DNA of 64,000 bases. Origin: Halomonas caseinilytica. GTDB taxonomy: Bacteria; Pseudomonadota; Gammaproteobacteria; Pseudomonadales; Halomonadaceae. Under the pieces are notes generated by a model, which searched no databases, was not told where the DNA came from, and saw only the letters and a list, made by a program, of their open reading frames with translations. This document shows, piece by piece, positions 1 through 64,000 of this stretch; position 1 is the stretch's first letter; the number at the start of each line of letters is the position of its first letter. The stretch covers positions 62,001 through 126,000 of the forward strand of contig NZ_BDEP01000015.1 in the NCBI RefSeq assembly GCF_001662305.1, read 5' to 3'. The position numbers were made by a program, and so were the translations under genes.

Positions 1-793
1 AGAACTCGAGGTTCTGGTTGTCGTCGATCCAGTACCCCAGCTTGGCCATCAGGTCATAGCTTTCGGAGTTCTGGATTTCGCCATGGTAGGCCATGCCGAC
101 GATCTCGTCGTTGCCGTCGTAGAAGACGCCACGCTCCTCGCGACTGGCGGCCAGCACGTAGTCCCAGTCGCCTTGCTGGCCGCTGAGGCGGTAGTCCAGC
201 TTGTGGCCGAAGCCATCCGACTGGAAATCGTCGTCGCTGGTCAGGCTGATGCCGGCATGCTGTTGAACCCCGGCGCCGTCGGGTCGCTTGGTCACGTAGT
301 TGATGATGCCGCCGGTGGCGCCCAGGCCGTGCTCGGCGCTGGCACCGTGGATGACCTCGATGCGCTCGACCATGGAGAGGTCGATAGCGTAGCTGTCGCG
401 GCCACCGTCGCGCAGCGGGTTGGATTGAGGCACGCCATCGATCATGAACAGCACCGAACGGCCGCGGAAGGTCTCGCCGGTGTTATTGAGCTTCTGGCGG
501 CTGGGCGAGTAGGAGGGAATCAGGTTGCTGAGCACCTGACTGGGGTCCTGGGTGATCGCCAGCTGCTGCTCGATCTGCTCACGCGTGATGATGGTGACTT
601 TCTGCGGGGTCTTGCCTTCGCTGCTGCGGTTGCGGGTTGCGGTGATCACCAGCGGGTTCAGCTCGTTGCTGTCGGCGCTCTGCGTTTCCGCCGTGGTGGC
701 GGACTGTGCCATGGCCGAGGCGGGCAGGGCGGAGCAAAGCACGAACGGCAGTAGACGCAGCCGGGCATAGCGCGGTTGTTGTGGCATGGACAT
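1..793 (-). CDS. TonB-dependent siderophore receptor, partial (C-terminus beyond left edge)
   Basis: Only the first ~264 residues are inside the window. The product begins MSMPQQPRYARL, has a signal peptide ending near ASAMA, and then a TonB box-like stretch (NPLVITATRN) and a plug domain. Plug hallmarks are the segment VLFMIDGVPQSNPLRDG, the RIEVIHGASAEHGLGATGG loop and INYVTKRPDG. As an outer-membrane receptor it would import a ferric siderophore using TonB energy. It is divergent from the yojI-like exporter, and the shared spacer carries a Fur-box-like site. This suggests uptake and export genes induced together by iron starvation. The ligand cannot be told from the plug alone. Confidence 0.88.
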   Translation of the reverse strand, partial: MSMPQQPRYARLRLLPFVLCSALPASAMAQSATTAETQSADSNELNPLVITATRNRSSEGKTPQKVTIITREQIEQQLAITQDPSQVLSNLIPSYSPSRQKLNNTGETFRGRSVLFMIDGVPQSNPLRDGGRDSYAIDLSMVERIEVIHGASAEHGLGATGGIINYVTKRPDGAGVQQHAGISLTSDDDFQSDGFGHKLDYRLSGQQGDWDYVLAASREERGVFYDGNDEIVGMAYHGEIQNSESYDLMAKLGYWIDDNQNLEF

Positions 794-874
794 GGTGAAG
801 AAGATCCCTTGTCGATTCGGTGTAGTGGCGTTCTTGTTGTTACCCTGATGGGTACTGGAAAATCGCGAGACGAA

Positions 875-889
875 CGATAACGTTTTTCA
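875..889. promoter_or_regulatory. Fur-box-like operator
   Basis: CGATAACGTTTTTCA matches 10 of 14 defined positions of the 7-1-7 Fur consensus TGATAATnATTATCA. It lies between the divergent receptor and the yojI-like exporter. Confidence 0.5.
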
Positions 890-1006
890 TTTGCGGCTGC
901 AATGCGGCCAGGAGTGCCTCAAGGTGGTCCCCGTTCGGGGCTGGCGCATTGACGCGAGCGCCTCGGAGCGGACAATTCCTCCCGCCCTCTCGAACAAGGA
1001 TTCACC

Positions 1007-2668
1007 GTGGAACTGTTACGCGTCGTCTTTCGCCATTACCGCTGGCCGTTCATCGCCGTCATGCTGCTCAGCCTGGCGAGTGCCGGCCTGGGTATCGGGG
1101 TCATCGCCTTCATCAACCGGCAGCTGATCGAGGCGCACGGCGAGCCGCTGGTCGTGTTGCCGCAGTTCATCGGCCTGATCGTGCTGCTGCTGGGCATTAC
1201 CCTCGGGGCGCAACTGGCATTGACCACCCTGGGGCACCATTTCGTCTATCGACTGCGCGGGCGGTTGATCAAGCGAATCCTCGACACGGATATCGAGCGC
1301 GTCGAGCAACTGGGTGGTGCCAACCTCATGGCCAGCCTCTCCAGCGACGTACGCCAGATCACCATTGCCTTCGTGCGCTTGCCCGAACTGGTGCAGGGCG
1401 TGATCCTGACGGTAGGGTCGGCCTTGTACCTGGCCTGGTTGTCACCCGGCATGCTGGCGGTCACGGCCGCCTGGGTGGCGGTGACCGTGGTGGTCGGCTG
1501 GCTGCTGGTCTCGCGGGTCTATCGCCACCTCGGCCGAGTGCGCGAGACCGAGGATCGCCTCTACCAGGACTACGCCGCGGTGATCGAGGGTCGCAAGGAG
1601 CTCGCGCTCAATCGCGATCGTGCGCGGCGCTTGTTCGACGAGGTCTATACCCGCAATGCGCGTGAGTATCGCCACCACATCATCCGTTCCGACACCTTTC
1701 ACCTGAGTGCGGTCAACTGGTCCAACATCATGATGCTGGGGGCCATCGGTCTGGCCTTCTTTCTGGCCAATGGGTTGGGCTGGGCCAATACCAATGTGGC
1801 GGCGACCTATTCGCTGACGTTGCTGTTCCTGCGTACGCCCCTGATCCAGGCGGTGGGCGCCTTGCCGACGCTGCTCGGTGCCCAGGTCGCCTTCGACAAG
1901 CTCGAGAGCCTGCAACTGGCCGATTACCGGGAAGCCTTCGCCAGCGGCGAGTCCATGACGGGGTGGCAGACCCTGGAGTTGCGCGGTGTCACCTTCCGCT
2001 ATGCCGACGGCGAGCAGGGGAGGGGATTCGAGGTCGGCCCCATCGACCTGACGCTGAAACGTGGTGAACAGGTGTTCTTGATCGGTGGCAACGGCAGCGG
2101 CAAGTCGACGCTGGCCCGCTTGCTGACCGGTCTCTATCGGCCGCATGACGGGGAGATCCTGCTCGATGGGCAGCCGCTGGAACCGAAGCGGTGGGAGGCT
2201 TATCGGGGCGGTTTCTCGGCGGTCTTCACCGATTTTCATCTCTTCGACCGCGTGATGGGGCCGGAAGGCGCTTCACCCGACCCTGCCCTGGTCGACGACT
2301 GGCTTGATCGGCTGGGCATGGACGAGAAGCTGCATTTCGACGGTGATCGCGTCGCTAACCCGCAGCTTTCCCAGGGGCAACGCAAGCGCCTGGCACTGCT
2401 GCTGGCCGTCGCCGAGCAACGTGACTTCCTGCTGCTGGACGAATGGGCCGCCGACCAGGACCCGCAGTTCCGGCGGACCTTCTATCAGGCCTTGCTGCCC
2501 CGGCTGCGCGAACTGGGCAAGACGGTGCTGGCCGTCAGCCACGATGATGCCTATTTCGCCCATGCGGACCGCCTGCTCGAGATGCGCGATGGCCGGCTTC
2601 GCGAGCTGGCCGGCCAGCAGCGGGAGCGGGCCAGCCGGGATGCGGTGGGCAGTCTGGATGGCGTCTGA
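1007..2668 (+). CDS. yojI: YojI-type ABC transporter, fused permease-ATPase
   Basis: The 553-residue product is a half-size ABC exporter with an N-terminal transmembrane domain (residues 1-300) and a C-terminal ATPase. Walker [10 protein letters not shown] lies near residue 360, followed by the signature LSQGQRKRL and Walker [14 protein letters not shown]. It is very close to E. coli YojI as I remember it (shared blocks [44 protein letters not shown]). YojI exports the peptide microcin J25; PvdE/SyrD relatives move siderophore precursors. The start is GTG with AAGGA upstream. Divergence from a siderophore receptor and a Fur-like site suggest a link to siderophore traffic, which is inference. 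Confidence 0.9.
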
Positions 2669-2721
2669 ACGGACGAGCCTGCCTTCGTCAGGCCCGGCAT
2701 CGTCCGAGATGGGGCCGGGCA

Positions 2722-3105
2722 TCACGGCGACGCTTGCATGGACCGATATCGGGCGCGAGCGGCCACGATGGCGTGGTGATGCGTATCCGCCCAGTCCACG
2801 AGCTGCTGCATCGGCTCGAGAAAGGAATGCCCCAGCGGCGTCAGGGAGTATTCCACCCGCGGAGGAACCTCGGGATAGAGCGTGCGCGTGATGAAGCCAT
2901 CCTGCTCCAGTTGCTTGAGCGTGCGGGAGAGCATTTGCTTCGAGATATCGCCGATCTCGCGCATCAGGGCGTTGAAGCGCAGCTTGCCCGGGGCAAGCGC
3001 TTCCAGAATCAGCAGACTCCACTGATTGCCGATGCGGTCGAGCACATCGCGAATCGGGCAGGGTTGTTCGAGGATCACCTCGTCGCTGTCGGGGGGTGTC
3101 GCCAT
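2722..3105 (-). CDS. HxlR-family winged-helix transcriptional regulator
   Basis: The 127-residue product is the usual size for HxlR/MarR-like regulators. It shows the N-terminal cysteine of the family ([22 protein letters not shown]), the recognition-helix region [24 protein letters not shown] and a wing ending [13 protein letters not shown] chose the second ATG (MATPPDSD) because GGAGAG lies just upstream; an ATG at 3120 is in frame but lacks a ribosome site. It is divergent from the NAD(P)-binding protein at 3257, a common arrangement in which HxlR represses its neighbour. Confidence 0.88.
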
Positions 3106-3131
3106 GATCTCTCCATGCATGAGGGTTCAAT

Positions 3132-3149
3132 GGTCACATTGCCGTGACC
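3132..3149. promoter_or_regulatory. Inverted repeat, possible HxlR operator
   Basis: GGTCAC-6 nt-GTGACC lies in the divergent spacer between the HxlR regulator and the reductase, 27 bp upstream of the regulator start. Its position suits an autoregulatory operator; the arms are short, so this is tentative. Confidence 0.3.
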
Positions 3150-3256
3150 GAGTCAGGTGACGATGACGTCTTGTGCCGTCACGGGAACTCCCATAAGTTT
3201 ATCTCACGGTCTGCTTTATAGACCACGTGCCGAGGATGAACTCAAGGAGGTGTCTC

Positions 3257-3868
3257 ATGGCCAAGGTTGCACTTATCGGGGCGTCGGGTGATGCCGGTTC
3301 GCGCATTCTCGCCGAACTGTCCGATCGGGGACATCGGGTGACCGCCATTGCCCGCCATGTCGAGAGGATCGCCGTATTGTCCGGGGTGGCGCCGAAACAA
3401 GGCGATGCCAACGATCGCCAGGCATTGGGAGCATTGCTCGAGGGCCATGATGCGGTCATCAGTGCCGTGCCCTTTACGGCAAGCGATGTCAGGACGCTGG
3501 TGGGCGCCGTGCGTGACGCCGGCGTGGCACGCTACCTGGTGGTCGGCGGGGCTGGCAGCCTCGAGGTGGCGCCCGGCGAGAAGCTCATCGACCAGCCGGA
3601 TTTCCCCGAGGCCTACAAGGCCGAAGCCCGTGCCGGTGGCGAGTTTCTGGACTTTCTGCGTGATGTCGATGATCTCGACTGGACGTTTCTATCGCCGTCG
3701 GCCGAGTTCGTGCCCGGCGAGCGTACCGGAAGGTTTCGTCTGGGGCAGGATACGCTGCTGACCTTTGACGAGGGCTCTCGCATTTCCTTTGAAGACTATG
3801 CCCTTGCGCTGGTGGATGAGCTTGAGCAGCCCAGGCACGTGCGCCAACGCTTCACCGTTGGCTATTGA
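3257..3868 (+). CDS. NAD(P)-binding NmrA/SDR-like oxidoreductase
   Basis: The 203-residue product starts MAKVALIGASGDAGSRI, a GxxGxxG-type dinucleotide-binding motif (GASGDAG). It has the SDR-like strand AVISAVPF and a central YLVVGGAGSLEV segment. This is the YwnB/NmrA-like family of NAD(P)H-binding proteins, often induced by oxidative or electrophile stress. The start is fixed by AAGGAGGTGTCTC-ATG; an upstream ATG at 3227 is not preceded by a ribosome site. Substrate is unknown. Divergence from the HxlR regulator implies control by it. Confidence 0.85.
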   Translation: MAKVALIGASGDAGSRILAELSDRGHRVTAIARHVERIAVLSGVAPKQGDANDRQALGALLEGHDAVISAVPFTASDVRTLVGAVRDAGVARYLVVGGAGSLEVAPGEKLIDQPDFPEAYKAEARAGGEFLDFLRDVDDLDWTFLSPSAEFVPGERTGRFRLGQDTLLTFDEGSRISFEDYALALVDELEQPRHVRQRFTVGY

Positions 3869-3896
3869 TTGCCCCTCTCGTGAACGGAGTTCTCAC

Positions 3897-3947
3897 ATGT
3901 CGATATTGAAATCCCTGGCACATTCCGGGTGTGCTGCCAGCAGGTGA
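3897..3947 (+). CDS. Sixteen-codon ORF, possible gene remnant
   Basis: ATG preceded by GGAGTTCTCAC opens a reading frame of only 16 residues (MSILKSLAHSGCAASR) directly after the reductase gene. The start signal is good but the frame is too short to recognise. It may be the stump of a deleted downstream gene of the same operon. Confidence 0.2.
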   Translation: MSILKSLAHSGCAASR

Positions 3948-3969
3948 CGTGTCTTGGGGATGCCATCCT

Positions 3970-5001
3970 CTAAAGGCCCAGGGGGGAAGAAGGCTCGGGC
4001 GTGGCATCCGACTCCATGGCCGGGTTGTTCAGCAAGGGCAATACGGCCTGCTCCCCCGGTTCGACCATGAGCAGGCTGATGCCCAGTAGCAGGATGAGCA
4101 GGCCACCGCCCAGGGCGGTCCAGCCGAGGCCTCGCTTGAGGCGGCCAACGTGCGATTGACGAGCCAGGCGGCGCTCTGCCCAGCCCCGCGCCACGACACT
4201 GGCCAGGGCCAGGGTGGAGACCGTCAAGGCGGTACCTGCCGCCATGGCCAGGGTCGCCAGTACGCCGACCCAGAAGTGCCCCAGTAGTGATGCGGCCCCC
4301 ACCAGCAGAACGGCGCCGCTGCAGGGACGAATGCCGATGGAGACCACCGTGAGCAGGGCCGTGCGCCAATCGCTGGCTTGCGCCGGAGTGACGTGGTGGG
4401 CGCAGTCGCAACTCGCAGGGTGAGCGTGGTGTGGGTGGGCGTGATCGTCGTGGGGATGAGAGGCGTGGGAATGGTGCGGATGAGCAGGGCGCAGTTGTCG
4501 GATGGCTCGCCAGCACAGCCAGGCGCCCAGCAGGGTGATCGTCAGGTAGCTGGCGCGCTCGACCCAGATCACCGAACCGATGGCCTGACGTGTCAGCCAA
4601 CCGAGGCCGTGAACCAGCACCGTCACCAGGGTGATCGCGACCACGGCCTGCAGCAGGGCGGCGGCACAGGAAAGGGTGAGGGCGCGTCGCAGGTCGCCAC
4701 CCTGGGTGAGCAGGTAGGTGCCGAGCACGGCCTTGCCGTGGCCGGGGCCGGCGGCATGGAACACGCCGTAACCGAAGCTGAGAGCGAGCAGGATGCTCCA
4801 GGTGTGTGCCGAGGGCGCGCCGGAAAGCTCGCTGATCGCCAGGGTCAAGGCGCGGTGCAGATCGCGCTGCCAGGTGATCAGTTGCAGGCCGATGGCCTGG
4901 CCATGTTCCTTCAGCGACCAGAGGAACAGCAGCACCGCCAGCAAGGCGGCGATGCCCAGCCATCGGGAGAGGCGTGGTGACCTATCGAGGGTGTTGGACA
5001 T
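3970..5001 (-). CDS. NicO/RcnA-type nickel-cobalt (or zinc) transporter
   Basis: The 343-residue membrane protein has about six helices. It carries the NicO-family motif FHAAGPGHGKAVLGTYLL and the second repeat SIGIRPCSGAVLLV. A histidine-rich cytoplasmic loop (HPHHSHASHPHDDHAHPHH, roughly residues 174-192) separates the halves. RcnA-type members export Ni2+/Co2+; other members next to DUF1007 proteins are thought to handle zinc or nickel. The gene lies 51 bp downstream of the DUF1007 gene on the same strand, forming a probable two-gene operon. Direction of transport and metal cannot be settled from sequence. Confidence 0.85.
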   Translation of the reverse strand: MSNTLDRSPRLSRWLGIAALLAVLLFLWSLKEHGQAIGLQLITWQRDLHRALTLAISELSGAPSAHTWSILLALSFGYGVFHAAGPGHGKAVLGTYLLTQGGDLRRALTLSCAAALLQAVVAITLVTVLVHGLGWLTRQAIGSVIWVERASYLTITLLGAWLCWRAIRQLRPAHPHHSHASHPHDDHAHPHHAHPASCDCAHHVTPAQASDWRTALLTVVSIGIRPCSGAVLLVGAASLLGHFWVGVLATLAMAAGTALTVSTLALASVVARGWAERRLARQSHVGRLKRGLGWTALGGGLLILLLGISLLMVEPGEQAVLPLLNNPAMESDATPEPSSPLGL

Positions 5002-5052
5002 CGGGGCTTTTCCGGTTCGAGGCGGTACAGTAGGTGTCCTGGCAGGTTACCA

Positions 5053-5733
5053 TCATGGAGTGCATCGAATTTCCCCCGTTTCGGCGAAGAACCGGCCCAG
5101 GCCCTCCGGCGCTTCGTCGGTGCGGTCCAGGCGAGCGGCCATGGCGACCTGCTCCGGGTCCGGGTCAGCGGCGATGATGCGGGTCGTGCAATCACCGCCG
5201 ACGACGATCAAGGCATCGTCTCGTGGTGTCTGGTCGTCGTTGATCTCGTGCACCATCTCGATGTAGTAGCTCGGGTCATAGATCCGGTAGCGAAGTGCCG
5301 AATCGCCCAGGGGCAGGGGATGGGCCAGGGGCAGCTTGAACAGGAATTCCACTCGGTCATTACGGGCCATGGTGGTGTATTCCTCGACCTCATCGACGGC
5401 GACCGGTTCACCGTCGTGTCGTATCTCGGTGAAGTAGCCCTTGGGGGCCAGGTTGTTGCGGATCTCGGATCCCAACTGGTCGAGGCGGGCTTCCATGGGA
5501 GCATCCCCTTCGGCGCCTTTCAGTTCCTCTATCAGCATCAGGCTGTAGAAGGGATCGAGCCGCCAGCGCTGGCGGAGCGCCTCGACGCGTCCCTGGTCAT
5601 CGAGAACTACCTTCACGCTGATGTCGGCCCACACATGCGGGTGCGCCATGCCCGTCAAGGGCAGCAGAAACAGGACCATCCCTAGTCCCAGGCGCCAGAG
5701 TCCGGCGCCTGGCATGGTGCATCGTGTCGACAT
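5053..5733 (-). CDS. DUF1007 family periplasmic protein
   Basis: The 226-residue product has a signal peptide (cleavage near LTGMA) followed at once by HPHVWADISVKVVLDD, the N-terminal His-Pro-His typical of DUF1007. DUF1007 proteins are commonly encoded beside NicO transporters, as here, and are presumed to bind the metal in the periplasm. Function is not established for the family. The start ATG at 5733 is preceded by GGGGATGCCAC; ATG at 5715 is an alternative. The gene diverges from the receptor at 5973. Confidence 0.8.
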   Translation of the reverse strand: MSTRCTMPGAGLWRLGLGMVLFLLPLTGMAHPHVWADISVKVVLDDQGRVEALRQRWRLDPFYSLMLIEELKGAEGDAPMEARLDQLGSEIRNNLAPKGYFTEIRHDGEPVAVDEVEEYTTMARNDRVEFLFKLPLAHPLPLGDSALRYRIYDPSYYIEMVHEINDDQTPRDDALIVVGGDCTTRIIAADPDPEQVAMAARLDRTDEAPEGLGRFFAETGEIRCTP

Positions 5734-5865
5734 GTGGCATCCCCGAAAAGGAAACTAGCGTAGCAAGGAATGAGGTCGCAGCTCCATGGACATCGCCGGA
5801 TTGCGACGGGAACGGGTCGACACCGCCTTGTACGGCGTTGAAAGGGCGCTGAAGGCGGACTGGTC

Positions 5866-5895
5866 ATAATTGTTAATCTAGGTGACAACAATTAT
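5866..5895. repeat. Perfect 9-bp inverted repeat in divergent promoter
   Basis: ATAATTGTT (5866-5874) is repeated inverted as AACAATTAT (5887-5895) with a 12-bp spacer, between DUF1007 and the receptor gene. The right arm overlaps a Fur-box-like site. It could be a dimer-binding operator. Confidence 0.5.
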
Positions 5896-5897
5896 CA
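5883..5897. promoter_or_regulatory. Fur-box-like operator
   Basis: TGACAACAATTATCA matches 12 of 14 defined positions of the 7-1-7 Fur consensus. It stands about 75 bp upstream of the receptor start at 5973 and could also serve the divergent DUF1007-nicO pair. Confidence 0.65.
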
Positions 5898-5972
5898 TCC
5901 ACGTTTGTGTGCCGGCGTCGTCGTTTCCGGCACCGTGTCATTCGCTCTCATTCCCATCGCCGAGGCTTGCCG

Positions 5973-8051
5973 ATGCCACATTCACACTTCCTCGCCCCGT
6001 CCCGTTCGCCGATGGCTCTGGCCGTTCGGCGCGCATTGGGCCTGTCGTTGTCCGGTGCGCTGCTGGGTGCGCCGCTGGTTGCCCTGGCCCAGGACGAGGT
6101 CGTCGAATCCGATACCGTCGTGGTGGTCGGTACCGCCCTCAAGGTGGCCGCGCCACTGGTCGAGACGCCGCGTCCGGTATCGACCGTCCAGCGTGAGGAA
6201 CTCGAAGAGCGCAATGTCCAGAGCCTCGACGAGACCTTCCGCTATCGTGCCGGTGTGCTGGCGGGGCATTACGGTGCTGACAACGATACTGACTGGTTCA
6301 AGGTGCGGGGGTTCGATCAGTCGACCTATCAGGATGGCTTGCGCATCTATCGGACGGGCTACTATCAGTGGCTACCCGAGCCCTATGGCCTGGAAAGCGT
6401 CGATGTGTTCAAGGGGCCTTCGTCGATTCTCTATGGCGAGGCACCGGCTGGCGGCCTGATCAACGCCGTCAGCAAGCGCCCGACGAGCGAGCCGCGAGGC
6501 GAGGTCAACCTTCAGGTCGGCAATCGGCAGCATCGTCAGCTCGGTGTCGATACCTCGGGGCCCCTGACCGAGAGCGGTGACGTCCGCTACCGCATGGTTG
6601 GCATGGTCAAGGAGCGCGATGGCGATCTCGATCACACCGAGAACGAACGCTACTACTTTGCGCCCAGCCTCGAGGTGGATTTCAGCGAAGATACCAGCGT
6701 GACCTTCCTGGCGAGCATCCAGAAGGACGATGCGATACCGACCAACCCGTTCAAGCTGACCTACGGTACGGTCGAGGACACGCCCTTCGGCAAGGTCGAT
6801 CCGCAGACCAGCTATGGCGAGCCGGATTACGATACCAATGAACGCACCCAGGCTTCCCTGGGCTACGAGCTTCGCCACCAGCTCAATGACACCTGGCGCT
6901 TCGAGCAGAACCTGCGCTACAGCCATCTGGACATGGATCTGCGAAGTACCTATATCTCTGCTCGTCAGCCCGGGTCCGATCGGTTGGCCACTCGTGGGCT
7001 GGTCTATCGGGATGGCGAGATCGATAGCTGGACGATGGACAACCGGTTGATCGGCAAGTGGTACACCGATCGCACCGAGAATACTCTGATGATCGGCCTC
7101 GGCTATCAGGATCTCGGCCTCGAGGGCAAGGAGGCTGATCTCTTTACCTTTGGCGACCCCATCGACATCTTCGATCCCCAGTACGGCAACTACACGCCGG
7201 TGACCGAGGATCAACTGATCGAGCGCGAGATCGACAAGCAGCAGACCGGCCTGTATCTGCAGGATCAACTGCGTATCGACGACCGTTGGGTGTTGCTCGG
7301 CAGCGTGCGTTATGACCAGGCGGAGACCGATAACGTCAACCGTACCACCGGCACCACGCAACGCGCCGACGACGATCAGGTGTCTTGGTCCGGCGGGGTC
7401 ATGTACCTCGGTGACCATGGCATCAATCCCTACCTGAGCTACACCGAGTCCTTCGAGCCGCAGGCCAGCGTCGATGACGATGGACGCCTCTACGAGCCCC
7501 TCGAAGGCGAGCAGTGGGAAGCCGGCGTCAAGGTCGCGCCGCCGGGATGGGATGGCTATGTCACCGCGGCGGTCTTCGATCTCGAGCAGCGCAATAGCCT
7601 GGTCACGACCGGGGGCGGACGCCAGGAACAGGTGGGCAAGCAGACATCACAGGGCCTCGAGCTGGAAGGCGTCGGCTACCTGACGGACCAATTGCAGCTC
7701 ACCGCCGCCTATACCTATACCGATGCCGAGCGAGAGGGTGGCGAGCGCAAGAGCCTGATTCCGCGTCATCAGGCCTCGACCTGGCTGGACTACGCCTTCC
7801 AGGAAGGCGCCCTGCAGGGGCTCAAGCTTGGCGGCGGCGTGCGTTATATCGGCGAGAGTACCTACAACGACATCACGGTGTCGGATGTCACCCTGGTCGA
7901 TGCCATGGCCAGCTACGACTTCGCCGAGAACTGGCGGGCCCAGCTCAACGTCAACAACCTGACCGACAAGGAGTATGTGGCCAGCTGCGACTACTGGTGC
8001 TACTACGGAGAATCGCGCAGTGTTATCGGTAGCTTGAGCTACCAGTGGTAG
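5973..8051 (+). CDS. TonB-dependent ferric-siderophore receptor, FhuA/FoxA-like
   Basis: The 692-residue product has a signal peptide ending ALAQ, a TonB box (ESDTVVVVGT), and a plug with VKGPSSILYGEAPAGGLINAVSKRP, the form typical of hydroxamate-siderophore receptors. A 22-strand barrel follows and the C-terminus ends in an aromatic residue (SLSYQW). The start MPHSHFLAP was chosen because GAGG lies upstream and the signal peptide then has normal length; an earlier ATG would add 22 arginine-rich residues. A convergent fhuCDB operon lies downstream, so receptor and inner-membrane importer probably work together. The exact siderophore is unknown. Confidence 0.9.
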   Translation: MPHSHFLAPSRSPMALAVRRALGLSLSGALLGAPLVALAQDEVVESDTVVVVGTALKVAAPLVETPRPVSTVQREELEERNVQSLDETFRYRAGVLAGHYGADNDTDWFKVRGFDQSTYQDGLRIYRTGYYQWLPEPYGLESVDVFKGPSSILYGEAPAGGLINAVSKRPTSEPRGEVNLQVGNRQHRQLGVDTSGPLTESGDVRYRMVGMVKERDGDLDHTENERYYFAPSLEVDFSEDTSVTFLASIQKDDAIPTNPFKLTYGTVEDTPFGKVDPQTSYGEPDYDTNERTQASLGYELRHQLNDTWRFEQNLRYSHLDMDLRSTYISARQPGSDRLATRGLVYRDGEIDSWTMDNRLIGKWYTDRTENTLMIGLGYQDLGLEGKEADLFTFGDPIDIFDPQYGNYTPVTEDQLIEREIDKQQTGLYLQDQLRIDDRWVLLGSVRYDQAETDNVNRTTGTTQRADDDQVSWSGGVMYLGDHGINPYLSYTESFEPQASVDDDGRLYEPLEGEQWEAGVKVAPPGWDGYVTAAVFDLEQRNSLVTTGGGRQEQVGKQTSQGLELEGVGYLTDQLQLTAAYTYTDAEREGGERKSLIPRHQASTWLDYAFQEGALQGLKLGGGVRYIGESTYNDITVSDVTLVDAMASYDFAENWRAQLNVNNLTDKEYVASCDYWCYYGESRSVIGSLSYQW

Positions 8052-8098
8052 GGGAAAAGACAAGGAAGAGCTAAGCAATAAGAGCGAAGAAAGAAGAG

Positions 8099-8139
8099 GG
8101 CCCGAGGCGCTGGAAGGCACCTCGGGCCATTTGATTTTT
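8099..8139 (+). terminator. Rho-independent terminator of the FhuA-like receptor gene
   Basis: A 9-bp stem (GGCCCGAGG / CCTCGGGCC) with a 12-nt loop is followed by ATTTGATTTTT, 48 bp after the receptor stop. A pyrimidine-rich run on the other side may let it act on the convergent fhuB transcript too. Confidence 0.75.
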
Positions 8140-8210
8140 CCCGGCCTCTCTTGCCACGATGCTGCTCGTTGCTCGCTTTCCGCCGCTTCTTCCCTCTTCC
8201 TCCTTCCGAC

Positions 8211-10196
8211 TTATAACTTTCTCAACCCCCACATGAAGTAGGCGCCGCCCAGCAGGGAGGCGACGATGCCGGCGGGAATTTCCTGCGGGAACAGCAGCTG
8301 ACGGCCCACCCAGTCGGCCAGCACCATCAGCAGGGCGCCGACCAGGGCCGCGCCCAGCAGGTGCATGCTCGCCCGCGAGAAGCCCAGTAGGCGGGCCAGG
8401 TGGGGGGCGAGCAGGCCGACGAAGGAGAGCGGGCCGACTACCAGGGTGGCGGCGGCGGTGAGCAGGGCCACTAGCAGCAACAGCAGCAGGCGCGAACGTT
8501 TCAGGCCGATGCCGAGTGCCCGGGATGTGGAAGCCCCCAGCGGCAGGATATCCAGCCAGCGGGCGAGTGGGCCGGTCAGCAGGCCGAGCGCCAGGGCCAG
8601 CGCGACGACAATCAGGGCGCTGGTCAGGTCGACATAGTAGGTGGACCCCGAGAGCCAGGCGATGACCTGTTGGCCGCGCGGGTCGCCGCCGGCCAGCACG
8701 ATGGCGCGCACGGCATCGAAGGCGGCGGTGATCGCCACCCCGGTCAACAGCAGGCGCTCGGGCAGCAGGCCGCTGCGGCCATTGAAGATGATCAGAATCG
8801 CCAGGCTGGCCATGGCCCCCAGGGTACCGACGCCGACCAGCGTCAGGTTGTTCGGCGAGGGCAGCAGGAAGATGGCCAGGATCAGGGCGATGGCGCTGCC
8901 ACCGCTGATGCCCAGGACCTCGGGGCTGGCCATGGGATTGGCGGTGACGCGCTGAATCAGGGTGCCGGCAAGGGCCAGCATCACGCCGCAACCGGCCGAG
9001 GCGAGGACCCGCGGCAGCCGCCATTGCAGGACATCCCAGTTGCCGGGCGAGAGCCAGGACCAGCCGCCGGCGGTTTGCCCGGCGAGCAGTGCGGCCACGG
9101 TCACGATCGCCAGGGCCAGGACCAGGCCAGCTGCCAGGCGGCCGGGGGCAGGATGCCGGCCGGCCGGTGCGGTGGCCGAACCTGGTGGCTGATCGCCGCG
9201 TAGGCGCAGACGAGGAATCAGCCAGATCAGCAGTGGCGCACCCAGGGCGGCGGTGACGGCGCCGGTCGGAATCAGGCCTGATACCTGGCCGGTGAAACGT
9301 TGGAGCAGTTGATCGGTGGTGGCCAGCAGGAGGGCGCCGAGCAGCGTCGACCAGACCAGACGCTGACCGAGGCGGCGGGCGCCGGCCAGGCGCACGATGT
9401 TCGGCGCGGCCAGGCCGATGAAGCCAATGACGCCGACCACGCTGACCACGCAGCCGGTGAGAAAGACGGCCAGGCCCAGGCCGGCCAGCCGCAAGGCGCG
9501 CAGCGAGACACCGAGGCTCCGGGCGCTGGCGTCGTCGAGCTCGAGCACCGCCAAGGGGCGCAGCAGCAGCCAGGCCACCAGGGCACCGACGAGCAGGCGA
9601 GGGGCGAGAAAGGTCACGCCGCCCCAGTCGTTCTGGGCCAGCGAGCCGGCTCCCCAGATCAGCAGTCCCTTCAGTTCCTCCTGGTGGAAGAGCAACAGCA
9701 CGATGCCCAGTGCCCCCAGGTAAAGATTGACCACCAGACCGCCGAGCACCACGATCACCGGCGCCAGGCCGCGTCGCCAGGCCAGCGAGAACACCAGCGC
9801 CATGGACAAGCCCCCGCCGAGCAGCGCGACCCATTCGCGTCCCCAGCCCAGCAGTCCGGGGGCCAACAGGGTGGCGACCATAAGGGCCAGGTTGGCACCG
9901 CTGGCCACCCCCAGGGTGGTGGGCGCCGCCAGGGGATTGCGCAGTACCTGCTGCATCAAGACGCCTGCCAGGGCCAGGCCGCCGCCGGCCAGCAGCGACA
10001 TGACCAGCCGCGGCCACCAGCTGAAGTGCAGGACCAGAGCATCCATCGTGAGGTTGGCGTCGCCGAACAGGGCCTGAAGGCCGGTGGCGAGCCCCGTTTC
10101 GGCGTTCAGGCTCGTCGCGGCCAGTGCCACGAGTGCCAGGCAGAGCAAGACGCAGGCGAGGCCAGGGGTCAGGCGAAACGATGCCCTAGCGAGCAT
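8211..10196 (-). CDS. fhuB: Fe3+-hydroxamate ABC transporter permease, double-length FhuB
   Basis: The 661-residue integral membrane protein contains two tandem FecCD-type permease halves, as in E. coli FhuB. The first half carries [21 protein letters not shown] and [14 protein letters not shown]; the second carries [23 protein letters not shown] and [14 protein letters not shown]. These G-rich helices form the pore, and the ANPMASPE-type loops contact FhuC. I start it at MLARASF because GGAGG lies six bases upstream; the frame is open to 10232. It overlaps the end of fhuD by 11 bp, so the two are translationally coupled in a fhuC-fhuD-fhuB operon. Confidence 0.92.
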
Positions 10197-11097
10197 GGGG
10201 AGCCTCCAGCGCAGCGGTGAGTTGCTCAGCAAAGCGCTGTGCCGAGGGCAGGGCGCCGAAACTCCAGACCGGCGGCAGCACCAGGGGCTCGCCCCGGCTT
10301 TCCTGTATCAATCCTTGCCAGAGCCCGCTGCGGTCGAGCGTCTCACGGACGCCGGCGGGGTATGGCTCGACCACCACCAGGCGAGCATCCAGATTCGCCA
10401 GCGCCTCGATGCCGACCAACGAAAAGCCCCAGGCGTTGGTCTCGCCGGGCCAGGCATTGTCGAGGCCGAGGCGTTCCAGTACCGCCTGGTAAAGCCCATT
10501 GTCGCCGAAGACGCGGACGTGACGCGCATCCATGAACTGGATCACCAACAGGGGCGGGACCTGCTCGGGCAGCCGGTCACGCAGCTCGGCGATGCGAGTC
10601 TCGGTGGACGCGATCAACCGTTCGCCGGCCTGTGACCGATCGACCTGGTCGGCGACGCTGCGTGTCAGCTCGCGCATTTCCTGCCAGGTGTCGCGCCCGG
10701 GGGTATAGAGCGTGAAGTTCTTGACCGGGGCGATGCGTGACAGGCGTGGCCTCAGATTGGCGAACATCGGCGAGATCAGGATCTGGTCGGGATCGAGATC
10801 CGCGAGCAACTCGAGATTGGGCTGGGTGCGCAGACCGAGGTCGGCCACCGTGTCGGGCAAGTGCGGCTCGCCGACCCAGTCGTGGTAGGCATCGACCTGG
10901 GCGACTGCCGTGGGCGGCGTACCGAGTGCCTGTAAGGTCTCGGCGAGCGTCCAGTCGAGCGTCGCGATGCGGGGCGAGGCGGCGAGGGCAGTCGGCGCGA
11001 CGATGAGACAGCCGAGAAGCAGCGAGACGGCCAGCCCACGCAGGGTGGCGCGACGGTACGCGGTGGAGCGGAGGACGGGACCGAAACTCAGGAGCAT
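10186..11097 (-). CDS. fhuD: Periplasmic iron-siderophore binding protein, FhuD-like
   Basis: The ~303-residue product has a signal peptide ([19 protein letters not shown]) and a class III periplasmic-binding fold: [20 protein letters not shown] at the N-terminus, [15 protein letters not shown] before the linking helix, and a C-terminal lobe with [16 protein letters not shown]. It lacks a lipobox and should be soluble. The start is uncertain: the ATG at 11097 has no clear ribosome site, while a TTG at 11118 overlaps the fhuC stop as TTGA. It lies between fhuC and fhuB and delivers ferric hydroxamates to FhuB. Confidence 0.88.
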
Positions 11098-11114
11098 GAC
11101 GTCATGGATTGGGG

Positions 11115-11882
11115 TCAATGAACGACGGCGATGGGATGTTCTCCACCGGGATGGGACATGACACGCATGGGAATGCCGTAGATGGCCTCGAGGGTAGCAT
11201 CGTCCATCATCTCCCCGGGGCTGCCCTGGGCGAGGATTCGACCGCTGTGCAGGGCCACCAGGTGATCGCAGTAGCGCGCCGCCATGTTGACGTCATGCAG
11301 CACGATGATCACGCCCAGGCCGAGTTCACGACACAACTGGCGCACCAGTGCCAGAACCTCGACCTGGTGGGCGATGTCGAGGGCCGCCAGGGGCTCGTCG
11401 AGCAAGAGGAAGCGGCTGCCCTGGGCCAGTAGCATGGCCAGCCAGACGCGCTGGCGTTCGCCGCCGGAGAGGGTATCGACGAGCCGGTCGGCAAAGGGCT
11501 GGGTGTGGGTGAGCGCGATGGCCCGCTCGACCTGCTTCTGGTCCTCGCGGGTATGGCGCCCGAGCAGGCCGTGCCAGGGGTAGCGGCCGAAGCCGATCAG
11601 CTCGCGACCGGTCAGGTTCTCCGCGTTGGGCAGGTGCTGGGGCAGGTAGGCGACCTGGCGAGCGAACTCGCGGTGGCCCCAGCGGGCCAGGGGGCGATCG
11701 TCGAAGCGCACCTCGCCGTGACTGGCGGGTTGCTGTTGGGCCAGTAGCTTGAGCAGTGTCGATTTTCCGGAGCCGTTATGACCGATCAGGCCATAGACCC
11801 GTCCCTCGTCGAAGCTGAGGTCGGTGGGATGCAACAGTCGGCTGCCGTTGACCTCGAAGGTCGCGGCCTTGACTTCGAACAT
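11115..11882 (-). CDS. fhuC: Iron-siderophore ABC transporter ATP-binding protein, FhuC-like
   Basis: The 255-residue ATPase shows Walker A GHNGSGKST, Q-loop LPQHLPNAENLTGRELI, signature LSGGERQRVWLAM, Walker B FLLLDEPLAALD and switch histidine VLHDVNMAARY. These blocks are typical of the FecE/FhuC group. ATG at 11882 (MFEVKAA) has GGAG six bases upstream; ATG at 11894 is less well placed. It is the first gene of fhuCDB, behind a Fur-like site at 11955, and powers import through FhuB. Confidence 0.92.
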   Translation of the reverse strand: MFEVKAATFEVNGSRLLHPTDLSFDEGRVYGLIGHNGSGKSTLLKLLAQQQPASHGEVRFDDRPLARWGHREFARQVAYLPQHLPNAENLTGRELIGFGRYPWHGLLGRHTREDQKQVERAIALTHTQPFADRLVDTLSGGERQRVWLAMLLAQGSRFLLLDEPLAALDIAHQVEVLALVRQLCRELGLGVIIVLHDVNMAARYCDHLVALHSGRILAQGSPGEMMDDATLEAIYGIPMRVMSHPGGEHPIAVVH

Positions 11883-11954
11883 GATGGACTCCACATCTCT
11901 TGGGGAGCGTGAGAGCGTTATCGACGGCCTCGCGCCCGGCTAGACTAAAGCAGA

Positions 11955-11969
11955 TAAGAATGGTTATCA
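11955..11969. promoter_or_regulatory. Fur-box-like operator of fhuCDB
   Basis: TAAGAATGGTTATCA matches 11 of 14 defined positions of the 7-1-7 Fur consensus, 73 bp upstream of the fhuC start. Confidence 0.6.
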
Positions 11970-12011
11970 ATATTCGCCCAATAGGGGCGATGAAGAAAAT
12001 CTATGGAAAAT

Positions 12012-12026
12012 TGATAATCATTTTGC
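12012..12026. promoter_or_regulatory. Fur-box-like operator of sodA
   Basis: TGATAATCATTTTGC matches 11 of 14 defined positions of the Fur consensus. It lies 90 bp upstream of the superoxide dismutase start and 43 bp from the fhuC-side site. Confidence 0.6.
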
Positions 12027-12115
12027 GTTAGTGTCTAGGGTCCTGATTTGCCATACTCTTGTATGCGACGAGTCGCGGTCCCGCGACCATTCATCAACGA
12101 GGAGGATGCTTCATC

Positions 12116-12727
12116 ATGCCGCATTCACTGCCCGAGATTGCGTACCAGTACGATGCCCTGGAACCCCATATCGATGCTCAGACCATGGAGATCCACCACA
12201 CGCGGCACCATCAGACTTATGTGAACAATCTGAATGCCGCGCTCGAGGGTACCGGACTCGAGGAAGTGCCGGTGGACGAGCTGGTCGCCAATCTCGATCG
12301 CGTGCCCGACGACAAGCGTCAGGCCGTGATCAACAACGGCGGCGGCCACTCCAACCACTCCATGTTCTGGCAGATGATGTCGCCGCAGGGCGGCGGTCAG
12401 CCGAAAGGCAAGGTAGCCGAGGCCATCGACAGCGAGCTGGGCGGCTTCGACGCCTTCAAGGATGCCTTCACCAAGGCGGCCCTGGGTCGCTTCGGCAGCG
12501 GCTGGGCCTGGCTCAGTGTCGACCCGCAAGGCAAGCTGGTGGTCGAGAACACCCTGAACCAGGATAGCCCGCTGATGCACGGCAACACCCCGGTGCTGGG
12601 CCTGGATGTGTGGGAGCACGCTTACTATCTGAAGTATCAGAACAAGCGTCCCGATTACATCGCGGCCTTCTTCAACGTGGTTGACTGGGACGAAGTCGAG
12701 CGTCGCTACCAGGCTGCCACTGCCTGA
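12116..12727 (+). CDS. sodA: Manganese superoxide dismutase
   Basis: The 203-residue enzyme converts superoxide to hydrogen peroxide and oxygen in the cytoplasm. Metal-ligand segments are [14 protein letters not shown] (His27), [10 protein letters not shown] and [19 protein letters not shown]. Gln in NQDSPLM and the GLDVWEH form are those of Mn-type SodA rather than Fe-type SodB. GAGGAGG precedes ATG at 12116; the frame extends upstream to 12059 without a ribosome site. Fur-like control would switch on the manganese enzyme when iron is scarce, as in E. coli. A terminator follows. Confidence 0.93.
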
Positions 12728-12767
12728 GGCATCGCCTGATCGCGCCCATATGCGGTGCTACCAGATT

Positions 12768-12804
12768 CGCCAGGGTCGGTTCTTCGCCGGCCCTGGCGTT
12801 TTTC
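12768..12804 (+). terminator. Rho-independent terminator after sodA
   Basis: Perfect 8-bp stem CGCCAGGG / CCCTGGCG with a 16-nt loop, followed directly by five T, 40 bp after the sodA stop. Confidence 0.85.
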
Positions 12805-12851
12805 GTTTGTCTGCGTGTCGAGGTGTCCCGTGCGCTCAAGGAGGACCATGC

Positions 12852-14648
12852 ATGTCGAGTCGAAGTAGTTTCCAGGCCCTGGGCCGCCTGTTGCGTTATG
12901 CCCGAGGGCATCGACGACACATCATTGCCGCCACGGTCTGTTCGATCATCAACAAATTGTTCGATATCGCCCCGGAGATTCTCATCGGGGTGGCCATCGA
13001 TGTGGTGGTCAACCAGGAGGACAGCTTCGTCGCTGGGCTAGGGTTCACCACGGCCCGCGAGCAGATCCTGGTGCTCGGCGTGCTGACCTTCCTGATCTGG
13101 GCCGGCGAGTCGCTGTTCGAGTACCTCTACCAGATCCTGTGGCGCAACCTGGCTCAGCGTTTGCAGGCCGAGCTGCGTCAGGATGCCTACGAACACGCGC
13201 AACGCCTCGACATGAGCTTCTTCGAGTCGCAGAGCTCGGGGCGCCTGGTGGCGATCATGAATGACGACGTCAACCAGCTCGAGCGCTTCCTCGACGGTGG
13301 CGCCAATTCCATGATCCAGGTCGGAGTCACCGTGGTGGCGGTGGGAGCGGTGTTCTTCGTGCTCTCGCCTCTGATCGCGCTGCTGGCCTTTACCCCCATT
13401 CCGCTGATCATCTGGGGGGCCTTCTTCTTCCAGCGCAAGGCCGGGCCGCTGTACGCGGAAGTCCGCGAGCGCGTCGGCGAACTGGCCAGCCGGCTGTCCA
13501 ACAACCTGGCGGGCATCGCGACGATCAAGAGCTTCACCGCCGAGGCGCGCGAGGCCGAGCGCCTGCGTCAGACCAGCGAGGCCTATGTGGAAGCCAACCG
13601 CCGAGCGATCCGCATCAGCTCGGCGTTCATCCCGGTGATTCGCATGGCGATCCTCACCGGCTTTCTGGCGACCTTCACGGTGGGCGGCATGATGGCCCTG
13701 CGTGGTGACCTCAATGTCGGCGCCTATGGCGTGCTGGTGTTCCTGACCCAGCGATTGCTGTGGCCGCTGACCGGGCTGGCCCAGGTGATCGATCTGTTCG
13801 AACGGGCCATGGCCAGCACTCGGCGTATCCTCGATCTACTGGCCACGCCGATCCAGGTGCATGACGCCGGCGGTTCCGATCTGGCGCGTCCGGTGCATGG
13901 CGCGGTGCGCTTCGAAGGCGTGGGGTTTCGTTACGCCGAATCCGGCGCCGGGGTCGAGGATGTCGATCTCGAGGTGCCGTCCGGCCACACCCTGGCCCTG
14001 GTGGGTGCTACGGGGTCGGGCAAGTCGACACTGATCAAGCTGCTGCTGCGCTTCCAGGATCCGGCAGAGGGGCGGGTGCTGATCGACGACCAGCCGATCG
14101 AGACGCTCACCCTTTCTTCGTTGCGCGAGGCCATCGGCCTGGTCAGCCAGGATGTCTATCTCTTCGAGGGCACGGTGCGCGACAACATCGCCTACGGTCG
14201 CCCCGAGGCCGATGAGAATGAGGTGATCGAGGCGGCTCGCACTGCCGAGGCCTGGGGCTTCATCCAGACGCTGCCGCAAGGGCTCGACACGCCGGTCGGC
14301 GAGCGTGGCGTACGGCTTTCCGGCGGCCAGCGCCAGCGGCTGTCGCTGGCTCGGGCCTTGCTCAAGGATCCGCCGATCCTGGTGCTGGACGAGGCGACCA
14401 GCGCCGTGGACAACGAGACCGAGGCGGCCATCCAGCGCTCGCTGGCGCGGATCGGCCATGGCCGCACGGTGATCATGATCGCCCACCGGCTCTCGACCAT
14501 CGTGCATGCCGACGAGATCGCGGTCGTCGAGGCCGGGCGCGTCGTCGAACGTGGGCGTCACGATGAGCTGCTGTCGCGACAAGGTCGATATGCGGCCCAA
14601 TGGCGCGTGCAGACTGGCGAGATCGCCGCGGCAGACGCCACCTTTTAG
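12852..14648 (+). CDS. MsbA/HMT-like ABC exporter, permease-ATPase fusion
   Basis: The 598-residue half-transporter has six transmembrane helices in residues 1-310 and an ATPase domain after about 340. Motifs are Walker A GATGSGKST, signature LSGGQRQRLSLARALL, Walker B ILVLDEATSAVD and switch MIAHRLSTI. The intracellular loop motif SFFESQSSGRLVAIMNDDVNQLERFLD is typical of ABCB-type exporters. The start MSSRSSF has AGGAGG seven bases upstream; the open frame reaches back into sodA. Substrate is not deducible; relatives export lipids, drugs or metal chelates. It is separated from sodA by a terminator. Confidence 0.88.
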   Translation: MSSRSSFQALGRLLRYARGHRRHIIAATVCSIINKLFDIAPEILIGVAIDVVVNQEDSFVAGLGFTTAREQILVLGVLTFLIWAGESLFEYLYQILWRNLAQRLQAELRQDAYEHAQRLDMSFFESQSSGRLVAIMNDDVNQLERFLDGGANSMIQVGVTVVAVGAVFFVLSPLIALLAFTPIPLIIWGAFFFQRKAGPLYAEVRERVGELASRLSNNLAGIATIKSFTAEAREAERLRQTSEAYVEANRRAIRISSAFIPVIRMAILTGFLATFTVGGMMALRGDLNVGAYGVLVFLTQRLLWPLTGLAQVIDLFERAMASTRRILDLLATPIQVHDAGGSDLARPVHGAVRFEGVGFRYAESGAGVEDVDLEVPSGHTLALVGATGSGKSTLIKLLLRFQDPAEGRVLIDDQPIETLTLSSLREAIGLVSQDVYLFEGTVRDNIAYGRPEADENEVIEAARTAEAWGFIQTLPQGLDTPVGERGVRLSGGQRQRLSLARALLKDPPILVLDEATSAVDNETEAAIQRSLARIGHGRTVIMIAHRLSTIVHADEIAVVEAGRVVERGRHDELLSRQGRYAAQWRVQTGEIAAADATF

Positions 14649-14709
14649 TTGCCCTATGCGCCTACGAGGCCTTGGTGCAGCGCGGCCGAGCGGCAAAGTG
14701 CGATGAACC

Positions 14710-14738
14710 AAAAAAACCGGCGGCCCTCGGCCGCCGGT
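14710..14738 (-). terminator. Rho-independent terminator of the minus-strand receptor gene
   Basis: Perfect 10-bp stem ACCGGCGGCC / GGCCGCCGGT with a 3-nt loop. A run of seven A on the plus strand becomes the U-tract for the minus-strand transcript ending at 14763. Confidence 0.8.
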
Positions 14739-14762
14739 GTTCGTCTAGGAGATCGGTCTTGA

Positions 14763-16841
14763 TCAGAAATCGTAGCTGACAGTGGCCTTTACGCTGCGCT
14801 CGGCACCGAAGTAGCAGTAGTTGAGGTCGTAGCAGGAGGCGACGTACTCCTTGTCGAGCAGGTTGCTGACGTTGAGCCGTGCCGAGACGCCTTCCAGGCC
14901 TACCCGGGAGAGGTCATAGCCGAGGGTGGCATCGACCAGGGTGTAGTCGGGGACCTTCTCGGTATTCTCCTCATCGGCATAGATGTCGGCGTGGTAGCGT
15001 ACCCCCAGTCCGGCATCCAGGCCCGCCAGGGTGCCGCGGTCGAAGGCGTAGTTGGCCCAGACGTTGGCCTGGTGGCGCGGTACCTGGTTGGCGGTGTTGC
15101 CCTGGGTGTCGTCTTCGGTCTTCGCGTAGGTTACGTCGGTGTAGCTGTAGCCGGCCTGCAGACGCAGGTTGTCGGTCAACTGGGTGTGGGCCTCGAGCTC
15201 GACGCCCTGGGATTCGATCTCGCCCACTGCGCGATAAAAGCTTTCGTTGGGGTCCTTGGTCGCGACGTTCTCCTGGGAGATATGGAACAGCGCGATACTG
15301 TAGCGGTCCCGGGTGCCCTCCGGCTGGAATTTCAGGCCGGTTTCGACCTGTTCCCCCTCGGTGGGGGCCAGCAGGTCGCCATTCTCGTCGGTATAGGCAT
15401 TGGGCGAGAAGGAAGTTGAGTAGCTGAGGTAGGGTGAGACGCCATTGTCGAACGCATAGAGCAGGCCGGCACGGCCGCTGAGCTGGGTGTCGTCCAGTTC
15501 GCTGGTGGTGCCGGTGCCTTCATTGGTGTTCTCGATGTCGACCCAGTCGTGACGCAGGCCCAGTGCCATGTGCCAGTTGCCGACGGCTATCTGATCCTGC
15601 AGGTAGACGCCGGTCTGGTTGAGATCTCGCTGCTGGTCGTCGGTCTGGTAGATGGAGACGTCACTGCCGTACTGCGGGTCGGTGACGTCGAGGGGATCGG
15701 TGGTGCCGTAGTCCCAGCGTACGTCATTCTCGCGCTGCTGATAGTCGGCACCGAACAGCAGAGTGTGTTCGACAGCGCCGGTCTGCAGGTTGGCCTGCAA
15801 TTGGTTGTCGATGGTCCAGGCCTCGAGATCTTCCTGGCCACCGGAGTAGTAACGGATGAGGTCGGTGTCGTTGGCCCAGCCATAGGCGTAGACCTGGTCC
15901 ATGGTGACGTCCGCGTTCAGGTAGCGGGCGTTCTGTCGGAAGGTCAGGGCGTCGCTGAAGCGGTGTTCCAGTGCATAACCGAACATCCGTTGTTCGCGTT
16001 CGAAGTTCTCGAAGTCTTCCTCGCCTTCGAAGAAGGTATTGGAGAGTCGACGCCCAGCGTGATCCTCAATGGTGCCCGCAAAGGGCAGGCCTGAGTGGTA
16101 GCCGCCTTCGGGGTCTTTCTGCAGATAGGCGTACAGCGTCAGGCTGGTGTCATCGGTGGCGTCCCAGGTGAGTGAGGGCGCCAGGGTGTAACGTTCTTCT
16201 TCTACCGGGCCGAACTGGGTATCGGCGCTGCGCGCCAGGCCGGTCAGGCGATAGGCCAGGCGGCGCTCGTCGTCCAGAGGACCGGTGAGATCGAAGGCGG
16301 CGTTCTTTTGTGCATTGTTGCCGGCGCCAAGACGGATCTGGCCTGATTGCTCGAACTCGGGACGCTTGCTGGTGAGCGCCACCAGGCCGCCAGGGGAGGC
16401 GCGGCCATAGAGCACCGAGGCAGGCCCCTTGACCACTTCGATGCTCTCGAGAAAGTAAGGATCGATAGCCATCGAGCTGAAGGAGCCTGCATCGCCCATC
16501 ACCTTGAGGCCATCGAGAAAGGTGTTGTTGATGCTGCCATCCGAGAAGCCGCGCATCACGATATAGTCGTAGCGATTGGACGCGCCGATCTGGTTGGTGA
16601 AGACGCCGGGCGTATAGTTGGCGGCGCGCTGGACCGTCTCGGCGCCTCGCTCTTCCCACTCGTCGTTCTCGATGATGGAGATGGCCTGGGGCGTCTCGCT
16701 GAAGGGGGTTTCGGTCTTGGTCGCCGCCGTACCGGTGACGGTCACGGTGCCGAGCTGCTCGGTCTGCTGGGCCTGGACAGCCAGTGAGCTACCGGAGGCC
16801 GCCAGGGCGACGGCGAGCGCCAGGGGAGTGGGTCGGAACAT
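14763..16841 (-). CDS. TonB-dependent siderophore receptor, FhuA-like
   Basis: The 692-residue outer-membrane receptor has a signal peptide ending AVQAQ, a TonB-box region (EQLGTVTVTGTA), and a plug with VVKGPASVLYGRASPGGLVALTSKRPE, typical of ferrichrome/ferrioxamine receptors. The barrel ends in SVKATVSYDF with a terminal Phe for outer-membrane assembly. MFRPTPLAL is the likely start (AGGA eight bases upstream); the longer frame adds 18 residues. It stands alone with its own terminator. The promoter region contains a Fur-like site and a probable small mobile element. Confidence 0.9.
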   Translation of the reverse strand: MFRPTPLALAVALAASGSSLAVQAQQTEQLGTVTVTGTAATKTETPFSETPQAISIIENDEWEERGAETVQRAANYTPGVFTNQIGASNRYDYIVMRGFSDGSINNTFLDGLKVMGDAGSFSSMAIDPYFLESIEVVKGPASVLYGRASPGGLVALTSKRPEFEQSGQIRLGAGNNAQKNAAFDLTGPLDDERRLAYRLTGLARSADTQFGPVEEERYTLAPSLTWDATDDTSLTLYAYLQKDPEGGYHSGLPFAGTIEDHAGRRLSNTFFEGEEDFENFEREQRMFGYALEHRFSDALTFRQNARYLNADVTMDQVYAYGWANDTDLIRYYSGGQEDLEAWTIDNQLQANLQTGAVEHTLLFGADYQQRENDVRWDYGTTDPLDVTDPQYGSDVSIYQTDDQQRDLNQTGVYLQDQIAVGNWHMALGLRHDWVDIENTNEGTGTTSELDDTQLSGRAGLLYAFDNGVSPYLSYSTSFSPNAYTDENGDLLAPTEGEQVETGLKFQPEGTRDRYSIALFHISQENVATKDPNESFYRAVGEIESQGVELEAHTQLTDNLRLQAGYSYTDVTYAKTEDDTQGNTANQVPRHQANVWANYAFDRGTLAGLDAGLGVRYHADIYADEENTEKVPDYTLVDATLGYDLSRVGLEGVSARLNVSNLLDKEYVASCYDLNYCYFGAERSVKATVSYDF

Positions 16842-16887
16842 GCAGGTATCCTGTCGGGTTGTGCTGTTATCGGGCCAAGAAGCTTTG

Positions 16888-17032
16888 GGAAGCACTGAAT
16901 AAATGCCTGCGCATGCAAATCGCTGCGTTGCGCGTACTCGAAAGCTCGCCTAACGAGGTGTTATATCTCGCTTTCTGTGCTCCGTGTGCGCCTTGCGCTT
17001 CACTATGCTCGGTGATGTATTCAGCGCCTCTC
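16888..17032. mobile_element. Candidate MITE with imperfect terminal inverted repeats
   Basis: GCACTGAATAAAT (16892-16904) and the inverse GCGCTGAATACAT (17014-17026) are near-identical inverted ends around ~120 bp with no coding capacity and several small internal hairpins. The element sits between the receptor gene and its Fur-like site. I could not identify a target duplication or a parent insertion sequence. Confidence 0.4.
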
Positions 17033-17037
17033 TTGTG

Positions 17038-17055
17038 TAATGAGAATTATTGCTT
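17038..17055. promoter_or_regulatory. Weak Fur-box-like site
   Basis: TAATGAGAATTATTGCTT contains two overlapping partial matches (about 9 of 14) to the Fur consensus. It lies ~200 bp upstream of the receptor at 16841, separated from it by the candidate MITE, and downstream of the AraC-like gene. Confidence 0.4.
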
Positions 17056-17106
17056 TTAGTGGAGCGTCGTACGTATGGGGAGCGCTCACATGCCGATGCG
17101 CAACGC

Positions 17107-18048
17107 TCAAGAAGCGTCGGCGAGGGAACTCGGCGAGACGCCGTAATGGCGCCGAAAGGCGGTGGCAAAGTTGCTGGCGTGGCGATAGCCGCAGAAGTGG
17201 GCGGCCTGCTGCACGCTGAAGCCGCGCGCCAGGTAGTCCCTGGCCAGGGCAAGGCGGTATTCGCGTAGATCCTCGAAGACGCTTTTGCCGAAGGCGGCGC
17301 TGTACTTGCGCCTCAGGCTGGCCGGACTCATGGCGGCGAGCTCGGCCAGGGCATCGAGCCGATGCTCGCGGGCGGGGTCGGCTCGCAGGGCTTCGCGAAC
17401 CCGTTCAAGACGTTGTTGTTCGCCCGGCGTGGGGAGGGTGACCGCTCCTCGGCGAGCCTCGGGCAGGCCATGGGCCAGCAATTGCAGGCTCAGCCCCTCG
17501 AACTGCAGGCGTCGGGCGGCGCCTTCCAGTGGTGTGGTGATGGCTTCCTCGAGGGCGCTGCGCAGCGTTCCCGGCAGTCGCCAGGCGCGCATGCGTGATG
17601 TCTGGCAGGGCATCGGCTCGCCGGCCATGGTGGTCAGCCGAGACTCATCGAGCCCCAGGGTCAGGGCGCGGATGTGTTGTCCGGCGGGTTGCACGGCGTT
17701 CAGGCCATGGCGGTCGTCGAGCTGAACGCTGAGTGCCATGCCGGAGCGCAACGTCAGATGGTCGCCTCCCAGGCTGACATCGGCCGCTCCTTCCAGCATG
17801 ACGATGATCGATAAGGGGGCCGGCGCCCGGGAACGGGAGTCGTAGCGCTCCAGTACCTCGACGTCGGAGGCCACCAGTTGCATGCCCGGGCCGGGGGAGA
17901 GTTCCTGCACGCGTCCACGCACCACGGTACGTGGCCGAGCTCCAAGGTCTGGGAAGTGATAGTCGATGCCGTAGCGCTGTCCATAAGCTCTGAGGTCTCG
18001 CGAGGTATGGGCCTGGACACGCTGGCGATCAGAGGCGAGGCCTGTCAT
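17107..18048 (-). CDS. AraC-family regulator, PchR-like
   Basis: The 313-residue product has a ligand-sensing N-terminal half and a C-terminal AraC DNA-binding domain with two helix-turn-helices (LDALAELAAMSPASLRRKYSAAFG; FSVQQAAHFCGYRHASNFATAFRRHYGVSP). The segment QLVASDVEVLERYDSRSRAPAP and the overall layout resemble PchR, which activates siderophore receptors when it binds the ferric siderophore. ATG at 18048 has CGGAGT upstream and overlaps the FhuF-like stop as ATGA, so the two genes are translationally coupled. Likely targets are the flanking receptors at 16841 and 21065. Confidence 0.85.
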   Translation of the reverse strand: MTGLASDRQRVQAHTSRDLRAYGQRYGIDYHFPDLGARPRTVVRGRVQELSPGPGMQLVASDVEVLERYDSRSRAPAPLSIIVMLEGAADVSLGGDHLTLRSGMALSVQLDDRHGLNAVQPAGQHIRALTLGLDESRLTTMAGEPMPCQTSRMRAWRLPGTLRSALEEAITTPLEGAARRLQFEGLSLQLLAHGLPEARRGAVTLPTPGEQQRLERVREALRADPAREHRLDALAELAAMSPASLRRKYSAAFGKSVFEDLREYRLALARDYLARGFSVQQAAHFCGYRHASNFATAFRRHYGVSPSSLADAS

Positions 18049-18791
18049 GTCGACTCCGTCTGATGACGACGGCGCTCCCGGCACTCCAGCGGGCAGTTCT
18101 CGCAATAGCCCAGTTCGTCGATCAGGTAGCGGATGCAGCACAAGCGACGCACTCGCTTGGGGGAGGCCTCGCTTGCTTCGACATAATGCACCGGCTGGTA
18201 CAGCGGGTTGCGACGTCCGTCAGCCAGGGTGCGGGATGCCATCAGGTGATGGGCCGGTTCGGCCATGGCCGAGGAGGCCATGGGATGCATCGGCAGGACG
18301 CTGACGAAATACTCGAAGTAGTTGCCGACATTGCTCCAGAACACCTTGGGGGAGGCCCCGGCATAGGCTGCCAGGCCTTCGATCAAGGGTGTCAGGTGAT
18401 CATCGATCAGGGTGGTGAAGCGAGCCGTGCCTTCCAGCTCGGCCAAGGGGCGACCTTCGTCCTTGAGGCACAATCCGGCGACATGGCCTTCCGGGGCCAG
18501 AACCAGGCGCAGATCGTCCAGTGCTAGGGGAAGGTCGCGCTCCAGGATCAGATTGGCGGCCAGGCTCGTGGCGGCCAGGCTGGCGAAGTGCCACTTGGTC
18601 CATATCGAGACCAGGGCGCGGCGATCACCCCCGGGGTAGTGAGCATTGAAATCGGCCATCAGCGCCTCGAGGCGCGCCGGGTCCAGCAACTCGCTGGCCG
18701 CGACGGTATCTGGCGCGGTGCGAGTCGAGACGCGCGGCGGCATCAACTGTGCCATGGGGCCGATATACAGCGATGACAGCGCGAAGGACAT
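18045..18791 (-). CDS. fhuF: Siderophore-iron reductase, FhuF-like [2Fe-2S] protein
   Basis: The 248-residue protein ends with the FhuF cysteine pattern: RRLCCIRYLIDELGYCENCP, that is CC-x10-C-x2-C, which binds a [2Fe-2S] cluster. The middle has the family's WSNVGNYFEYFV stretch. FhuF releases iron from imported ferric hydroxamates by reduction in the cytoplasm. It is the first gene of a two-gene unit with the AraC-like regulator and has a Fur-like site 43 bp upstream. MAQLMPP (12 residues downstream) is an alternative start. Confidence 0.88.
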   Translation of the reverse strand: MSFALSSLYIGPMAQLMPPRVSTRTAPDTVAASELLDPARLEALMADFNAHYPGGDRRALVSIWTKWHFASLAATSLAANLILERDLPLALDDLRLVLAPEGHVAGLCLKDEGRPLAELEGTARFTTLIDDHLTPLIEGLAAYAGASPKVFWSNVGNYFEYFVSVLPMHPMASSAMAEPAHHLMASRTLADGRRNPLYQPVHYVEASEASPKRVRRLCCIRYLIDELGYCENCPLECRERRRHQTEST

Positions 18792-18833
18792 GGGCCACCG
18801 TCGAAGAGGAACGTGTCGGGATAGTAAAATAAA

Positions 18834-18848
18834 TAGGAATCGTTATCA
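18834..18848. promoter_or_regulatory. Fur-box-like operator of the fhuF-regulator unit
   Basis: TAGGAATCGTTATCA matches 10 of 14 defined positions of the Fur consensus, upstream of the FhuF-like gene and just after the end of the IutA-like gene. Confidence 0.55.
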
Positions 18849-18953
18849 AAACTGCTGGTCAGATGGACGATCCAAATCACGAGGCCGCAGCGCCGTGAGA
18901 TCCGGCGAGAACGGGGACGACACGCACGTCCCCGCCGCTCACCGCCCGGGCGC

Positions 18954-21065
18954 TCAGTAGCTCATTGACCAACCGAGCGTATAGGTCCGCCCGCGTCCCT
19001 GATAGTCGTAGAGGTACTCCGGGCCATAGTAGGGCGAGTAGAACATCGCCGCGCGCTGACCCCAGACGGTGGAGTACTGTTCGTCGAGCAGGTTGGAGAC
19101 GCCGAGGCTGAGCTCGCCCACCGGCAGGCGCTGGCTCAAGGACAGATCCAGGGTAGTGTAGCCATCGATCTCGCGGTCGTCGGCATCTTCCAGGTCGAAG
19201 GCATGGCTGGCCTGCAGGCGTGCGGAACGCTCGCCATTCGGATCATGCCAGCCGACATAGGCCGTGGCAGAGGAGAGCGAGGCATAGCGGGCGTCGCGCT
19301 TTTCCCAGTCGCCAGCCTCGTTCTTCTGCTCGGAACGGACCGTGTGCAAGGTGCTGCCGACCTCGAAGCCGTTGTCGAAATAACGGGTCACCGAGCCCTC
19401 GAAGCCGTAGTCGCGCTTCTTCTGCTCGACCACGCTGACACTGAGGTCCTCGGCATTCTCCACGGCCTTGTCGGACCAGGCGTAGTAGAGCGCCGCCTGA
19501 GTCATCCAGTCGGCACCGCGATAACGCCAGCCGATCTCGACCTGATCGGTCTTGATGGCGGAGAGCGGGTTTTCGGCCACGCTCACCTCGGCGCTCTTGC
19601 CGTAGTACTTGGCCGGGTCGGGCAGCTCGAAGCCCTGGCTGAATTGCAGCCAGTTCTGGTGGCCGTTGCCGTAGTCGTAGAGCGCGCCGGCGTTGATCAG
19701 GGTGGCGTCATAATCGTTCTCACCACCGGGGACGCCCTGGAAGTCCTCGACCTCGACATCCATGTGCTGCTGGCGCACGCCGGCGGAAAGTTGCAGCCCC
19801 TCGGTGACCTGCCATTCGCTCTGGGCGAAGGCGGAGAGGCCATCGACCTGGTAACTCGGATAGCGCGGTGCGGTCCCGGCATCCTGCTGTACCAGACCGC
19901 CACTGGCATCGGAGGCCGACTTGTCGAATGACATCTGGTTGGCATCGAAGGACTCGCGGTCGAGGTCCAGCCCATAGGTTAGCGTCAGGCTGTCGGTCAG
20001 GTTGGCATCGAACAGTGCCTTGAGCCCGGAGAGATCGGTGTTCTGCTTGGAGGCCTTGAACTGGTAGCCGCCTTCAACCGGATAGGGGAAGGCCTGAAAG
20101 CTGGCTTCTTCCTCACGATGATAAGCCTGCAGGTAGAAGTCCTGGCCGAGGAGGTCGCCGTGATGATACTGCAGGTTGACCATCTTGCGGTCGGTGGCCG
20201 GGTCGCGGTCGGAGTTATAGCCGTCGCGGATCTCGGCATCGTCGAGGTTCGGCGTGGTGGCTCCCAAGTTGGGGAAGTAGACGCCACGATCCCCCTCGTA
20301 ACCGGATTCGTAGATCTGGGCCGCAAGTTGCAGGGTCTGCTGTTCGGCAAGGCGGATGTCGAGATTGCCCATGACATCGATGCTGCGATTGTCCTGTAGA
20401 TCGGTCTGGGCGATGTCGGGGAAGATTTCCTGACCATTGGCGTCGTAGTGGCGACCATTGTCCTCGTAGGCGGCGGCGATGCGACCCTTGACGTTCTCGG
20501 TGCCACCGCTGATCGACTGGGCAAGGCGATAGCTCAGGTCGTCAGCGTCGTTGAACCCGGAGGTCACGCTGGTCTCGGTGGCCAGGTGGAAGCCTTCGCG
20601 TTCCCCTTTCTTGGTGATGATGTTGATCAAGCCACCGGTTGCCCCGCCGCCGTACAGGCTGCTGGCGCCGGAAAGCACCTCGACGCGCTCGATATTGAAG
20701 GGATCGATGGAATCGAACTGTCGCGAGATGCCGCGTGAGCTGTTCAGCGAGACGCCGTCGATCAGCACCTGGGCGGTGCGGCCGCGCATGTTCTGGCCGT
20801 AGTTGGTGCGCCCCTGGGGCGCCAGGTCCAACCCGGGTACCAGCTTGCCGAGTGCGGTCTTGAGATCGGCGCCGGCGCGGATCTGGTCTTGCAGTTCCTG
20901 CTGGCCGATCACCCAGACCGCACCGGGTATCTGGCTGATTTCGGTAGGTGTGCGAGAACCGACCACGACCATGGTGTCTTGTTCGGTGGTGTCTTGGGCG
21001 AGTGCCAGGCTGGGCAGGGTACCGACCAGTGCCGTGAGCCCGGCTGTCAAGCGAATGGGTTGCAT
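18954..21065 (-). CDS. iutA: TonB-dependent ferric aerobactin-type receptor, IutA-like
   Basis: The 703-residue receptor strongly resembles E. coli IutA as I remember it. Shared blocks are RTNYGQNMRGR, DSIDPFNIERVEVLSGASSLYGGGATGGLINI, WLQFSQGFELPDPAKYYG and TTVWGQRA-type sequences near the end. The signal peptide ends LALAQ. IutA imports ferric aerobactin, a citrate-hydroxamate; related receptors take rhizobactin-type ligands. MQPIRLTAG is the likely start (AAGG six bases upstream). No aerobactin biosynthesis genes lie in the window, so it may take up a foreign siderophore. A near-perfect Fur box is upstream. Confidence 0.9.
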   Translation of the reverse strand: MQPIRLTAGLTALVGTLPSLALAQDTTEQDTMVVVGSRTPTEISQIPGAVWVIGQQELQDQIRAGADLKTALGKLVPGLDLAPQGRTNYGQNMRGRTAQVLIDGVSLNSSRGISRQFDSIDPFNIERVEVLSGASSLYGGGATGGLINIITKKGEREGFHLATETSVTSGFNDADDLSYRLAQSISGGTENVKGRIAAAYEDNGRHYDANGQEIFPDIAQTDLQDNRSIDVMGNLDIRLAEQQTLQLAAQIYESGYEGDRGVYFPNLGATTPNLDDAEIRDGYNSDRDPATDRKMVNLQYHHGDLLGQDFYLQAYHREEEASFQAFPYPVEGGYQFKASKQNTDLSGLKALFDANLTDSLTLTYGLDLDRESFDANQMSFDKSASDASGGLVQQDAGTAPRYPSYQVDGLSAFAQSEWQVTEGLQLSAGVRQQHMDVEVEDFQGVPGGENDYDATLINAGALYDYGNGHQNWLQFSQGFELPDPAKYYGKSAEVSVAENPLSAIKTDQVEIGWRYRGADWMTQAALYYAWSDKAVENAEDLSVSVVEQKKRDYGFEGSVTRYFDNGFEVGSTLHTVRSEQKNEAGDWEKRDARYASLSSATAYVGWHDPNGERSARLQASHAFDLEDADDREIDGYTTLDLSLSQRLPVGELSLGVSNLLDEQYSTVWGQRAAMFYSPYYGPEYLYDYQGRGRTYTLGWSMSY

Positions 21066-21413
21066 GTCGTGCCTTGTAAATTGTGTTGAGCAGAACGGAA
21101 CGGAATGTTTCGGGACGGGCGGCATTATAGTGAACAAATATGACATTGATAAGCATTATCAACAGAGGCAGAGGAACTCGTCGCGCACTTGGTCTTCATC
21201 GGGGCCTGAGGGTCGGACTGAGCCCCAGCAGGCGATGAGACGGTGCATGCAAAGGGATTGGGGCAGGCGGGCCTCGGGGCGTGACCTTAATCGGCGTGTA
21301 CGGAATTGCAGGGACATGAGCTGGATCATGTCGATTCGCCTGCCTGGGGTGGCATGAGGAATCGCCACTGGTCTCGGCCGGCGGCTTTCGATATCATACG
21401 CAGCCGCTGATAC
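21066..21413. other. Promoter region between iutA and the tRNA gene
   Basis: This 348-bp spacer holds the iutA Fur box near 21150 and presumably the tRNA promoter. I see no convincing gene in it. Confidence 0.5.
21147..21161. promoter_or_regulatory. Strong Fur box of iutA
   Basis: TGATAAGCATTATCA matches 13 of 14 defined positions of the 7-1-7 Fur consensus. With one extra base each side it is a 17-bp interrupted palindrome (TTGATAA-GCA-TTATCAA). Confidence 0.8.
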
Positions 21414-21490
<77 letters not shown>

Positions 21491-21539
21491 TTTAGATCAA
21501 CTACTTAAGAATTTTCTATGGTGAGTCCCATAGTCCAAG

Positions 21540-21557
21540 GGTACAGTTTCGGTACAG
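21540..21557. repeat. Left arm-type integrase site candidates
   Basis: GGTACAG occurs twice, starting at 21540 and 21551, an 11-bp period, between attL and int. GGTACAC occurs with the same 11-bp period near attR. Confidence 0.4.
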
Positions 21558-21587
21558 TGCCGATCCTTCAGCCCCCTGGAGACCTTC

Positions 21588-22649
21588 ATGGCCACCATCG
21601 TCAAGACCCCTGCCGGCAGCTGGAAAGCCGTCATCCGCAAGACCGGCTGGCCGACCACCGCCAAGACCTTCCGCACCAAGCGTGACGCCCAGGACTGGGC
21701 ACGCCGCACCGAAGACGAAATGGTGCGTGGCGTCTATATCCAACGCAGCGCCTCGGAGCGGATGACGCTGGAAGCGGCACTCAAGCGCTACCTCGCGGAC
21801 GTTACCCCTACCAAGAAGCCCAGCACCCAAAAGAGCGAACGCCAAAAGGCCAACACGCTGATTGAGCACCTGGGCAAATACTCCCTGGCGGCCCTGACGC
21901 CGGAACTGATCGCCAACTACCGCGACACGCGGCTCAACAGCCTGGGGCGTCGGGGACAGCCCATTAGCCCCAACACCGTGCGCCTGGAACTCGCCCTGCT
22001 TGGCCATCTCTACACCGTGGCCATCCAGGAATGGGGCCTCGGCCTGACCTACAACCCCGTCCAGAACATCCGCAAACCCAGTCCTGGGGAAGGCCGCGAC
22101 AGACGCCTGAGCCCCGACGAGGAGAAGCGTCTGTTCGCCGTGCTACGGCAGCACAGCAACCCCATGCTGGCCTGGATCGCCAGAATCGCCTTGGAGACGG
22201 GTATGCGCTCCTCGGAGATCCTGACCCTCACTCGCTCCCAGGTCGACGTGAAACGCCGCGTGGTGCGGCTCACGGACACCAAGAACAACGAAGCCCGCCT
22301 GGTGCCGCTGACCCAAGCTGCCACCGAAGTGTTTAAGGAGGCGCTGAGCAATCCTGTGCGGCCAATCGATTGCGACCTGGTGTTCTTTGGCGAGCCTGGA
22401 AAGGATGGCAAGCGCGCCCCCTACGCCTATACCAAACTCTGGAACCAGGCGAAAAAGAAAGCTAGGCTCAGTGATTTTCGCTTCCACGACTTAAGACATG
22501 AGGCAGTCAGCCGATTAGTAGAAGCAGGGCTGTCTGACCAAGAGGTAGCGGCAATCAGTGGTCACAAGTCCATGCAGATGCTGAGGCGATATACGCACCT
22601 GCGAGCTGAGGATTTGGTTTTGAAGCTGGATAGACTGAATAATATTTAA
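21588..22649 (+). CDS. int: Tyrosine-type site-specific integrase
   Basis: The 353-residue recombinase has an N-terminal arm-binding region, a core-binding SAM-like domain (about residues 60-155) and a catalytic domain. The visible catalytic set is complete: Arg207 (ETGMRSSEI), Lys232 (TKNNEAR), His300 and Arg303 (HDLRHEA), His326 (GHKSM) and Tyr335 (RRYTHL). GGAG precedes the ATG. It lies 98 bp from the tRNA and would integrate and excise the island between the 43-bp repeats. It appears intact, so mobility is plausible. Confidence 0.95.
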   Translation: MATIVKTPAGSWKAVIRKTGWPTTAKTFRTKRDAQDWARRTEDEMVRGVYIQRSASERMTLEAALKRYLADVTPTKKPSTQKSERQKANTLIEHLGKYSLAALTPELIANYRDTRLNSLGRRGQPISPNTVRLELALLGHLYTVAIQEWGLGLTYNPVQNIRKPSPGEGRDRRLSPDEEKRLFAVLRQHSNPMLAWIARIALETGMRSSEILTLTRSQVDVKRRVVRLTDTKNNEARLVPLTQAATEVFKEALSNPVRPIDCDLVFFGEPGKDGKRAPYAYTKLWNQAKKKARLSDFRFHDLRHEAVSRLVEAGLSDQEVAAISGHKSMQMLRRYTHLRAEDLVLKLDRLNNI

Positions 22650-22679
22650 GATTTTATTTATTAATTATTGGATTCCCCT

Positions 22680-23990
22680 ATGCATGAATTCTCTCTTGAG
22701 CGAAAGGCTGAACAGATCCACTATGGAAAAACGAAAGGGTACTTTGAAGAGGTCTTGTCGTCTTACAATAATGGTAACTATCGCTCTGCTGTTGTTATGC
22801 TTTGGTCAGTAGCAATATGTGATATTGTCTATAAACTGCAAAGCCTTGTGGATTTATACGATGATGCGGCTGCCAAAGAGATTCTGAATGAAGTTTCAGG
22901 TATACAGGAAAAGGACTATAAGACTTCATCGTGGGAGTTGAAGCTGCTGGATGAAGCTCACGAAAAAACGTATTTGCTTGATTCTTATGAATACGAAAAT
23001 TTAAGATACCTCCAGAAGCAAAGGCACCTTTCGGCACACCCAGTTTTAAATTCCGAACGTGAGCTACACTCTCCCAACAAAGAGACTGCAAGGTCTTTGC
23101 TTAGAAATACTCTCGAAGGTCTGTTAGTCAAGCCCCCTTTCTATACTCAGCGAGTCATGACAGAGCTTCTGGAAGATCTTTCCGAAAATTCTGCGATTTT
23201 GAATTCTCAGGAAAAGGTTAAAAGATATATAGAGAGTAGATATTTGAGCCGGACGAAGCCGGCTGTTGAAGTTCGTATGTTTCGCACTTTATGGAAGCTT
23301 GTTTTTAAGCTGGAAGATGATAGTTGCGAGAAAAACAGGCGTGTTAACTTAAATGCGCTTAAGGTGTTGTCAAATAGAAACCCTGACTTTATTCTAAGAG
23401 AAGTTGATGGGGATAAAGATTATTATGGTAATGTAGCTTCATCTGGAAATCCATTGTCTTTTTTGGTTTATTATATTTCAGAAAATACAAGCGTATACTC
23501 ACTTTTAAGTGAAGATGCTCGTATGAAAATTGATCATTGCATTAAGACGGATGATGTTGGAAAAACGATGGGGTGGTTTGTCAAGGAGAGTTTGTTGCAG
23601 CATGGTGAAGATGTGAAAGCCTGGGTTATAGGTGAGGATCACCCGGATTTTACTAATAGACAGTTTGATGCTCTGTTGAATTTATCCGACTCTGATGAAT
23701 GGCAAGAACTTTTTTGCTCCATAGTAATAGGCTACTACACATCAAGCTTAAGCTACTCACAAGCAGACAAAAGGTTTCAGGTTGCAATTCCAAAGTATAT
23801 TGCACTTTTTGGACGTAATGAGCTAATCAGTTTGGATGAAAATATTGAGAATAATAGCCAATGTTGGGCGCGTAATCGGGCTGAGGAGGATTATGAGGTA
23901 ATCATGGGGCGAATTACTGAGGTGTTTGGTCAAGACTTTGATTTTGAAAATACTCCTAGGTTTAAAAAAAGAGTGGTCGGTAATAAATAA
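22680..23990 (+). CDS. Unrecognised protein with HEPN-like motif
   Basis: The 436-residue AT-rich gene follows int by 30 bp on the same strand. I do not recognise the family. The N-terminal ~130 residues look like an all-helical HEPN-type domain: NGNYRSAVVMLWSVAICDIVYKL, then KQRHLSAHPV, where Arg115-x4-His120 fits the R-x4-6-H signature of HEPN RNases. The remaining 300 residues are charged and mostly helical with no motif I can name. The start is ATG at 22680 with only a weak ribosome site. AT content well above the host suggests recent acquisition. Confidence 0.55.
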   Translation: MHEFSLERKAEQIHYGKTKGYFEEVLSSYNNGNYRSAVVMLWSVAICDIVYKLQSLVDLYDDAAAKEILNEVSGIQEKDYKTSSWELKLLDEAHEKTYLLDSYEYENLRYLQKQRHLSAHPVLNSERELHSPNKETARSLLRNTLEGLLVKPPFYTQRVMTELLEDLSENSAILNSQEKVKRYIESRYLSRTKPAVEVRMFRTLWKLVFKLEDDSCEKNRRVNLNALKVLSNRNPDFILREVDGDKDYYGNVASSGNPLSFLVYYISENTSVYSLLSEDARMKIDHCIKTDDVGKTMGWFVKESLLQHGEDVKAWVIGEDHPDFTNRQFDALLNLSDSDEWQELFCSIVIGYYTSSLSYSQADKRFQVAIPKYIALFGRNELISLDENIENNSQCWARNRAEEDYEVIMGRITEVFGQDFDFENTPRFKKRVVGNK

Positions 23991-24008
23991 GTAGAAGGTT
24001 GGGTAGGT

Positions 24009-24842
24009 ATGTCTATTCCAATGCCGTTTGGCTTAATAGCGAAGGCTCTTTCTTGGCTTTGGGGTTATACAACTAGGTTCCTTTTGCTCAAAACTTATCG
24101 TCGTTCCCATAAGCTTTGGGCTCGTCGTCACCATTTGGGGGCAAGATGGATACCTCTGGGGAGCTATCTGGAATACTCCTTACAGTTAGCAAAGCCTACT
24201 GATGCCGATGCGAAAGTATCGAAGGTGGCTTTTCGCTCAAAAAAACATAATATTTCAAATCTTGAAGTATTCTTTGAGGCTGCTGGAGGAGGAATTCGCT
24301 ATCAAGAAAAGATCTGTTTGAGTGACATTGATGAGCGTCCCATCGTATGCAGCATGGTGAATGTGCCATGCTAGGAGTTGATTACGTTATCGGATAACAA
24401 AATGATGTTTTCTATCGAGTCTGTACAGTTCCGTAAGTGTCAAGTAGAGCTTGAAGGGGGGGAGGTGATCTCTCAATTCGATTCTCAAGTTTCCTATTTG
24501 ACACATAGCTGGCTGATGCACGATGAGTGGAAGTTTCGATGGGGCGTTTGGTGGAACTGTAACTCTATAAAATGGGCGAAGCAAAGGCTGCAAGACTACT
24601 GGCGATGGGGGTTTGGGGCTCCTAAGTTGAGAGTTATTAGCCCCTCTACAAAATTTCCCCGTCGCGAACCATTGTGGGTTTCAGGGGTGAGAGGCATTGG
24701 ATGGATCATGGGTAGGCCGTGGCTAGTGACAATGCAATTTTGGGTCGCTATTTGGTCAGGACTTTTTATTCTCAATGATGAAGATGAACTGCAGTGGCGA
24801 TGGAAAAACTCTACCAATGACTCATTCGATGGCGAAATCTAG
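24009..24842 (+). pseudogene. Gene interrupted by an in-frame TAG (two ORFs, one original protein)
   Basis: Two ORFs (24009-24374 and the sequence from 24375) lie in the same frame, separated only by one TAG at 24372-24374. Read through, they give a continuous 277-residue protein. An N-terminal hydrophobic stretch (FGLIAKALSWLWGY) is followed by a basic region, an all-beta-looking centre and a tryptophan-rich C-terminal region (WKFRWGVWW, YWRWGFG). The second ORF lacks a well-placed start. The simplest view is a nonsense mutation, or less likely readthrough. Family not recognised; it follows the HEPN-like gene by 18 bp and may be its partner. Confidence 0.6.
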
Positions 24843-24854
24843 CGAGTATGTAGT

Positions 24855-24893
24855 GTGTAGTATGTTGTAGTATACTACTACAACATACTACAC
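24855..24893. repeat. Perfect 18-bp inverted repeat with 3-bp loop
   Basis: The arms 24855-24872 and 24876-24893 are exactly complementary; the 3-bp centre is TAC. The stem is AT-rich (5' arm begins GTGTAGTATG) and has no T-tract. It begins 12 bp after the interrupted gene and 50 bp before a KorB-type operator. It could be a protein-binding palindrome, cruciform or weak terminator. Confidence 0.85.
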
Positions 24894-24943
24894 CGAGCCA
24901 ACAAAGTAGAATCGTGCTTAAGGCTGTGCTGTAGAGATGCGGT

Positions 24944-24956
24944 TTTAGCGGCTAAA
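24944..24956. promoter_or_regulatory. KorB-type operator (OB) 1
   Basis: TTTAGCGGCTAAA is an exact match to the IncP-1 KorB operator TTTAGCSGCTAAA as I recall it. It lies at the left edge of the replication module. Confidence 0.75.
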
Positions 24957-25069
24957 TTTTTTCTCATATGGCGCGGCCTAACATGATCGCACCACCCATC
25001 TGTTTCCTGTCTAGTCTTTCCCCGTACACGGCGCATGTCTCTATGCTTCCAGAGGCCTGAGTAAAAACC

Positions 25070-25158
25070 GCCCCTCAAGTGTCAATGAAATGAAGTGCTC
25101 TGACCAAGCCCCGTGCGTAAGGCGATTTACTCAAGGTAATTATTGACACTTGAGGGGC
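25070..25158. other. Inverted pair of RK2-type oriV iterons
   Basis: GCCCCTCAAGTGTCAAT (25070-25086) and ATTGACACTTGAGGGGC (25142-25158) are exact inverse copies, 55 bp apart. Their core TGACACTTGAGGGGC is the TrfA-binding iteron of the IncP-1 (RK2) vegetative origin as I remember it. A strongly AT-rich stretch follows (25170-25340), including the 12-bp palindrome GTATAGCTATAC at 25263-25274. It could be an unwinding region. No gene lies between 24843 and 25364. Confidence 0.7.
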
Positions 25159-25364
25159 GTGAATGCCTGGGCTGCTGCTTAAGTTTTTATATTCAAGTAT
25201 GGTGGCTTTTTTAATTAATGCGAGTGCTTTTAGGAAAGTATAGGTGAACTTTTTTAAGGTAGGTATAGCTATACTTTTTCTTTTAAATCAATTGCTTGAA
25301 AATAACCGCAAGTTGGCGTAGATATTAAAAGCGTAATCTCGCTATGCGCTATCTTGAGGTGGTT

Positions 25365-25577
25365 ATGACAACCGAAGAACAGTTGCTTGAACGTTATGGG
25401 CCATTGCTCTCCCTGACCGATTTGTCGGAATTATTGAAGCGTAGTCCCGATGGTCTCCGAATATCTTTGCAGAGCCAGTCAGAGTTTGCTGTGAAATGGA
25501 ATGCCGCCAAGAGGAAGGTTGGAAGGCGTGTCTATTTCCGTGCAACTGACGTTGCAGGGCTGATTGATGAGGCCTGA
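25365..25577 (+). CDS. Small excisionase/MerR-like DNA-binding protein
   Basis: The 70-residue product (MTTEEQLLERYG...) contains a helix-turn-helix of the excisionase/MerR-like type: LLSLTDLSELLKRSPDGLRISL, followed by a basic wing KRKVGRRVYFRATDVAGLID. Similar small proteins sit in plasmids and integrative elements beside replication genes. GAGG precedes ATG at 25365 with five bases between, better than the upstream ATG at 25344. It may regulate the replication genes or help excision; the sequence does not decide. Confidence 0.65.
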   Translation: MTTEEQLLERYGPLLSLTDLSELLKRSPDGLRISLQSQSEFAVKWNAAKRKVGRRVYFRATDVAGLIDEA

Positions 25578-25621
25578 ATCGATTAGAGCGGCAAAGTGAG
25601 GCGGGCACGAAGGGGTGAGGC

Positions 25622-26512
25622 GTGAGCATTGTCGCCATGAACTGGGCATGGGATGTCCAACTGAGCTACCTGAGCGAGCGTGATAACAAGGCTGGGCGTC
25701 GCCTGCTGTTGGTCGCGTTGAGCGACAACGCCAACGAAGAAGGGGTGTGTTGGCCAGCCATCTCCACTCTGGCACGCCGCTGTGAGTCCAGTACCAAGAG
25801 CGTCCGCCGTTGGTTGCGTGAGTTCGAAGAGCATCAGTTACTCAGCATCCAGCCGCGTCGGAATGCGGCGGGGCAGACCAGTAACTTGTATCAACTGAGA
25901 CTGGCAAATCGAGTCGCGGAGAGGACTTACACCCCCCTGGACACCGAGTCCACCCCCCAGGGACGTGGAGTCCGGGGCCCCCGGACACCTGGTGACCAGG
26001 GCCCCTGGACATCTGGTGTCCCCCTAACCACCAATGAACCATCAATGAACCTCTCTCACTCTCAGGCGGGAGAGTCGATGCTTGGTCGAGCGGATCAGAA
26101 CAGTGACGCAGTTCCTCTTCAGGAATCTTCGTCAGCCATCCCAATACGTTCTGATCGCTTTCCCATGACCCTCGAATGGACGCCGGACCCTACTGAGCTG
26201 TCGATGGCCTGTTTACGAGCAGGTCTCTCAGCTGATCTGGCTCCCGAGCGATATCAGCTCGCCAAGTTCACGGCCCACCATGCCGATACTGGTCGCACGG
26301 CCAGTACGGCTGCCTGGCATACCAAGCTTGCCGACTGGCTGCGCAAAGATGTGCTCGCAGCTCAGCCCACTACCGGAGGACTCGCTAATGGACATCGACG
26401 CCAACGCACTCCATCTCGCCGTGTTACCGCCGCAGAAGCACGCGCACGCGCCAAAGCTCAACAGAGTGGGGGCATCATCGACGAAGACTGGCCCGCTGAT
26501 CGGAGAAGCTGA
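25622..26512 (+). CDS. Lambda O-like replication initiator (HTH plus DnaT-like domain)
   Basis: The 296-residue product has an N-terminal winged-helix domain (residues 1-95; LSDNANEEGVCWPAISTLARRCESSTKSVRRWL), typical of phage and island replication proteins. A low-complexity linker follows, then a DnaT-like region (FPMTLEWTPDPTELSMACLRAGL through ASTAAWHTKLADWLRKD). The linker DNA holds four ~22-bp-spaced repeats, as the lambda origin lies inside gene O. Start is GTG (AAGGGG upstream), with ATG at 25637 as alternative. It overlaps the P-like gene in another frame, the usual O-P layout. It probably binds the origin and helps load helicase. Confidence 0.65.
   Translation: MSIVAMNWAWDVQLSYLSERDNKAGRRLLLVALSDNANEEGVCWPAISTLARRCESSTKSVRRWLREFEEHQLLSIQPRRNAAGQTSNLYQLRLANRVAERTYTPLDTESTPQGRGVRGPRTPGDQGPWTSGVPLTTNEPSMNLSHSQAGESMLGRADQNSDAVPLQESSSAIPIRSDRFPMTLEWTPDPTELSMACLRAGLSADLAPERYQLAKFTAHHADTGRTASTAAWHTKLADWLRKDVLAAQPTTGGLANGHRRQRTPSRRVTAAEARARAKAQQSGGIIDEDWPADRRS
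25939..26021. repeat. Four iteron-like inverted repeats inside the O-like gene
   Basis: GGACACCGAGTCC (25939), GGACGTGGAGTCC (25961), GGACACCTGGTGACC (25983) and GGACATCTGGTGTCC (26007) start 22, 22 and 24 bp apart, about two helical turns. Each is a small imperfect palindrome. This phased array within the initiator gene fits a lambda-type origin. Confidence 0.6.
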
Positions 26513-27146
26513 CGTGGATCAGTTGTTTGATGCCCTGGGTGTGTTGTTCGGCTGGAAGTTCACGAGCCAGTGGGGCGCCTTCGATGAATCAGGTGTCTGG
26601 ATGGCTGAGCTGGCTTTTCTGACTCGCCGACACCTGGAGTTGGGGATCCAACGATGTCGTGAGGCGGTGCAGGAAGCAACGCGGATGGGTAACGAATCTT
26701 GGCCACCGCAGCCTGCTGCATTCGCGGTTCACTGTGAACCGCGCCCAGAGGACTTTGGAATGCCTAGTCTGGAGGTGGCGTGGCATGAGGTATGAGCCCA
26801 TGCTCATGAACCTACCCAATGGCACTGGAGCCATGAGGCCGTGAGGATGGCGGGTAGCGCCGTTGGCTGGTGGGAGCTTACGCATAGCACGGCGTTGTCG
26901 GCTTGGTCACGTCTCGAACGTCACTTCACCCAGGAGTACGGAGCCTTGGTCAATCGGTTGATGAATGGCGAACAACTAGCGGCCTATGCGCTGCTGGAGA
27001 GTGACAGCAATCGTAGCCCCGCCGACCTTGCAGAGCGAGCTGGGCACGAGGTTGCGAACCGAGCGGTCAAGGCAGCGGGTCTTCCGCATCGAATGAGCTC
27101 CGCGCATGGGCTTACAGCACTACGCAACGCGGTCGGCAAGACTTGA
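26388..27146 (+). pseudogene. Lambda P-like helicase-loader gene interrupted by in-frame TGA
   Basis: ATG at 26388 (GGAGG eight bases upstream) opens a frame with replication-protein-P features: FDALGVLFGWKFTSQWGAF and NESWPPQPAAFAVHC. It stops at TGA 26793-26795 after 135 residues. The same frame then continues to 27146 with AHAHEPTQWHWSHEAVRMAG and GWWELTHS, the expected C-terminal half of the same family. A single nonsense change therefore splits a 252-codon gene. P-like proteins load the host replicative helicase at an O-bound origin. If the protein is truly truncated, self-encoded replication is probably impaired. Confidence 0.65.
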
Positions 27147-27154
27147 GCGCTTTC

Positions 27155-27202
27155 ATTGACACTTGAGGGGCAGCGCTTCTTATTCATTGACATTTGAGGG
27201 GC
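27155..27202. other. Direct pair of RK2-type oriV iterons
   Basis: ATTGACACTTGAGGGGC (27155-27171) and ATTGACATTTGAGGGGC (27186-27202) lie 31 bp apart, just after the P-like gene. Both variants (ACACTTG and ACATTTG) occur in the RK2 origin as I recall it. With the pair at 25070-25158 they bracket the replication genes. Confidence 0.7.
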
Positions 27203-27261
27203 CGTGCGGAAACCGCGAGGAAAGCTGTGTATTTGAATGTGGAAAGCGCAAGGGAGCCGCT

Positions 27262-27468
27262 ATGGGAAAATCGCTGTTAGATCGCTGCTTTACCGCTTCT
27301 GGAGCGCTGCATTATCGCCTTAAGTGTCGACTTCATCAGGGGTCGAGACTGTTTGTCACGGATGCACAGGAAAAAACAGACCCGTGCAACGTAATGCAGA
27401 GAAATAGCGATGCTTTGCACATGGCGTACCAACAAAAATCAACGCTGAAGTGCGGGCAGGATGTGTGA
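27262..27468 (+). CDS. Small hypothetical protein
   Basis: A 68-residue ORF (MGKSLLDRCFTASGALHYRLKC...) with AGGGAG five bases upstream lies between the iterons and oriT. It is cysteine-containing (Cys9, Cys23 and others) and matches nothing I know. Its 3' end runs into the oriT nick region, so it may be non-coding leader DNA instead. Confidence 0.3.
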   Translation: MGKSLLDRCFTASGALHYRLKCRLHQGSRLFVTDAQEKTDPCNVMQRNSDALHMAYQQKSTLKCGQDV

Positions 27469-27560
27469 AGTAGTCCCACCTCGCAAGCGAGGTGTTCCTC
27501 TTCACTGGTCCTTATTCGCACCTGCGGTGCTCAACGGACATCCTGCTCTGCGAGGCATGG
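27450..27560 (-). other. oriT: RK2-type (IncP-1, MOBP) origin of transfer
   Basis: On the minus strand the sequence reads CTTCACACATCCTGCCCGC, carrying the IncP nick motif ATCCTG-C (predicted nic between 27457 and 27456). Continuing upstream on that strand is a perfect 8-bp hairpin (27477-27494; CACCTCGC-AA-GCGAGGTG), then GTGAAGAGGAACACC, AGGTGCGAATAAGG, CCGTTGAGCACCGC and GCCTCGCAGAGCAGGAT. Every block lines up in order with RK2 oriT as I remember it. It is adjacent to and divergent from traJ, as in RK2. Confidence 0.9.
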
Positions 27561-27580
27561 AATCTGAGATAGGAGCTGGC

Positions 27581-27952
27581 ATGAGTGAGAAGCAAAGGGT
27601 GACACGGAAGAACAGCACTCCGCTCAAGGTGTACTGCCTTCCGGAAGAGAGAGAACTGATTGAATCCAACGCCAGGCAGGCAGGGCTAAGCGTTGCTTGT
27701 TATCTGCGGGAAGTGGGGCAGGGCTATCAGGTCAATGGCGTTATGGACTACGAGTATGTCCGCGAGCTGGTTCGTGTAAATGGTGACTTGGGGCGTTTAG
27801 GGGGCCTGCTCAAGCTCTGGCTGACAGATGACGTGAGAACGGCTCGCTTCGGGGCGGCTACCATCCTTAGCCTGCTCGGAAGGATCGAAGCCACTCAGGA
27901 GGAAATGAGTCAGGTATTGAAATCCGTGGTACAGCCAAGGGCCAGGTCGTGA
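27581..27952 (+). CDS. traJ: TraJ-like relaxosome accessory protein
   Basis: The 123-residue product matches IncP TraJ along its length: PLKVYCLPEEREL near the N-terminus, then VACYLREVGQGYQ, YEYVRELVRVNGDLGRLGGLLKLWLTDD and RTARFGAATILSLLGRIE. TraJ binds the oriT inverted repeat and recruits TraI. The start (AGGAG four bases upstream) lies 20 bp from oriT. The frame is open upstream to 27461, but that part is oriT DNA. A KorB-type operator follows the stop codon. Confidence 0.92.
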   Translation: MSEKQRVTRKNSTPLKVYCLPEERELIESNARQAGLSVACYLREVGQGYQVNGVMDYEYVRELVRVNGDLGRLGGLLKLWLTDDVRTARFGAATILSLLGRIEATQEEMSQVLKSVVQPRARS

Positions 27953-27956
27953 TTTT

Positions 27957-27969
27957 TTTAGCCGCTAAA
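27957..27969. promoter_or_regulatory. KorB-type operator (OB) 2
   Basis: TTTAGCCGCTAAA, the other S-form of the IncP KorB operator, lies in the 34-bp gap between traJ and traI. Confidence 0.75.
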
Positions 27970-27986
27970 ATGTGGGGCTGGCACTC

Positions 27987-29768
27987 ATGATCGCCAAACA
28001 CGTCCCCATGCGCTCCCTGGGCAAGTCAGACTTTGCTGGTCTGGTGAACTACATCACCGACGAGCAAAGCAAGGAGCACCGTCTTGGCGCGGTACGTCTG
28101 ACCAACTGCGAGGCGTATTCGGTCCAGGATGCCGTCAGCGAGGTACTAGCGACCCAGTTCGCCAATACCCGAGCGAAGAGCGACAAGACCTATCACTTGA
28201 TTGTCAGCTTCCGGGCCGGGGAACAGGTTGAGGCTGATACCCTGGTGGCCATCGAGGACCGTATTTGCAAGGGGCTGGGCTTTGGAGAGCATCAGCGCAT
28301 TAGTGCCGTTCACAACGATACCGACAACCTGCACATCCATATCGCCATCAACAAGATCCACCCGACGCGCAACATCATCCACGAACCATACTACCCACAC
28401 CAGACGCTGGCCGAGCTGTGCGAGGTCATGGAACGGGATTACGGGTTGCAGCAGGACAACCACATGCCGCGCCGACACGGGGCCGAGTCGCGAGCCGCCG
28501 ACATGGAGCGTCATGCCGGTATTGAAAGCCTGATCGGTTGGATCAAACGCGAGTGCCTGGACAACATCAAAACCGCGCAGTCCTGGGCTGAGCTACACCA
28601 GGTCATGCGTGACAATGGCCTGGAACTCCGGGCGCGGGGGAATGGGCTGGTTGTCGTGGCCGGTGATGACGCGGCGGTCAAGGCGAGCACCTTGGGGCGG
28701 GATTTCTCCAAGCCGAAGCTAGAGGCCCGTTTCGGCCCGTTCGAGCCTGACCAGGCGCAACAGGGCAAGCCCCACCGCCAGTACCGCAAAGACCCGGTAC
28801 GGCTGCGCGTGAACACCACCGAGCTTTACGCCCGGTTCAAATCAGAACAGCAGAGCGCGGCAGCCAACAAGACGGCGGCCCTGGACAAAGCCCGGCGGCA
28901 GAAAGACCGCCGGATAGAGAACGCTAAGAAGAAGGGCAAGGCCCGGCGGGCGGCCATCAAGCTCACCAGCGGCAGGCTGACCAAGAAGGTGCTGTATGCG
29001 CAGGCCAGCAGCGCCCTGAAAGCCGACATTGACGCGACCCAGAAGCAGTACCGTGAGGAACGCCAGGCGATCCATGAAGCACACGGGCGCCGCACCTGGG
29101 CCGACTGGCTAAAACGGGAAGCCTTGCAGGGCGATATCGAGGCCCTGGCCGCGTTGCGAGCCAGAGAGGCCGCCCAGGGCCTCAAGGGCAACACCTTGAA
29201 GGGTGAGGGACAGGCGAAGCCCGGCCATGTGCCGGTGATCGACAACATCACCAAGAAAGGCACCATCATTTACCGGGCCGGAGCCAGCGCCGTGCGCGAC
29301 GATGGCGACCGGCTCCAGGTGTCCAGGAAGTCCGACCAGGCAGGCATCCAAAACGCGCTAAGGATGGCCATGGAGCGCTACGGTGAGCGCATCACCGTGA
29401 ACGGTTCGCCAGAGTTCAAAGCGCGGGTGATCAAGGCGGCAGCGGAGGGACAGTTGCCTATCCGGTTTGCGGACCCCGAGCTGGAACGTCGGCGCCAAGC
29501 CATGGCGAACGGCGAGAACATCGCCCCGGCCAAGACCCGAAGCAAACGGGCGGGAGTGCCGCCCATCGGTCAGCCGCCACCCCCGGTGCGCCGGAACCGG
29601 CTGCAATCGCTGTCCCGGGCCGATGTGCTTCACCTTGAGGGACAAACGGGCAAGACTCCGGCACCGCCCCTACAGGGGCCGAGCGAGCAAGAGCGTCGCA
29701 AAGCCAAGTTACGGGCAGAGATGGACGCCAAGAGGGCAAAAAGACAGCAAAAGGGACGTTCACTATAG
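27987..29768 (+). CDS. traI: MOBP relaxase, IncP TraI-like
   Basis: The 593-residue relaxase starts MIAKHVPMRSLGKSDF like RK2 TraI. It has the nicking tyrosine Tyr22 (NYITDEQSK), motif II around TYHLIVSFRAGEQ, and the metal motif III HNDTDNLHIHIAINK (His109, His116, His118). It cuts oriT at nic, stays bound to the 5' end and pilots the strand into the recipient. It is shorter than the ~730-residue RK2 protein and has its own proline-rich C-terminus. GGGG upstream favours ATG 27987 over 27972. All catalytic residues are present, so it should be active. Confidence 0.93.
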   Translation: MIAKHVPMRSLGKSDFAGLVNYITDEQSKEHRLGAVRLTNCEAYSVQDAVSEVLATQFANTRAKSDKTYHLIVSFRAGEQVEADTLVAIEDRICKGLGFGEHQRISAVHNDTDNLHIHIAINKIHPTRNIIHEPYYPHQTLAELCEVMERDYGLQQDNHMPRRHGAESRAADMERHAGIESLIGWIKRECLDNIKTAQSWAELHQVMRDNGLELRARGNGLVVVAGDDAAVKASTLGRDFSKPKLEARFGPFEPDQAQQGKPHRQYRKDPVRLRVNTTELYARFKSEQQSAAANKTAALDKARRQKDRRIENAKKKGKARRAAIKLTSGRLTKKVLYAQASSALKADIDATQKQYREERQAIHEAHGRRTWADWLKREALQGDIEALAALRAREAAQGLKGNTLKGEGQAKPGHVPVIDNITKKGTIIYRAGASAVRDDGDRLQVSRKSDQAGIQNALRMAMERYGERITVNGSPEFKARVIKAAAEGQLPIRFADPELERRRQAMANGENIAPAKTRSKRAGVPPIGQPPPPVRRNRLQSLSRADVLHLEGQTGKTPAPPLQGPSEQERRKAKLRAEMDAKRAKRQQKGRSL

Positions 29769-30054
29769 TGCTTTCCCTTTGGAAGGCGGCAACAAACAGT
29801 AGATGCGATTAACCCTTGGGAAGCCTAACCGTTCCCCAGGACAATGACACCGATGTTCAACAACCATTGGCCGCGCGTTCTGACGGTGTCGCGCAGGTCG
29901 GACGCCGGGATAGTAAGTGACGAGCTATCCCTGTAGAGGTCCACACTTCACCGCTGGGTTCTCCGGCAGGGGTAGGGGCTCGCAATCTTCATGAGTGAGC
30001 CGCTACAGGTTGGTGAGTGCAACTTAGTCACGATGAAGCTAAGAGCACTCAATC
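29769..30054. other. Spacer between traI and trbJ
   Basis: These 286 bp contain no convincing ORF. They presumably hold the trbJ promoter; I see small GC hairpins (for example GGGAAGCC...GTTCCCC near 29818) but no sure regulatory site. Confidence 0.4.
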
Positions 30055-30822
30055 ATGAGAAGAGAACGAATTTTAGCGGCTAAAACGGCTGCCCTCATCA
30101 TGTCCTTGGCGTTGACCACGTCCATGCCTGCCCAAGCGGGCATTCCTGTCGTCGACGGCACCAATCTTCAGCAAAACGTCATGACGGCGATGGAGTCCGT
30201 CTCACAGACCCTCAAGCAGATCGAGCAGTACCAGACGCAGTTGCAGCAGTATGAAAACCAGTTGCAAAACACCATGGCTCCTGCGGCCTATATCTGGGAT
30301 AGGGCACAATCCACGATTAATGATCTGATCCAAGCCACCAATACGCTTCAGCATTATCAGAACCAGCTCGGCAGCCTCGATGCCTACCTAGGCAAGTTCC
30401 AAGACGTAGCGTATTACCGGAGTTCTCCCTGCTTCAATGGCGGCGGTTGCACGGATGCCGAACGTGCAGCGATGGATGAAAACCGCCGCCTGGCGTCTGA
30501 ATCGCAAAAAGCGGCCAACGATGCGCTCTTCCGGGGGCTGGATCAGCAACAGGATAATCTGGCGTCTGATGCTCGACAGCTTGAACGTCTGCAATTTGCT
30601 GCTCAGGGCGCGGATGGCCAACTTGCCGCCATTGGTTACGCCAACCAACTAGCCAGTAACCAGGCCAACCAACTTCTGCAAATCCGCAGCTTGCTGATTG
30701 CTCAGCAGAACGCTGAAGCCGCCCGTCTTGCCGCCGAACTGGATGCAAACGCCAGAGGGGAAGCGCGGGAAAGGCAGATGCGTACCTGGAATTACCAACC
30801 TAGCGCAGCAGATCGCTATTAA
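30055..30822 (+). CDS. trbJ: TrbJ-like conjugation protein (VirB5-like)
   Basis: The 255-residue product has a signal peptide ending AQA and then GIPVVDGTNLQQN. Next come long coiled-coil helices rich in Gln (QIEQYQTQLQQYENQLQNT) and a conserved centre VAYYRSSPCFNGGGCT. The C-terminal block GYANQLASNQANQLLQIRSLLIAQQNA closely matches RK2 TrbJ. TrbJ is a VirB5-type component of the mating apparatus, in the periplasm or at the pilus. A KorB-type operator overlaps codons 6-10. It heads a trbJ-trbK-trbL run without the other trb genes. Confidence 0.92.
   Translation: MRRERILAAKTAALIMSLALTTSMPAQAGIPVVDGTNLQQNVMTAMESVSQTLKQIEQYQTQLQQYENQLQNTMAPAAYIWDRAQSTINDLIQATNTLQHYQNQLGSLDAYLGKFQDVAYYRSSPCFNGGGCTDAERAAMDENRRLASESQKAANDALFRGLDQQQDNLASDARQLERLQFAAQGADGQLAAIGYANQLASNQANQLLQIRSLLIAQQNAEAARLAAELDANARGEARERQMRTWNYQPSAADRY
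30070..30082. promoter_or_regulatory. KorB-type operator (OB) 3, inside trbJ
   Basis: TTTAGCGGCTAAA occurs 15 bp into the trbJ reading frame, where it encodes part of ILAAK. This position could block transcription or early elongation when KorB is bound. Confidence 0.7.
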
Positions 30823-30832
30823 GGAGGCTGCG

Positions 30833-31063
30833 ATGAAGAAGATCATTCCACTTGTGGCAGCTATTGCCTTGGTAGGTTGTGAGCAGGAAACGGTACCAGA
30901 GGCGAGCGCGATCACGTGTGCGCCAGTTGCCTTTCAGCAGGCTATCCGCGAGCTGAGCCGAGAATCGAACCGAAAAGCCTTTACCGAAGCCTGCCGATCT
31001 TTCGAGAAGGCCCAACGCATGCGGGAATGGGAGTTTGAGCCCAGCTCCCCCGACAGATATTGA
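30833..31063 (+). CDS. trbK: TrbK-like entry-exclusion lipoprotein
   Basis: The 76-residue product begins MKKIIPLVAAIALVGCEQE, a lipoprotein signal with lipobox LVGC. AAGGAGG stands five bases upstream of the ATG and 10 bp after trbJ. In RK2 the small lipoprotein TrbK, encoded between trbJ and trbL, blocks entry of a second IncP plasmid. Size, lipobox and position match. Its C-terminus (FEPSSPDRY) resembles that of the upstream TrbJ (YQPSAADRY). It may protect the host cell, or the island, against IncP plasmids. Confidence 0.82.
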   Translation: MKKIIPLVAAIALVGCEQETVPEASAITCAPVAFQQAIRELSRESNRKAFTEACRSFEKAQRMREWEFEPSSPDRY

Positions 31064-31076
31064 GGGAGGGCGTCGC

Positions 31077-32573
31077 ATGAAACGATTCGTGTTTGGTGGT
31101 TTGGGCGTGATCGCCGTCGTCCTGCTGTCCGATACCGCAATGGCTCAGGAGCTATCCAGCAGCAACATCATGGATGATGTGTTGGATCGCTTTCATTCCG
31201 CGGCATCAACGTGGGGGCCTGTCATAGAAGCGGCCGCCAGTCGGTTGTTCTGGACCCTGGTCGTGATCTCGATGGTCTGGACGTTCGGCATGATGGCACT
31301 GCGTAAGGCCGACATTGGTGAGTTCTTTGCCGAGCTTGTTCGTTTCACCATCTTTACAGGCTTTTTCTGGTGGTTGCTGACGAACGCGACTCAGGGCATG
31401 AACATCGCGGGAACCATTGTACAGTCATTGCAAACCCTTGGGGCACAGGCCGGTGGCCTCTCTAACAGCAACTTGGGGCCGTCCAGTATCCTCGATATCG
31501 GTTTTGAACTGTACGACCAGACGGTGAAGGCTACGTCAGAGTTGAGCTGGAAACAGTTTGCCACTGCGTTGGTGATGGAAGGTATGGCCTTGGCCGTATT
31601 GCTGGTGTTGGCGATTATCTCCGTCAACCTGCTCCTGCTGCTAGCCGCCAGTTGGATACTGCTTTATGCGGGAGTGTTTTTCCTGGGGTTTGGCGGCTCC
31701 CGTTGGACATCAGACATGGCGATCAACTATTACAAGGCCATTCTCGGCATAGCGGCTCAGTTGATGGCAATGGTGCTCCTGGTCGCCATCGGTAGAGAGT
31801 TTATTACTCACTACTACTCGCAGTTGAGCGAGAACATGGCGTCCCAGGAGTTGGTCGTGATGCTGGTTGTTTCGGTGATCCTGCTGTTCCTGGTTAACAA
31901 GATTCCACCGATGATTTCCGGCCTGGTGTCGGGTGGCAGTGTGGGAGCAATGGGCATCGGGTCATTCGGTGCCGGTGCTGCGGTAGGAGCAGCCATGACA
32001 GCGGCAGGTATGGCCCTCACGGCGGGCAAGATGGCTGGGAGCGCAATGTTGGGCGGTGCGGCGAATGCAGTAGGTGGCGGGTCAGCCATCAAGGCTGCCT
32101 TCGAGAAGGCCCAGTCCAATATGTCTGGGTCTGGAGCCGACGTGCCGAGCTTTGGCACTGGAGGTGACAGCAAGGGTGGTGGGAGTGGCAGCAGCTCCAC
32201 CGGAAATGAAGCGGGCACCGGTGACACCCCATTTGCGCAGGCGGCTGGTTTCGCTGGTCCTGGCTCCCGATCTGGTGGCGGTAGCGGATTCAGGCGAGCA
32301 GCATCCTTGGGAGCGGGAACGGCTGGCGAGCTAGCTAAAGGGGTTGGGTCGAAGATGGCTGGGAAGTTCCAGGGCAAGGTCGATCAAACCGCTGGTGGCC
32401 GCTTGGCGTCCTCCATCCGCGCGGGCATGGAGCCGGAAGGGGATAGTGATGTCGCAGAAGCGGACGACTCTGCTCCCTCATTCGATAGTAACAGCCTGGG
32501 CGGTAGTGAATACCAGCAGGACCGTAGCGACGAGATCGCTCGCTTTGTGAACCGTGGCCAACAGGACACCTAA
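31077..32573 (+). CDS. trbL: TrbL-like conjugal transfer membrane protein (VirB6-like)
   Basis: The 498-residue protein has a signal-like N-terminus, about six transmembrane helices (for example FWTLVVISMVWTFGMMAL, LAVLLVLAIISVNLLLLLAASWILLYAGVFFLGFGG) and the TrbL/VirB6 motif GFGGSRWTSDMAINYYKA. After residue ~330 a long Gly/Ser/Ala-rich hydrophilic tail begins. TrbL forms part of the inner-membrane channel of the IncP type IV secretion system. GGAGGG precedes the ATG, 13 bp after trbK. The channel ATPases and core complex are absent from the island, so a helper is required. Confidence 0.9.
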   Translation: MKRFVFGGLGVIAVVLLSDTAMAQELSSSNIMDDVLDRFHSAASTWGPVIEAAASRLFWTLVVISMVWTFGMMALRKADIGEFFAELVRFTIFTGFFWWLLTNATQGMNIAGTIVQSLQTLGAQAGGLSNSNLGPSSILDIGFELYDQTVKATSELSWKQFATALVMEGMALAVLLVLAIISVNLLLLLAASWILLYAGVFFLGFGGSRWTSDMAINYYKAILGIAAQLMAMVLLVAIGREFITHYYSQLSENMASQELVVMLVVSVILLFLVNKIPPMISGLVSGGSVGAMGIGSFGAGAAVGAAMTAAGMALTAGKMAGSAMLGGAANAVGGGSAIKAAFEKAQSNMSGSGADVPSFGTGGDSKGGGSGSSSTGNEAGTGDTPFAQAAGFAGPGSRSGGGSGFRRAASLGAGTAGELAKGVGSKMAGKFQGKVDQTAGGRLASSIRAGMEPEGDSDVAEADDSAPSFDSNSLGGSEYQQDRSDEIARFVNRGQQDT

Positions 32574-32585
32574 GGAGATCTCACG

Positions 32586-32852
32586 ATGAAACAACGCCAT
32601 TTTATGGTAGCCCTGGATATGCTCGACGAAGAGCGGGAGGCCTACACAGAAGCCGCTTTCGTACCTGCTGTCGAGCTATCGGTCGAGGGAGAGAGGAACC
32701 TTGGGGCAGAGATTGCCGCTTTCGTGAACCGTCCGGCCCACTCGGGCCGCGAGGAGGCACCACGCAGCACGCACACTAGCAACGATGTAGGAGCTGGAAC
32801 CGGAAGAACCCCGTTTTCAGAGGCGGCGGGATTTTCCGATACTGGCTTCTGA
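32586..32852 (+). CDS. Small protein resembling the TrbL C-terminal tail
   Basis: The 88-residue product follows trbL by 12 bp with AAGGAG upstream. Its C-terminus GAGTGRTPFSEAAGF resembles GTGDTPFAQAAGF in the TrbL tail, and EIAAFVNRPA resembles EIARFVNRGQ at the TrbL end. It thus looks like a duplicated, rearranged piece of TrbL's tail with a new N-terminus (MKQRHFMVALDMLDEE). No membrane segment is visible. It may interact with the same partner as the TrbL tail; no function is known. Confidence 0.55.
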   Translation: MKQRHFMVALDMLDEEREAYTEAAFVPAVELSVEGERNLGAEIAAFVNRPAHSGREEAPRSTHTSNDVGAGTGRTPFSEAAGFSDTGF

Positions 32853-32920
32853 CATTATGGGAGCCATTGACCAGCGATAGCTCAGGCGGCCAATGGCCGC
32901 CTTTCCGCCAGGAGGTAGAC

Positions 32921-33121
32921 ATGACCGGGAAGACACGCTGGCAACGGCGTAAAGAGCTGGAAGACAAAACCGTCGAGCAGGTCGGCGAGACGCACCCAGA
33001 AAGCGGGGAGCCGGCGGTTCGGTGGCTGACTTCCGAAGAGCTGGATGAACTGCGGCGAGATATGAAAGAAGCATCTGCCTGGGCGCGGGCTGAACTGAAA
33101 CGGCGAAAAACAGATAGTTAG
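32921..33121 (+). CDS. Small charged hypothetical protein
   Basis: The 66-residue, highly charged helical protein (MTGKTRWQRRKELEDKTVEQVGE...) has AGGAGG five bases before the ATG. It ends the trb-side cluster, 152 bp before the DUF2075 gene. The family is not recognised; composition suggests a soluble, possibly nucleic-acid-binding protein. Confidence 0.55.
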   Translation: MTGKTRWQRRKELEDKTVEQVGETHPESGEPAVRWLTSEELDELRRDMKEASAWARAELKRRKTDS

Positions 33122-33272
33122 GCTGGGAACCGAAGCCCGTATGCACAGACCCCAGCCCTGTCAGCCTTTTAGTTCTGATCTGTGCTGTTGCAGCCGCTAG
33201 CGTGCATAATTGTCAAATGCATTCATGCGAACAACCTATAACTAACTGACCGAAAAGGGAACTTTTGAGGGT

Positions 33273-35663
33273 ATGCTGGTCTACAACGCCACCAAGCAGC
33301 AGTTCATCGACGATGTACGAGCCAACGTCATCACCGACGCCATCGAGAACGAGGTGGCACGCAGACTGAACCGCAACTCGCCGCGCAGCGAGGTGGCGTC
33401 GTGGGAGAACTCCCTGCGCTTCATGATGAGCGTTCTGCTCGACGAGGGCATTCCCGCATCGGCGGGAGTGGCCATCGAGTACAACATTCCGCTGACCAAT
33501 CGCCGTGTGGACTTCATCCTGACCGGCAAGAACCACCAGCGGGACGATGCAGCGGTCATCGTTGAGCTGAAACAGTGGCAGTCCGTCGAGGTGACGAAGA
33601 AGGATGCCATCGTGCGCACCCAGCTGGGCGGCGGCGTGCGCGAGACCAACCATCCGTCGTACCAGGCGTGGTCCTATGGCGCGCTGATCGAAGACTACAA
33701 CGAGACGGTACGCTCCGAGTCGATCCGCCTGGTGCCCTGCGCCTACCTGCACAACATGAAGCAGGGGAACGCCATCAATGATCCCTTCTACGAGCATCAC
33801 ACGCGCCGTGCGCCGGTCTTCATTTCGCAGGATGCCTTGAAGCTTTCGAAGTTTCTGAGCCAGCACATCAAGTACGGTGACAGCAACAACATCATGTATC
33901 GCATCGAGCATGGTGTGATCAAGCCGAGCAAGAACCTGGCGGATGCCCTGGCATCAATGATGCAGGGCAACGCCGAGTTCCTGATGATCGACGACCAGAA
34001 GCTGGTCTATGAAACCGCCATCGATCTTGCGCATCGCGCAGGCAGCGGCAAAAAGCAGTGCCTGATCGTCAAGGGCGGACCGGGCACCGGCAAATCGGTG
34101 GTGGCCATCAACCTGCTGGTGGAGCTGACGAAGCGCGAGATGATGACTCAGTACGTCTCGCGCAACTCGGCCCCTCGTGAGGTCTTCAAGAAGAAGCTGA
34201 CCGGCACGCGCAAGAAGACGCACATCGACAACCTGTTCAAGGGCTCGGGCAGCTACGTCAACGCCGAGCCGGATACCTTCCATGCGCTGATCGTTGACGA
34301 GGCGCACCGGCTGAACGAGAAGTCGGGCATGTATCAGAACCTGGGCGAGAGCCAGATTAAGGAGGTGATCGCCGCGTCACGCTTTTCGATCTTCTTTATC
34401 GATGAAGCGCAGCGCGTAACGCTGAAGGACGTGGGGACGGTCGAGGAGATCCGGCGGCGGGCGGCCGAGTGCGGCGCCGATGTCCACGAACTTGAGCTGG
34501 CGTCGCAGTTTCGCTGCAACGGCTCGGACGGTTACCTGGCATGGCTCGATCATGCCCTTCAGGTTCGTACCACGGCCAACACCGATCTGGAGGACATCGA
34601 TTACGACTTCCAGGTATTCGACGACCCGAGTGCCATGCGCCGGGCGATTCTCGATAAGAACCGCAAGGCCAACAAGGCACGCATGGTGGCGGGCTACTGC
34701 TGGCCTTGGGCCAGCAAGAAGGACAAGCAGGCCATGGACATCGTGTTTCCCGAACATGACTTCGCGGCCCAGTGGAACCTCGATGACGACGGCATGCTTT
34801 GGGCGATCGCCGATGGATCAGCAGAGCAGATCGGCTGCATTCACACCTGCCAGGGGCTCGAGTTCGACTACGTCGGTGTCATCATCGGAGACGACTTCGT
34901 GATTCGTGACGGTCGCGTGGTGACAGACGCGGGCAAGCGGGCGGGGCAGGACCGCTCGGTTCATGGCTACAAGAAGATGCTCAAGGAGCAGCCTGAGCAT
35001 GCCCGTGCCCTGGCGGACCAGATCATCAAGAACACCTATCGCACGCTGATGACACGGGGCCAGAAGGGCTGTTACGTCTATGCCACGGACCCCGAGACCC
35101 GCGAGTACTTCGCGGCCTATGCTCGCTCTCAAGCAGCGGCTGAGCGGCTGGACGCGCCCGAGAATGCCGAGACGCTGGATGGCTTGCATCTTCCCATCGT
35201 GACGCGTGATGAGGCGGTGCCGTTCGAGCGCCATGTACCCGTCTACGACCTGAGCATCGCCGCTGGTGAGTTCAGCGAGATGCAGATCGCCGAAGCCGAG
35301 CACTGGGTCGAGCTGCCGGACTTCATGCGGGCAAGCCCCGGTCTGTTCGTCAGCCGGGTGGTGGGGGAGTCGATGAACCGGCGCATTCCCAATGGCGCCT
35401 GGTGCCTGTTCCGTGCCAACCCAGGCGGCACACGGCAAGGAAAGGTCGTCGTGGTGCAGCATCGCGCCATCGAGGACCCGGATCATGGTGGCAGCTTCAC
35501 GGTGAAGCAGTATCAGAGCGAGAAGGTCGAGGAGTACGGCGAGTTCGTGAACCAACGCATCGTGCTGAAGCCCCAGACCAACGCCTTCGGCTACAAGGAC
35601 ATCGTGCTCGAGGACGAGCTTGAGGACCTGAAGGTCATCGGCGAATTCCTCTCCGTGCTGTGA
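33273..35663 (+). CDS. PD-(D/E)XK nuclease - DUF2075 ATPase - S24 peptidase fusion
   Basis: The 796-residue protein has three parts. Residues 60-110 look like a PD-(D/E)XK nuclease core (NRRVDFILTG... VIVELKQW). Residues 250-620 are a DUF2075 superfamily-1 helicase-like ATPase with Walker A GGPGTGKSV (Lys274), a DEAH box (LIVDEAHRL) and IHTCQGLEFDYVGVIIG. Residues ~680-790 are an S24/LexA-like peptidase with the dyad Ser700 (VVGESMN) and Lys745 (FTVKQY) retained, so self-cleavage is possible. MazG and a broken SRAP gene follow, a set I associate with DNA-damage response or defence. GC content is host-like, unlike flanking AT-rich cargo. Confidence 0.8.
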   Translation: MLVYNATKQQFIDDVRANVITDAIENEVARRLNRNSPRSEVASWENSLRFMMSVLLDEGIPASAGVAIEYNIPLTNRRVDFILTGKNHQRDDAAVIVELKQWQSVEVTKKDAIVRTQLGGGVRETNHPSYQAWSYGALIEDYNETVRSESIRLVPCAYLHNMKQGNAINDPFYEHHTRRAPVFISQDALKLSKFLSQHIKYGDSNNIMYRIEHGVIKPSKNLADALASMMQGNAEFLMIDDQKLVYETAIDLAHRAGSGKKQCLIVKGGPGTGKSVVAINLLVELTKREMMTQYVSRNSAPREVFKKKLTGTRKKTHIDNLFKGSGSYVNAEPDTFHALIVDEAHRLNEKSGMYQNLGESQIKEVIAASRFSIFFIDEAQRVTLKDVGTVEEIRRRAAECGADVHELELASQFRCNGSDGYLAWLDHALQVRTTANTDLEDIDYDFQVFDDPSAMRRAILDKNRKANKARMVAGYCWPWASKKDKQAMDIVFPEHDFAAQWNLDDDGMLWAIADGSAEQIGCIHTCQGLEFDYVGVIIGDDFVIRDGRVVTDAGKRAGQDRSVHGYKKMLKEQPEHARALADQIIKNTYRTLMTRGQKGCYVYATDPETREYFAAYARSQAAAERLDAPENAETLDGLHLPIVTRDEAVPFERHVPVYDLSIAAGEFSEMQIAEAEHWVELPDFMRASPGLFVSRVVGESMNRRIPNGAWCLFRANPGGTRQGKVVVVQHRAIEDPDHGGSFTVKQYQSEKVEEYGEFVNQRIVLKPQTNAFGYKDIVLEDELEDLKVIGEFLSVL

Positions 35664-35770
35664 GCGAGTGGGCGGCCTGAGGGTCGCCTATGCCGATGCC
35701 GGCTGGATAGCGAGCGGCAGAGCAGGCATGCTCACCGCTATTCGATTTTGCAGAACCAGGTGAGTGACAC

Positions 35771-36127
35771 ATGTCAGACCCGTTCAAGCAGCTCCGCGAC
35801 GCCATGGACCAGTTCGCCACCGAGCGCGACTGGGACCAGTTCCACTCGCCCAAGAACCTGGCCATGGCGCTGACGGTGGAGGCAGCTGAGCTGCAGGAGT
35901 GCTTTCAGTGGCTGACCGAGGCGCAGTCCACGGAGCTGGATGAGCAGCAACTGGCCGCCGTGCGCGACGAAATTGCCGATGTGCAGCTCTATCTGATCCG
36001 GCTGGCGGGCAAGCTGGACGTGGATATCGAAGCGGCATGCCGGGCGAAGATGGAGAAGAATGCGCAGAAATATCCCGCCGACCAAGTGAAGGGAAGTGCG
36101 AAAAAGTACACGCACTATCAGGATTAA
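35771..36127 (+). CDS. MazG-like nucleotide pyrophosphohydrolase
   Basis: The 118-residue product belongs to the short MazG/RS21-C6-like family: LTVEAAELQECFQWL followed by DEIADVQLYLIRLA supplies the E-x3-E...E-x2-D residues for Mg2+ and nucleotide hydrolysis. These enzymes remove pyrophosphate from dNTPs or damaged nucleotides. It lies 107 bp after the DUF2075 fusion on the same strand and probably works with it. Confidence 0.85.
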   Translation: MSDPFKQLRDAMDQFATERDWDQFHSPKNLAMALTVEAAELQECFQWLTEAQSTELDEQQLAAVRDEIADVQLYLIRLAGKLDVDIEAACRAKMEKNAQKYPADQVKGSAKKYTHYQD

Positions 36128-36131
36128 TCTG

Positions 36132-36203
36132 ATGTGTGGCCGCTTTGTCCCCCTGCAGCAGCCTTCTCAGCCTGGCCTCGTCCCTCAAGCTTCCTCCGGC
36201 TAA
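36132..36203 (+). pseudogene. Stump of an SRAP (YedK-like) gene
   Basis: ATG at 36132 opens MCGRFVPLQQPSQ and stops after 23 residues. MCGRF is the invariant start of SRAP/YedK proteins, whose Cys2 crosslinks to abasic DNA, so this is probably the first few codons of such a gene with the rest deleted. It sits five bases after mazG, where SRAP genes are expected beside DUF2075-MazG. Confidence 0.5.
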
Positions 36204-36255
36204 ATTTGGGCTCAAGCAGGGCCGGAGACTCAGCTTTCGGTTTAAATCCTGTGCT

Positions 36256-36344
36256 AAAAGCGGCCTTGAATGGCGATTTTGTGCTTGAAGATAAACCTGC
36301 GTGGTTTATTCTTCACTCTGAAGACGGAATTTAAGGCCGCTTTT
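36256..36344. promoter_or_regulatory. Inverted repeats in the abiE promoter
   Basis: AAAAGCGGCCTT (36256-36267) recurs inverted as AAGGCCGCTTTT (36333-36344), ending four bases before the abiEi start. Between them is an inner hairpin GAAGATAAACC...GGTTTATTCTTC (36286-36313). AbiEi antitoxins are known to repress their promoter through paired inverted repeats, so these are candidate operators. Confidence 0.5.
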
Positions 36345-36348
36345 TCAC

Positions 36349-37125
36349 GTGAAAATAAACCAGTTGCTGCACAAGATACCATATGGCGCCGTCGTGACGA
36401 CCGCCTGGCTAGCATCACACGGCGTCACCTCGGATCAGGCGCGAAAGCTGGCCGGCAGTGGCTGGCTGCAACGCGTGGGGCACGGCGCCTACTGCCAAGC
36501 GGGGGAGCCTCTTACCTGGGAGAGCGCTGTTTTCGCCCTGCAGACGAGCGACGACACGGGCTTACCACCGCTGTGGCCGGGTGGCCAGACAGCCCTGGCA
36601 CTGCATGGCTTTGCCCACTATCTGCCCATGGGGGAGCGCACAACGCACCTGTATGGCAAGGAGGCCGCTCGGCTGCCCCGGTGGTTGAGTGATGCCGAGT
36701 GGGCAGGGCGGATGGTGCTCCACTCTGAAAAGGGCCTGCCGGTGCAGCTTCCCGGTAGCTTCACGGACTACGCACCGGATGGCAGGGCCTTCAGCTTGCA
36801 GGTATCGACTCCTGAGAGAGCGGTCCTGGAGTGGATCGCCGTGACGCCGAATGAGCTGCTATTCGGCAGCGAGCTGGTGGATACCTTCAGCGGGCTCAAT
36901 ACGCTTCGTCCGCGCCGGCTGCAGGCATTGCTGGAGGGATGCCGTTCGGTGAGAACCAAGAGGGCCTTCTTGGTGCTGGCTCGCCACGCCGGGCATGCCT
37001 GGTACGGTCGTCTGGAACCACGCCGACTGGACCTCGGCAAAGGCAAGCGGCAGCTCTGCCAGGGCGGCAAGCTGGACAGGGAATATCACGTGACGGTGCC
37101 GGAGGCGTTCCTGCATGCCGATTGA
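36349..37125 (+). CDS. abiEi: AbiEi-type antitoxin/regulator
   Basis: The 258-residue product has an N-terminal winged helix (VVTTAWLASHGVTSDQARKLAGSGWLQRVGHGAY) and the AbiEi C-terminal region (GGQTALALHGFAHYL, STPERAVLEWI). This is the COG5340 type. AbiEi represses the operon and neutralises AbiEii. Start is GTG at 36349, immediately after a candidate operator arm. It overlaps abiEii by 11 bp, showing tight coupling. Confidence 0.85.
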   Translation: MKINQLLHKIPYGAVVTTAWLASHGVTSDQARKLAGSGWLQRVGHGAYCQAGEPLTWESAVFALQTSDDTGLPPLWPGGQTALALHGFAHYLPMGERTTHLYGKEAARLPRWLSDAEWAGRMVLHSEKGLPVQLPGSFTDYAPDGRAFSLQVSTPERAVLEWIAVTPNELLFGSELVDTFSGLNTLRPRRLQALLEGCRSVRTKRAFLVLARHAGHAWYGRLEPRRLDLGKGKRQLCQGGKLDREYHVTVPEAFLHAD

Positions 37126-38035
37126 AGCTCGCTACCACGAACAGGTCAGGCTGCTGGTCTCGCTGCTGCCTTATCTCAATGATGAGCCGTGTTTCGCCCT
37201 CAAGGGGGGCACGGCCATCAATCTCTTCGTGCAGCCATTACCTCGCCTATCGGTCGATATCGACCTGGCCTACTTGCCGTTGGAGCCCCGTGACGAGGCC
37301 CTGCGACGCTGTCGCGAGGCGCTGCAGCGGCTGGCAGAGACTTTTAGTGCCAGACTGCCAGGCGTGCGCGCCGAGCTTCAGGATAATCGCCGAGACGAGC
37401 TGAGAATCCTAGTGCGTCGAGGTCGCAGCCAGGTGAAGGTGGAGGTATCGCCGGTACTGCGTGGCACTCTGCACCCGCCGCAGGAGCGCGATGTCGTGGA
37501 AGCAGTGGAAGACGATTACGGCTTCGCTGCGGTGCAGGTGGTGTCACTGCCTGACCTGTATGGCGGCAAGATCTGCGCCGCGCTGGATCGCCAGCACCCC
37601 CGGGACCTTTTCGATGTGAAGCTGCTGCTGAACCAGGGCGGCCTGAATCGAAGCGTATTCGAAGGCTTCCTGGTCTATCTGCTGGGGCATCCCAGGCCCT
37701 TGAACGAGGTGATCAACCCTCGGCTGAAACCGTTGGACGACGTCTACCGACAGGAGTTTGTCGGGATGGCCAGGGTTGATCTTCCTTTGCAGGAACTGGA
37801 GGACGTCCGGCACGAACTCCTGACGCGGTTGGGCCAACTGACCACCAATGAGGATATCCGCTTTCTTCTGTCCTTCAAGCAGGGGGCGCCTGACTGGGCG
37901 CTGCTTTCGCTGCAGGGCGTTGATCGGCTGCCTGCCGTGCGCTGGAAGCTAGCCAATATCCAGAGGATGACGCTTGACAAGCACCGTCAGTCACTAGAGC
38001 TATTGGAGCAGGCGCTGGGTAGCCTTCGGAGGTGA
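37115..38035 (+). CDS. abiEii: AbiEii-type nucleotidyltransferase toxin
   Basis: The 306-residue protein carries the AbiEii nucleotidyltransferase motifs: LKGGTAINLF, SVDIDLAYL (the D-x-D metal ligands), and later VVSLPDLYGGKICAALDRQHPRDLFDVKLLL, the conserved central block of the family. AbiE toxins act on nucleic acid acceptors such as tRNA and arrest growth of phage-infected cells. All visible motifs are intact. It forms a type IV-like toxin-antitoxin pair with the overlapping upstream gene, which would also stabilise the island. Confidence 0.87.
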   Translation: MPIEARYHEQVRLLVSLLPYLNDEPCFALKGGTAINLFVQPLPRLSVDIDLAYLPLEPRDEALRRCREALQRLAETFSARLPGVRAELQDNRRDELRILVRRGRSQVKVEVSPVLRGTLHPPQERDVVEAVEDDYGFAAVQVVSLPDLYGGKICAALDRQHPRDLFDVKLLLNQGGLNRSVFEGFLVYLLGHPRPLNEVINPRLKPLDDVYRQEFVGMARVDLPLQELEDVRHELLTRLGQLTTNEDIRFLLSFKQGAPDWALLSLQGVDRLPAVRWKLANIQRMTLDKHRQSLELLEQALGSLRR

Positions 38036-38136
38036 CGTCTCACACCCCCAGCGATGTACCGGCCTAAGTAGACTTCTCCTTACATCCCTGAGGCGCTAGG
38101 CTGTTACGCATAATTACGCTAGGCGCAGGGGGTGAC

Positions 38137-38511
38137 ATGGCGAACAGTAGGGAAGCTCAGCTCCAGTGGGACATTTCCAAGGACATGACCGCCCGCGGCT
38201 GGAAGGCCGGTACGGCCGGTGGCTACGGCCTCACCTTGGTCAGCGAGGCGGACTCTGGCAAGCCCCACGATCCCGAGAAGCAGCGCCGTGCCGAGATCAT
38301 CGACCGGCACAACGACCTCTACGGCGCAGAGGTCAGCGATGACGAAGCTGTATTTTTTCAACGGCATCGCAGACCGCATCGAATGCGACGAAGCGGTGTT
38401 GCCCAAGGGTCGGAACTACACACAGGCCCGGTGGTGCACGGCCTCTTCCCGAAGAAGGTCACCGACGCTGTGCTCGATGCCTTTAGCGATCACGAGAAGC
38501 TTTTAGGGTGA
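38137..38511 (+). pseudogene. Deleted and frameshifted hsdR (type I restriction subunit) fossil
   Basis: The first ~40 codons (MANSREAQLQWDISKDMTARGW) look like the N-terminus of a type I HsdR subunit. They are joined directly to a C-terminal-type stretch (EIIDRHNDLYGAEVSDDE), missing roughly 900 residues. Beyond that the sense continues in the next frame (KLYFFNGIADRIECDEAVL) and then returns (VVHGLFPKKVTDAVLDAFSDHEKL), so two compensating frameshifts are present. No hsdM or hsdS lies nearby. Confidence 0.6.
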
Positions 38512-38711
38512 GGAAACAGGAAGGCAGTTCGCGCTGTTGATTCTCAAGCTGTTGGCAGGGAAAGGCGGACGAGATGTGAAGCCAAGGATGTGATTTTTCC
38601 ATCTATGGGGTAATGAGGGACTGGCCTTGATTTTTCATCAGTTCATGCAGCGCTTTTAATTGCTATATTGAACATAAATCTTTCCCTATAAATTAATAAG
38701 AAGGTTAAGGT

Positions 38712-39482
38712 ATGCAGGCAGTTCCTCGAGTTACGGTTGACAAGTTTTCACGCGCTTACGGCGGGCAGCGCGTAGGGTTTTCCGCAAAACAAATCACGGA
38801 TTACTTCGCACGATTTTCGCCACTAGTGAAACCATATGATCATTATGCTATGAACCCGACGCGCTTACAGCTTTTCGTCGAGTCCGTATATGCGCTAACA
38901 CCCGAACAACAGTACTACGCGCTTAACGACCTTACATTTTTCGAATACGAGTCCCGGTACGGGTACCCACCAGAGGACGAACGTGCCTCTTTGCGTGAAG
39001 AGTTACACTCGTACATATCCAAGACTCCGATCGGCTTAGCATTTTCAGAACTTAGAGAAACTGCTTTTCGCAAAGACTGGGTCACGGCACATGGGCGTTT
39101 ACTTGCAAATCCTGCAGCAGCGGTAACAGCTGCTCGAACACTTTTGGAAACTTTTTTTAAGACAATTATTAGCGAGCGCGATAGTGAGCCAGATACCTCA
39201 GGAAGCCTAAGTCGCCTCCTCAAGCAGGCCCAGGATGCCGTTGGTTTTGTACGTGCAGAGAACCAGGCGGAGCACCAGCTTCTGCAGGGCCTCGTCAGCA
39301 CGATTGAAGGCGTGGCAAGCATTAGCAACGCGGCCGGTGATCGGCACGGAACAATCGCCGGAGTGAGCCTGAACGACCCCCACCTTGCGTACCTCTGCGT
39401 GAACGCTTGTGGTACCGTGGGCTTGTGCTTTATTAAAAAGCATCTCTTTGAGCCGCTTCCTCAGAAAAAAGAAACTAATTAA
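38712..39482 (+). CDS. Abortive-infection (Abi_C-like) protein
   Basis: The 256-residue protein has an unassigned N-terminal half and a C-terminal region resembling the Abi_C domain: AAAVTAARTLLETFFKTII, LSRLLKQAQDAVGF, and LLQGLVSTIEGVASISNAAGDRHG. Proteins with this domain are linked to phage abortive infection. It begins after a 200-bp AT-rich spacer and is followed after 11 bp by an ATPase gene, suggesting a two-gene system. Codon use and AT content differ from the AbiE module to the left. Confidence 0.65.
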   Translation: MQAVPRVTVDKFSRAYGGQRVGFSAKQITDYFARFSPLVKPYDHYAMNPTRLQLFVESVYALTPEQQYYALNDLTFFEYESRYGYPPEDERASLREELHSYISKTPIGLAFSELRETAFRKDWVTAHGRLLANPAAAVTAARTLLETFFKTIISERDSEPDTSGSLSRLLKQAQDAVGFVRAENQAEHQLLQGLVSTIEGVASISNAAGDRHGTIAGVSLNDPHLAYLCVNACGTVGLCFIKKHLFEPLPQKKETN

Positions 39483-39493
39483 AGGGCAATAAG

Positions 39494-40822
39494 ATGATTG
39501 AGGGGTATGATAAGTTTTCTTTTGGGAAGAAGTTGAATGAGGTGGTTTCGCCTGCAAGGCCAGTAATATCAATTGAGAATCTTATTGGCAGGGAAGATGA
39601 GTTAGATAGGATAGAAAAAGCTCTTTTTTCGCCCGGGAGAAATGTTTTTATATATGGCGAAAGAGGTGTGGGGAAATCATCACTTGCAGCAACTGCTGCA
39701 AATCAATGGCAAAGCTCTGACGCCGAATATATTGATGTATCTTGCTCGCCTGATTCGACAGTTAAGTCTATTGTTGCAAGTGTTGCTTCTCAAGCTGTGA
39801 ATGCCAGCTGGATATCAGATTCTAGACTTACTGAGCAGGCTACTATAGGGCTGCAATGGCTAAAGTACTCAATCAAAAGCGAAGTGTCTCCAACGGATTT
39901 TTCCGAAAAGATTCGTGGCATTAGTGACGCTGTTGAAGTGTTAAAAGAAGTGTCTTTGATACATTCAGAAGTACCAGTAGTGGTTGTGGATGAGGTGGAT
40001 AGGATTGAGTGCGAGCGGGAAATTGATTTTTTGGCGGATCTTCTAAAACAAATTGGCGACAAGAGGGTTGAGATAAAATTTATTTTTACCGGTGTTGGTG
40101 AGACCCTGAATGAAATTCTTGGCGCACATCAATCAGCAATACGTCAACTGGAAACCATAGAACTGCCTAGATTAAGCTGGGATGCTCGTTGGGATATTGC
40201 AATTCACGCGCTAAAAGAATTTAACATAGAAATTTCAAGAGATATTTATATTCGCATAGCAGCAGTAAGTGATGGCTACCCTTATTATGTTCACCTGATA
40301 GTTGAAAAGTTGTTGTGGATACTTTTTGAGAAAGATGAAGTGGTTGCGGAAGTAACTTGGGATGATTACTACTCAGCTCTTTATAAAGCAATATTGGGGA
40401 TAGCTGCGGAGCTAGCTAGACCATATGAACTAGCTGTTAATCAGCGCAGCCAAGACTATGAAGAGGTTCTTTGGTCAACTTCAGCTGATGAGTGGCAAGG
40501 TGCATATCTTTCGGACATGCATAAGCAGTATACAAATATTATGTCACAGGTTGATGATAAGCTTCCTCTTCCTTACGATAAGTACTCTTCAAGGGTTAGA
40601 AACCTCTTGAAGCCTGAATATGGTGAAATTTTAAAAAAGGGTAAAAAGCAAGGGTATTACCACTATCGCGAAAAAATGCTTCGTGGTTATATACGAATGC
40701 AAGCAGAAGCAAATAGAGTTGAAATCATTAGCAAAGAAGCCGAGGCAACTATAAAGAATTTCATACATGTTGCGGCAAAGAATGTTGGTTATCACAAATC
40801 AAAGCCGCCTAAAGGTTTGTAG
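39494..40822 (+). CDS. AAA+/STAND-like ATPase
   Basis: The 442-residue protein has Walker A YGERGVGKSS near residue 55, Walker B VPVVVVDEVDRI, sensor-like IKFIFTGVGE, and a Cdc6/Orc-like lid (IRQLETIELPRLSWDARWDIAIHALKEF). The C-terminal part after ~330 is basic and may be a winged helix. STAND and related ATPases often act as sensors or switches in antiphage systems. It is coupled to the Abi_C-like gene (11-bp gap). Family placement beyond AAA+ is not certain. Confidence 0.65.
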   Translation: MIEGYDKFSFGKKLNEVVSPARPVISIENLIGREDELDRIEKALFSPGRNVFIYGERGVGKSSLAATAANQWQSSDAEYIDVSCSPDSTVKSIVASVASQAVNASWISDSRLTEQATIGLQWLKYSIKSEVSPTDFSEKIRGISDAVEVLKEVSLIHSEVPVVVVDEVDRIECEREIDFLADLLKQIGDKRVEIKFIFTGVGETLNEILGAHQSAIRQLETIELPRLSWDARWDIAIHALKEFNIEISRDIYIRIAAVSDGYPYYVHLIVEKLLWILFEKDEVVAEVTWDDYYSALYKAILGIAAELARPYELAVNQRSQDYEEVLWSTSADEWQGAYLSDMHKQYTNIMSQVDDKLPLPYDKYSSRVRNLLKPEYGEILKKGKKQGYYHYREKMLRGYIRMQAEANRVEIISKEAEATIKNFIHVAAKNVGYHKSKPPKGL

Positions 40823-41064
40823 TCGATGGTGTTTTTAATATCAAAATTCCCGTATGTCTACATGCTGTGTCAGTGCCCATTAAATGTCCGCTTCTGGTCG
40901 AGCGAGGAATTTTAGTCTATGTTGATAGATGGTTTGGGACCCACAGCGGGTCCTCATAGAAAGTGCTGTCGGTGTATTGGTTAAATGGGATGGTACTCTG
41001 TAGCATTGTCCCGAAAAAATATTATACAGATAATGCCTGTCAAAAATAGAATATCGGTGGCTCT

Positions 41065-41946
41065 ATGGATTCAAAATCATTTGATGAAAACAGGAGGTCT
41101 GTGACCGAAGAGGCTAACGAATTGCCACCCATGAAAGGGAGGCTGGAAGGGCCATTTCGTGAGCACCGAAAAGATCATGTGGTCGATGTCGAAGTCATGG
41201 CGGATATCCATGATTCTTCACTCTTTTTTCAGAAACGGTTGGAAAGGATTTTTGCAGTCAGTCGCCGTTTCATGAGGGTCTCTTTTAAGCAGGTGGTAAT
41301 CAGGGATTGCTATTTTCGAAACTGTGAATTTATCGATTGCGACTTTACAGGTGCGCATATATCTTCTTCTAACTTCCAAGGGGCTAAGTTTGAAGGTTGC
41401 AATTTTTCATATGCGACATTCGAAAAGACTGAGATAGAGTTAGATGTTATTACGCATAACCTTCCCCCTTACGAGAATCTGAAGCGTGACTTAGCTCGGT
41501 CTATTCGTACAAACTATGAAAGCATAGGTAATTACGATGGCGTCAACGCAGCTATTCTTGTGGAGCTCAGTGCAACCCTTGAGCATTACCGAAAAGCCGC
41601 TTTCTCTGCAGAAGCGCATTATCGTCGAAAGCATAAAGGGCTGAACCGGGCTAAATATGCGGGGAAGTATTTTGGATTTTGGATTCTAGATAAATTATGG
41701 GGAAATGGTGAGCGGCCTTGGAGGCTTGTATGGACTGCTCTTTGCGTATGGCTCCTTGGTACTATCTATGGCATATGGGGGGTGGGACTACCAATATCGG
41801 GTGCAATTGCTACATCTGCGTCTGAGTTTGTTCTCGGGAGTGGAAGCGAGCTTGGTAAAACTGTTGGGATAATTCTTGCTCTAACCCGTTATCTTGTTCT
41901 TGGTATGTTCTTGGCTTCACTCGTTAAGCGCTTGGCTAGGCGATAA
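41065..41946 (+). CDS. Pentapeptide-repeat protein with C-terminal membrane segments
   Basis: The 293-residue product carries a short pentapeptide-repeat stretch (about residues 78-120: CYFRNCEFIDCDFTGAHI, then SNFQGAKFEGCNFSYATFE). A helical middle follows (LEHYRKAAFSAEAHYRRKHKG), then two hydrophobic segments (WRLVWTALCVWLLGTIYGIWGVGLPI; TVGIILALTRYLVLGMFLASLV). This combination suggests an inner-membrane effector or sensor. It is followed within 3 bp by a nucleotidyltransferase gene, so the two are an operon. I know no described system with this exact pair. Confidence 0.7.
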   Translation: MDSKSFDENRRSVTEEANELPPMKGRLEGPFREHRKDHVVDVEVMADIHDSSLFFQKRLERIFAVSRRFMRVSFKQVVIRDCYFRNCEFIDCDFTGAHISSSNFQGAKFEGCNFSYATFEKTEIELDVITHNLPPYENLKRDLARSIRTNYESIGNYDGVNAAILVELSATLEHYRKAAFSAEAHYRRKHKGLNRAKYAGKYFGFWILDKLWGNGERPWRLVWTALCVWLLGTIYGIWGVGLPISGAIATSASEFVLGSGSELGKTVGIILALTRYLVLGMFLASLVKRLARR

Positions 41947-41949
41947 TAT

Positions 41950-42570
41950 ATGTGGTTATATATTTTTGGGTCAGTGGTGAGGGGAGAGTTAGATCGGCAG
42001 TCGGATGTAGATATGTTGGCTGTTCTGGAAGATAAAAGCGCGCAAGGCAGCCTCCCGAATACATTCCTTGTGTATAGCAAAATGGAGTTGACGGAGTGCT
42101 TTGAAAGAGGCGACCTGTTTTCTCATCATTTGGCAGCGGAAAGTCGGTTGGTTTATTCTTTCGATGGGTCAGATGTGATAAGAGAGCTCGGTATGCCGGC
42201 TCCTTATCAGACTAGCGCTGATGACTTTGAGTGTTTTTGCGATATCTTGGAAGAGGCTCTTCGACAGCTTCGGAGTGGAAGCAACTGCTCAGTATTTGAG
42301 CATGGTTTGCTTTACATGGCTTTGAGGGATGTCGCGATGATTCTTTCTTATCGTGAAAGAGAGAGACCTATCTTCTCGAAGTATGCTCCGTATCGTGTTG
42401 ACCCGAAACTAAAGTTGGATCTTGCAAAGTACGAATCAATAAAAAGCTGTCGTGCAGCGTCTACACGCGGACCTGTTGCAGGGGAGCTTAAGGCTTTGTC
42501 GCGTGATGACCTTAATACCATTGATGACTGGGTGAGATCTTCTAGGAGGGTGTTTTGTGAGAGGCTTTAA
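41950..42570 (+). CDS. MNT-type nucleotidyltransferase domain protein
   Basis: The 206-residue product starts almost at the catalytic motif: FGSVVRGELDRQSDVDML gives Gly7-Ser8 and Asp19-x-Asp21 of the Pol-beta-like fold. This N-terminus is ~15 residues shorter than in typical MNT proteins. A helical C-terminal half follows (EEALRQLRSGSNCSVFEHGLLYMALRDVAMIL), reminiscent of HEPN-like partner helices. MNT proteins are antitoxins that AMPylate HEPN toxins, or are toxins themselves. It sits between the pentapeptide gene (3-bp gap) and a small gene it overlaps by 14 bp. Confidence 0.68.
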   Translation: MWLYIFGSVVRGELDRQSDVDMLAVLEDKSAQGSLPNTFLVYSKMELTECFERGDLFSHHLAAESRLVYSFDGSDVIRELGMPAPYQTSADDFECFCDILEEALRQLRSGSNCSVFEHGLLYMALRDVAMILSYRERERPIFSKYAPYRVDPKLKLDLAKYESIKSCRAASTRGPVAGELKALSRDDLNTIDDWVRSSRRVFCERL

Positions 42571-42859
42571 ACAGAAGATTGAGTGGCAGCGTAAAGTGCT
42601 TGAGTCTGTTAACTCCGGACTCCCCCTTGAGCGACAGCTTCCTGGGCTCACGAAACAGGTAGTACTTGCTTGGGAGTCAATGCATCCTGATCAAGTTAAT
42701 GGGGAATTACGAGAGTTCATTTTGCGAGCGGCCGAGCTTACTGGCTCGATCAATGATTTCAGTGCGCCGATAACGATACCAATTGAGGATGCTCAGGAGG
42801 AGCTAGAACGGCTTTGCATTGTGATTGAAAGAGTAGTCAAATCTGACATGGTGACATAG
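42557..42859 (+). CDS. Small helical protein of the pentapeptide/NTase cluster
   Basis: The 100-residue, mostly helical protein (RGFKQKIEWQRKVLESVNSGL...) starts with GTG overlapping the nucleotidyltransferase end by 14 bp, hence is translationally coupled. It has no motif I recognise. It is the last gene before attR. As the third member of an overlapping trio it may be an antitoxin or accessory subunit. Confidence 0.6.
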   Translation: MRGFKQKIEWQRKVLESVNSGLPLERQLPGLTKQVVLAWESMHPDQVNGELREFILRAAELTGSINDFSAPITIPIEDAQEELERLCIVIERVVKSDMVT

Positions 42860-43202
42860 TATTAAAGGTCAATGTGCCCGGTTTCGAATAACGACGGTTC
42901 TCCCTAGTTTAGTGGTATTTAAGCTTAAAAATTCAAAGCGTGGCTTGGTGCAAGATTTGACGTATCATTGTCGCTTTTGGCCGCAATCGGTCAGCATGCC
43001 TTTGAGTGGTGCAGTCTTACGCTCCCACTGAGGCATGCCATTCGAGATAGGGGAGGCCCAAAACGGTACACCACCGGTACACACACCAGCTTCGTGTGCT
43101 ATCCTCAAATTTCGCTAAACTACTGATTCCAAAGAACTGTACCTTTCGCTCTATTACGGTCGCTTTCCCTTGGATATCAGTAGCTTATTGATTTATAAGC
43201 GA
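42860..43202. other. Non-coding right end of the island
   Basis: No gene is visible in these 343 bp. GGTACAC at 43065 and 43076 (11-bp period) and the inverse CTGTACC at 43137 mirror the GGTACAG pair beside attL, and are candidate arm-type integrase sites. Confidence 0.45.
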
Positions 43203-43245
43203 ACTCATAATCCCTTGGTCGCTGGTTCGAGTCCAGCTGGGCCCA
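43203..43245. repeat. attR: 43-bp direct repeat of the tRNA-Ile 3' half
   Basis: Identical to 21445-21487, from ACTCATAATCCC to CTGGGCCCA. It lacks the tRNA 5' half and the CCA is altered to TCA, so it is not a tRNA gene. It marks the right boundary of the island. Confidence 0.93.
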
Positions 43246-43501
43246 TCAATGAGTGAAGCCTGAGAGGAAGGTGATTTTGGAAGGGGCAGGGCTATTCGAT
43301 CGGCCGGTATTCTGTACCGACTCTTTCATCCGACCCTCCTCCCACTGCTCCAGGTAGCTGTGCAGATGACCAGACTTGCGACACTGAATTGTGCCGGCGG
43401 CGCGATCATCTTGTACTTGGCATGCATGTGCCAGAGGGGGAGGCGCGATACACACCTATGAATTCGGCAACTTCGCCGATGTTCAGTATCTCGTCTGTCA
43501 T
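43246..43501 (-). pseudogene. Frameshifted AlpA/excisionase-like gene remnant
   Basis: A minus-strand start gives MTDEILNIGEVAEFIGV, the first helix-turn-helix half of an AlpA/MerR-like DNA-binding protein. Continuation is split over two other frames (SRLPLWHMHAKYKM; then RKSGHLHSYLEQWEEGRMKESV). Two frameshifts have destroyed it. Abutting attR directly, it may be the relic of an element that used the same tRNA site earlier. Confidence 0.45.
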
Positions 43502-43514
43502 GTTGCCCCCAGAA

Positions 43515-43540
43515 ACAAAAAAGCCCGCGCTGCAGCGGGC
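43515..43540 (-). terminator. Terminator of the 81-residue minus-strand gene
   Basis: Stem GCCCGC / GCGGGC around GCTGCA, with an A-run on the plus strand that gives a U-tract on the minus strand, 45 bp beyond the stop of the gene ending at 43585. Confidence 0.65.
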
Positions 43541-43584
43541 GGTGTCGTGGTCTGATTACTACATCGTGAACTGGACTGCGTTTG

Positions 43585-43830
43585 TCAGAATCTGATCTGG
43601 TCCCAGCTGATGTTTTTTTCCTTTCCAATATAGTCAAGGCTCTTCTCGCAGCCTTCGATGCTCTCACTAAGGAACTCGACGATGTATTCTCCGTTTGGGA
43701 GGCGTTCCTTGACTCGGCAGTTGATGTGTCGGCCCTGACGGTCAAGCACGAAAAACTGTTCTTCTCCCACTTGCAGATGCTTAGCCTTGTCCAACGGCTC
43801 ATCCGCCATCATGATGTCTTTGTCTGCCAT
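43585..43830 (-). CDS. Hypothetical 81-residue protein
   Basis: A short acidic protein (MADKDIMMADEPLDKAKHLQVGEEQFFVLD...) with an SH3-like or small beta-barrel look in its second half (HINCRVKERLPNGEYIVEFLSE). GGAG lies 11 bases upstream of ATG 43830; ATG 43812 is an alternative. A terminator follows. I do not recognise it; the context suggests phage or island residue. Confidence 0.55.
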   Translation of the reverse strand: MADKDIMMADEPLDKAKHLQVGEEQFFVLDRQGRHINCRVKERLPNGEYIVEFLSESIEGCEKSLDYIGKEKNISWDQIRF

Positions 43831-44851
43831 ATTGCCGCTTCTCCGGCCTGTGCGTGATCTCGAAGCTCATTGTCCGCATGGGCCTCTTCCTTCGCTCGGG
43901 CAAGGCCTACCTGGCGTTATCGCCATAGCCGCCTGAATCGTGTCGCAAGGCGCGTGCGGGCCTATACACCTAGAGTAACACTAGGTGGCATCACCCGACA
44001 TGGCTTTGCGATCCTCGCAGCGGCGGTGATCATCACATCTGCCCTATGAGCCTGCCCGATACGGGCCGAGCGATAGCACGACGCCGATGTCGATGAGCAT
44101 GGTTCCTCCTCGGCTTGGCTTTTGCAATCGGCGCATTCACGGCCAAAGTCCACGCAGGTTGGGGGGCGGGTTCTTGGCCTGGCGGTGACATGTTCCAGAG
44201 ACTCGTTTGCCGTGTCTTTTATGATCTTTGCGGCTTGTTCGTATTCGTTTTCGTGGGCGTTGTCTGTGTTGAGCAAGAATTGCGCTTGCAAACGTTTTGG
44301 CGGCATCGAATCGGATGGTTTTGGCCCGGCGCATGAGGGAGGAGGTGGGTAAGCCCGTTTGTACCTTTTACACTGCTTCTGCTGGTAGTGCCGTGGCTAA
44401 TGTCGGGGATCGTGAATGGTATTGGCCATCGCCTGCGCAGAGTCTCGAGCTGATAGTGCTTATCGAGCCGGGTTCGTCAGACTGGTGGCTGGGTCTAGGC
44501 GAAACTCGGTTGGCAGGGTGTGCCCCTGAAACTACCTGTTTCGGAATGCATCTCTTTCGGTTGATCAATCTCCGCCAGCCGGGGCCGGCTCTGTTTCTGC
44601 GCTGGCGGCACGCCACCGGTGGGTGGTCAAAAGGTCTGAACGAGGCATGTGCTGCTGCTCGATAGATGTTTTGGTAATGATGTGCTTGTCTGCTGTATAT
44701 GGCTGTTAATGAAGTAACTTCACTAGACCGGTCATTGAAGGTTACCTGACGTTTCCTGGGGTTACTAAACGACACTTCTTTTGGTTTGGTTTGAGTGGCA
44801 GGGGTTGGTATAGGTTGCCTGTCTTTTAAATAAAACGAAAAGGGGGTTGTC
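43831..44851. other. Gene-poor 1-kb stretch
   Basis: No ORF here is convincing. Overlapping frames on both strands (for example 44297-44665 plus and 44368-44775 minus) lack ribosome sites and known motifs. A GAGGAGG-led 18-codon ORF (MLIDIGVVLSLG, minus strand near 44101) and irregular composition suggest decayed mobile DNA. Confidence 0.4.
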
Positions 44852-45517
44852 GTGAAGGTATCATCCTATATAGACGAAAGGAAGAGTAGGTTCGCCTCTC
44901 ACTCCTTCTTTGGTTTTCTTTATGATTCTTCTGTATCGGTTGAAAGGCGGATTTCGTTTCTCCCGCGCCTTTCACACTTTGTGATGAGTTTTGCCGATAT
45001 AAGCCAATATATATTGCCTTTTGAATCACCGGAAAACGACCTGGAGCGAGCTATAAATGTCCACTCAGAGGAGGATGCGAATCATTGGCAGTGGTTCATC
45101 AATGATCTGAAACGTATGGAGAAAAGCAGTGGAGGCTTGCTGACTGATCATATATTGTTTCTTTGGTCGGGTGAGAATAAAAATGGGAGGCTGCTAACGT
45201 ACAAGTTGATAAGTCTCATAGCGGGCCAGCCGGCCAAGATGAGGCTGGTGGCTGTTGAGGTCATGGAGGCGGCCGGGAACGCATTTTTTGAAGCTCTCGC
45301 CGATGTCACCAAAGAGATAAGTCCCGCTCTGGAGTATTGTGGAGAGCTTCACCTCAGTCATGAAACTGGGCATACCATAGGTAGCGACGAGGAGCTGGTT
45401 GATGCAGTCGAGTATTCGCCAGAAGAGATGAAGCAAGTCCGGGCGATCATAGATGATGGGTTCTTGGCCTTCGAGAACTTCTTCACCGAGCTGGAAGAAA
45501 ATACCAGGCCACGCTGA
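44852..45517 (+). CDS. Putative heme-oxygenase-fold iron protein
   Basis: The 221-residue all-helical protein has histidine/acid clusters spaced like the heme-oxygenase-like diiron family: ERAINVHSEEDANHWQWF in the first half and ELHLSHETGH in the second. These could bind a metal pair. The family is my guess from pattern only; relatives include oxidases acting on small metabolites or fatty acids. Start is GTG at 44852, with AAAAGGGGG upstream. It stands alone and is AT-richer than the host backbone. Confidence 0.4.
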   Translation: MKVSSYIDERKSRFASHSFFGFLYDSSVSVERRISFLPRLSHFVMSFADISQYILPFESPENDLERAINVHSEEDANHWQWFINDLKRMEKSSGGLLTDHILFLWSGENKNGRLLTYKLISLIAGQPAKMRLVAVEVMEAAGNAFFEALADVTKEISPALEYCGELHLSHETGHTIGSDEELVDAVEYSPEEMKQVRAIIDDGFLAFENFFTELEENTRPR

Positions 45518-45797
45518 AATGGGCCGGCATTCCGAGCCTGATGACCGTTACCCTCGTCGAAGGGCAGCGGTCGAGCTCCCGCGCAGCGACAGGCGGTTGA
45601 TGGTGCGGATCATACCCGGAGGGGCTTTCTGGCGGTGACGGTTGCGGCAAGCACAGGGTAGCCGCTCGATGCGTCGGCAGGGGCTTGGTCTTGGCCAGGA
45701 ATTCCATGTCAATTTTCTGAACTTTCGGCAGTGCCAGGCGGTATTATAGGTTGTGTGACCTTTTGGATCTTTCCCTTTCCATCTCGCAGGCACTCAA

Positions 45798-45971
45798 ATG
45801 ATAAAAGGTTTCATTATCTGCTTTGCGTTTCTGGTGGTACAGCTGATGGTATTGAGTCACATCGACAATCGGCAAAATCAGGCGTCCCGGGATGTCCGGC
45901 CATCGTCCCCTGTGGTGTATAGCTCTCATCGTGAGGAGAAGGAAGAAGTGGACAAGAAAGATATGGCCTGA
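45798..45971 (+). CDS. Small single-pass membrane protein
   Basis: A 57-residue ORF, MIKGFIICFAFLVVQLMVL followed by a polar charged tail (SSHREEKEEVDKKDMA). One hydrophobic segment could be a membrane anchor or uncleaved signal. The ribosome site is weak. Function unknown; the next gene downstream is also a membrane protein. Confidence 0.45.
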   Translation: MIKGFIICFAFLVVQLMVLSHIDNRQNQASRDVRPSSPVVYSSHREEKEEVDKKDMA

Positions 45972-46099
45972 GCCTGAGTAGCCACGATGCTTGGTCCCTC
46001 TGGGCCTCATCGAGGGGTAAGGCCTGAAGCCTGAAGGTGCTGTTCGTTCACGTGACCATCTGGTAGCCACGCGTTTCTCGACGATTGGGGAAAATTGAT

Positions 46100-46498
46100 A
46101 TGTTTTTCACTCTATTATTGGCCACGTTGGGGATCGCCATCGTCGTTTCCATGGTGGTCGTGCTGTTATTCAACAAGCCGGTCGGCAAAATCCTCTCGCG
46201 GATCGTCAAGGACGAGATCAGCGGCGCTTGGCATCGGTACATTACCTTCGCCGGTTTCGTTGTCGGTGTATCAGGTGGCGTCAGAATCTATGACCTGGAG
46301 CGATACATCAATGCTCGCGACCAGAACGTTGACGCTTTGGCGTTGACCGCGGAGCGTTGGACGCTGGAAGTCTATCGAACCATCATCGAAACGCTGCAAA
46401 GCATTGCCTGGATGTATCTGCTCGTGTTCATCGTGGCCCTGATCGCCTACGTGATCGTTCGGGGATTGGAGTTACGGCCTGGACGGGATGATGCCTAG
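46100..46498 (+). CDS. Hypothetical membrane protein
   Basis: The 132-residue protein has an N-terminal helix (FFTLLLATLGIAIVVSMVVVLLF), a central polar part (GKILSRIVKDEISGAWHRYITFAGFVVGVSGGVRIYDLERYI) and a C-terminal helix (SIAWMYLLVFIVALIAYVIVRGL). GGGG lies upstream of ATG 46100. It is not recognised. It converges on the PIG-L gene 83 bp away. Confidence 0.6.
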   Translation: MFFTLLLATLGIAIVVSMVVVLLFNKPVGKILSRIVKDEISGAWHRYITFAGFVVGVSGGVRIYDLERYINARDQNVDALALTAERWTLEVYRTIIETLQSIAWMYLLVFIVALIAYVIVRGLELRPGRDDA

Positions 46499-46581
46499 GC
46501 GTACTCGCAGCCTGCACGCGTCTTGCTGACGTCGAAACGCCCTCGATCAGCATGGTCGTGGCGCATGCCGGGTCTCGTGGG

Positions 46582-47877
46582 TCATTCGCCATCGAACGAT
46601 GCCAGAAAGGCCTCCGCGTTCGTTTGGACGAAGACTTCGTGAGCCTTGATGTGAGTCTGGAAGTAGTCGTGCTGTCCATAGCATGGCCAATCACGGGGAG
46701 AAAGCCCGCTCAGTCGGCGCTTCGTGGCGCGTTTCAGGCGACGCTCCCACCCCGGTTTGTCCCTGAGGTCGTGCATGCTGTCCATGGCCACGGCCTTCTC
46801 GCGTTGGGTTTCCAGATCGAGTGGCTGACTGTAGAGCGACCAAGGGCCCAATCGAGACTGGGCATACTGTACCGGCCAGATGCCGGCGGCGGCATGGGCC
46901 GGCCCTCGCGGGAAGCCCCGCTGGCTCCTGAGGTGGTTGGCATACAACAGCACGCGTTGTGGCCGGTGCCCGGCGCCCCGCATGGCCAGCGCCAGGGCCT
47001 GGGAGGACGCTCGATGGTCGGGATGGGGGTCGAGCTCGGGGTGCGGTGTCACCACGGTGCTGGGGCGAATCTCATCGAGTAGACGTTCGAGGTCGGCCAG
47101 CAGGTCGCTGCCTCGATTCTCGGGGCCGTTCGCGCGCTCATCGGAGGCCAGTGGTCCCGGGTTCCACCCTCGAAAATCGGCAGGGCTGAGCGTTTCGTCG
47201 CCGAGCGATGGCTGGGGGATGGTCGGTGTCTCCAATAGCGCACCAAGGGTGTCATTGAAATAACCGAGCATGTACAGCCGTTCCGGGGAGAGACCGGCCA
47301 GCATGGGCGTGGTGGCACTGTTCCAGGCTCGGATCCAGCCTTTGCGACGGCTGGCGCTTTTCAGGTCTGGGTCGAGGAAGGGCAAGTATTGCCGATCGAG
47401 ACGTTTTTGGTACTCGCCGGCGGTCAGGGTCAGGATCCAGGCGCGCTCGGCATGTTGGCGATAGAGACCATAGGCCGCGAGTTCGGCATCGTCCGGGTGA
47501 GGGGCAATGATCACCAGGGGGCCGTCATCCAGTGGTGGTCGGGGAAAACCGAGTAGTCGTGCCTGGGATGACAAGCGGCACCCTTGAGGGGACAGTGTGA
47601 CGGCAGTCAGGTCGTCGATGCCGTTGAGGTTGAGCAGGCGTTTGCCGGACTGTCGCGTTTCCAGATACTGGGTGAACCGGGGCCGATCATGTTCTGCCAC
47701 TGTAATGCCGGGCAGTCGCCAAAGACCAGGGGCCGTATACTGGATCTCCAGCATCCATGTCCACCCCAGCGTACCGAGTTCGGCAGACGCCGTGCGCAGG
47801 CGGCCTTGGTCGTCGATCCTGGCTTGCATGTCGTGCTCAGGGGCCAGCGGCAGGTAGTGGTCATGAACTCGGGACAT
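46582..47877 (-). CDS. PIG-L (LmbE-like) deacetylase
   Basis: The 431-residue protein contains the PIG-L zinc-hydrolase motif IIAPHPDDAELAAYG (His-x2-Asp-Asp) at about residue 130 and the second motif HPELDPHPDHRASSQAL. The enzymes remove N-acetyl groups from sugars such as GlcNAc in glycolipids and polysaccharides. An extra ~125-residue N-terminal domain precedes it. It overlaps the glycosyltransferase gene upstream by 17 bp, so the two are co-translated. Context with a WaaL-like ligase and PAP2 phosphatase points to LPS or capsule modification. Confidence 0.85.
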   Translation of the reverse strand: MSRVHDHYLPLAPEHDMQARIDDQGRLRTASAELGTLGWTWMLEIQYTAPGLWRLPGITVAEHDRPRFTQYLETRQSGKRLLNLNGIDDLTAVTLSPQGCRLSSQARLLGFPRPPLDDGPLVIIAPHPDDAELAAYGLYRQHAERAWILTLTAGEYQKRLDRQYLPFLDPDLKSASRRKGWIRAWNSATTPMLAGLSPERLYMLGYFNDTLGALLETPTIPQPSLGDETLSPADFRGWNPGPLASDERANGPENRGSDLLADLERLLDEIRPSTVVTPHPELDPHPDHRASSQALALAMRGAGHRPQRVLLYANHLRSQRGFPRGPAHAAAGIWPVQYAQSRLGPWSLYSQPLDLETQREKAVAMDSMHDLRDKPGWERRLKRATKRRLSGLSPRDWPCYGQHDYFQTHIKAHEVFVQTNAEAFLASFDGE

Positions 47878-49039
47878 CGGCTGACTCGCTGCGGTGTTCG
47901 ATGAGGTCGAGAAATTCGCCAACGATCCTGGGCTCTGCGAACCGTTCCACCCACGCAGGCCGTATCGTGATGGGCGATGTTACCGCCTTGAGCATCCCCT
48001 CGGCCAATGCGGCGGCGGTGGGCTCGGTTACCAGGTCCCGTTGCTCGTCGATCAATACTTCTGCGATCCCTCCTGATGCTTGAGTGGCAACACAGGGCGT
48101 ACCGAGTGCCAGGGCTTCGATCAGGACGATGCCCAGCCCCTCGAAGCGAGAGCTGAGCACGAGGGCGTCAGCACGTGCCACCCAGGGGTAGGGGTTGGCT
48201 TGTTGGCCGAGGAAATGGACGACCTCTTCGAGACCCAGTCGTTGGGTCAAGGCTTCCAGCTTGGGGCGCTGCGATCCATCGCCGATGATCACCAGCCGAT
48301 GCGTCAATCCCTGGCGGCGAGCCAGGGCGAAGGCCTCGAGCAGGAGGGTTTGCTGCTTCACGGGTACCAGGCGTGCGACGTGTACCAGAAAAGGCCCCGG
48401 AATGACCGGAGAGGGAGCTTCCTGGGCCTTGTGGCGCAACTCGGCAATGGGCACGGCGTTGTAGATGACGCGGGTGGCGTCGAGCGTCACTCGCTGTTCG
48501 GTCAGGTAGGCATGAAGACTTGTCCTCACGCCTTCGGAAACGCAGACCACGCGCTTGCCCTGGAATAGCCGACGTGTCAGCCAGCGGCCCCAGGCATTCC
48601 GGGAGAAGCGTCCCGTCACCGCTTCCACGACTCGCCAGGCGCGAGGATCCTGAACCCGCCATAGCATCTCGAAGGCCCCTTGGCCGCGGAGCAGGATGAG
48701 ATCCAGGGGACCATATCGGCGTTCCGTGTCAGCGACGAAGGCGTCGAAGGCTCGACTGCAGCGCCATCCCTGCCAGACGAATCTCGAGTGGGGCAGGAGA
48801 GGGGCGAGCACCAGGCGGCTCAGCAGATGCCAGCCCATTCCCGCCAAACCGCTCCGCTGCTCCCTGTCGAGGTCCCGGCAATGGACGATCACGTCAGGAT
48901 GAGGGGTGTGGGTCGGTTGCCCTTTCAGAACCAGCAGGTGGACCTCGTGACCGGCCGCGGCCATGGCATTGGCCAAGGTCAGGCTGGCTTGTTCGATGCC
49001 GCCGGTACCAAGGCGGCGCAGGGTGATGAGGAGTCTCAT
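47861..49039 (-). CDS. GT4-family glycosyltransferase
   Basis: The 392-residue GT-B enzyme has the N-terminal LRRLGTGGIEQASLTLANAM loop and a C-terminal domain with VHVARLVPVKQQTLLLEAFALA, VIIGDGSQRPKLEAL and the EX7E-type segment SRFEGLGIVLIEALALGTP. Such retaining enzymes transfer a sugar from an NDP-donor to the growing core or O-chain at the inner membrane. ATG 49039 is the likely start; six more residues are in frame upstream. It is divergent from the ligase gene and overlaps the PIG-L gene. Confidence 0.88.
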   Translation of the reverse strand: MRLLITLRRLGTGGIEQASLTLANAMAAAGHEVHLLVLKGQPTHTPHPDVIVHCRDLDREQRSGLAGMGWHLLSRLVLAPLLPHSRFVWQGWRCSRAFDAFVADTERRYGPLDLILLRGQGAFEMLWRVQDPRAWRVVEAVTGRFSRNAWGRWLTRRLFQGKRVVCVSEGVRTSLHAYLTEQRVTLDATRVIYNAVPIAELRHKAQEAPSPVIPGPFLVHVARLVPVKQQTLLLEAFALARRQGLTHRLVIIGDGSQRPKLEALTQRLGLEEVVHFLGQQANPYPWVARADALVLSSRFEGLGIVLIEALALGTPCVATQASGGIAEVLIDEQRDLVTEPTAAALAEGMLKAVTSPITIRPAWVERFAEPRIVGEFLDLIEHRSESADVPSS

Positions 49040-49313
49040 AGAGGGGCTGGGGTGCAATGGCGAGTCGTTCGGAGAATTGAGGCGGCGAAAAGGGGTGGCT
49101 CACTCATGGATGGGTATCCGTATCCAAGGTCGGGAAACACTCGATTCACCATGCTACCCGTTTTGTGTCCTGGCCGGTATGCATCCTGTCGGAACCGTGT
49201 TGCATATGGCTCTGGGCGTTCACTGATACCGCCTTGGGCGGCGGGCTGCATGGTGTACTCGCCATGCTTGCTTCGGTATTGTACGTGCCTCCGAATATGC
49301 AAGGCGAGACATC

Positions 49314-50675
49314 GTGAAACCGCAACAGATCTGGGAGTCTCCCGTTGAATGGTCATGCTCTCGGGGTATCTGGGGGCTGGGGGTCATCACCCTGCTGATC
49401 TATACGGGCGGGCAAATACTATGGCCGGAGGTGGGATCGAACGCCGAAACGGTCATGGCGCTGCTTGGGTTGGTGATGGTGCTGGTCCAGGGGAAGGACA
49501 TCCTCCGTAGTGCGGCGCTCTGGTTGCTGCTGGCGGTGGTCATGGTGCAAGTACTGGCCTGGGTGCTGGGCTACTTCCATCATCCCCAGTGGGTGGCCGA
49601 CAATCCGCAGGTCGACCGGCTCGCCAAACTGTTTGTCTTCATCGCCGTGGCGTGGTGGCTGGGAGGAAGTACCCGTAACACCTTGCGGGCCTGGGGGCTG
49701 GCGGTTGCCGGTTTGATACTTGCCAGCGTCGTCCAGGGAGATGGGCTCCAGGAGTGGGTCCGCGGCCTCGAGGGCCACCGTGTAGGGTTCGGTGTCCGCA
49801 ATTACCAGCACGGCGCCATGTTGTTCGGGGTGGCATTGCTGGGACTGACGGTATTCGCCTTCCGCATCATGGCGCCCGGACGCTGGCGAGCCGTTCGGGT
49901 CATTGGCTGGTGCCTGATATTCCTGTTGACCGTTATCGCCGTCATGATCGGGCAGACACGCGCCGTGCTGCTGGCGCTGGCGTTGTCATTACCGTTCGTG
50001 CTGTTGATCTGGCTACTGAGCATGCGCCTGCTTGGTGGTGGGCGTCTCAACCGCCGTCTTCTGGTCATGGGGAGTGGCATCGCGTTGCTCGTCCTCCTGG
50101 GAGCCGGCACCTTGCTCAAGGGACCGCTCATGGAACGGGTGAGCAAGGAGTCCCAGGTCATCGACATGCTGCTCGAGGGCCAGATCGACGATATTCCCTA
50201 TACCAGCATCGGCATTCGCATCCATTCCTGGCAGGCCGCGTTCGAGTGGATTCAGGAACGCCCGATCGTTGGCTGGGGAGGCACAGGACGCCGTTTGGTC
50301 ATTGACCATACGCCCTGGCTGCCGGCATCGGTCAAGCAAGATTTTGGTCACTTGCACAACTACTTCCTCGAGATATGGGTCGCCTATGGCCTGATTGGTG
50401 TGGGCGTGATCGGGGCATTGGCATCATGGGTTGGGCTCGCCACATGGCGGGCCTGGCGTGGTGGCGTCCTCCCGGGTGACATGGCGCTGTTCGGTGCCGG
50501 TTTTTTCCTTTACTGGTTGGTGGTCAATCAGTTCGAGTCATACAACTCCTTCTGGACGGGTGTCTACGTGCATAACCTGGTGGTGGGTGGGCTTGTCACC
50601 CATTACTGGCGTTGGCAGCAGGAGAGCAGGAAGACACCCCCTCCCGCCCAATGTTCTTCGGAGTGCCCGCAATGA
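49314..50675 (+). CDS. O-antigen ligase family (WaaL/Wzy_C) membrane protein
   Basis: The 453-residue protein has about 11 membrane helices and the Wzy_C-domain periplasmic loop. The loop carries GQTRAVLLALAL, RIHSWQAAFEWIQERPIVGWGG and the catalytic-type histidine segment GHLHNYFLEIWVAYGLIG. Ligases join polymer from undecaprenyl-pyrophosphate to lipid A-core. Start is GTG at 49314 with AAGGCGAG upstream. It overlaps the PAP2 gene as ATGA, which fits recycling of the lipid carrier released by ligation. Confidence 0.85.
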   Translation: MKPQQIWESPVEWSCSRGIWGLGVITLLIYTGGQILWPEVGSNAETVMALLGLVMVLVQGKDILRSAALWLLLAVVMVQVLAWVLGYFHHPQWVADNPQVDRLAKLFVFIAVAWWLGGSTRNTLRAWGLAVAGLILASVVQGDGLQEWVRGLEGHRVGFGVRNYQHGAMLFGVALLGLTVFAFRIMAPGRWRAVRVIGWCLIFLLTVIAVMIGQTRAVLLALALSLPFVLLIWLLSMRLLGGGRLNRRLLVMGSGIALLVLLGAGTLLKGPLMERVSKESQVIDMLLEGQIDDIPYTSIGIRIHSWQAAFEWIQERPIVGWGGTGRRLVIDHTPWLPASVKQDFGHLHNYFLEIWVAYGLIGVGVIGALASWVGLATWRAWRGGVLPGDMALFGAGFFLYWLVVNQFESYNSFWTGVYVHNLVVGGLVTHYWRWQQESRKTPPPAQCSSECPQ

Positions 50676-51394
50676 AGCTTTCCCGAATCCTGCTGCTCAA
50701 TGTCATTGGCATGTTGATCATCACCAGCTGGTGGCTTCCGTCGTTGTCGTTCTGGACAGTGCTTGATGATGCCGTGTTCTGGTGGTTCAACCAGACGATC
50801 GGCGACGACAATCTTCGTTGGACCGAGGTCCTGGCAGCGCTCAACAGCCGTCGCTATGACATTCTTATCATGCTTTGCATGCTCACGCTCATGGGCTGGG
50901 CTAGCTACCGCGATCGTCAGGGCGGGTGGCGGCGCTGGTTTGGGATTGGCGTCACCATGCTGATCACGGCGGGGCTGGTCAGTGAGCTGGTTCGCCATGT
51001 CATTACGTATGGCCACCCCAGCCCGACCCTGGCATTTGATGAGGTCAATCTGGTCTCTTCCTTCGTGGAATTTGCCACGAAGGATCAGGCGGGCAACAGT
51101 TTTCCGGGGGATCATGGCATCATGTCCATGATCTTTGCGGGCTTCATGTTGACCTTTGGGGATCGCGTGACGCGCCTGGCCAGCATTGCATTAGCCATTC
51201 TTGCCACGGCGCCACGCGTCATGGTGGGGGCACATTGGCTCAGTGACGTGCTCGTCGGATCATTGTCGATCTGCCTGCTTCTGCTGCCCTGGGTGCTATG
51301 CACGCCTCTTGCATCGCGCATGTCGGCATCCGTGATGGCGGGGCTCGAACGTCTGGAAAGCCTCTGGCCCCTGAAGAAAGACAACCGTCCATAG
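50672..51394 (+). CDS. PAP2-family membrane phosphatase
   Basis: The 240-residue membrane protein has the PAP2 motifs SFPGDHG (second motif) and APRVMVGAHWLSDVLVG (third motif, Arg-x5-His-x3-Asp). The first motif (RHVITYGHPSP) is degenerate, lacking the classic Arg-Pro. Members remove phosphate from undecaprenyl pyrophosphate or lipid A. GGAG precedes the ATG, and the start overlaps the ligase stop. It probably recycles carrier lipid or modifies lipid A. Confidence 0.85.
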   Translation: MKLSRILLLNVIGMLIITSWWLPSLSFWTVLDDAVFWWFNQTIGDDNLRWTEVLAALNSRRYDILIMLCMLTLMGWASYRDRQGGWRRWFGIGVTMLITAGLVSELVRHVITYGHPSPTLAFDEVNLVSSFVEFATKDQAGNSFPGDHGIMSMIFAGFMLTFGDRVTRLASIALAILATAPRVMVGAHWLSDVLVGSLSICLLLLPWVLCTPLASRMSASVMAGLERLESLWPLKKDNRP

Positions 51395-51447
51395 GAATTC
51401 CTTGATCCCTTGGCAATTGGCAGATGGACGGTCGCGATCGATTCGCA

Positions 51448-51789
51448 CTACATCCCTACCAGCACGATAATGACGCCGTAGGCCGCCACGCCGGCGGCGA
51501 CGGGCCAACCGAGAGAACGCTTCCGGTACCAGACGAGCAGCGTGATGGCGATGCCGATGGCCGTGGCCAGCCAGGTGGTGGCGCTGGGGTCGCGGGGTAC
51601 CAGGGAGACGCCGAACAGGGCGGCGATCATCAACGGGCCCAGGATACCGAGCCATTGTGGCATGGCATCCACGTTGTCGTTACCGTCGAGGCGCCGCAGG
51701 CGACGTCGCATCCAGAGCAGAGGCAGTACGCGTATCAGGTAGGTGCCGAGGGCAGAGGCCAGCACGGCAAGCCAGAGGGCATTACTCAT
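51448..51789 (-). CDS. azlD: Branched-chain amino acid exporter small subunit
   Basis: The 113-residue protein has four hydrophobic segments and the AzlD start LASALGTYLIRVLPLLWMRR. AzlC and AzlD (YgaZ/YgaH) form a two-subunit exporter of branched-chain amino acids. It overlaps azlC by 8 bp and is the last gene of a regulator-azlC-azlD operon. Confidence 0.88.
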   Translation of the reverse strand: MSNALWLAVLASALGTYLIRVLPLLWMRRRLRRLDGNDNVDAMPQWLGILGPLMIAALFGVSLVPRDPSATTWLATAIGIAITLLVWYRKRSLGWPVAAGVAAYGVIIVLVGM

Positions 51790-52513
51790 GGGAGCCTCCC
51801 GTTGGTCGCGTATCGAACTTCACCAGATAGAAGCAGAGGGCTCCGCACAGGGCGGACAAGGGAATGCCGAGGTTGGTCAAGCCGGCCAGGGTGCAGGCCA
51901 TGGCCATGGCGATGGTGAGACTCAGGGCCAGCGTCCAGCGTCGTGACGTGAAGCGCGGTACGACCAGTACGAGGAACAAGGCCGGCAGCGCAAATGGCAT
52001 GACCTCGCCGAGCAGTGGCCACTGCGTCATCAGCCAGTCACCGGCAACGGCGCCGAGTACCGTTCCGGCGATCCAGCTCGCCCAGGCCAGCAAGGCGGCA
52101 CCGGTGTACCAGCCAAGACGCTGGTGTTCCGGCAGTTGTGGCAGTCGGCTGTGGGCGAGGGCGAAGATCTGGTCGGTCAGGCCATGCATCAGCCAGGGCC
52201 AGTGTCGGCTTGCGGTGAGCCAGGGGGCCAGATTCGGGGCATAGACCAGGTGGCGCACGTTGATCAACAGCGTCATGGCGACGACAAGCCATAATGGCGA
52301 GCCGGTGGCGACCATGCCGATGAACAGGAACTGGGAGGCGCCGGCATAGACTAGCACCGAGATGAGGGTGGCCTCCCAGGCAGTGAAACCTGCCTGAATG
52401 GCGATCAAGCCGAAGGAAATGGCAACCGGAATGTAACCGCCCAGCAGGGGAATCGCCTCGCGCATGCCGGCCAGCCAGGGGCTGGTGCTCAGGGCATGGG
52501 GTCGTGTCGTCAT
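51782..52513 (-). CDS. azlC: Branched-chain amino acid exporter large subunit
   Basis: The 243-residue membrane protein has the AzlC signature: IPLLGGYIPVAISFGLIAIQAGFT and VYAGASQFLFIGMVATGSPLW near the N-terminus, then NVRHLVYAPNLAPWL. It pairs with AzlD to export branched-chain amino acids. It starts as ATGA overlapping the stop of the upstream regulator, so expression is coupled to it. Confidence 0.9.
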   Translation of the reverse strand: MTTRPHALSTSPWLAGMREAIPLLGGYIPVAISFGLIAIQAGFTAWEATLISVLVYAGASQFLFIGMVATGSPLWLVVAMTLLINVRHLVYAPNLAPWLTASRHWPWLMHGLTDQIFALAHSRLPQLPEHQRLGWYTGAALLAWASWIAGTVLGAVAGDWLMTQWPLLGEVMPFALPALFLVLVVPRFTSRRWTLALSLTIAMAMACTLAGLTNLGIPLSALCGALCFYLVKFDTRPTGGSHE

Positions 52514-53049
52514 GGTACGGCCTCGGTGTCGGTGTACACGATGGTCATGAGCAAGGTCGCCCAGGTGTCATGCGTGCGGTATAGATGGGGCTGATCGGCG
52601 TCGAAGCTCAGGGTATCGCCCGCCGAGAGCGCTCGAGCCGCGGCTTCGGGGCCGGCCTCGAGCTGGCCGCTGACGACGGTGAGCGACTCCCGGGTGCCCG
52701 GTGAGTGCGCCTCGGCATGGCGTGTGATGTGCGGCGCACAGCGCATCCAATAGGCATCGACGCGGGGGGTGTCCTGGCCCTGGTCGAGCAGGCGCACTTC
52801 GACACCGTCCTCGCCTAATGGCACCTGGATCGGTGCTACCAGGGTGCCGAAGGGCACATTCAGCTGTACCGCCAGGCGCCAGATAGTATCTAACGTCGGG
52901 TTGCCGTCGCCCTGTTCGAGGCGCGAGAGGTTCGATTTGGCAATGCCGGCGGCGGTGGCCAGCTGTGACAACGACCAACCCCTGGCGCGCCGCAGCGTCT
53001 GCAGGTGCTGGCCCAGGGTGCCGAGCGAGAGCTTGTCCATGTCGCTCAT
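52510..53049 (-). CDS. XRE-family regulator with C-terminal cupin domain
   Basis: The 179-residue protein has an N-terminal XRE helix-turn-helix (LGQHLQTLRRARGWSLSQLATAAGIAKSNLSRLEQGDGNPTLDTIWRLA) and a C-terminal cupin (ESLTVVSGQLEAG... LSAGDTLSFDADQPHLYR) that could bind an amino acid. GGAAAGG precedes ATG 53049. It is first in the azl operon, the position of azl repressors, and a perfect palindrome starts 15 bp upstream. Probably it represses azlCD and itself until its ligand accumulates. Confidence 0.88.
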   Translation of the reverse strand: MSDMDKLSLGTLGQHLQTLRRARGWSLSQLATAAGIAKSNLSRLEQGDGNPTLDTIWRLAVQLNVPFGTLVAPIQVPLGEDGVEVRLLDQGQDTPRVDAYWMRCAPHITRHAEAHSPGTRESLTVVSGQLEAGPEAAARALSAGDTLSFDADQPHLYRTHDTWATLLMTIVYTDTEAVP

Positions 53050-53063
53050 GTACCTTTCCAGAT

Positions 53064-53097
53064 TGTTCGTTATATAGAACGTTCTATATAACGAACA
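53064..53097. promoter_or_regulatory. Perfect 34-bp palindrome, probable regulator operator
   Basis: The two 17-bp halves, TGTTCGTTATATAGAAC (53064-53080) and its exact complement (53081-53097), meet with no spacer. It lies between the azl regulator and the divergent aldo-keto reductase. TATATA-like parts could overlap the -10 region. Confidence 0.85.
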
Positions 53098-53242
53098 GCA
53101 TCCTGTCAATGATACGACGTGTGGGCATCGCTTTCTTCTTGGCGGGGAGTTCGCATAATGGAGGGCGAGGGAATCGTCCTGATCGGGGGAAGTGCCGATG
53201 CCGCGTCGGACCAACCCCGGCTCTCAACATGATGGAGTCACC

Positions 53243-54271
53243 ATGAGTTATATGCCTTCGGAGCATCGCTATGAGCGCATGTCCTATCATCGCTGCGGGC
53301 GCAGTGGCTTGAAGTTGCCGGCCATCTCGCTTGGCTTGTGGCAGAACTTCGGCGAGAACGCCAATCCCGACAATGCTCGGGCGATCTGCCGTACCGCCTT
53401 CGATCACGGCATCACCCATTTCGATCTGGCCAACAACTATGGGCCGCCGCCGGGCAGTGCCGAGGAGCTGTTCGGCCGCATTCTCAAGCGAGATTTCGCC
53501 GGTTATCGAGATGAACTGGTGATCTCGACCAAGGCGGGGTATCGGATGCACCCGGGGCCCTATGGCGAATGGGGGAGCCGCAAGTACTTGCTCTCCAGTC
53601 TCGATCGAAGTCTCGAGCGGCTGGGAGTCGACTATGTCGATATCTTCTATTCGCATCGCTTCGACCCGGAAACCCCGCTCGAAGAGACCATGATGGCCCT
53701 CGACCAGGCAGTGCGTCAGGGCAAGGCGCTGTATGCGGGCATCTCCTCCTATAATGCCCGGCGCACCCGCGAAGCCATCGAGATCCTGAACGCCTTGGGC
53801 ACGCCTTGCCTGATTCACCAGCCCAGTTATTCGATGCTCAATCGCTGGATCGAGGATGATGGTCTGCTGGATACCCTCGATGAACTCGGTGCCGGGTCGA
53901 TCGTCTTCTCCCCGCTGGCCCAGGGGCTGCTGACCGACAAGTACCTGACGGGAGTGCCCGACGACAGCCGGGCCTCGCGCAGTGCGACCCTCAAGGATGC
54001 GCACTTGTCCCCGGAAAACCTGGCGCATGTGCGGGCCCTCAACGAGATCGCCCGGCAGCGTGGTCAGAGCCTGGCGCAGATGGCCATTGCCTGGGTGCTG
54101 AGAGGCGGGCGGGTGACCTCGGCATTGATCGGCGCCAGCCGCCCGCAGCAGGTCATCGACTGCCTGGGGGCCCTGGAACGTCGGGAGTTCACCGAGGAAG
54201 AGCTGCGCGAGATCGATCGCCATGCGGTGGAAGGTGGCATCAACCTGTGGGCTGCCTCGGCCGAGCGCTGA
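53243..54271 (+). CDS. YghZ-type aldo-keto reductase
   Basis: The 342-residue enzyme follows the YghZ pattern: MSYHRCGRSGLKLPAISLGLWQNFGE, then DLANNYGPPPGSAEELFG (Asp and Tyr of the catalytic tetrad), ISTKAGYRMHPGPYGEWGSRKYL (Lys) and DIFYSHRFD (His). NADP-binding residues lie in SALIGASRPQQ. YghZ reduces L-glyceraldehyde 3-phosphate and methylglyoxal-type aldehydes. GGAG precedes the ATG. It is divergent from the azl operon across the palindrome, and may share that regulation. Confidence 0.9.
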   Translation: MSYMPSEHRYERMSYHRCGRSGLKLPAISLGLWQNFGENANPDNARAICRTAFDHGITHFDLANNYGPPPGSAEELFGRILKRDFAGYRDELVISTKAGYRMHPGPYGEWGSRKYLLSSLDRSLERLGVDYVDIFYSHRFDPETPLEETMMALDQAVRQGKALYAGISSYNARRTREAIEILNALGTPCLIHQPSYSMLNRWIEDDGLLDTLDELGAGSIVFSPLAQGLLTDKYLTGVPDDSRASRSATLKDAHLSPENLAHVRALNEIARQRGQSLAQMAIAWVLRGGRVTSALIGASRPQQVIDCLGALERREFTEEELREIDRHAVEGGINLWAASAER

Positions 54272-54345
54272 CACGACACAAGCGGCGGGAGTGATACCAT
54301 GGCCCGGGCAACGTGAAGTGCCGGGCCATGGCGGACAGGCGTGTC

Positions 54346-55575
54346 TCAGTCGTCGCCGAGACCGGTGTTCTTGGCACGGCAGGCCGCGGCAGTGAACAGC
54401 ACATCGGTGGAAGAGTTGAGCGCCGTCTCGGTGGAGTCCTGCACCACGCTGATCACGAAGCCGATCGCTACTACCTGCATGGCCACGTCGGTGGAAATGC
54501 CGAACAGGCTCGCGGCCATGGGAATCAGCAGCAGCGAGCCGCCCGCCACGCCGGAGACGCCACAGGCCGCCAGGGCGGAGACGATGCACAGCAGCAGCGC
54601 GGTCGGAAAGTCGACGCCGATGCCCAGGGTATGGGCGGCGGAGAGGGTAATCACCGTGATGGTGATGGCGGCCCCGCACATGTTGATGGTCGCACCCAGT
54701 GGGATCGAGATGGAGTAGGTGTCGGCGTGCAGCTTGAGGCGCCGGCACAGTTCCAGGTTGATCGGAATGTTGGCCGCCGAACTGCGCGTGAAGAAGGCGG
54801 TGATGGCACTGCCACGCAGGCAGGCGAAAACCAGCGGATAGGGGTTGCGTCCCGTCTTCCAGAACACGATCAGTGGGTTGGTGACCAGGGCCACGAACAG
54901 CATGCAGCCGATGATCACCATCAGCAGGTGAGCATAGTCGAGCAGAGCGCCCATGCCGGTCTCGGCCAGCGTGCCGGCGACCAGCCCGAAAATGCCCAGC
55001 GGAGCGAAGCGGATCACGATCTTGACGATGCCCGATACGGCGTCGGAGAGATCGCCCATCAGCGTCCGTGTCGTGTCACTGGCGTGGCGCAGCATGATGC
55101 CGAGACCGACCGCCCAGGCCAGGATGGCGATGAAGTTGGCTTCCATCAGGGCGTTGACGGGATTTTCGACCGCATTCATCAGCAAGTTCCGGAGAATCTC
55201 CACGATGCCTCCCGGCGGATTGCCGCTGACCTCGGGCGCATCCAGTGCCAGGGTGGTGGGGAAGACAAAGCTTGCCGCCACGGCGACCAGGGCGGCCACC
55301 AGCGTGCCGATCAGATAGAGCACCAGCACCGAGCGGATATGGGTGGGCTGGCCCTGCTGGTGGCCGGCGATGGCGGCCGCCACCAGGATGAATACCAGAA
55401 CCGGCGCGACCGCTTTCAGTGCGGAGATGAACAACTGCCCAAGCAGCGAGACCGACTGGGCCATTTCCGGCGACAGGGAAGCGAGCAGGATGCCGCAGAC
55501 GATGCCGATGGCGATCTGGGGGATCAGGCCCAGTCGCCAGATGGGACGGAACAGGGCGTTGACGGTAGCGAGCAT
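54346..55575 (-). CDS. sstT: Serine/threonine:Na+ symporter
   Basis: The 409-residue membrane protein is a dicarboxylate/amino acid:cation symporter of the SstT branch. It has [17 protein letters not shown] at the start, [17 protein letters not shown] (serine-rich re-entrant loop HP1) and [20 protein letters not shown] with [15 protein letters not shown] (TM7 and HP2). It takes up L-serine and L-threonine with sodium. ATG 55575 is preceded by GAGAG. It stands alone, convergent with the aldo-keto reductase. Confidence 0.92.
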
Positions 55576-56006
55576 GAAAGGTCTCTCGAAGGCTTCGGGC
55601 TGGGATGGATGAACAGGAAACACGACGGCGGATGTCCCCGGCTTGCCGATACGGGAGTGGCTTGGGAAGGGCTACCCCGTGATGCGTGCCGGGAGCGCTG
55701 AGCGGGCCTCTGCCGAGTGCGCGGGAGTCTAACATTGTATGCGCCAGCAGGCGGTGCGACTTTCGTTTGCTGCAGGGAAAGCAAAAATGGCTGCCTGGAT
55801 GGCGTTACCCTGGTGATTCTGAAAGCGCCGGAACGGTTGATGCAAGCAATCGCCCAAGCTGCATTCATGAAACGCCTTCGGAGATGGCGCTGGGAACGGC
55901 GTGGGGCGTCAGCACTGCCCCGATTGGGGCGCCGGCCCAGGGTTGACAGGAGGATGGGGCGAGGGCGATGTGGAGGAACGAGGGATACGAAGTACAAGGA
56001 GACAAC
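55576..56006. other. Divergent promoter region of sstT and the MFS gene
   Basis: This 431-bp spacer shows no convincing gene. It contains a small hairpin (TTTGCT-8 nt-AGCAAA, near 55768) of unknown role. Confidence 0.4.
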
Positions 56007-57380
56007 ATGGAGGCAGGCCGCCTACCCGTCATTTCCATGCGAACCTGGTCGATCGCGGCCGTCACCGGCGCAGGCGCCTTCATGGCGATGCTCGATGCCA
56101 CGGTGGCCAACCTGGCCATCGAGTCCATCCGGCGCGACTTAGATGTGCCCCTGGCCATGGTGCAATGGGTCGCGACCGGCTATCTGGTCGCGCTGGCCGT
56201 CTCGCTACCGGTGGCAGGCTGGCTCGGGAACCGCTATGGATACGGTCGCCTATGGGGATTCGCCATGGCCCTGTTCATTCTCAGTTCCGCGGGCTGTGCC
56301 CTGGCGCCGAATATCGGGAGCCTGATCGGGGCGCGACTGGTGCAGGGGCTGGCGGCTGGCGTGATGGTGCCCGCCGGACAAGCCGTGATCGGCTCGATTG
56401 TCAGTGCCCAGCAGCTTGGCCGGGTGATGGGCACTCTGGGCCTGGTCATCGCGTTGGGGCCTGCCATTGGCCCCGGTCTCGGCGGCATGATGCTGGAGGT
56501 GCTCTCATGGCGCTGGCTGTTCTGGATCAACGTGCCCGTGGGGCTCGTGGCCTTGCTGGCCGCGCGTCGTCTGGTACCTGGAGGCGACACGACACAAGCG
56601 CGTCCTCTGGATGGTCCCGGGCTGTTGCTGATCGGGGTTGGCCTGCCGATGATGCTGTATGGCGCAACGCGGCTGGGGGCTCAAGAAGCTGGGCTGACAT
56701 CGCTTGGCACCGTGCTGCTGGGGGGCGTCATGGTAGCTAGCTTCGTGTGGCGTGCCGGCCATCAGCCGCATCCCCTGATCGATGTGCGATTGCTGCATGC
56801 CCGGCACTTTGCCGCCGCGACGCTGACTGCCGGCCTGGCTGGCGCCAACATGTATGGTGGCTTGTTGGTGCTGCCGTTATACCTGCAGACCACCGCCGAG
56901 CTGGGGGCGGCAAGTACGGGAGCGCAGTTGTTGGCAATGGGACTTGGCAGCGCCCTGATGCTGCCCTTGGCCGGCACGCTCACTGATCGTCTGGAGGCGT
57001 CTTGCGTAGCGATGGGAGGGGCGGCACTGATGGCGCTGGCAACCCTGCCGCTGGCGCTGGGGATAACGTTCGATGACGTTGGGTTGGCCCTGTTGCTGGC
57101 CGTGCGTGGCGCCGGACTGGCACTGACCCAGATGCCCGCCATGACGGCCGCCTACGCTTCGGCAACCAGGGCACAGATGGGGGATGCCACGACGATCGTC
57201 AATGTGGTCCAGCGCGCTGGAGGGGCACTGGGCGCCATCGTTGTCGTGATCATCCTGTCCCGGGTCGGCTCTCGGGCAGGCAGTGAGGGCCACGCTATGG
57301 CCTTCGTCATGCTGATGATGCTGGCGGTCGCCGCGATGGGGTCGGCGGTGGCGATGCGTTCCCGCAGGGCAGTTGCCTGA
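56007..57380 (+). CDS. DHA2-family MFS drug exporter
   Basis: The 457-residue transporter has 12-14 membrane helices. It carries MFS motif D1 (AMLDATVANLAIESI), motif A (GWLGNRYGYGRLW) and motif C (GLVIALGPAIGPGLGGMM), typical of EmrB/QacA proton antiporters. AAGGAG precedes ATG 56007; the frame is open upstream. No membrane-fusion partner gene is adjacent, so it may act alone at the inner membrane. Substrate unknown. Confidence 0.87.
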   Translation: MEAGRLPVISMRTWSIAAVTGAGAFMAMLDATVANLAIESIRRDLDVPLAMVQWVATGYLVALAVSLPVAGWLGNRYGYGRLWGFAMALFILSSAGCALAPNIGSLIGARLVQGLAAGVMVPAGQAVIGSIVSAQQLGRVMGTLGLVIALGPAIGPGLGGMMLEVLSWRWLFWINVPVGLVALLAARRLVPGGDTTQARPLDGPGLLLIGVGLPMMLYGATRLGAQEAGLTSLGTVLLGGVMVASFVWRAGHQPHPLIDVRLLHARHFAAATLTAGLAGANMYGGLLVLPLYLQTTAELGAASTGAQLLAMGLGSALMLPLAGTLTDRLEASCVAMGGAALMALATLPLALGITFDDVGLALLLAVRGAGLALTQMPAMTAAYASATRAQMGDATTIVNVVQRAGGALGAIVVVIILSRVGSRAGSEGHAMAFVMLMMLAVAAMGSAVAMRSRRAVA

Positions 57381-57496
57381 GTCACTACCCTTGGCTGGCG
57401 CGGGTGCGACAAGGCACCGCGTCAGTGACTGCCCCTGCACGTATGGGCTGCGCTATCATGGCGCGTTGCTCCATTCCGATTTCCGGCATATCGCCC

Positions 57497-57907
57497 ATGT
57501 TGCACCGTTTCCAGCACCATCGTTCTCGCCTGGCAGTGCGCTTCGCGCTGCTGGCAATGCTGTTGTTGGCCATCGGCCCGATGATCGGGCAGGTGAGTGC
57601 GGCCGTTGGCAGCGGTCACGATCATGCCGGGCACAGCATGTCGGCATCGTCGCACATGGTGATGCAGGCATCGGGCGAGATCGAACACGGCACGCCGCAT
57701 CATGCGGCGATGCACCACTGGCAGGTGCAATGCGGCTATTGCTCGCTCTTCCAGCAGATGCCCGTGCTCATGGCGATGTTGCCGCGTGTCGCGCCGGTTG
57801 CATCGCATGTCATCACGGCCCCGGTGGTGGCCACGCGAACCGCGCATGGCGGGCCGGCAGTCTTTCCCCAGGCATTGACTCGGGCTCCTCCCATTCCCTT
57901 CGGTTGA
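57497..57907 (+). CDS. DUF2946-like small protein
   Basis: The 136-residue product has an N-terminal membrane segment or signal (FALLAMLLLAIGPMIGQVSA), a histidine/methionine-rich middle (GHDHAGHSMSASSHMVMQ) and the conserved VQCGYCSLF motif of DUF2946. Family members usually sit beside metal or siderophore uptake genes, and a PepSY reductase-like gene follows here by 138 bp. The His/Met-rich segment could bind copper or another metal. The start lacks a clear ribosome site. Confidence 0.65.
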   Translation: MLHRFQHHRSRLAVRFALLAMLLLAIGPMIGQVSAAVGSGHDHAGHSMSASSHMVMQASGEIEHGTPHHAAMHHWQVQCGYCSLFQQMPVLMAMLPRVAPVASHVITAPVVATRTAHGGPAVFPQALTRAPPIPFG

Positions 57908-58045
57908 TCCATCGAGAATATCCCGCACGCCTCGCCGCCGTCGCACCTTTCGACGGGGCGGGATGCGTGTCTCGCGCCTGTCGTTGGCACGTTTCGCACG
58001 ATGCCTGGGCGGGCCAACAGGTGTTTCTCCTTCCAAGGGGCCCTC

Positions 58046-59368
58046 ATGAGTAACAAGACTAACGATATTTATCGTGCGGTCTGGCGCTGGCATTTCTATG
58101 CCGGCTTGATCGTGATTCCGTTTTTGATCTCCCTGGCCGTGACGGGCGGCCTGTACCTGTTCAAGGATGAAATTGGCCAGTGGGTGAATGCCGATATCGT
58201 GCGTGTCGAGGCTCAGACCTCACCCACCGTATCGCCACAGCAACAGCTCTCTGCCGCACTGAGCGCGCACTCCGGCGAGGCGTTTCGTTACGTGCCCCCG
58301 GCTTCTCCGGTGCATGCGGCAGAGGTCGACATCACCACTGAGTCGGGCCGCCAGGCCGTGTTCGTTGACCCTTACAGCGGAGACGTCACCGGCACTTTGC
58401 CCTATCGGGGCAGCATCATGTGGGTCGTGCGTTACCTGCACAGCCTCAACTACTTTGGCGAGACGGCGAGCTTGATCATCGAGATCGTCGCAGGCTGGAC
58501 GATCCTTCTGGTGTTGACCGGCCTCTACCTGTGGTGGCCGAGAGGGCGCCGCGGTGGCGTGATGTCGGTACGCGGCAAACCGGGCAAGCGCGTGTTCTGG
58601 CGCGACCTGCACGCCGTGACCGGTGTCTTCGTCGGTGGCTTCATCCTGTTTCTGGCCATCACCGGCATGCCCTGGTCGACGGTATGGGGTAGCAAGGTCA
58701 ACGAACTGGCCAATGGACACAACTTCGGTTATCCCGACGGTGTGCGCGTCAACGTGCCGATGTCCGACGCACGCCTGGCCGAGAACGCCGAGACGGCCTG
58801 GTCGCTGGAGCAGGCGCAACTACCGACGTCGGCCGATTCCACATCCCCTTCCATCGGGCTCGACCGGGCTGTGGCCACCTTCGATTCGCTGGGGCTGGCG
58901 CCGGGTTATGCGGTCAGCCTGCCGAGCGGGCCGGATGGCGTCTATACCGGCTCCATCTATCCCGACGACCTGAGCCGCCAGCGCGTCGTGCATCTCGACC
59001 AATACAGCGGCGAGCCGCTGATCGACATGCGCTATGCCGACTATGGTCCGCTGGGGCGCGGCCTCGAATGGGGCATCAATGTGCACATGGGGCAGCAGTA
59101 CGGGCTGGCCAACCAGCTCATCCTGGCTCTGGCCTGCGCCGGTATCGTCTTGCTGTGCGTATCCTCGGGCGTGATGTGGTGGAAGCGACGTCCCGCCGGT
59201 CGAATTGGCGTGCCCCCTGAACCCAGTGACCCGCGACGATTGAGAGGTGTGCTGGCCCTGCTCGCCATCGGCGGTGTGATCTTCCCGCTGGTTGGCGCCT
59301 CGATGATCGTCATGGCCGTGGTGGACGCCCTGGTCAGGAGGCGGGGGACGAAACAGGCTCTGGCTTGA
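58046..59368 (+). CDS. PepSY-associated membrane protein, possible ferric-siderophore reductase
   Basis: The 440-residue protein has four main membrane helices and periplasmic PepSY-like loops. Family features are VWRWHFYAGLIVIPFLISLAVTGGLYLFKDEI, RYLHSLNYFG, TGLYLWWPR and FWRDLHAVTGVF, with repeated membrane histidines that could bind heme. Relatives (PiuB/FsrB-like) accompany TonB receptors and may reduce periplasmic iron-siderophores. AAGGGG precedes ATG 58046. A strong terminator follows. Confidence 0.82.
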   Translation: MSNKTNDIYRAVWRWHFYAGLIVIPFLISLAVTGGLYLFKDEIGQWVNADIVRVEAQTSPTVSPQQQLSAALSAHSGEAFRYVPPASPVHAAEVDITTESGRQAVFVDPYSGDVTGTLPYRGSIMWVVRYLHSLNYFGETASLIIEIVAGWTILLVLTGLYLWWPRGRRGGVMSVRGKPGKRVFWRDLHAVTGVFVGGFILFLAITGMPWSTVWGSKVNELANGHNFGYPDGVRVNVPMSDARLAENAETAWSLEQAQLPTSADSTSPSIGLDRAVATFDSLGLAPGYAVSLPSGPDGVYTGSIYPDDLSRQRVVHLDQYSGEPLIDMRYADYGPLGRGLEWGINVHMGQQYGLANQLILALACAGIVLLCVSSGVMWWKRRPAGRIGVPPEPSDPRRLRGVLALLAIGGVIFPLVGASMIVMAVVDALVRRRGTKQALA

Positions 59369-59382
59369 GTCGATTGTGACTC

Positions 59383-59423
59383 AAAAGCCGCCGAGAGAGG
59401 ACATCTCTCCCGGCGGCTTTTTT
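59383..59423 (+). terminator. Rho-independent terminator after the PepSY gene
   Basis: AAAAGCCGCCG pairs with CGGCGGCTTTTTT around an inner GAGAGA / TCTCTC stem, 15 bp after the stop codon. Confidence 0.88.
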
Positions 59424-59502
59424 ATAACATGATGATAAACATAAATTTCTTATTAATGGCATAAAATGTGCTCAATGATCTCCCGGCATACCTGCGGAGA
59501 TC

Positions 59503-60765
59503 ATGATGCAACCAACGACAACCGCATCGACGCGGATCAACATTGATGGCGAGCGGCTCTGGCGCTCGTTGATGGACATGGCGGCAATCGGCCCCTCACC
59601 GAATGGAGGGAGCCGTCGCCTTGCTCTTACCGAGGAAGACATCGCCGGTCGACTTCAGTTTCGGCAGTGGGTCGAGGCCCTGGGCTGTCGCTGTCGTCTC
59701 GATGAAGCGGGCAATCTGTTCGTGCGACGCGAGGGCCGTGACACGAGCCTGGCGCCCGTGGCTTTCGGCAGCCATCTGGACACCCAGCCTCTGGGCGGTC
59801 GGTTCGACGGCGTGTTGGGCGTCCTGGCCGGGCTGGAGATTCTGCGTAGTCTGCATGAGCGCGACGTTCGGACCAGGCGCCCTCTGGAACTGGTGGTCTG
59901 GACCAACGAAGAGGGTAGCCGCTTTGCACCGGCCATGGGGGGCAGCGGAGTCTATGCGGGGCGACTCGAGACGTCCGACTTCTTTCATGCGGAAGATGCC
60001 GATGGCATCCGTCTGGCGGATGCCCTGGAGGCGAGTGGCCAGCGCGGCGATCTGCCCCTCGGCACACCGGTGCTGGATGCCTATTTCGAACTGCATATCG
60101 AGCAGGGTCCCGTACTTGAACAGAGCGGTGATCCTCTCGGGGTGGTGACCGGCGTACAGGGCATTCGCTGGTTTGACGTGCGCATCTCGGGGCAGTCGGC
60201 GCATGCCGGCCCGACGCCGATGTCGCATCGACGCGACCCGTTGCTGGCTGCCGCCGATGGCCTCGTGGCGATACGCGATGACGTCGAGGCGGACCCGTCC
60301 GGGGACGCTCGACTGACGATCGGTGAGCTGAAGGTGACGGAACCTTCCCGCAACGTGATTCCCGCCGAGGTCAACCTGATGATCGACCTGCGTCATGTCG
60401 ACGACACCCGACTCGATGAGCTGGAGGCCATGCTGTATCGGCGGCTCGATGCAGCGGCCTCGAAGGCCGGTGTATCGGTCGACATCGAGCGGCGTTGGCG
60501 GTCCCCGGTGACGCCTTTCGATCCCGACCTGATCGCCTCGCTGGATACTGCTGCCAGGGAGCGTGGCCTGTCGCTTCCTCACATGATGAGCGGTGCGGGG
60601 CACGATGCCGTGAACGTCTCCCATGTTGCCCCCACGGTCATGCTGTTCACCCCCTGCCGTGACGGCATCAGCCACAACGAGGCCGAATTCGCCGAACCCG
60701 AGCACTGTGCTCTGGGAGCCCAGGTACTGTGCGATGCGATCCTGGCCCGGGCGAACCGTGCTTGA
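59503..60765 (+). CDS. M20-family amidohydrolase (carbamoylase/ureidoglycolate type)
   Basis: The 420-residue zinc enzyme resembles N-carbamoyl-L-amino acid and allantoate amidohydrolases. It shows AFGSHLDTQPLGGRFDGVLGVLAGLE (His and bridging Asp), TNEEGSRFAPAMGGS (catalytic Glu), ELHIEQGPVLE, SAHAGPTPMSHRRD (dimerisation-domain His) and GAGHDAVN. These cleave carbamoyl or related amide groups from amino-acid-like compounds. It opens an operon with a second M20 enzyme and a symporter, which suggests uptake and breakdown of one nitrogenous substrate. Confidence 0.87.
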   Translation: MMQPTTTASTRINIDGERLWRSLMDMAAIGPSPNGGSRRLALTEEDIAGRLQFRQWVEALGCRCRLDEAGNLFVRREGRDTSLAPVAFGSHLDTQPLGGRFDGVLGVLAGLEILRSLHERDVRTRRPLELVVWTNEEGSRFAPAMGGSGVYAGRLETSDFFHAEDADGIRLADALEASGQRGDLPLGTPVLDAYFELHIEQGPVLEQSGDPLGVVTGVQGIRWFDVRISGQSAHAGPTPMSHRRDPLLAAADGLVAIRDDVEADPSGDARLTIGELKVTEPSRNVIPAEVNLMIDLRHVDDTRLDELEAMLYRRLDAAASKAGVSVDIERRWRSPVTPFDPDLIASLDTAARERGLSLPHMMSGAGHDAVNVSHVAPTVMLFTPCRDGISHNEAEFAEPEHCALGAQVLCDAILARANRA

Positions 60766-60808
60766 ACCGGAATAGACTCACAATGAATCGAAAACAACTC
60801 GAGAGGCG

Positions 60809-62077
60809 ATGAACATGTCCTTGCCAGATGAGATCCGCACCTTCATTCGCGCGCATCGCGACGATTACACACGCCTGCTCCAGGACTGGGTGCGCGATGC
60901 CACGCTATCCGGCCAGGAAGCGGCACATCAGGCCAAGATACGCGACCTCTACCAGTCGCTGGGCCTCGATACGGACTACTGGGAAGTGGATATTGCCGCA
61001 TTGCGCGACAACCCGCTGTTCAACAGCCATCGTCAAGACTTCACGGGCAGTCCCAATGTGGTGGGTACCTGGAAGGGCAGCGGGGGCGGTCGCTCGTTGA
61101 TTCTCAATGGGCACGTGGATGTCGTGCCGGAGGGCGATCATGCCCAGTGGGAGCAGCCTCCCTATTCGGGCGAAATCCTCGACGGTTGCCTTTACGGGCG
61201 CGGCGTGACCGACATGAAGGGAGGCAATATGGCTTCCTTCATCGCCGTGTCCACGCTCAAGTCGTTGGGCGTGAAGCTCAAGGGTGACGTCATTCTGCAG
61301 AGCGTGATCGAAGAGGAAGCAGGGGGCGCCGGCACCCTGGCCGCGCTGGAGCGCGGTTATCGTGCCGATGCGGCACTGATCCCCGAGCCCAGCGAGCAGA
61401 TGATCTTCCCCCGCCAGCAGGGCTCCCGCTGGTTTCGGCTCAGGGTCGTCGGCATCAAGGCGCATGGCGGGACACGCTATGAGGGGGTCAGCGCCCTGGA
61501 GAAGGCGATGTCGGTACTCGAGGCACTGCAGGAACTCGAGAAGCGGCGCAACGATGAGCTGGAGGATCCGCTCTACGATGGCGTGCCGATTCCGTTGCCG
61601 ATCAACGTCGGGCGCATCGCAGGGGGGGACTGGCCTTCCAGCGTGCCCGACGAGATCACCCTGGAGGGGCGGGTCGGTGTCGGCCCCGGCGAGACCGTGG
61701 CCGACGCCCAGCGTGATGTCGAATCGGCCCTCGCCGCCCTGGCGGAGCGAGACTCCTGGTTTGGCGAGCATCCGGTGGACATCGAGTGGTTCGGCGCTTG
61801 CTGGCAGCCAGGAGGCATCGCGACGGACGATCCGTTGCTGGACATGCTGTCCACCGCCTATCGCGAGGTCCATGGCGAGTCACCACGCATTCAGGCGTCG
61901 CCCTGGGGCACCGACGGCGGGCTGATGACGCAGTACGGCATACCTGCCCTGGTGTTCGGCCCCGGCATCACCCGGCTGGCACATTTTCCCAATGAGCATA
62001 TCCGGCTGGACGATGTCTTCGATGTCGCCGAGATCATTGCCCTGACCGTACTGCGCTGGTGCGGGCACGACGAATGA
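60809..62077 (+). CDS. ArgE/DapE-family M20 deacylase
   Basis: The 422-residue enzyme has the M20 motifs LILNGHVDVVPEGD, GRGVTDMKGG, QSVIEEEAGGAG and a C-terminal LVFGPGITRLAHFPNEHIRL histidine. This is the acetylornithine deacetylase/succinyl-diaminopimelate desuccinylase group. It lies 43 bp after the carbamoylase and is probably co-transcribed. The substrate is not set by sequence; a catabolic rather than biosynthetic role is likely given the neighbours. GAGAGG precedes the start. Confidence 0.87.
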   Translation: MNMSLPDEIRTFIRAHRDDYTRLLQDWVRDATLSGQEAAHQAKIRDLYQSLGLDTDYWEVDIAALRDNPLFNSHRQDFTGSPNVVGTWKGSGGGRSLILNGHVDVVPEGDHAQWEQPPYSGEILDGCLYGRGVTDMKGGNMASFIAVSTLKSLGVKLKGDVILQSVIEEEAGGAGTLAALERGYRADAALIPEPSEQMIFPRQQGSRWFRLRVVGIKAHGGTRYEGVSALEKAMSVLEALQELEKRRNDELEDPLYDGVPIPLPINVGRIAGGDWPSSVPDEITLEGRVGVGPGETVADAQRDVESALAALAERDSWFGEHPVDIEWFGACWQPGGIATDDPLLDMLSTAYREVHGESPRIQASPWGTDGGLMTQYGIPALVFGPGITRLAHFPNEHIRLDDVFDVAEIIALTVLRWCGHDE

Positions 62078-62136
62078 CTCGAGGCATGCCCTGACAACAA
62101 GACACCCATGAAGACAAACGACAAAAAGGTGAAAGC

Positions 62137-62331
62137 GTGAATATCAATCCTCATCTGCTGCTGCTGTTCGGCAACGCCTTTCTGACCACCGTTCTGTCGG
62201 TCGCCATCGTGGCCTGGATCCTGGTCCGCGAATATCGGCCGACGATCAAGCGGTTGACCCGGGAAAACGAGGCATCACGGGAATCGGAGCAGCCCGCCCA
62301 GGGTGCCGACGCCTTGCCGCATCGCGAATGA
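62137..62331 (+). CDS. Small membrane protein preceding a symporter
   Basis: The 64-residue protein has one membrane helix (LLLLFGNAFLTTVLSVAIVAWILV) and a charged tail. Start is GTG with AAAGGTGAAAGC upstream. It ends 31 bp before the sodium:solute symporter, suggesting a small accessory subunit of that transporter, though no such role is shown. Confidence 0.6.
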   Translation: MNINPHLLLLFGNAFLTTVLSVAIVAWILVREYRPTIKRLTRENEASRESEQPAQGADALPHRE

Positions 62332-62362
62332 CCAATACTTCCAACAATCAGGATGCATCGCT

Positions 62363-63955
62363 ATGACACTGTGGATCTTTGGCCTGGTGCTGACCGCTTA
62401 CGTGGTAGTGGCGGCATCCCTGGCGCGTTTCATCAAGAACAAGGACGACTTCTACGTCATGGGCCAGCAAGGCTCGACCCTGTTGATCGTCGGCACTCTG
62501 GCTGCCACTTTCCTGAGTGCCGTGACACTGATGGGCATTGCCGGTATCTCCTACAGCGAAGGGCCACTGGTGATCGGAGCTCTGGGATCGTTCGGCGCCT
62601 GGGTGGGCACCTTGATCGCTGTGGTATTCATCGGCCGCAAGCTGAAGGCCATGGGTTGCCGCACGATGATGGATTTCTTCGACAATCGTTTCGACAGCAA
62701 GTGGGTCAGCGTGGTCGCCCTGATCCTGATGGTCATCGGCCTGCTCGGGTACGGCATCATCCAGCTGATCGGTGCCGGCCTGGTGCTGGCCGAGATCATC
62801 GATATTCCCTTTCCGGTGATCATCGTGGCCTTCACCCTAGCATTGCTGGTGTTCTGCAGCCTCTCGGGAATGTATGGCGTCGTCTACACCGACACCATGA
62901 TGTTCTTCACCATGCTGGCGATCGCCTTTGTGATCGCTCCCATGCTGATCGACGATGCCGGTTTCGAGGCCATGCGCGGTCTGAGCGAGAAGCTGCCGGG
63001 TTTCTGGACGCTGGGCGGAGCAAATGACCGCCCGTTGGGATGGTCGATCTCCCAGTTCCTGGTGTGGATCCTGTTCTTCGCCTGTACGCCGGCGCTGGTG
63101 TCCCGCGTGTTTCCTGCCAAGAATGATTTCGTGATTCTCAAGGTCGCGGTCATCGGTGTCTTCTTCGCGCCGGCCATGCAGTTGCTGGTGTTCCTGGCGG
63201 CAGGGGCCATGCAGGTGCTGGAGCCCGGGATCGAGCCGGCCGATCGAGCGATGGTGGTCGGTTTCATGGAACATACCAACCCCGCTCTGGCAGGCGTCGG
63301 TCTGGCAGGGCTGATGGCTTCCATCATGTCGACGGCATCGACGCTGTTCGTGCTGACCGGCTTCGCCCTGGCTCGGGATCTGTACGAGAAGCTGTTCGAT
63401 CGCCAGGTTAGCGAGCGTCGCGGCGTCATGCTGGGACGGATTTCCCAGGCACTGGTGGCGATCATCGTATGCGTGGTGGCCATCTCGCGTCCGGCGGGCA
63501 TCTACTGGATCTCCATCTATGCCGGGGCGATCTTCGCCGTTGCCTGGCTGCCGACCATCGTGGCGGCCTTGCAATGGCGTCGCATGAGCGCTCGGGCGGC
63601 TCTGGCCTGCATGCTGGTCGGGTCGATCAGTTTCATTGTCATCGGTGAGCTTCAGCGCCATGACTGGCTCACCCTGCCTGCCCACATCGACAACCTGATG
63701 ATCGCCATCGTGCTCGGGACTCTGGCTCTGATCGTCGTTGGCCTGACGTGCAGCCCTTCCGAACACGAAGTGGCCAGCTTCGAGGCGCTGCGGGCCCAGC
63801 GTCTTTCCGATTCCACCATGCGTGACTTCCTGGCCCGCGAAGGAGGCGCTCGTCAGCTGGTGCGCGAGTATCGGCGGGTATGGGGCATCATGCTGTTGTT
63901 CGTGCTGATTGCCCTGGCGTTGTGGGGGTATCTGTTCGTCAAGCTGGGCCTCTGA
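62363..63955 (+). CDS. Sodium:solute symporter (SSS family)
   Basis: The 530-residue membrane protein has about 13 helices and SSS features: DDFYVMGQQGSTLLIVGTLAATFLSAVTLMG near the N-terminus, LSGMYGVVYTDTMMFFTML and GLMASIMSTASTLFVLTGFALARDLYEK (the Na2-site helix). AGGA precedes ATG 62363. It follows two M20 amidohydrolases, so it probably imports their substrate with sodium. This fits a salt-adapted host. Confidence 0.9.
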   Translation: MTLWIFGLVLTAYVVVAASLARFIKNKDDFYVMGQQGSTLLIVGTLAATFLSAVTLMGIAGISYSEGPLVIGALGSFGAWVGTLIAVVFIGRKLKAMGCRTMMDFFDNRFDSKWVSVVALILMVIGLLGYGIIQLIGAGLVLAEIIDIPFPVIIVAFTLALLVFCSLSGMYGVVYTDTMMFFTMLAIAFVIAPMLIDDAGFEAMRGLSEKLPGFWTLGGANDRPLGWSISQFLVWILFFACTPALVSRVFPAKNDFVILKVAVIGVFFAPAMQLLVFLAAGAMQVLEPGIEPADRAMVVGFMEHTNPALAGVGLAGLMASIMSTASTLFVLTGFALARDLYEKLFDRQVSERRGVMLGRISQALVAIIVCVVAISRPAGIYWISIYAGAIFAVAWLPTIVAALQWRRMSARAALACMLVGSISFIVIGELQRHDWLTLPAHIDNLMIAIVLGTLALIVVGLTCSPSEHEVASFEALRAQRLSDSTMRDFLAREGGARQLVREYRRVWGIMLLFVLIALALWGYLFVKLGL

Positions 63956-64000
63956 GGGTTCTGGACAGGGTGCGAGGGGCAACGGAAGATGGGCGCCATG

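Follow-up and report, generated by a model that had tools for sequence, protein, structure and literature searches.

Stand-alone sets of trbJ, trbK and trbL are already known from IncP islands and from GIsul2 (PMC5704250). In the available text of that report, the IncP island of Burkholderia glumae and its relatives carries a MOBP relaxase, a relaxosome protein and TrbJ, TrbK and TrbL, with no further mating-pair genes, and the helper of IncP islands is marked as proposed. The same 2017 account already suggested that IncP islands and GIsul2 remodel their helper's apparatus and dodge exclusion. In SGI1, a mobilizable island whose VirB6 homologue swaps out that of its helper and thereby evades exclusion, the replacement of TraN, TraG and TraH in IncC plasmids was experimentally shown, according to the sections available (PMC5704250, PMC11493245). 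The donor-side partner of the IncP TrbK has reportedly escaped identification.

An island at tRNA-Met

The window analysed here, a stretch of 64,000 nucleotides from Halomonas caseinilytica, holds a 21.8-kb island inserted at tRNA-Met that carries traJ, traI, trbJ, trbK, trbL and an 88-codon gene, ORF88 (Table 1). Its anatomy is that of the IncP islands: a tyrosine integrase, att repeats on either side, insertion at a conserved gene, a MOBP relaxase of the IncP kind encoded by the island itself, and TrbJ, TrbK and TrbL in the absence of other mating-pair genes. Relaxase, relaxosome protein and the three Trb proteins are thus shared with the Burkholderia element. For the latter TraK is named, a protein that we do not count as essential; a single TraK query went unmatched in the window at an E limit of 1e-3, which a diverged TraK might escape, and the insertion site differs from the guaA 3′ end given for the Brucella suis element in the same source (PMC5704250). 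PD-T7-3, AbiE and further defence-type genes also lie on the island.

Table 1. Features of the island, in window coordinates.
Feature	Position	Strand	Evidence or remark
tRNA-Met	21414-21490		
Attachment-site repeat, 3′ part of tRNA-Met, island left end	21445-21487	+	43-bp exact direct repeat
Tyrosine integrase	21588-22649	+	PF00589, E 3.8e-34
traJ-II RNA motif	27454-27557	+	RF01760, 102.7 bits (gathering 40)
traJ, relaxosome protein	27581-27952	+	NF010451, 196.8 bits (cut-off 134); start is the ATG close to where the family match begins
traI, MOBP relaxase	27972-29768	+	NF041893, 578.6 bits (cut-off 250)
trbJ, VirB5-type pilus-tip/stalk protein	30055-30822	+	NF010452, 400 bits (cut-off 286)
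TrbJ variable C-terminal part, first segment of exchanged cassette	30700-30819	+	Identity drop and alignment
TrbJ tail RTWNYQPSAADRY	30781-30819	+	Resembles TrbK tail
trbK, entry-exclusion lipoprotein	30833-31063	+	TIGR04359 (TrbK_RP4), 41.3 bits (cut-off 23); lipobox-like LVGC
TrbK tail REWEFEPSSPDRY	31022-31060	+	Equals TrbJ tail at 7/13 residues and 21/39 bases
trbL, overall	31077-32573		TrbL_P (NCBIfam), 250 bits (cut-off 129)
trbL, VirB6-type membrane domain; closing segment of exchanged cassette	31077-31961	+	PF04610, 135 bits
trbL Gly-rich C-terminal tail, outside the cassette	31962-32573	+	
TrbL tail motif A, TPFAQAAGF	32226-32252	+	
TrbL tail motif B, EIARFVNR	32532-32555	+	
ORF88, both TrbL-tail motifs in reversed order	32586-32852	+	
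ORF88 copy of motif B, EIAAFVNR	32709-32732	+	Sequence
ORF88 copy of motif A, TPFSEAAGF	32808-32834	+	Sequence
66-aa ORF	32921-33121		3′ of ORF88
Attachment-site repeat, second copy, island right end	43203-43245	+	43-bp exact match to 21445-21487

The initial annotation held that only TrbJ, TrbK and TrbL of the IncP apparatus were kept, in plasmid order. Order and coordinates were confirmed, but an IncP-type traJ (with its traJ-II RNA) and traI lie directly upstream of trbJ, so mobilization genes are retained as well. Its assignment of an exclusion lipoprotein and a channel protein to the set is supported by family and position: TrbK_RP4 and TrbL_P both score above their curated cut-offs, and TrbK has a lipobox-like LVGC and is encoded between trbJ and trbL.

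With TrbB-I and TrbM-P from a single IncP plasmid as queries, the window gave no tblastn hit at an E limit of 1e-3. The host assembly, a draft in 38 contigs, yielded one TrbL, whereas VirB4 (PF03135) and VirD4 (PF02534), the pair by which we recognized a complete P-type conjugation system, had no match there. Among 201 genomes from the family of the host, none encodes a TrbE more than 40 per cent identical to that of IncP; the lack of a close helper there weighs against a borrowed apparatus. Among the 80 nearest loci, 76 likewise lack the remaining Trb set. Across eight related islands dN/dS is 0.08 for trbJ, 0.11 for trbK, 0.07 for the TrbL membrane part, 0.21 for the TrbL tail and 0.28 for ORF88, and all four genes are under purifying selection. 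We take the island to be an integrative mobilizable element like the IncP islands, one that would use its own relaxase and depend on a helper plasmid for the other parts of a P-type apparatus.

These rates also bear on a different reading, in which TrbK mainly shields the host against the entry of IncP-like plasmids, adding to the many defences of the island, with TrbJ and TrbL as passengers. PD-T7-3, AbiE and the other defence-type genes speak for such a barrier, but TrbK would do alone, yet trbJ and trbL are retained, and dN/dS for trbJ and the TrbL membrane part is not above that for trbK. We consider it improbable.

Joint exchange of trbJ, trbK and trbL segments

Comparison of the loci shows the TrbJ C-terminal tail, TrbK and the TrbL membrane domain to be, as far as sequences can tell, inherited and swapped as one cassette. 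TrbJ residues 1-215 are conserved between cassette types in the alignment. The type was concordant across segments in 60 of 64 distinct loci, a count that leaves out L008 (broken TrbJ call), L067 (truncated TrbL) and loci without a J or K call. L088, which has two trbK genes, is discordant in this count; the first trbK was used, and that choice may be the reason.

Locus pairs illustrate the pattern. L022 and L068 are 82 per cent identical in TrbJ, 17 in TrbK, 47 in the TrbL membrane domain, 80 in the TrbL tail and 81 in ORF88, and the corresponding values for L004 and L083 are 81, 36, 50, 87 and 80 per cent. L083 and L068, both of type III, share 83 per cent of the membrane domain, yet only 59 per cent of the TrbL tail and 38 per cent of ORF88. 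At the DNA level (pairwise sets, nine locus pairs, with two complete-system pairs compared as protein identities), identity drops near trbJ nt 640-680 and returns around trbL codons 320-360. The TraI of L068 is 92.7 per cent identical to that of the window over 592 residues, but its cassette is of type III. Divergence between types within the TrbL membrane domain peaks at residues 1-30, 136-165 and 241-255, while residues 61-90 are almost identical between types I and III, so cassette divergence is uneven.

We compared tree topologies with AU tests on groups picked after inspection of the data, L001 and L014 being left out of trees and tests. Monophyly of tail families X and Y is rejected by the membrane-domain data (P = 8e-113 and 2e-70, respectively), and the tail plus ORF88 data reject type III as a single clade (P = 3e-33). 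With whole TrbJ, in an alignment that contained the swapped tail, a single type III clade is not rejected (P = 0.159). Family Y forms no clade in the best TrbJ or tail plus ORF88 tree and is merely not rejected (P = 0.501 and 0.471). Comparison of the TrbL-tail tree with the membrane tree implies a minimum of two exchanges.

GIsul2 shares with the window the trbJ-trbK-trbL order, an ORF88 homologue and a type I cassette; unlike the window, it has a ptaRNA1-family toxin gene next and, in the available description, no relaxase of its own (PMC5704250). IncP-1 plasmids of the RP4/R751 group have the same gene order within a complete Trb system, which the window lacks, and are at most 80 per cent identical to the window in TrbJ residues 3-215 and at most about 61 per cent in the TrbL membrane domain among the matches listed.

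TrbK and the tail of its own TrbJ

The tail comparisons show TrbK to end in a copy of its own TrbJ's tail. The two C-termini resemble each other within a locus though the tails are wholly unlike between types. The own TrbK is the best partner in 10 of 12 tail clusters (z = 8.7), and the summed own-pair score was reached by none of 100,000 permutations. Control comparisons were null (z = 1.0, -0.8 and -0.3), and neighbouring segments have no such match. The tail set leaves out L008 and loci without a J or K call; for L088 the second trbK was used, chosen after both had been seen. Neither Neisseria L120 (trbK unannotated, a matching frame spotted by eye) nor Vibrio L122 (J and L without an intervening K) was counted. 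Of 30 loci surveyed downstream of trbJ for a small ORF that begins with a hydrophobic stretch, 7 had none and were left out.

The match is present in IncP-1 plasmids, and Ri-type and other systems agree with it. It is weak in IncN and R388: the own partner was not the best scoring for R388 and an ICE-type cluster, and for IncN R46 it was best by one point. R46 has TraC-EexN-VirB6 in the VirB5-Eex-VirB6 order of the window and a modest tail match, but it is a complete plasmid and its tail sequence is unrelated.

At two loci the DNA of both tails is near-identical. Together with the IncP homologues of these genes, this would suit the decayed remains of a conjugative system, in which the resemblance of the tails has outlived an old duplication and has no function. 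Such a relic is very improbable, however, given that 74 of the 76 nearest loci without the rest of the Trb set still have a TrbJ match, that dN/dS is 0.07-0.28, and that the own-partner preference of the tail clusters has no parallel in neighbouring segments.

ORF88 and the TrbL tail

That the 88-residue protein reuses pieces of the TrbL tail, as the initial annotation proposed, is borne out by both motifs, by a score against the TrbL tail of 83 that none of 5000 shuffles matched, and by a conserved family. The membrane part of TrbL gave a score not above chance (3562/5000 shuffles). With patterns picked after inspection of the data, 51 of 57 distinct TrbL have motif A and 39 have motif B. A member of the ORF88 family is encoded in 39 of the 53 distinct records with a stand-alone set and in none of the 17 complete systems examined, IncP-1 plasmids included; L067, dropped from cassette typing, is scored here as stand-alone without ORF88. 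For the GIsul2 homologue alone the likeness to the TrbL tail is not above shuffles (2314/5000), so the argument is made from the family and not from GIsul2. We dropped a strict rule confining ORF88 to loci whose TrbL no longer has motif B, as the window has both.

Possible basis of exclusion

Our best explanation overall, which we lean towards only slightly, is that of an island with a borrowed apparatus whose trbJ-trbK-trbL would act as an exclusion-identity cassette, TrbK blocking transfer by mimicry of the TrbJ tail at TrbL. Exclusion identity would be set by the tip (TrbJ/VirB5), the recipient-side blocker (TrbK) and the membrane platform (TrbL/VirB6). In the donor, island TrbJ and TrbL would take the places of the helper's, so the machine would escape the helper's TrbK in recipients. 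In the recipient, island TrbK would turn away another copy of its own type, its tail presumably filling the TrbJ-tail site, for which the membrane domain of TrbL is the likeliest location, and stopping transfer. As the weakest step, the ORF88 protein may mimic the TrbL tail on a different face of the machine.

Published work on related systems, as far as the available sections go, is partly consistent with this. VirB5 is located on VirB6 before turning into the tip (PMC12624023), and the TrbK C-terminus is required for exclusion in pKPC_UVA01, the authors stating the same for RP4 (PMC8923210). The pKPC_UVA01 TrbK also lowers entry of IncP R751 and IncN R46, to whose proteins it is less than 35 per cent identical (PMC8923210), which counts against strict tail specificity, the pKPC_UVA01 tails lying outside our comparison. 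AlphaFold models were poor (mean pLDDT 50.0 for TrbJ and 45.8 for TrbL) and lend mimicry no support, and searches of solved structures with TrbJ and TrbL profiles gave no significant match (best E 0.082 and 6.2).

In pKPC_UVA01 TrbK is reported as required in the donor as well as the recipient, something not expected from simple mimicry at TrbL. This requirement, along with the direct resemblance of the tails, would fit homotypic recognition, in which TrbK tails bind TrbJ (or TrbK) tails and like meets like at the pilus tip, TrbL being merely linked. Pure tail-tail contact would not need the TrbL membrane domain, yet this is exchanged with the tails, and VirB6-type proteins are the named target in F, SXT and IncC systems in the text available (PMC11493245). 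We regard homotypic recognition as rather unlikely.

The earlier proposal for this DNA, a helper-subunit swap that avoids exclusion, may in part stand: purifying selection, the lack of the other Trb genes at 76/80 of the nearest loci (74 of the 76 with a TrbJ match) and the exchanged cassette fit it, and the lack of a VirB4 match in the host assembly does not. In anatomy only, the Halomonas island seems to resemble subunit replacement by SGI1, which differs in its F-type apparatus and is not known to exclude on its own account, as far as the available sections go (PMC5704250, PMC11493245). The sections of PMC5704250 do not describe cassette exchange, the tail match or ORF88 for IncP islands; new here are the cassette of TrbJ C-tail, TrbK and TrbL membrane domain, the match between TrbK and TrbJ tails, and the ORF88 family.

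Judged from sequence, the tail pattern, which is also present in other transfer systems, suggests how exclusion picks its target. Tentatively, and with clearly less than even confidence, we propose that P-type entry exclusion in general is tail mimicry, in which a lipoprotein copies the tail of its own VirB5 and targets its own VirB6; elements would switch group by exchanging one cassette of VirB5 tail, exclusion gene and VirB6 membrane domain, and ORF88 would do likewise with the tail of VirB6. Both findings, the matching tails and the swapped cassette, point to candidate partners and testable residues. They would account for type-specific exclusion and would yield a rule predicting mutual exclusion between elements.

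Island anatomy and cargo

The trbJ, trbK, trbL and 88-codon genes lie where the initial annotation had placed them, and family matches confirmed the assignment of the first three. They belong to an island of ~21.8 kb bounded by two copies of a 43-bp tRNA-Met piece, with defence-type genes as cargo. A search of the host assembly returned one TrbL match and no match to VirB4 or VirD4. That host probably belongs to the Halomonadaceae, judging by the named relatives of the island (L007-L016), with the reservation that islands are mobile. The 66-aa ORF matches no family convincingly (best PHROGs E 0.025) and occupies the place of a ptaRNA1-family toxin gene in other sets (e.g. loci L001, L004, and L112).

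Features of the island, with positions in the window
Feature	Position	Strand	Remark
integrase			one end of island
traJ-II RNA			within island
traJ, IncP-type			within island
traI, MOBP relaxase			within island
PD-T7-3 anti-phage protein	22668-23990		full-length match, 566 bits
trbJ	30055-30822	+	
trbK	30833-31063	+	
trbL	31077-32573	+	
88-codon gene (ORF88)	32586-32852	+	
66-aa ORF	32921-33121		
Schlafen group 3 helicase domain fused to C-terminal S24 peptidase-like domain	33273-35663		
MazG-like gene	35771-36127		near AbiEi/AbiEii pair
AbiEi/AbiEii pair	36349-38035		
Abi_C gene	38712-39482		near AbiEi/AbiEii pair
AAA ATPase gene	39494-40822		near AbiEi/AbiEii pair
pentapeptide gene	41065-41946		near AbiEi/AbiEii pair
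nucleotidyltransferase gene	41950-42570		near AbiEi/AbiEii pair

In its available text, a 2017 review (PMC5704250) describes the same anatomy for the IncP island, and lists GIsul2 as a relative that lacks a relaxase. According to its proposal, TrbJ, TrbK, and TrbL remodel the helper apparatus and aid invasion of helper-holding cells. The accessible part of a 2022 report on a Pseudomonas plasmid (PMC9501424) gives traJ, traK, traI, and trbJ-K-L without trbB-I, with a virB4 gene also listed. The trbJ-K-L set of the window is therefore another representative of an already described kind of element.

Distribution of stand-alone sets

Among 201 genomes of the host's family, twenty-three have a TrbL-like match (eleven at 94 per cent identity or above, including the host's own genome) and eight a match to TrbE that in no case exceeds 40 per cent identity. 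Three genomes (G043, G121, and G132) have both, and only G043 carries a close TrbL (94 per cent). Scanning species genomes with a TrbL profile yielded 251 relatives, of which the best eighty were kept for further analysis. TrbB to TrbI gave no match in the available DNA of 76/80, with seventeen of these 76 loci having less than 9 kb before trbL, so that an upstream Trb gene could go unnoticed there. A TrbJ match was found in 74/76. Near-copies are common: the GIsul2 TrbL sequence recurs in 31/89 records, R16a among them.

The window TrbL membrane domain matched 825 of 72,556 plasmid records. Among the 60 matches listed, twenty exceed 70 per cent identity, and the five of these inspected (L001, L003, L004, L112, and L113) are all stand-alone sets (i.e. 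without the rest of the Trb apparatus). The other forty reach at most ~61 per cent; by identity bands, two further plasmid records at 60-80 per cent lie outside the 60 listed. For the membrane-domain type III (see below), the best plasmid matches are at 76-78 per cent, and in the one inspected (L159) the 22.2 of 25.9 kb displayed contain no further mating-pair gene.

The ORF88 family

The ORF88 family is present in 70/84 stand-alone records (39/53 distinct ones), in contrast to 0/17 complete systems (Fisher P = 3e-8, for records that are not truly independent). These counts cover 101 records: the eighty best TrbL relatives, the window, and twenty plasmid records hand-picked from the match lists. 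L159, a stand-alone locus in the part shown, lies outside them and has no ORF88 annotated there. Leaving aside a broken copy (L014) and a locus without trbL (L002), the longest frame starts between 40 bases before and 15 bases after the trbL stop. The L014 gene (11507-11772) is split into two frames. Within the host's class, 2/274 genomes carry the family, the window's own and one other.

Two short motifs are conserved in TrbL tails, approximately TPFAQAAGF and EIASFVNR; they were found in 51/57 and 39/57 distinct TrbL sequences by patterns that were defined post hoc, on data already seen. The same patterns occur in 34/36 and 30/36 distinct ORF88-family frames (both in 29/36), and in only three and four of 9770 other distinct frames; three of these off-family matches resemble TrbL pieces. 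The earlier suggestion that the 88-residue protein reuses pieces of the TrbL tail was borne out in the window, where the likeness exceeds that of shuffles (0/5000). The GIsul2 homologue taken alone does not exceed them (2314/5000 reach its likeness).

Exchange of the exclusion cassette

In trees built on the TrbL membrane domain, the stand-alone sets fall into several deep types. The window and GIsul2 are among the members of type I, and L059, L062-L066, L068, L072, L079, L083, and L086 among those of type III. Groupings based on the TrbL tail and ORF88 cut across these types. For instance, L022 (type I) and L068 (type III) are similar in TrbJ (82 per cent), TrbL tail (80 per cent), and ORF88 (81 per cent) and divergent in the TrbL membrane domain (47 per cent) and TrbK (17 per cent). 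L004 and L083 repeat the pattern with a different tail family; within type III, L083 and L068 are 83 per cent identical in the membrane domain and 38 per cent in ORF88. The change in identity sets in within the last ~40 trbJ codons and ends just past the membrane domain (~trbL codons 320-360).

In topology tests, the membrane domain rejected monophyly of tail family X and of tail family Y, and TrbL tail plus ORF88 rejected type III as a single clade; well-supported branches force at least two changes. Two outcomes are neutral or count against the exchange. For whole TrbJ, a single type III clade was not rejected (P = 0.159). Family Y is not monophyletic in the best tree of either TrbJ or the tail; its monophyly is simply not rejected (P = 0.501 and 0.471). 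In 60/64 distinct loci, one and the same reference type is the closest for TrbJ tail, TrbK, and membrane domain alike; in the other four (L076, L088, L116, and L117) at least one part fits no reference well. Between types I and III, TrbL diverges most at residues 1-30, 136-165, and 241-255, and is most alike at 61-90. Residues 136-165 and 241-255 are not strongly hydrophobic.

Similarity of the TrbJ and TrbK tails

Because the cassette starts with the TrbJ tail, we compared the tails of TrbJ and TrbK. By eye, TrbK ends like its own TrbJ in nearly all rows compared, except for L008 (a broken TrbJ call) and the first trbK of L088. Examples of such TrbJ/TrbK pairs are RTWNYQPSAADRY / REWEFEPSSPDRY in the window, LSQPVNRSHSKEY / LKEPVDRSKSKEF in type III, and RKTKPTPIGTYQN / HETKPTPIGTYQN in a Sphingobium plasmid. 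The trbK genes of L088 are in tandem (12565-12950), with the TrbJ-tail ending in the second copy only.

In a first set (102 loci, nine clusters), the TrbJ tail found its best partner in its own TrbK in 9/9 clusters. No permutation reached the tail-match sum (0/100,000); for four control comparisons the corresponding count was between 3166 and 16867 of 20,000. A second set was only partly new: the window supplied one of its pairs, and certain others belonged to types met before. It came from 299 genomes of the host's phylum searched for the TrbJ family, with thirty loci giving twenty-three pairs in seven clusters. Here 6/7 chose their own partner; the sum was reached in 21/100,000 permutations, close to the level that identity order alone produces, and the controls were reached in more than 94,000. 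When all 125 pairs, including R388, were combined into twelve clusters, the own partner was best in 10/12 (z = 8.7, 0/100,000 permutations; controls z = 1.0, -0.8, and -0.3). R388 (22 vs 24) and the ICE-type cluster (15 vs 18) miss their own partner, and R46 picks its own by one point only.

At the DNA level, only 21/39 bases are equal between the window tails, so the likeness is probably old. In L111 and L116 the trbJ and trbK 3' ends are near-identical (36/39 and 35/39 bases); the likeness there seems recent, pointing to copying of the 3' end from one gene to the other. Between trbJ and trbL of L120, a lipoprotein-like frame absent from the annotation shown ends in a TrbJ-tail match and may be an exclusion gene.

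A literature search, with subscription papers largely outside it, found no paper that announces this likeness in its title or in the opening of its abstract, and it is not mentioned in the accessible portions of PMC8923210, PMC12624023, PMC11493245, PMC13381706, PMC7690428, and PMC5704250.

How exclusion may work

As far as the available text of each source goes, VirB5 sits on VirB6 and afterwards forms the pilus tip (PMC12624023), and exclusion in pKPC_UVA01 requires the C-terminus of TrbK, the entry-exclusion lipoprotein; the same authors cite this for RP4 too (PMC8923210). Two results from that pKPC_UVA01 text speak against mimicry of TrbJ by TrbK. TrbK is also required in the donor, a point in favour of like-meets-like contact for that plasmid, and it lowers the entry of R751 and R46 as well, so exclusion specificity is not strict there (PMC8923210). 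The simplest reading of the tail match is that TrbK is a mimic of the TrbJ tail directed at TrbL: it would offer a copy of that tail to the protein that usually holds it.
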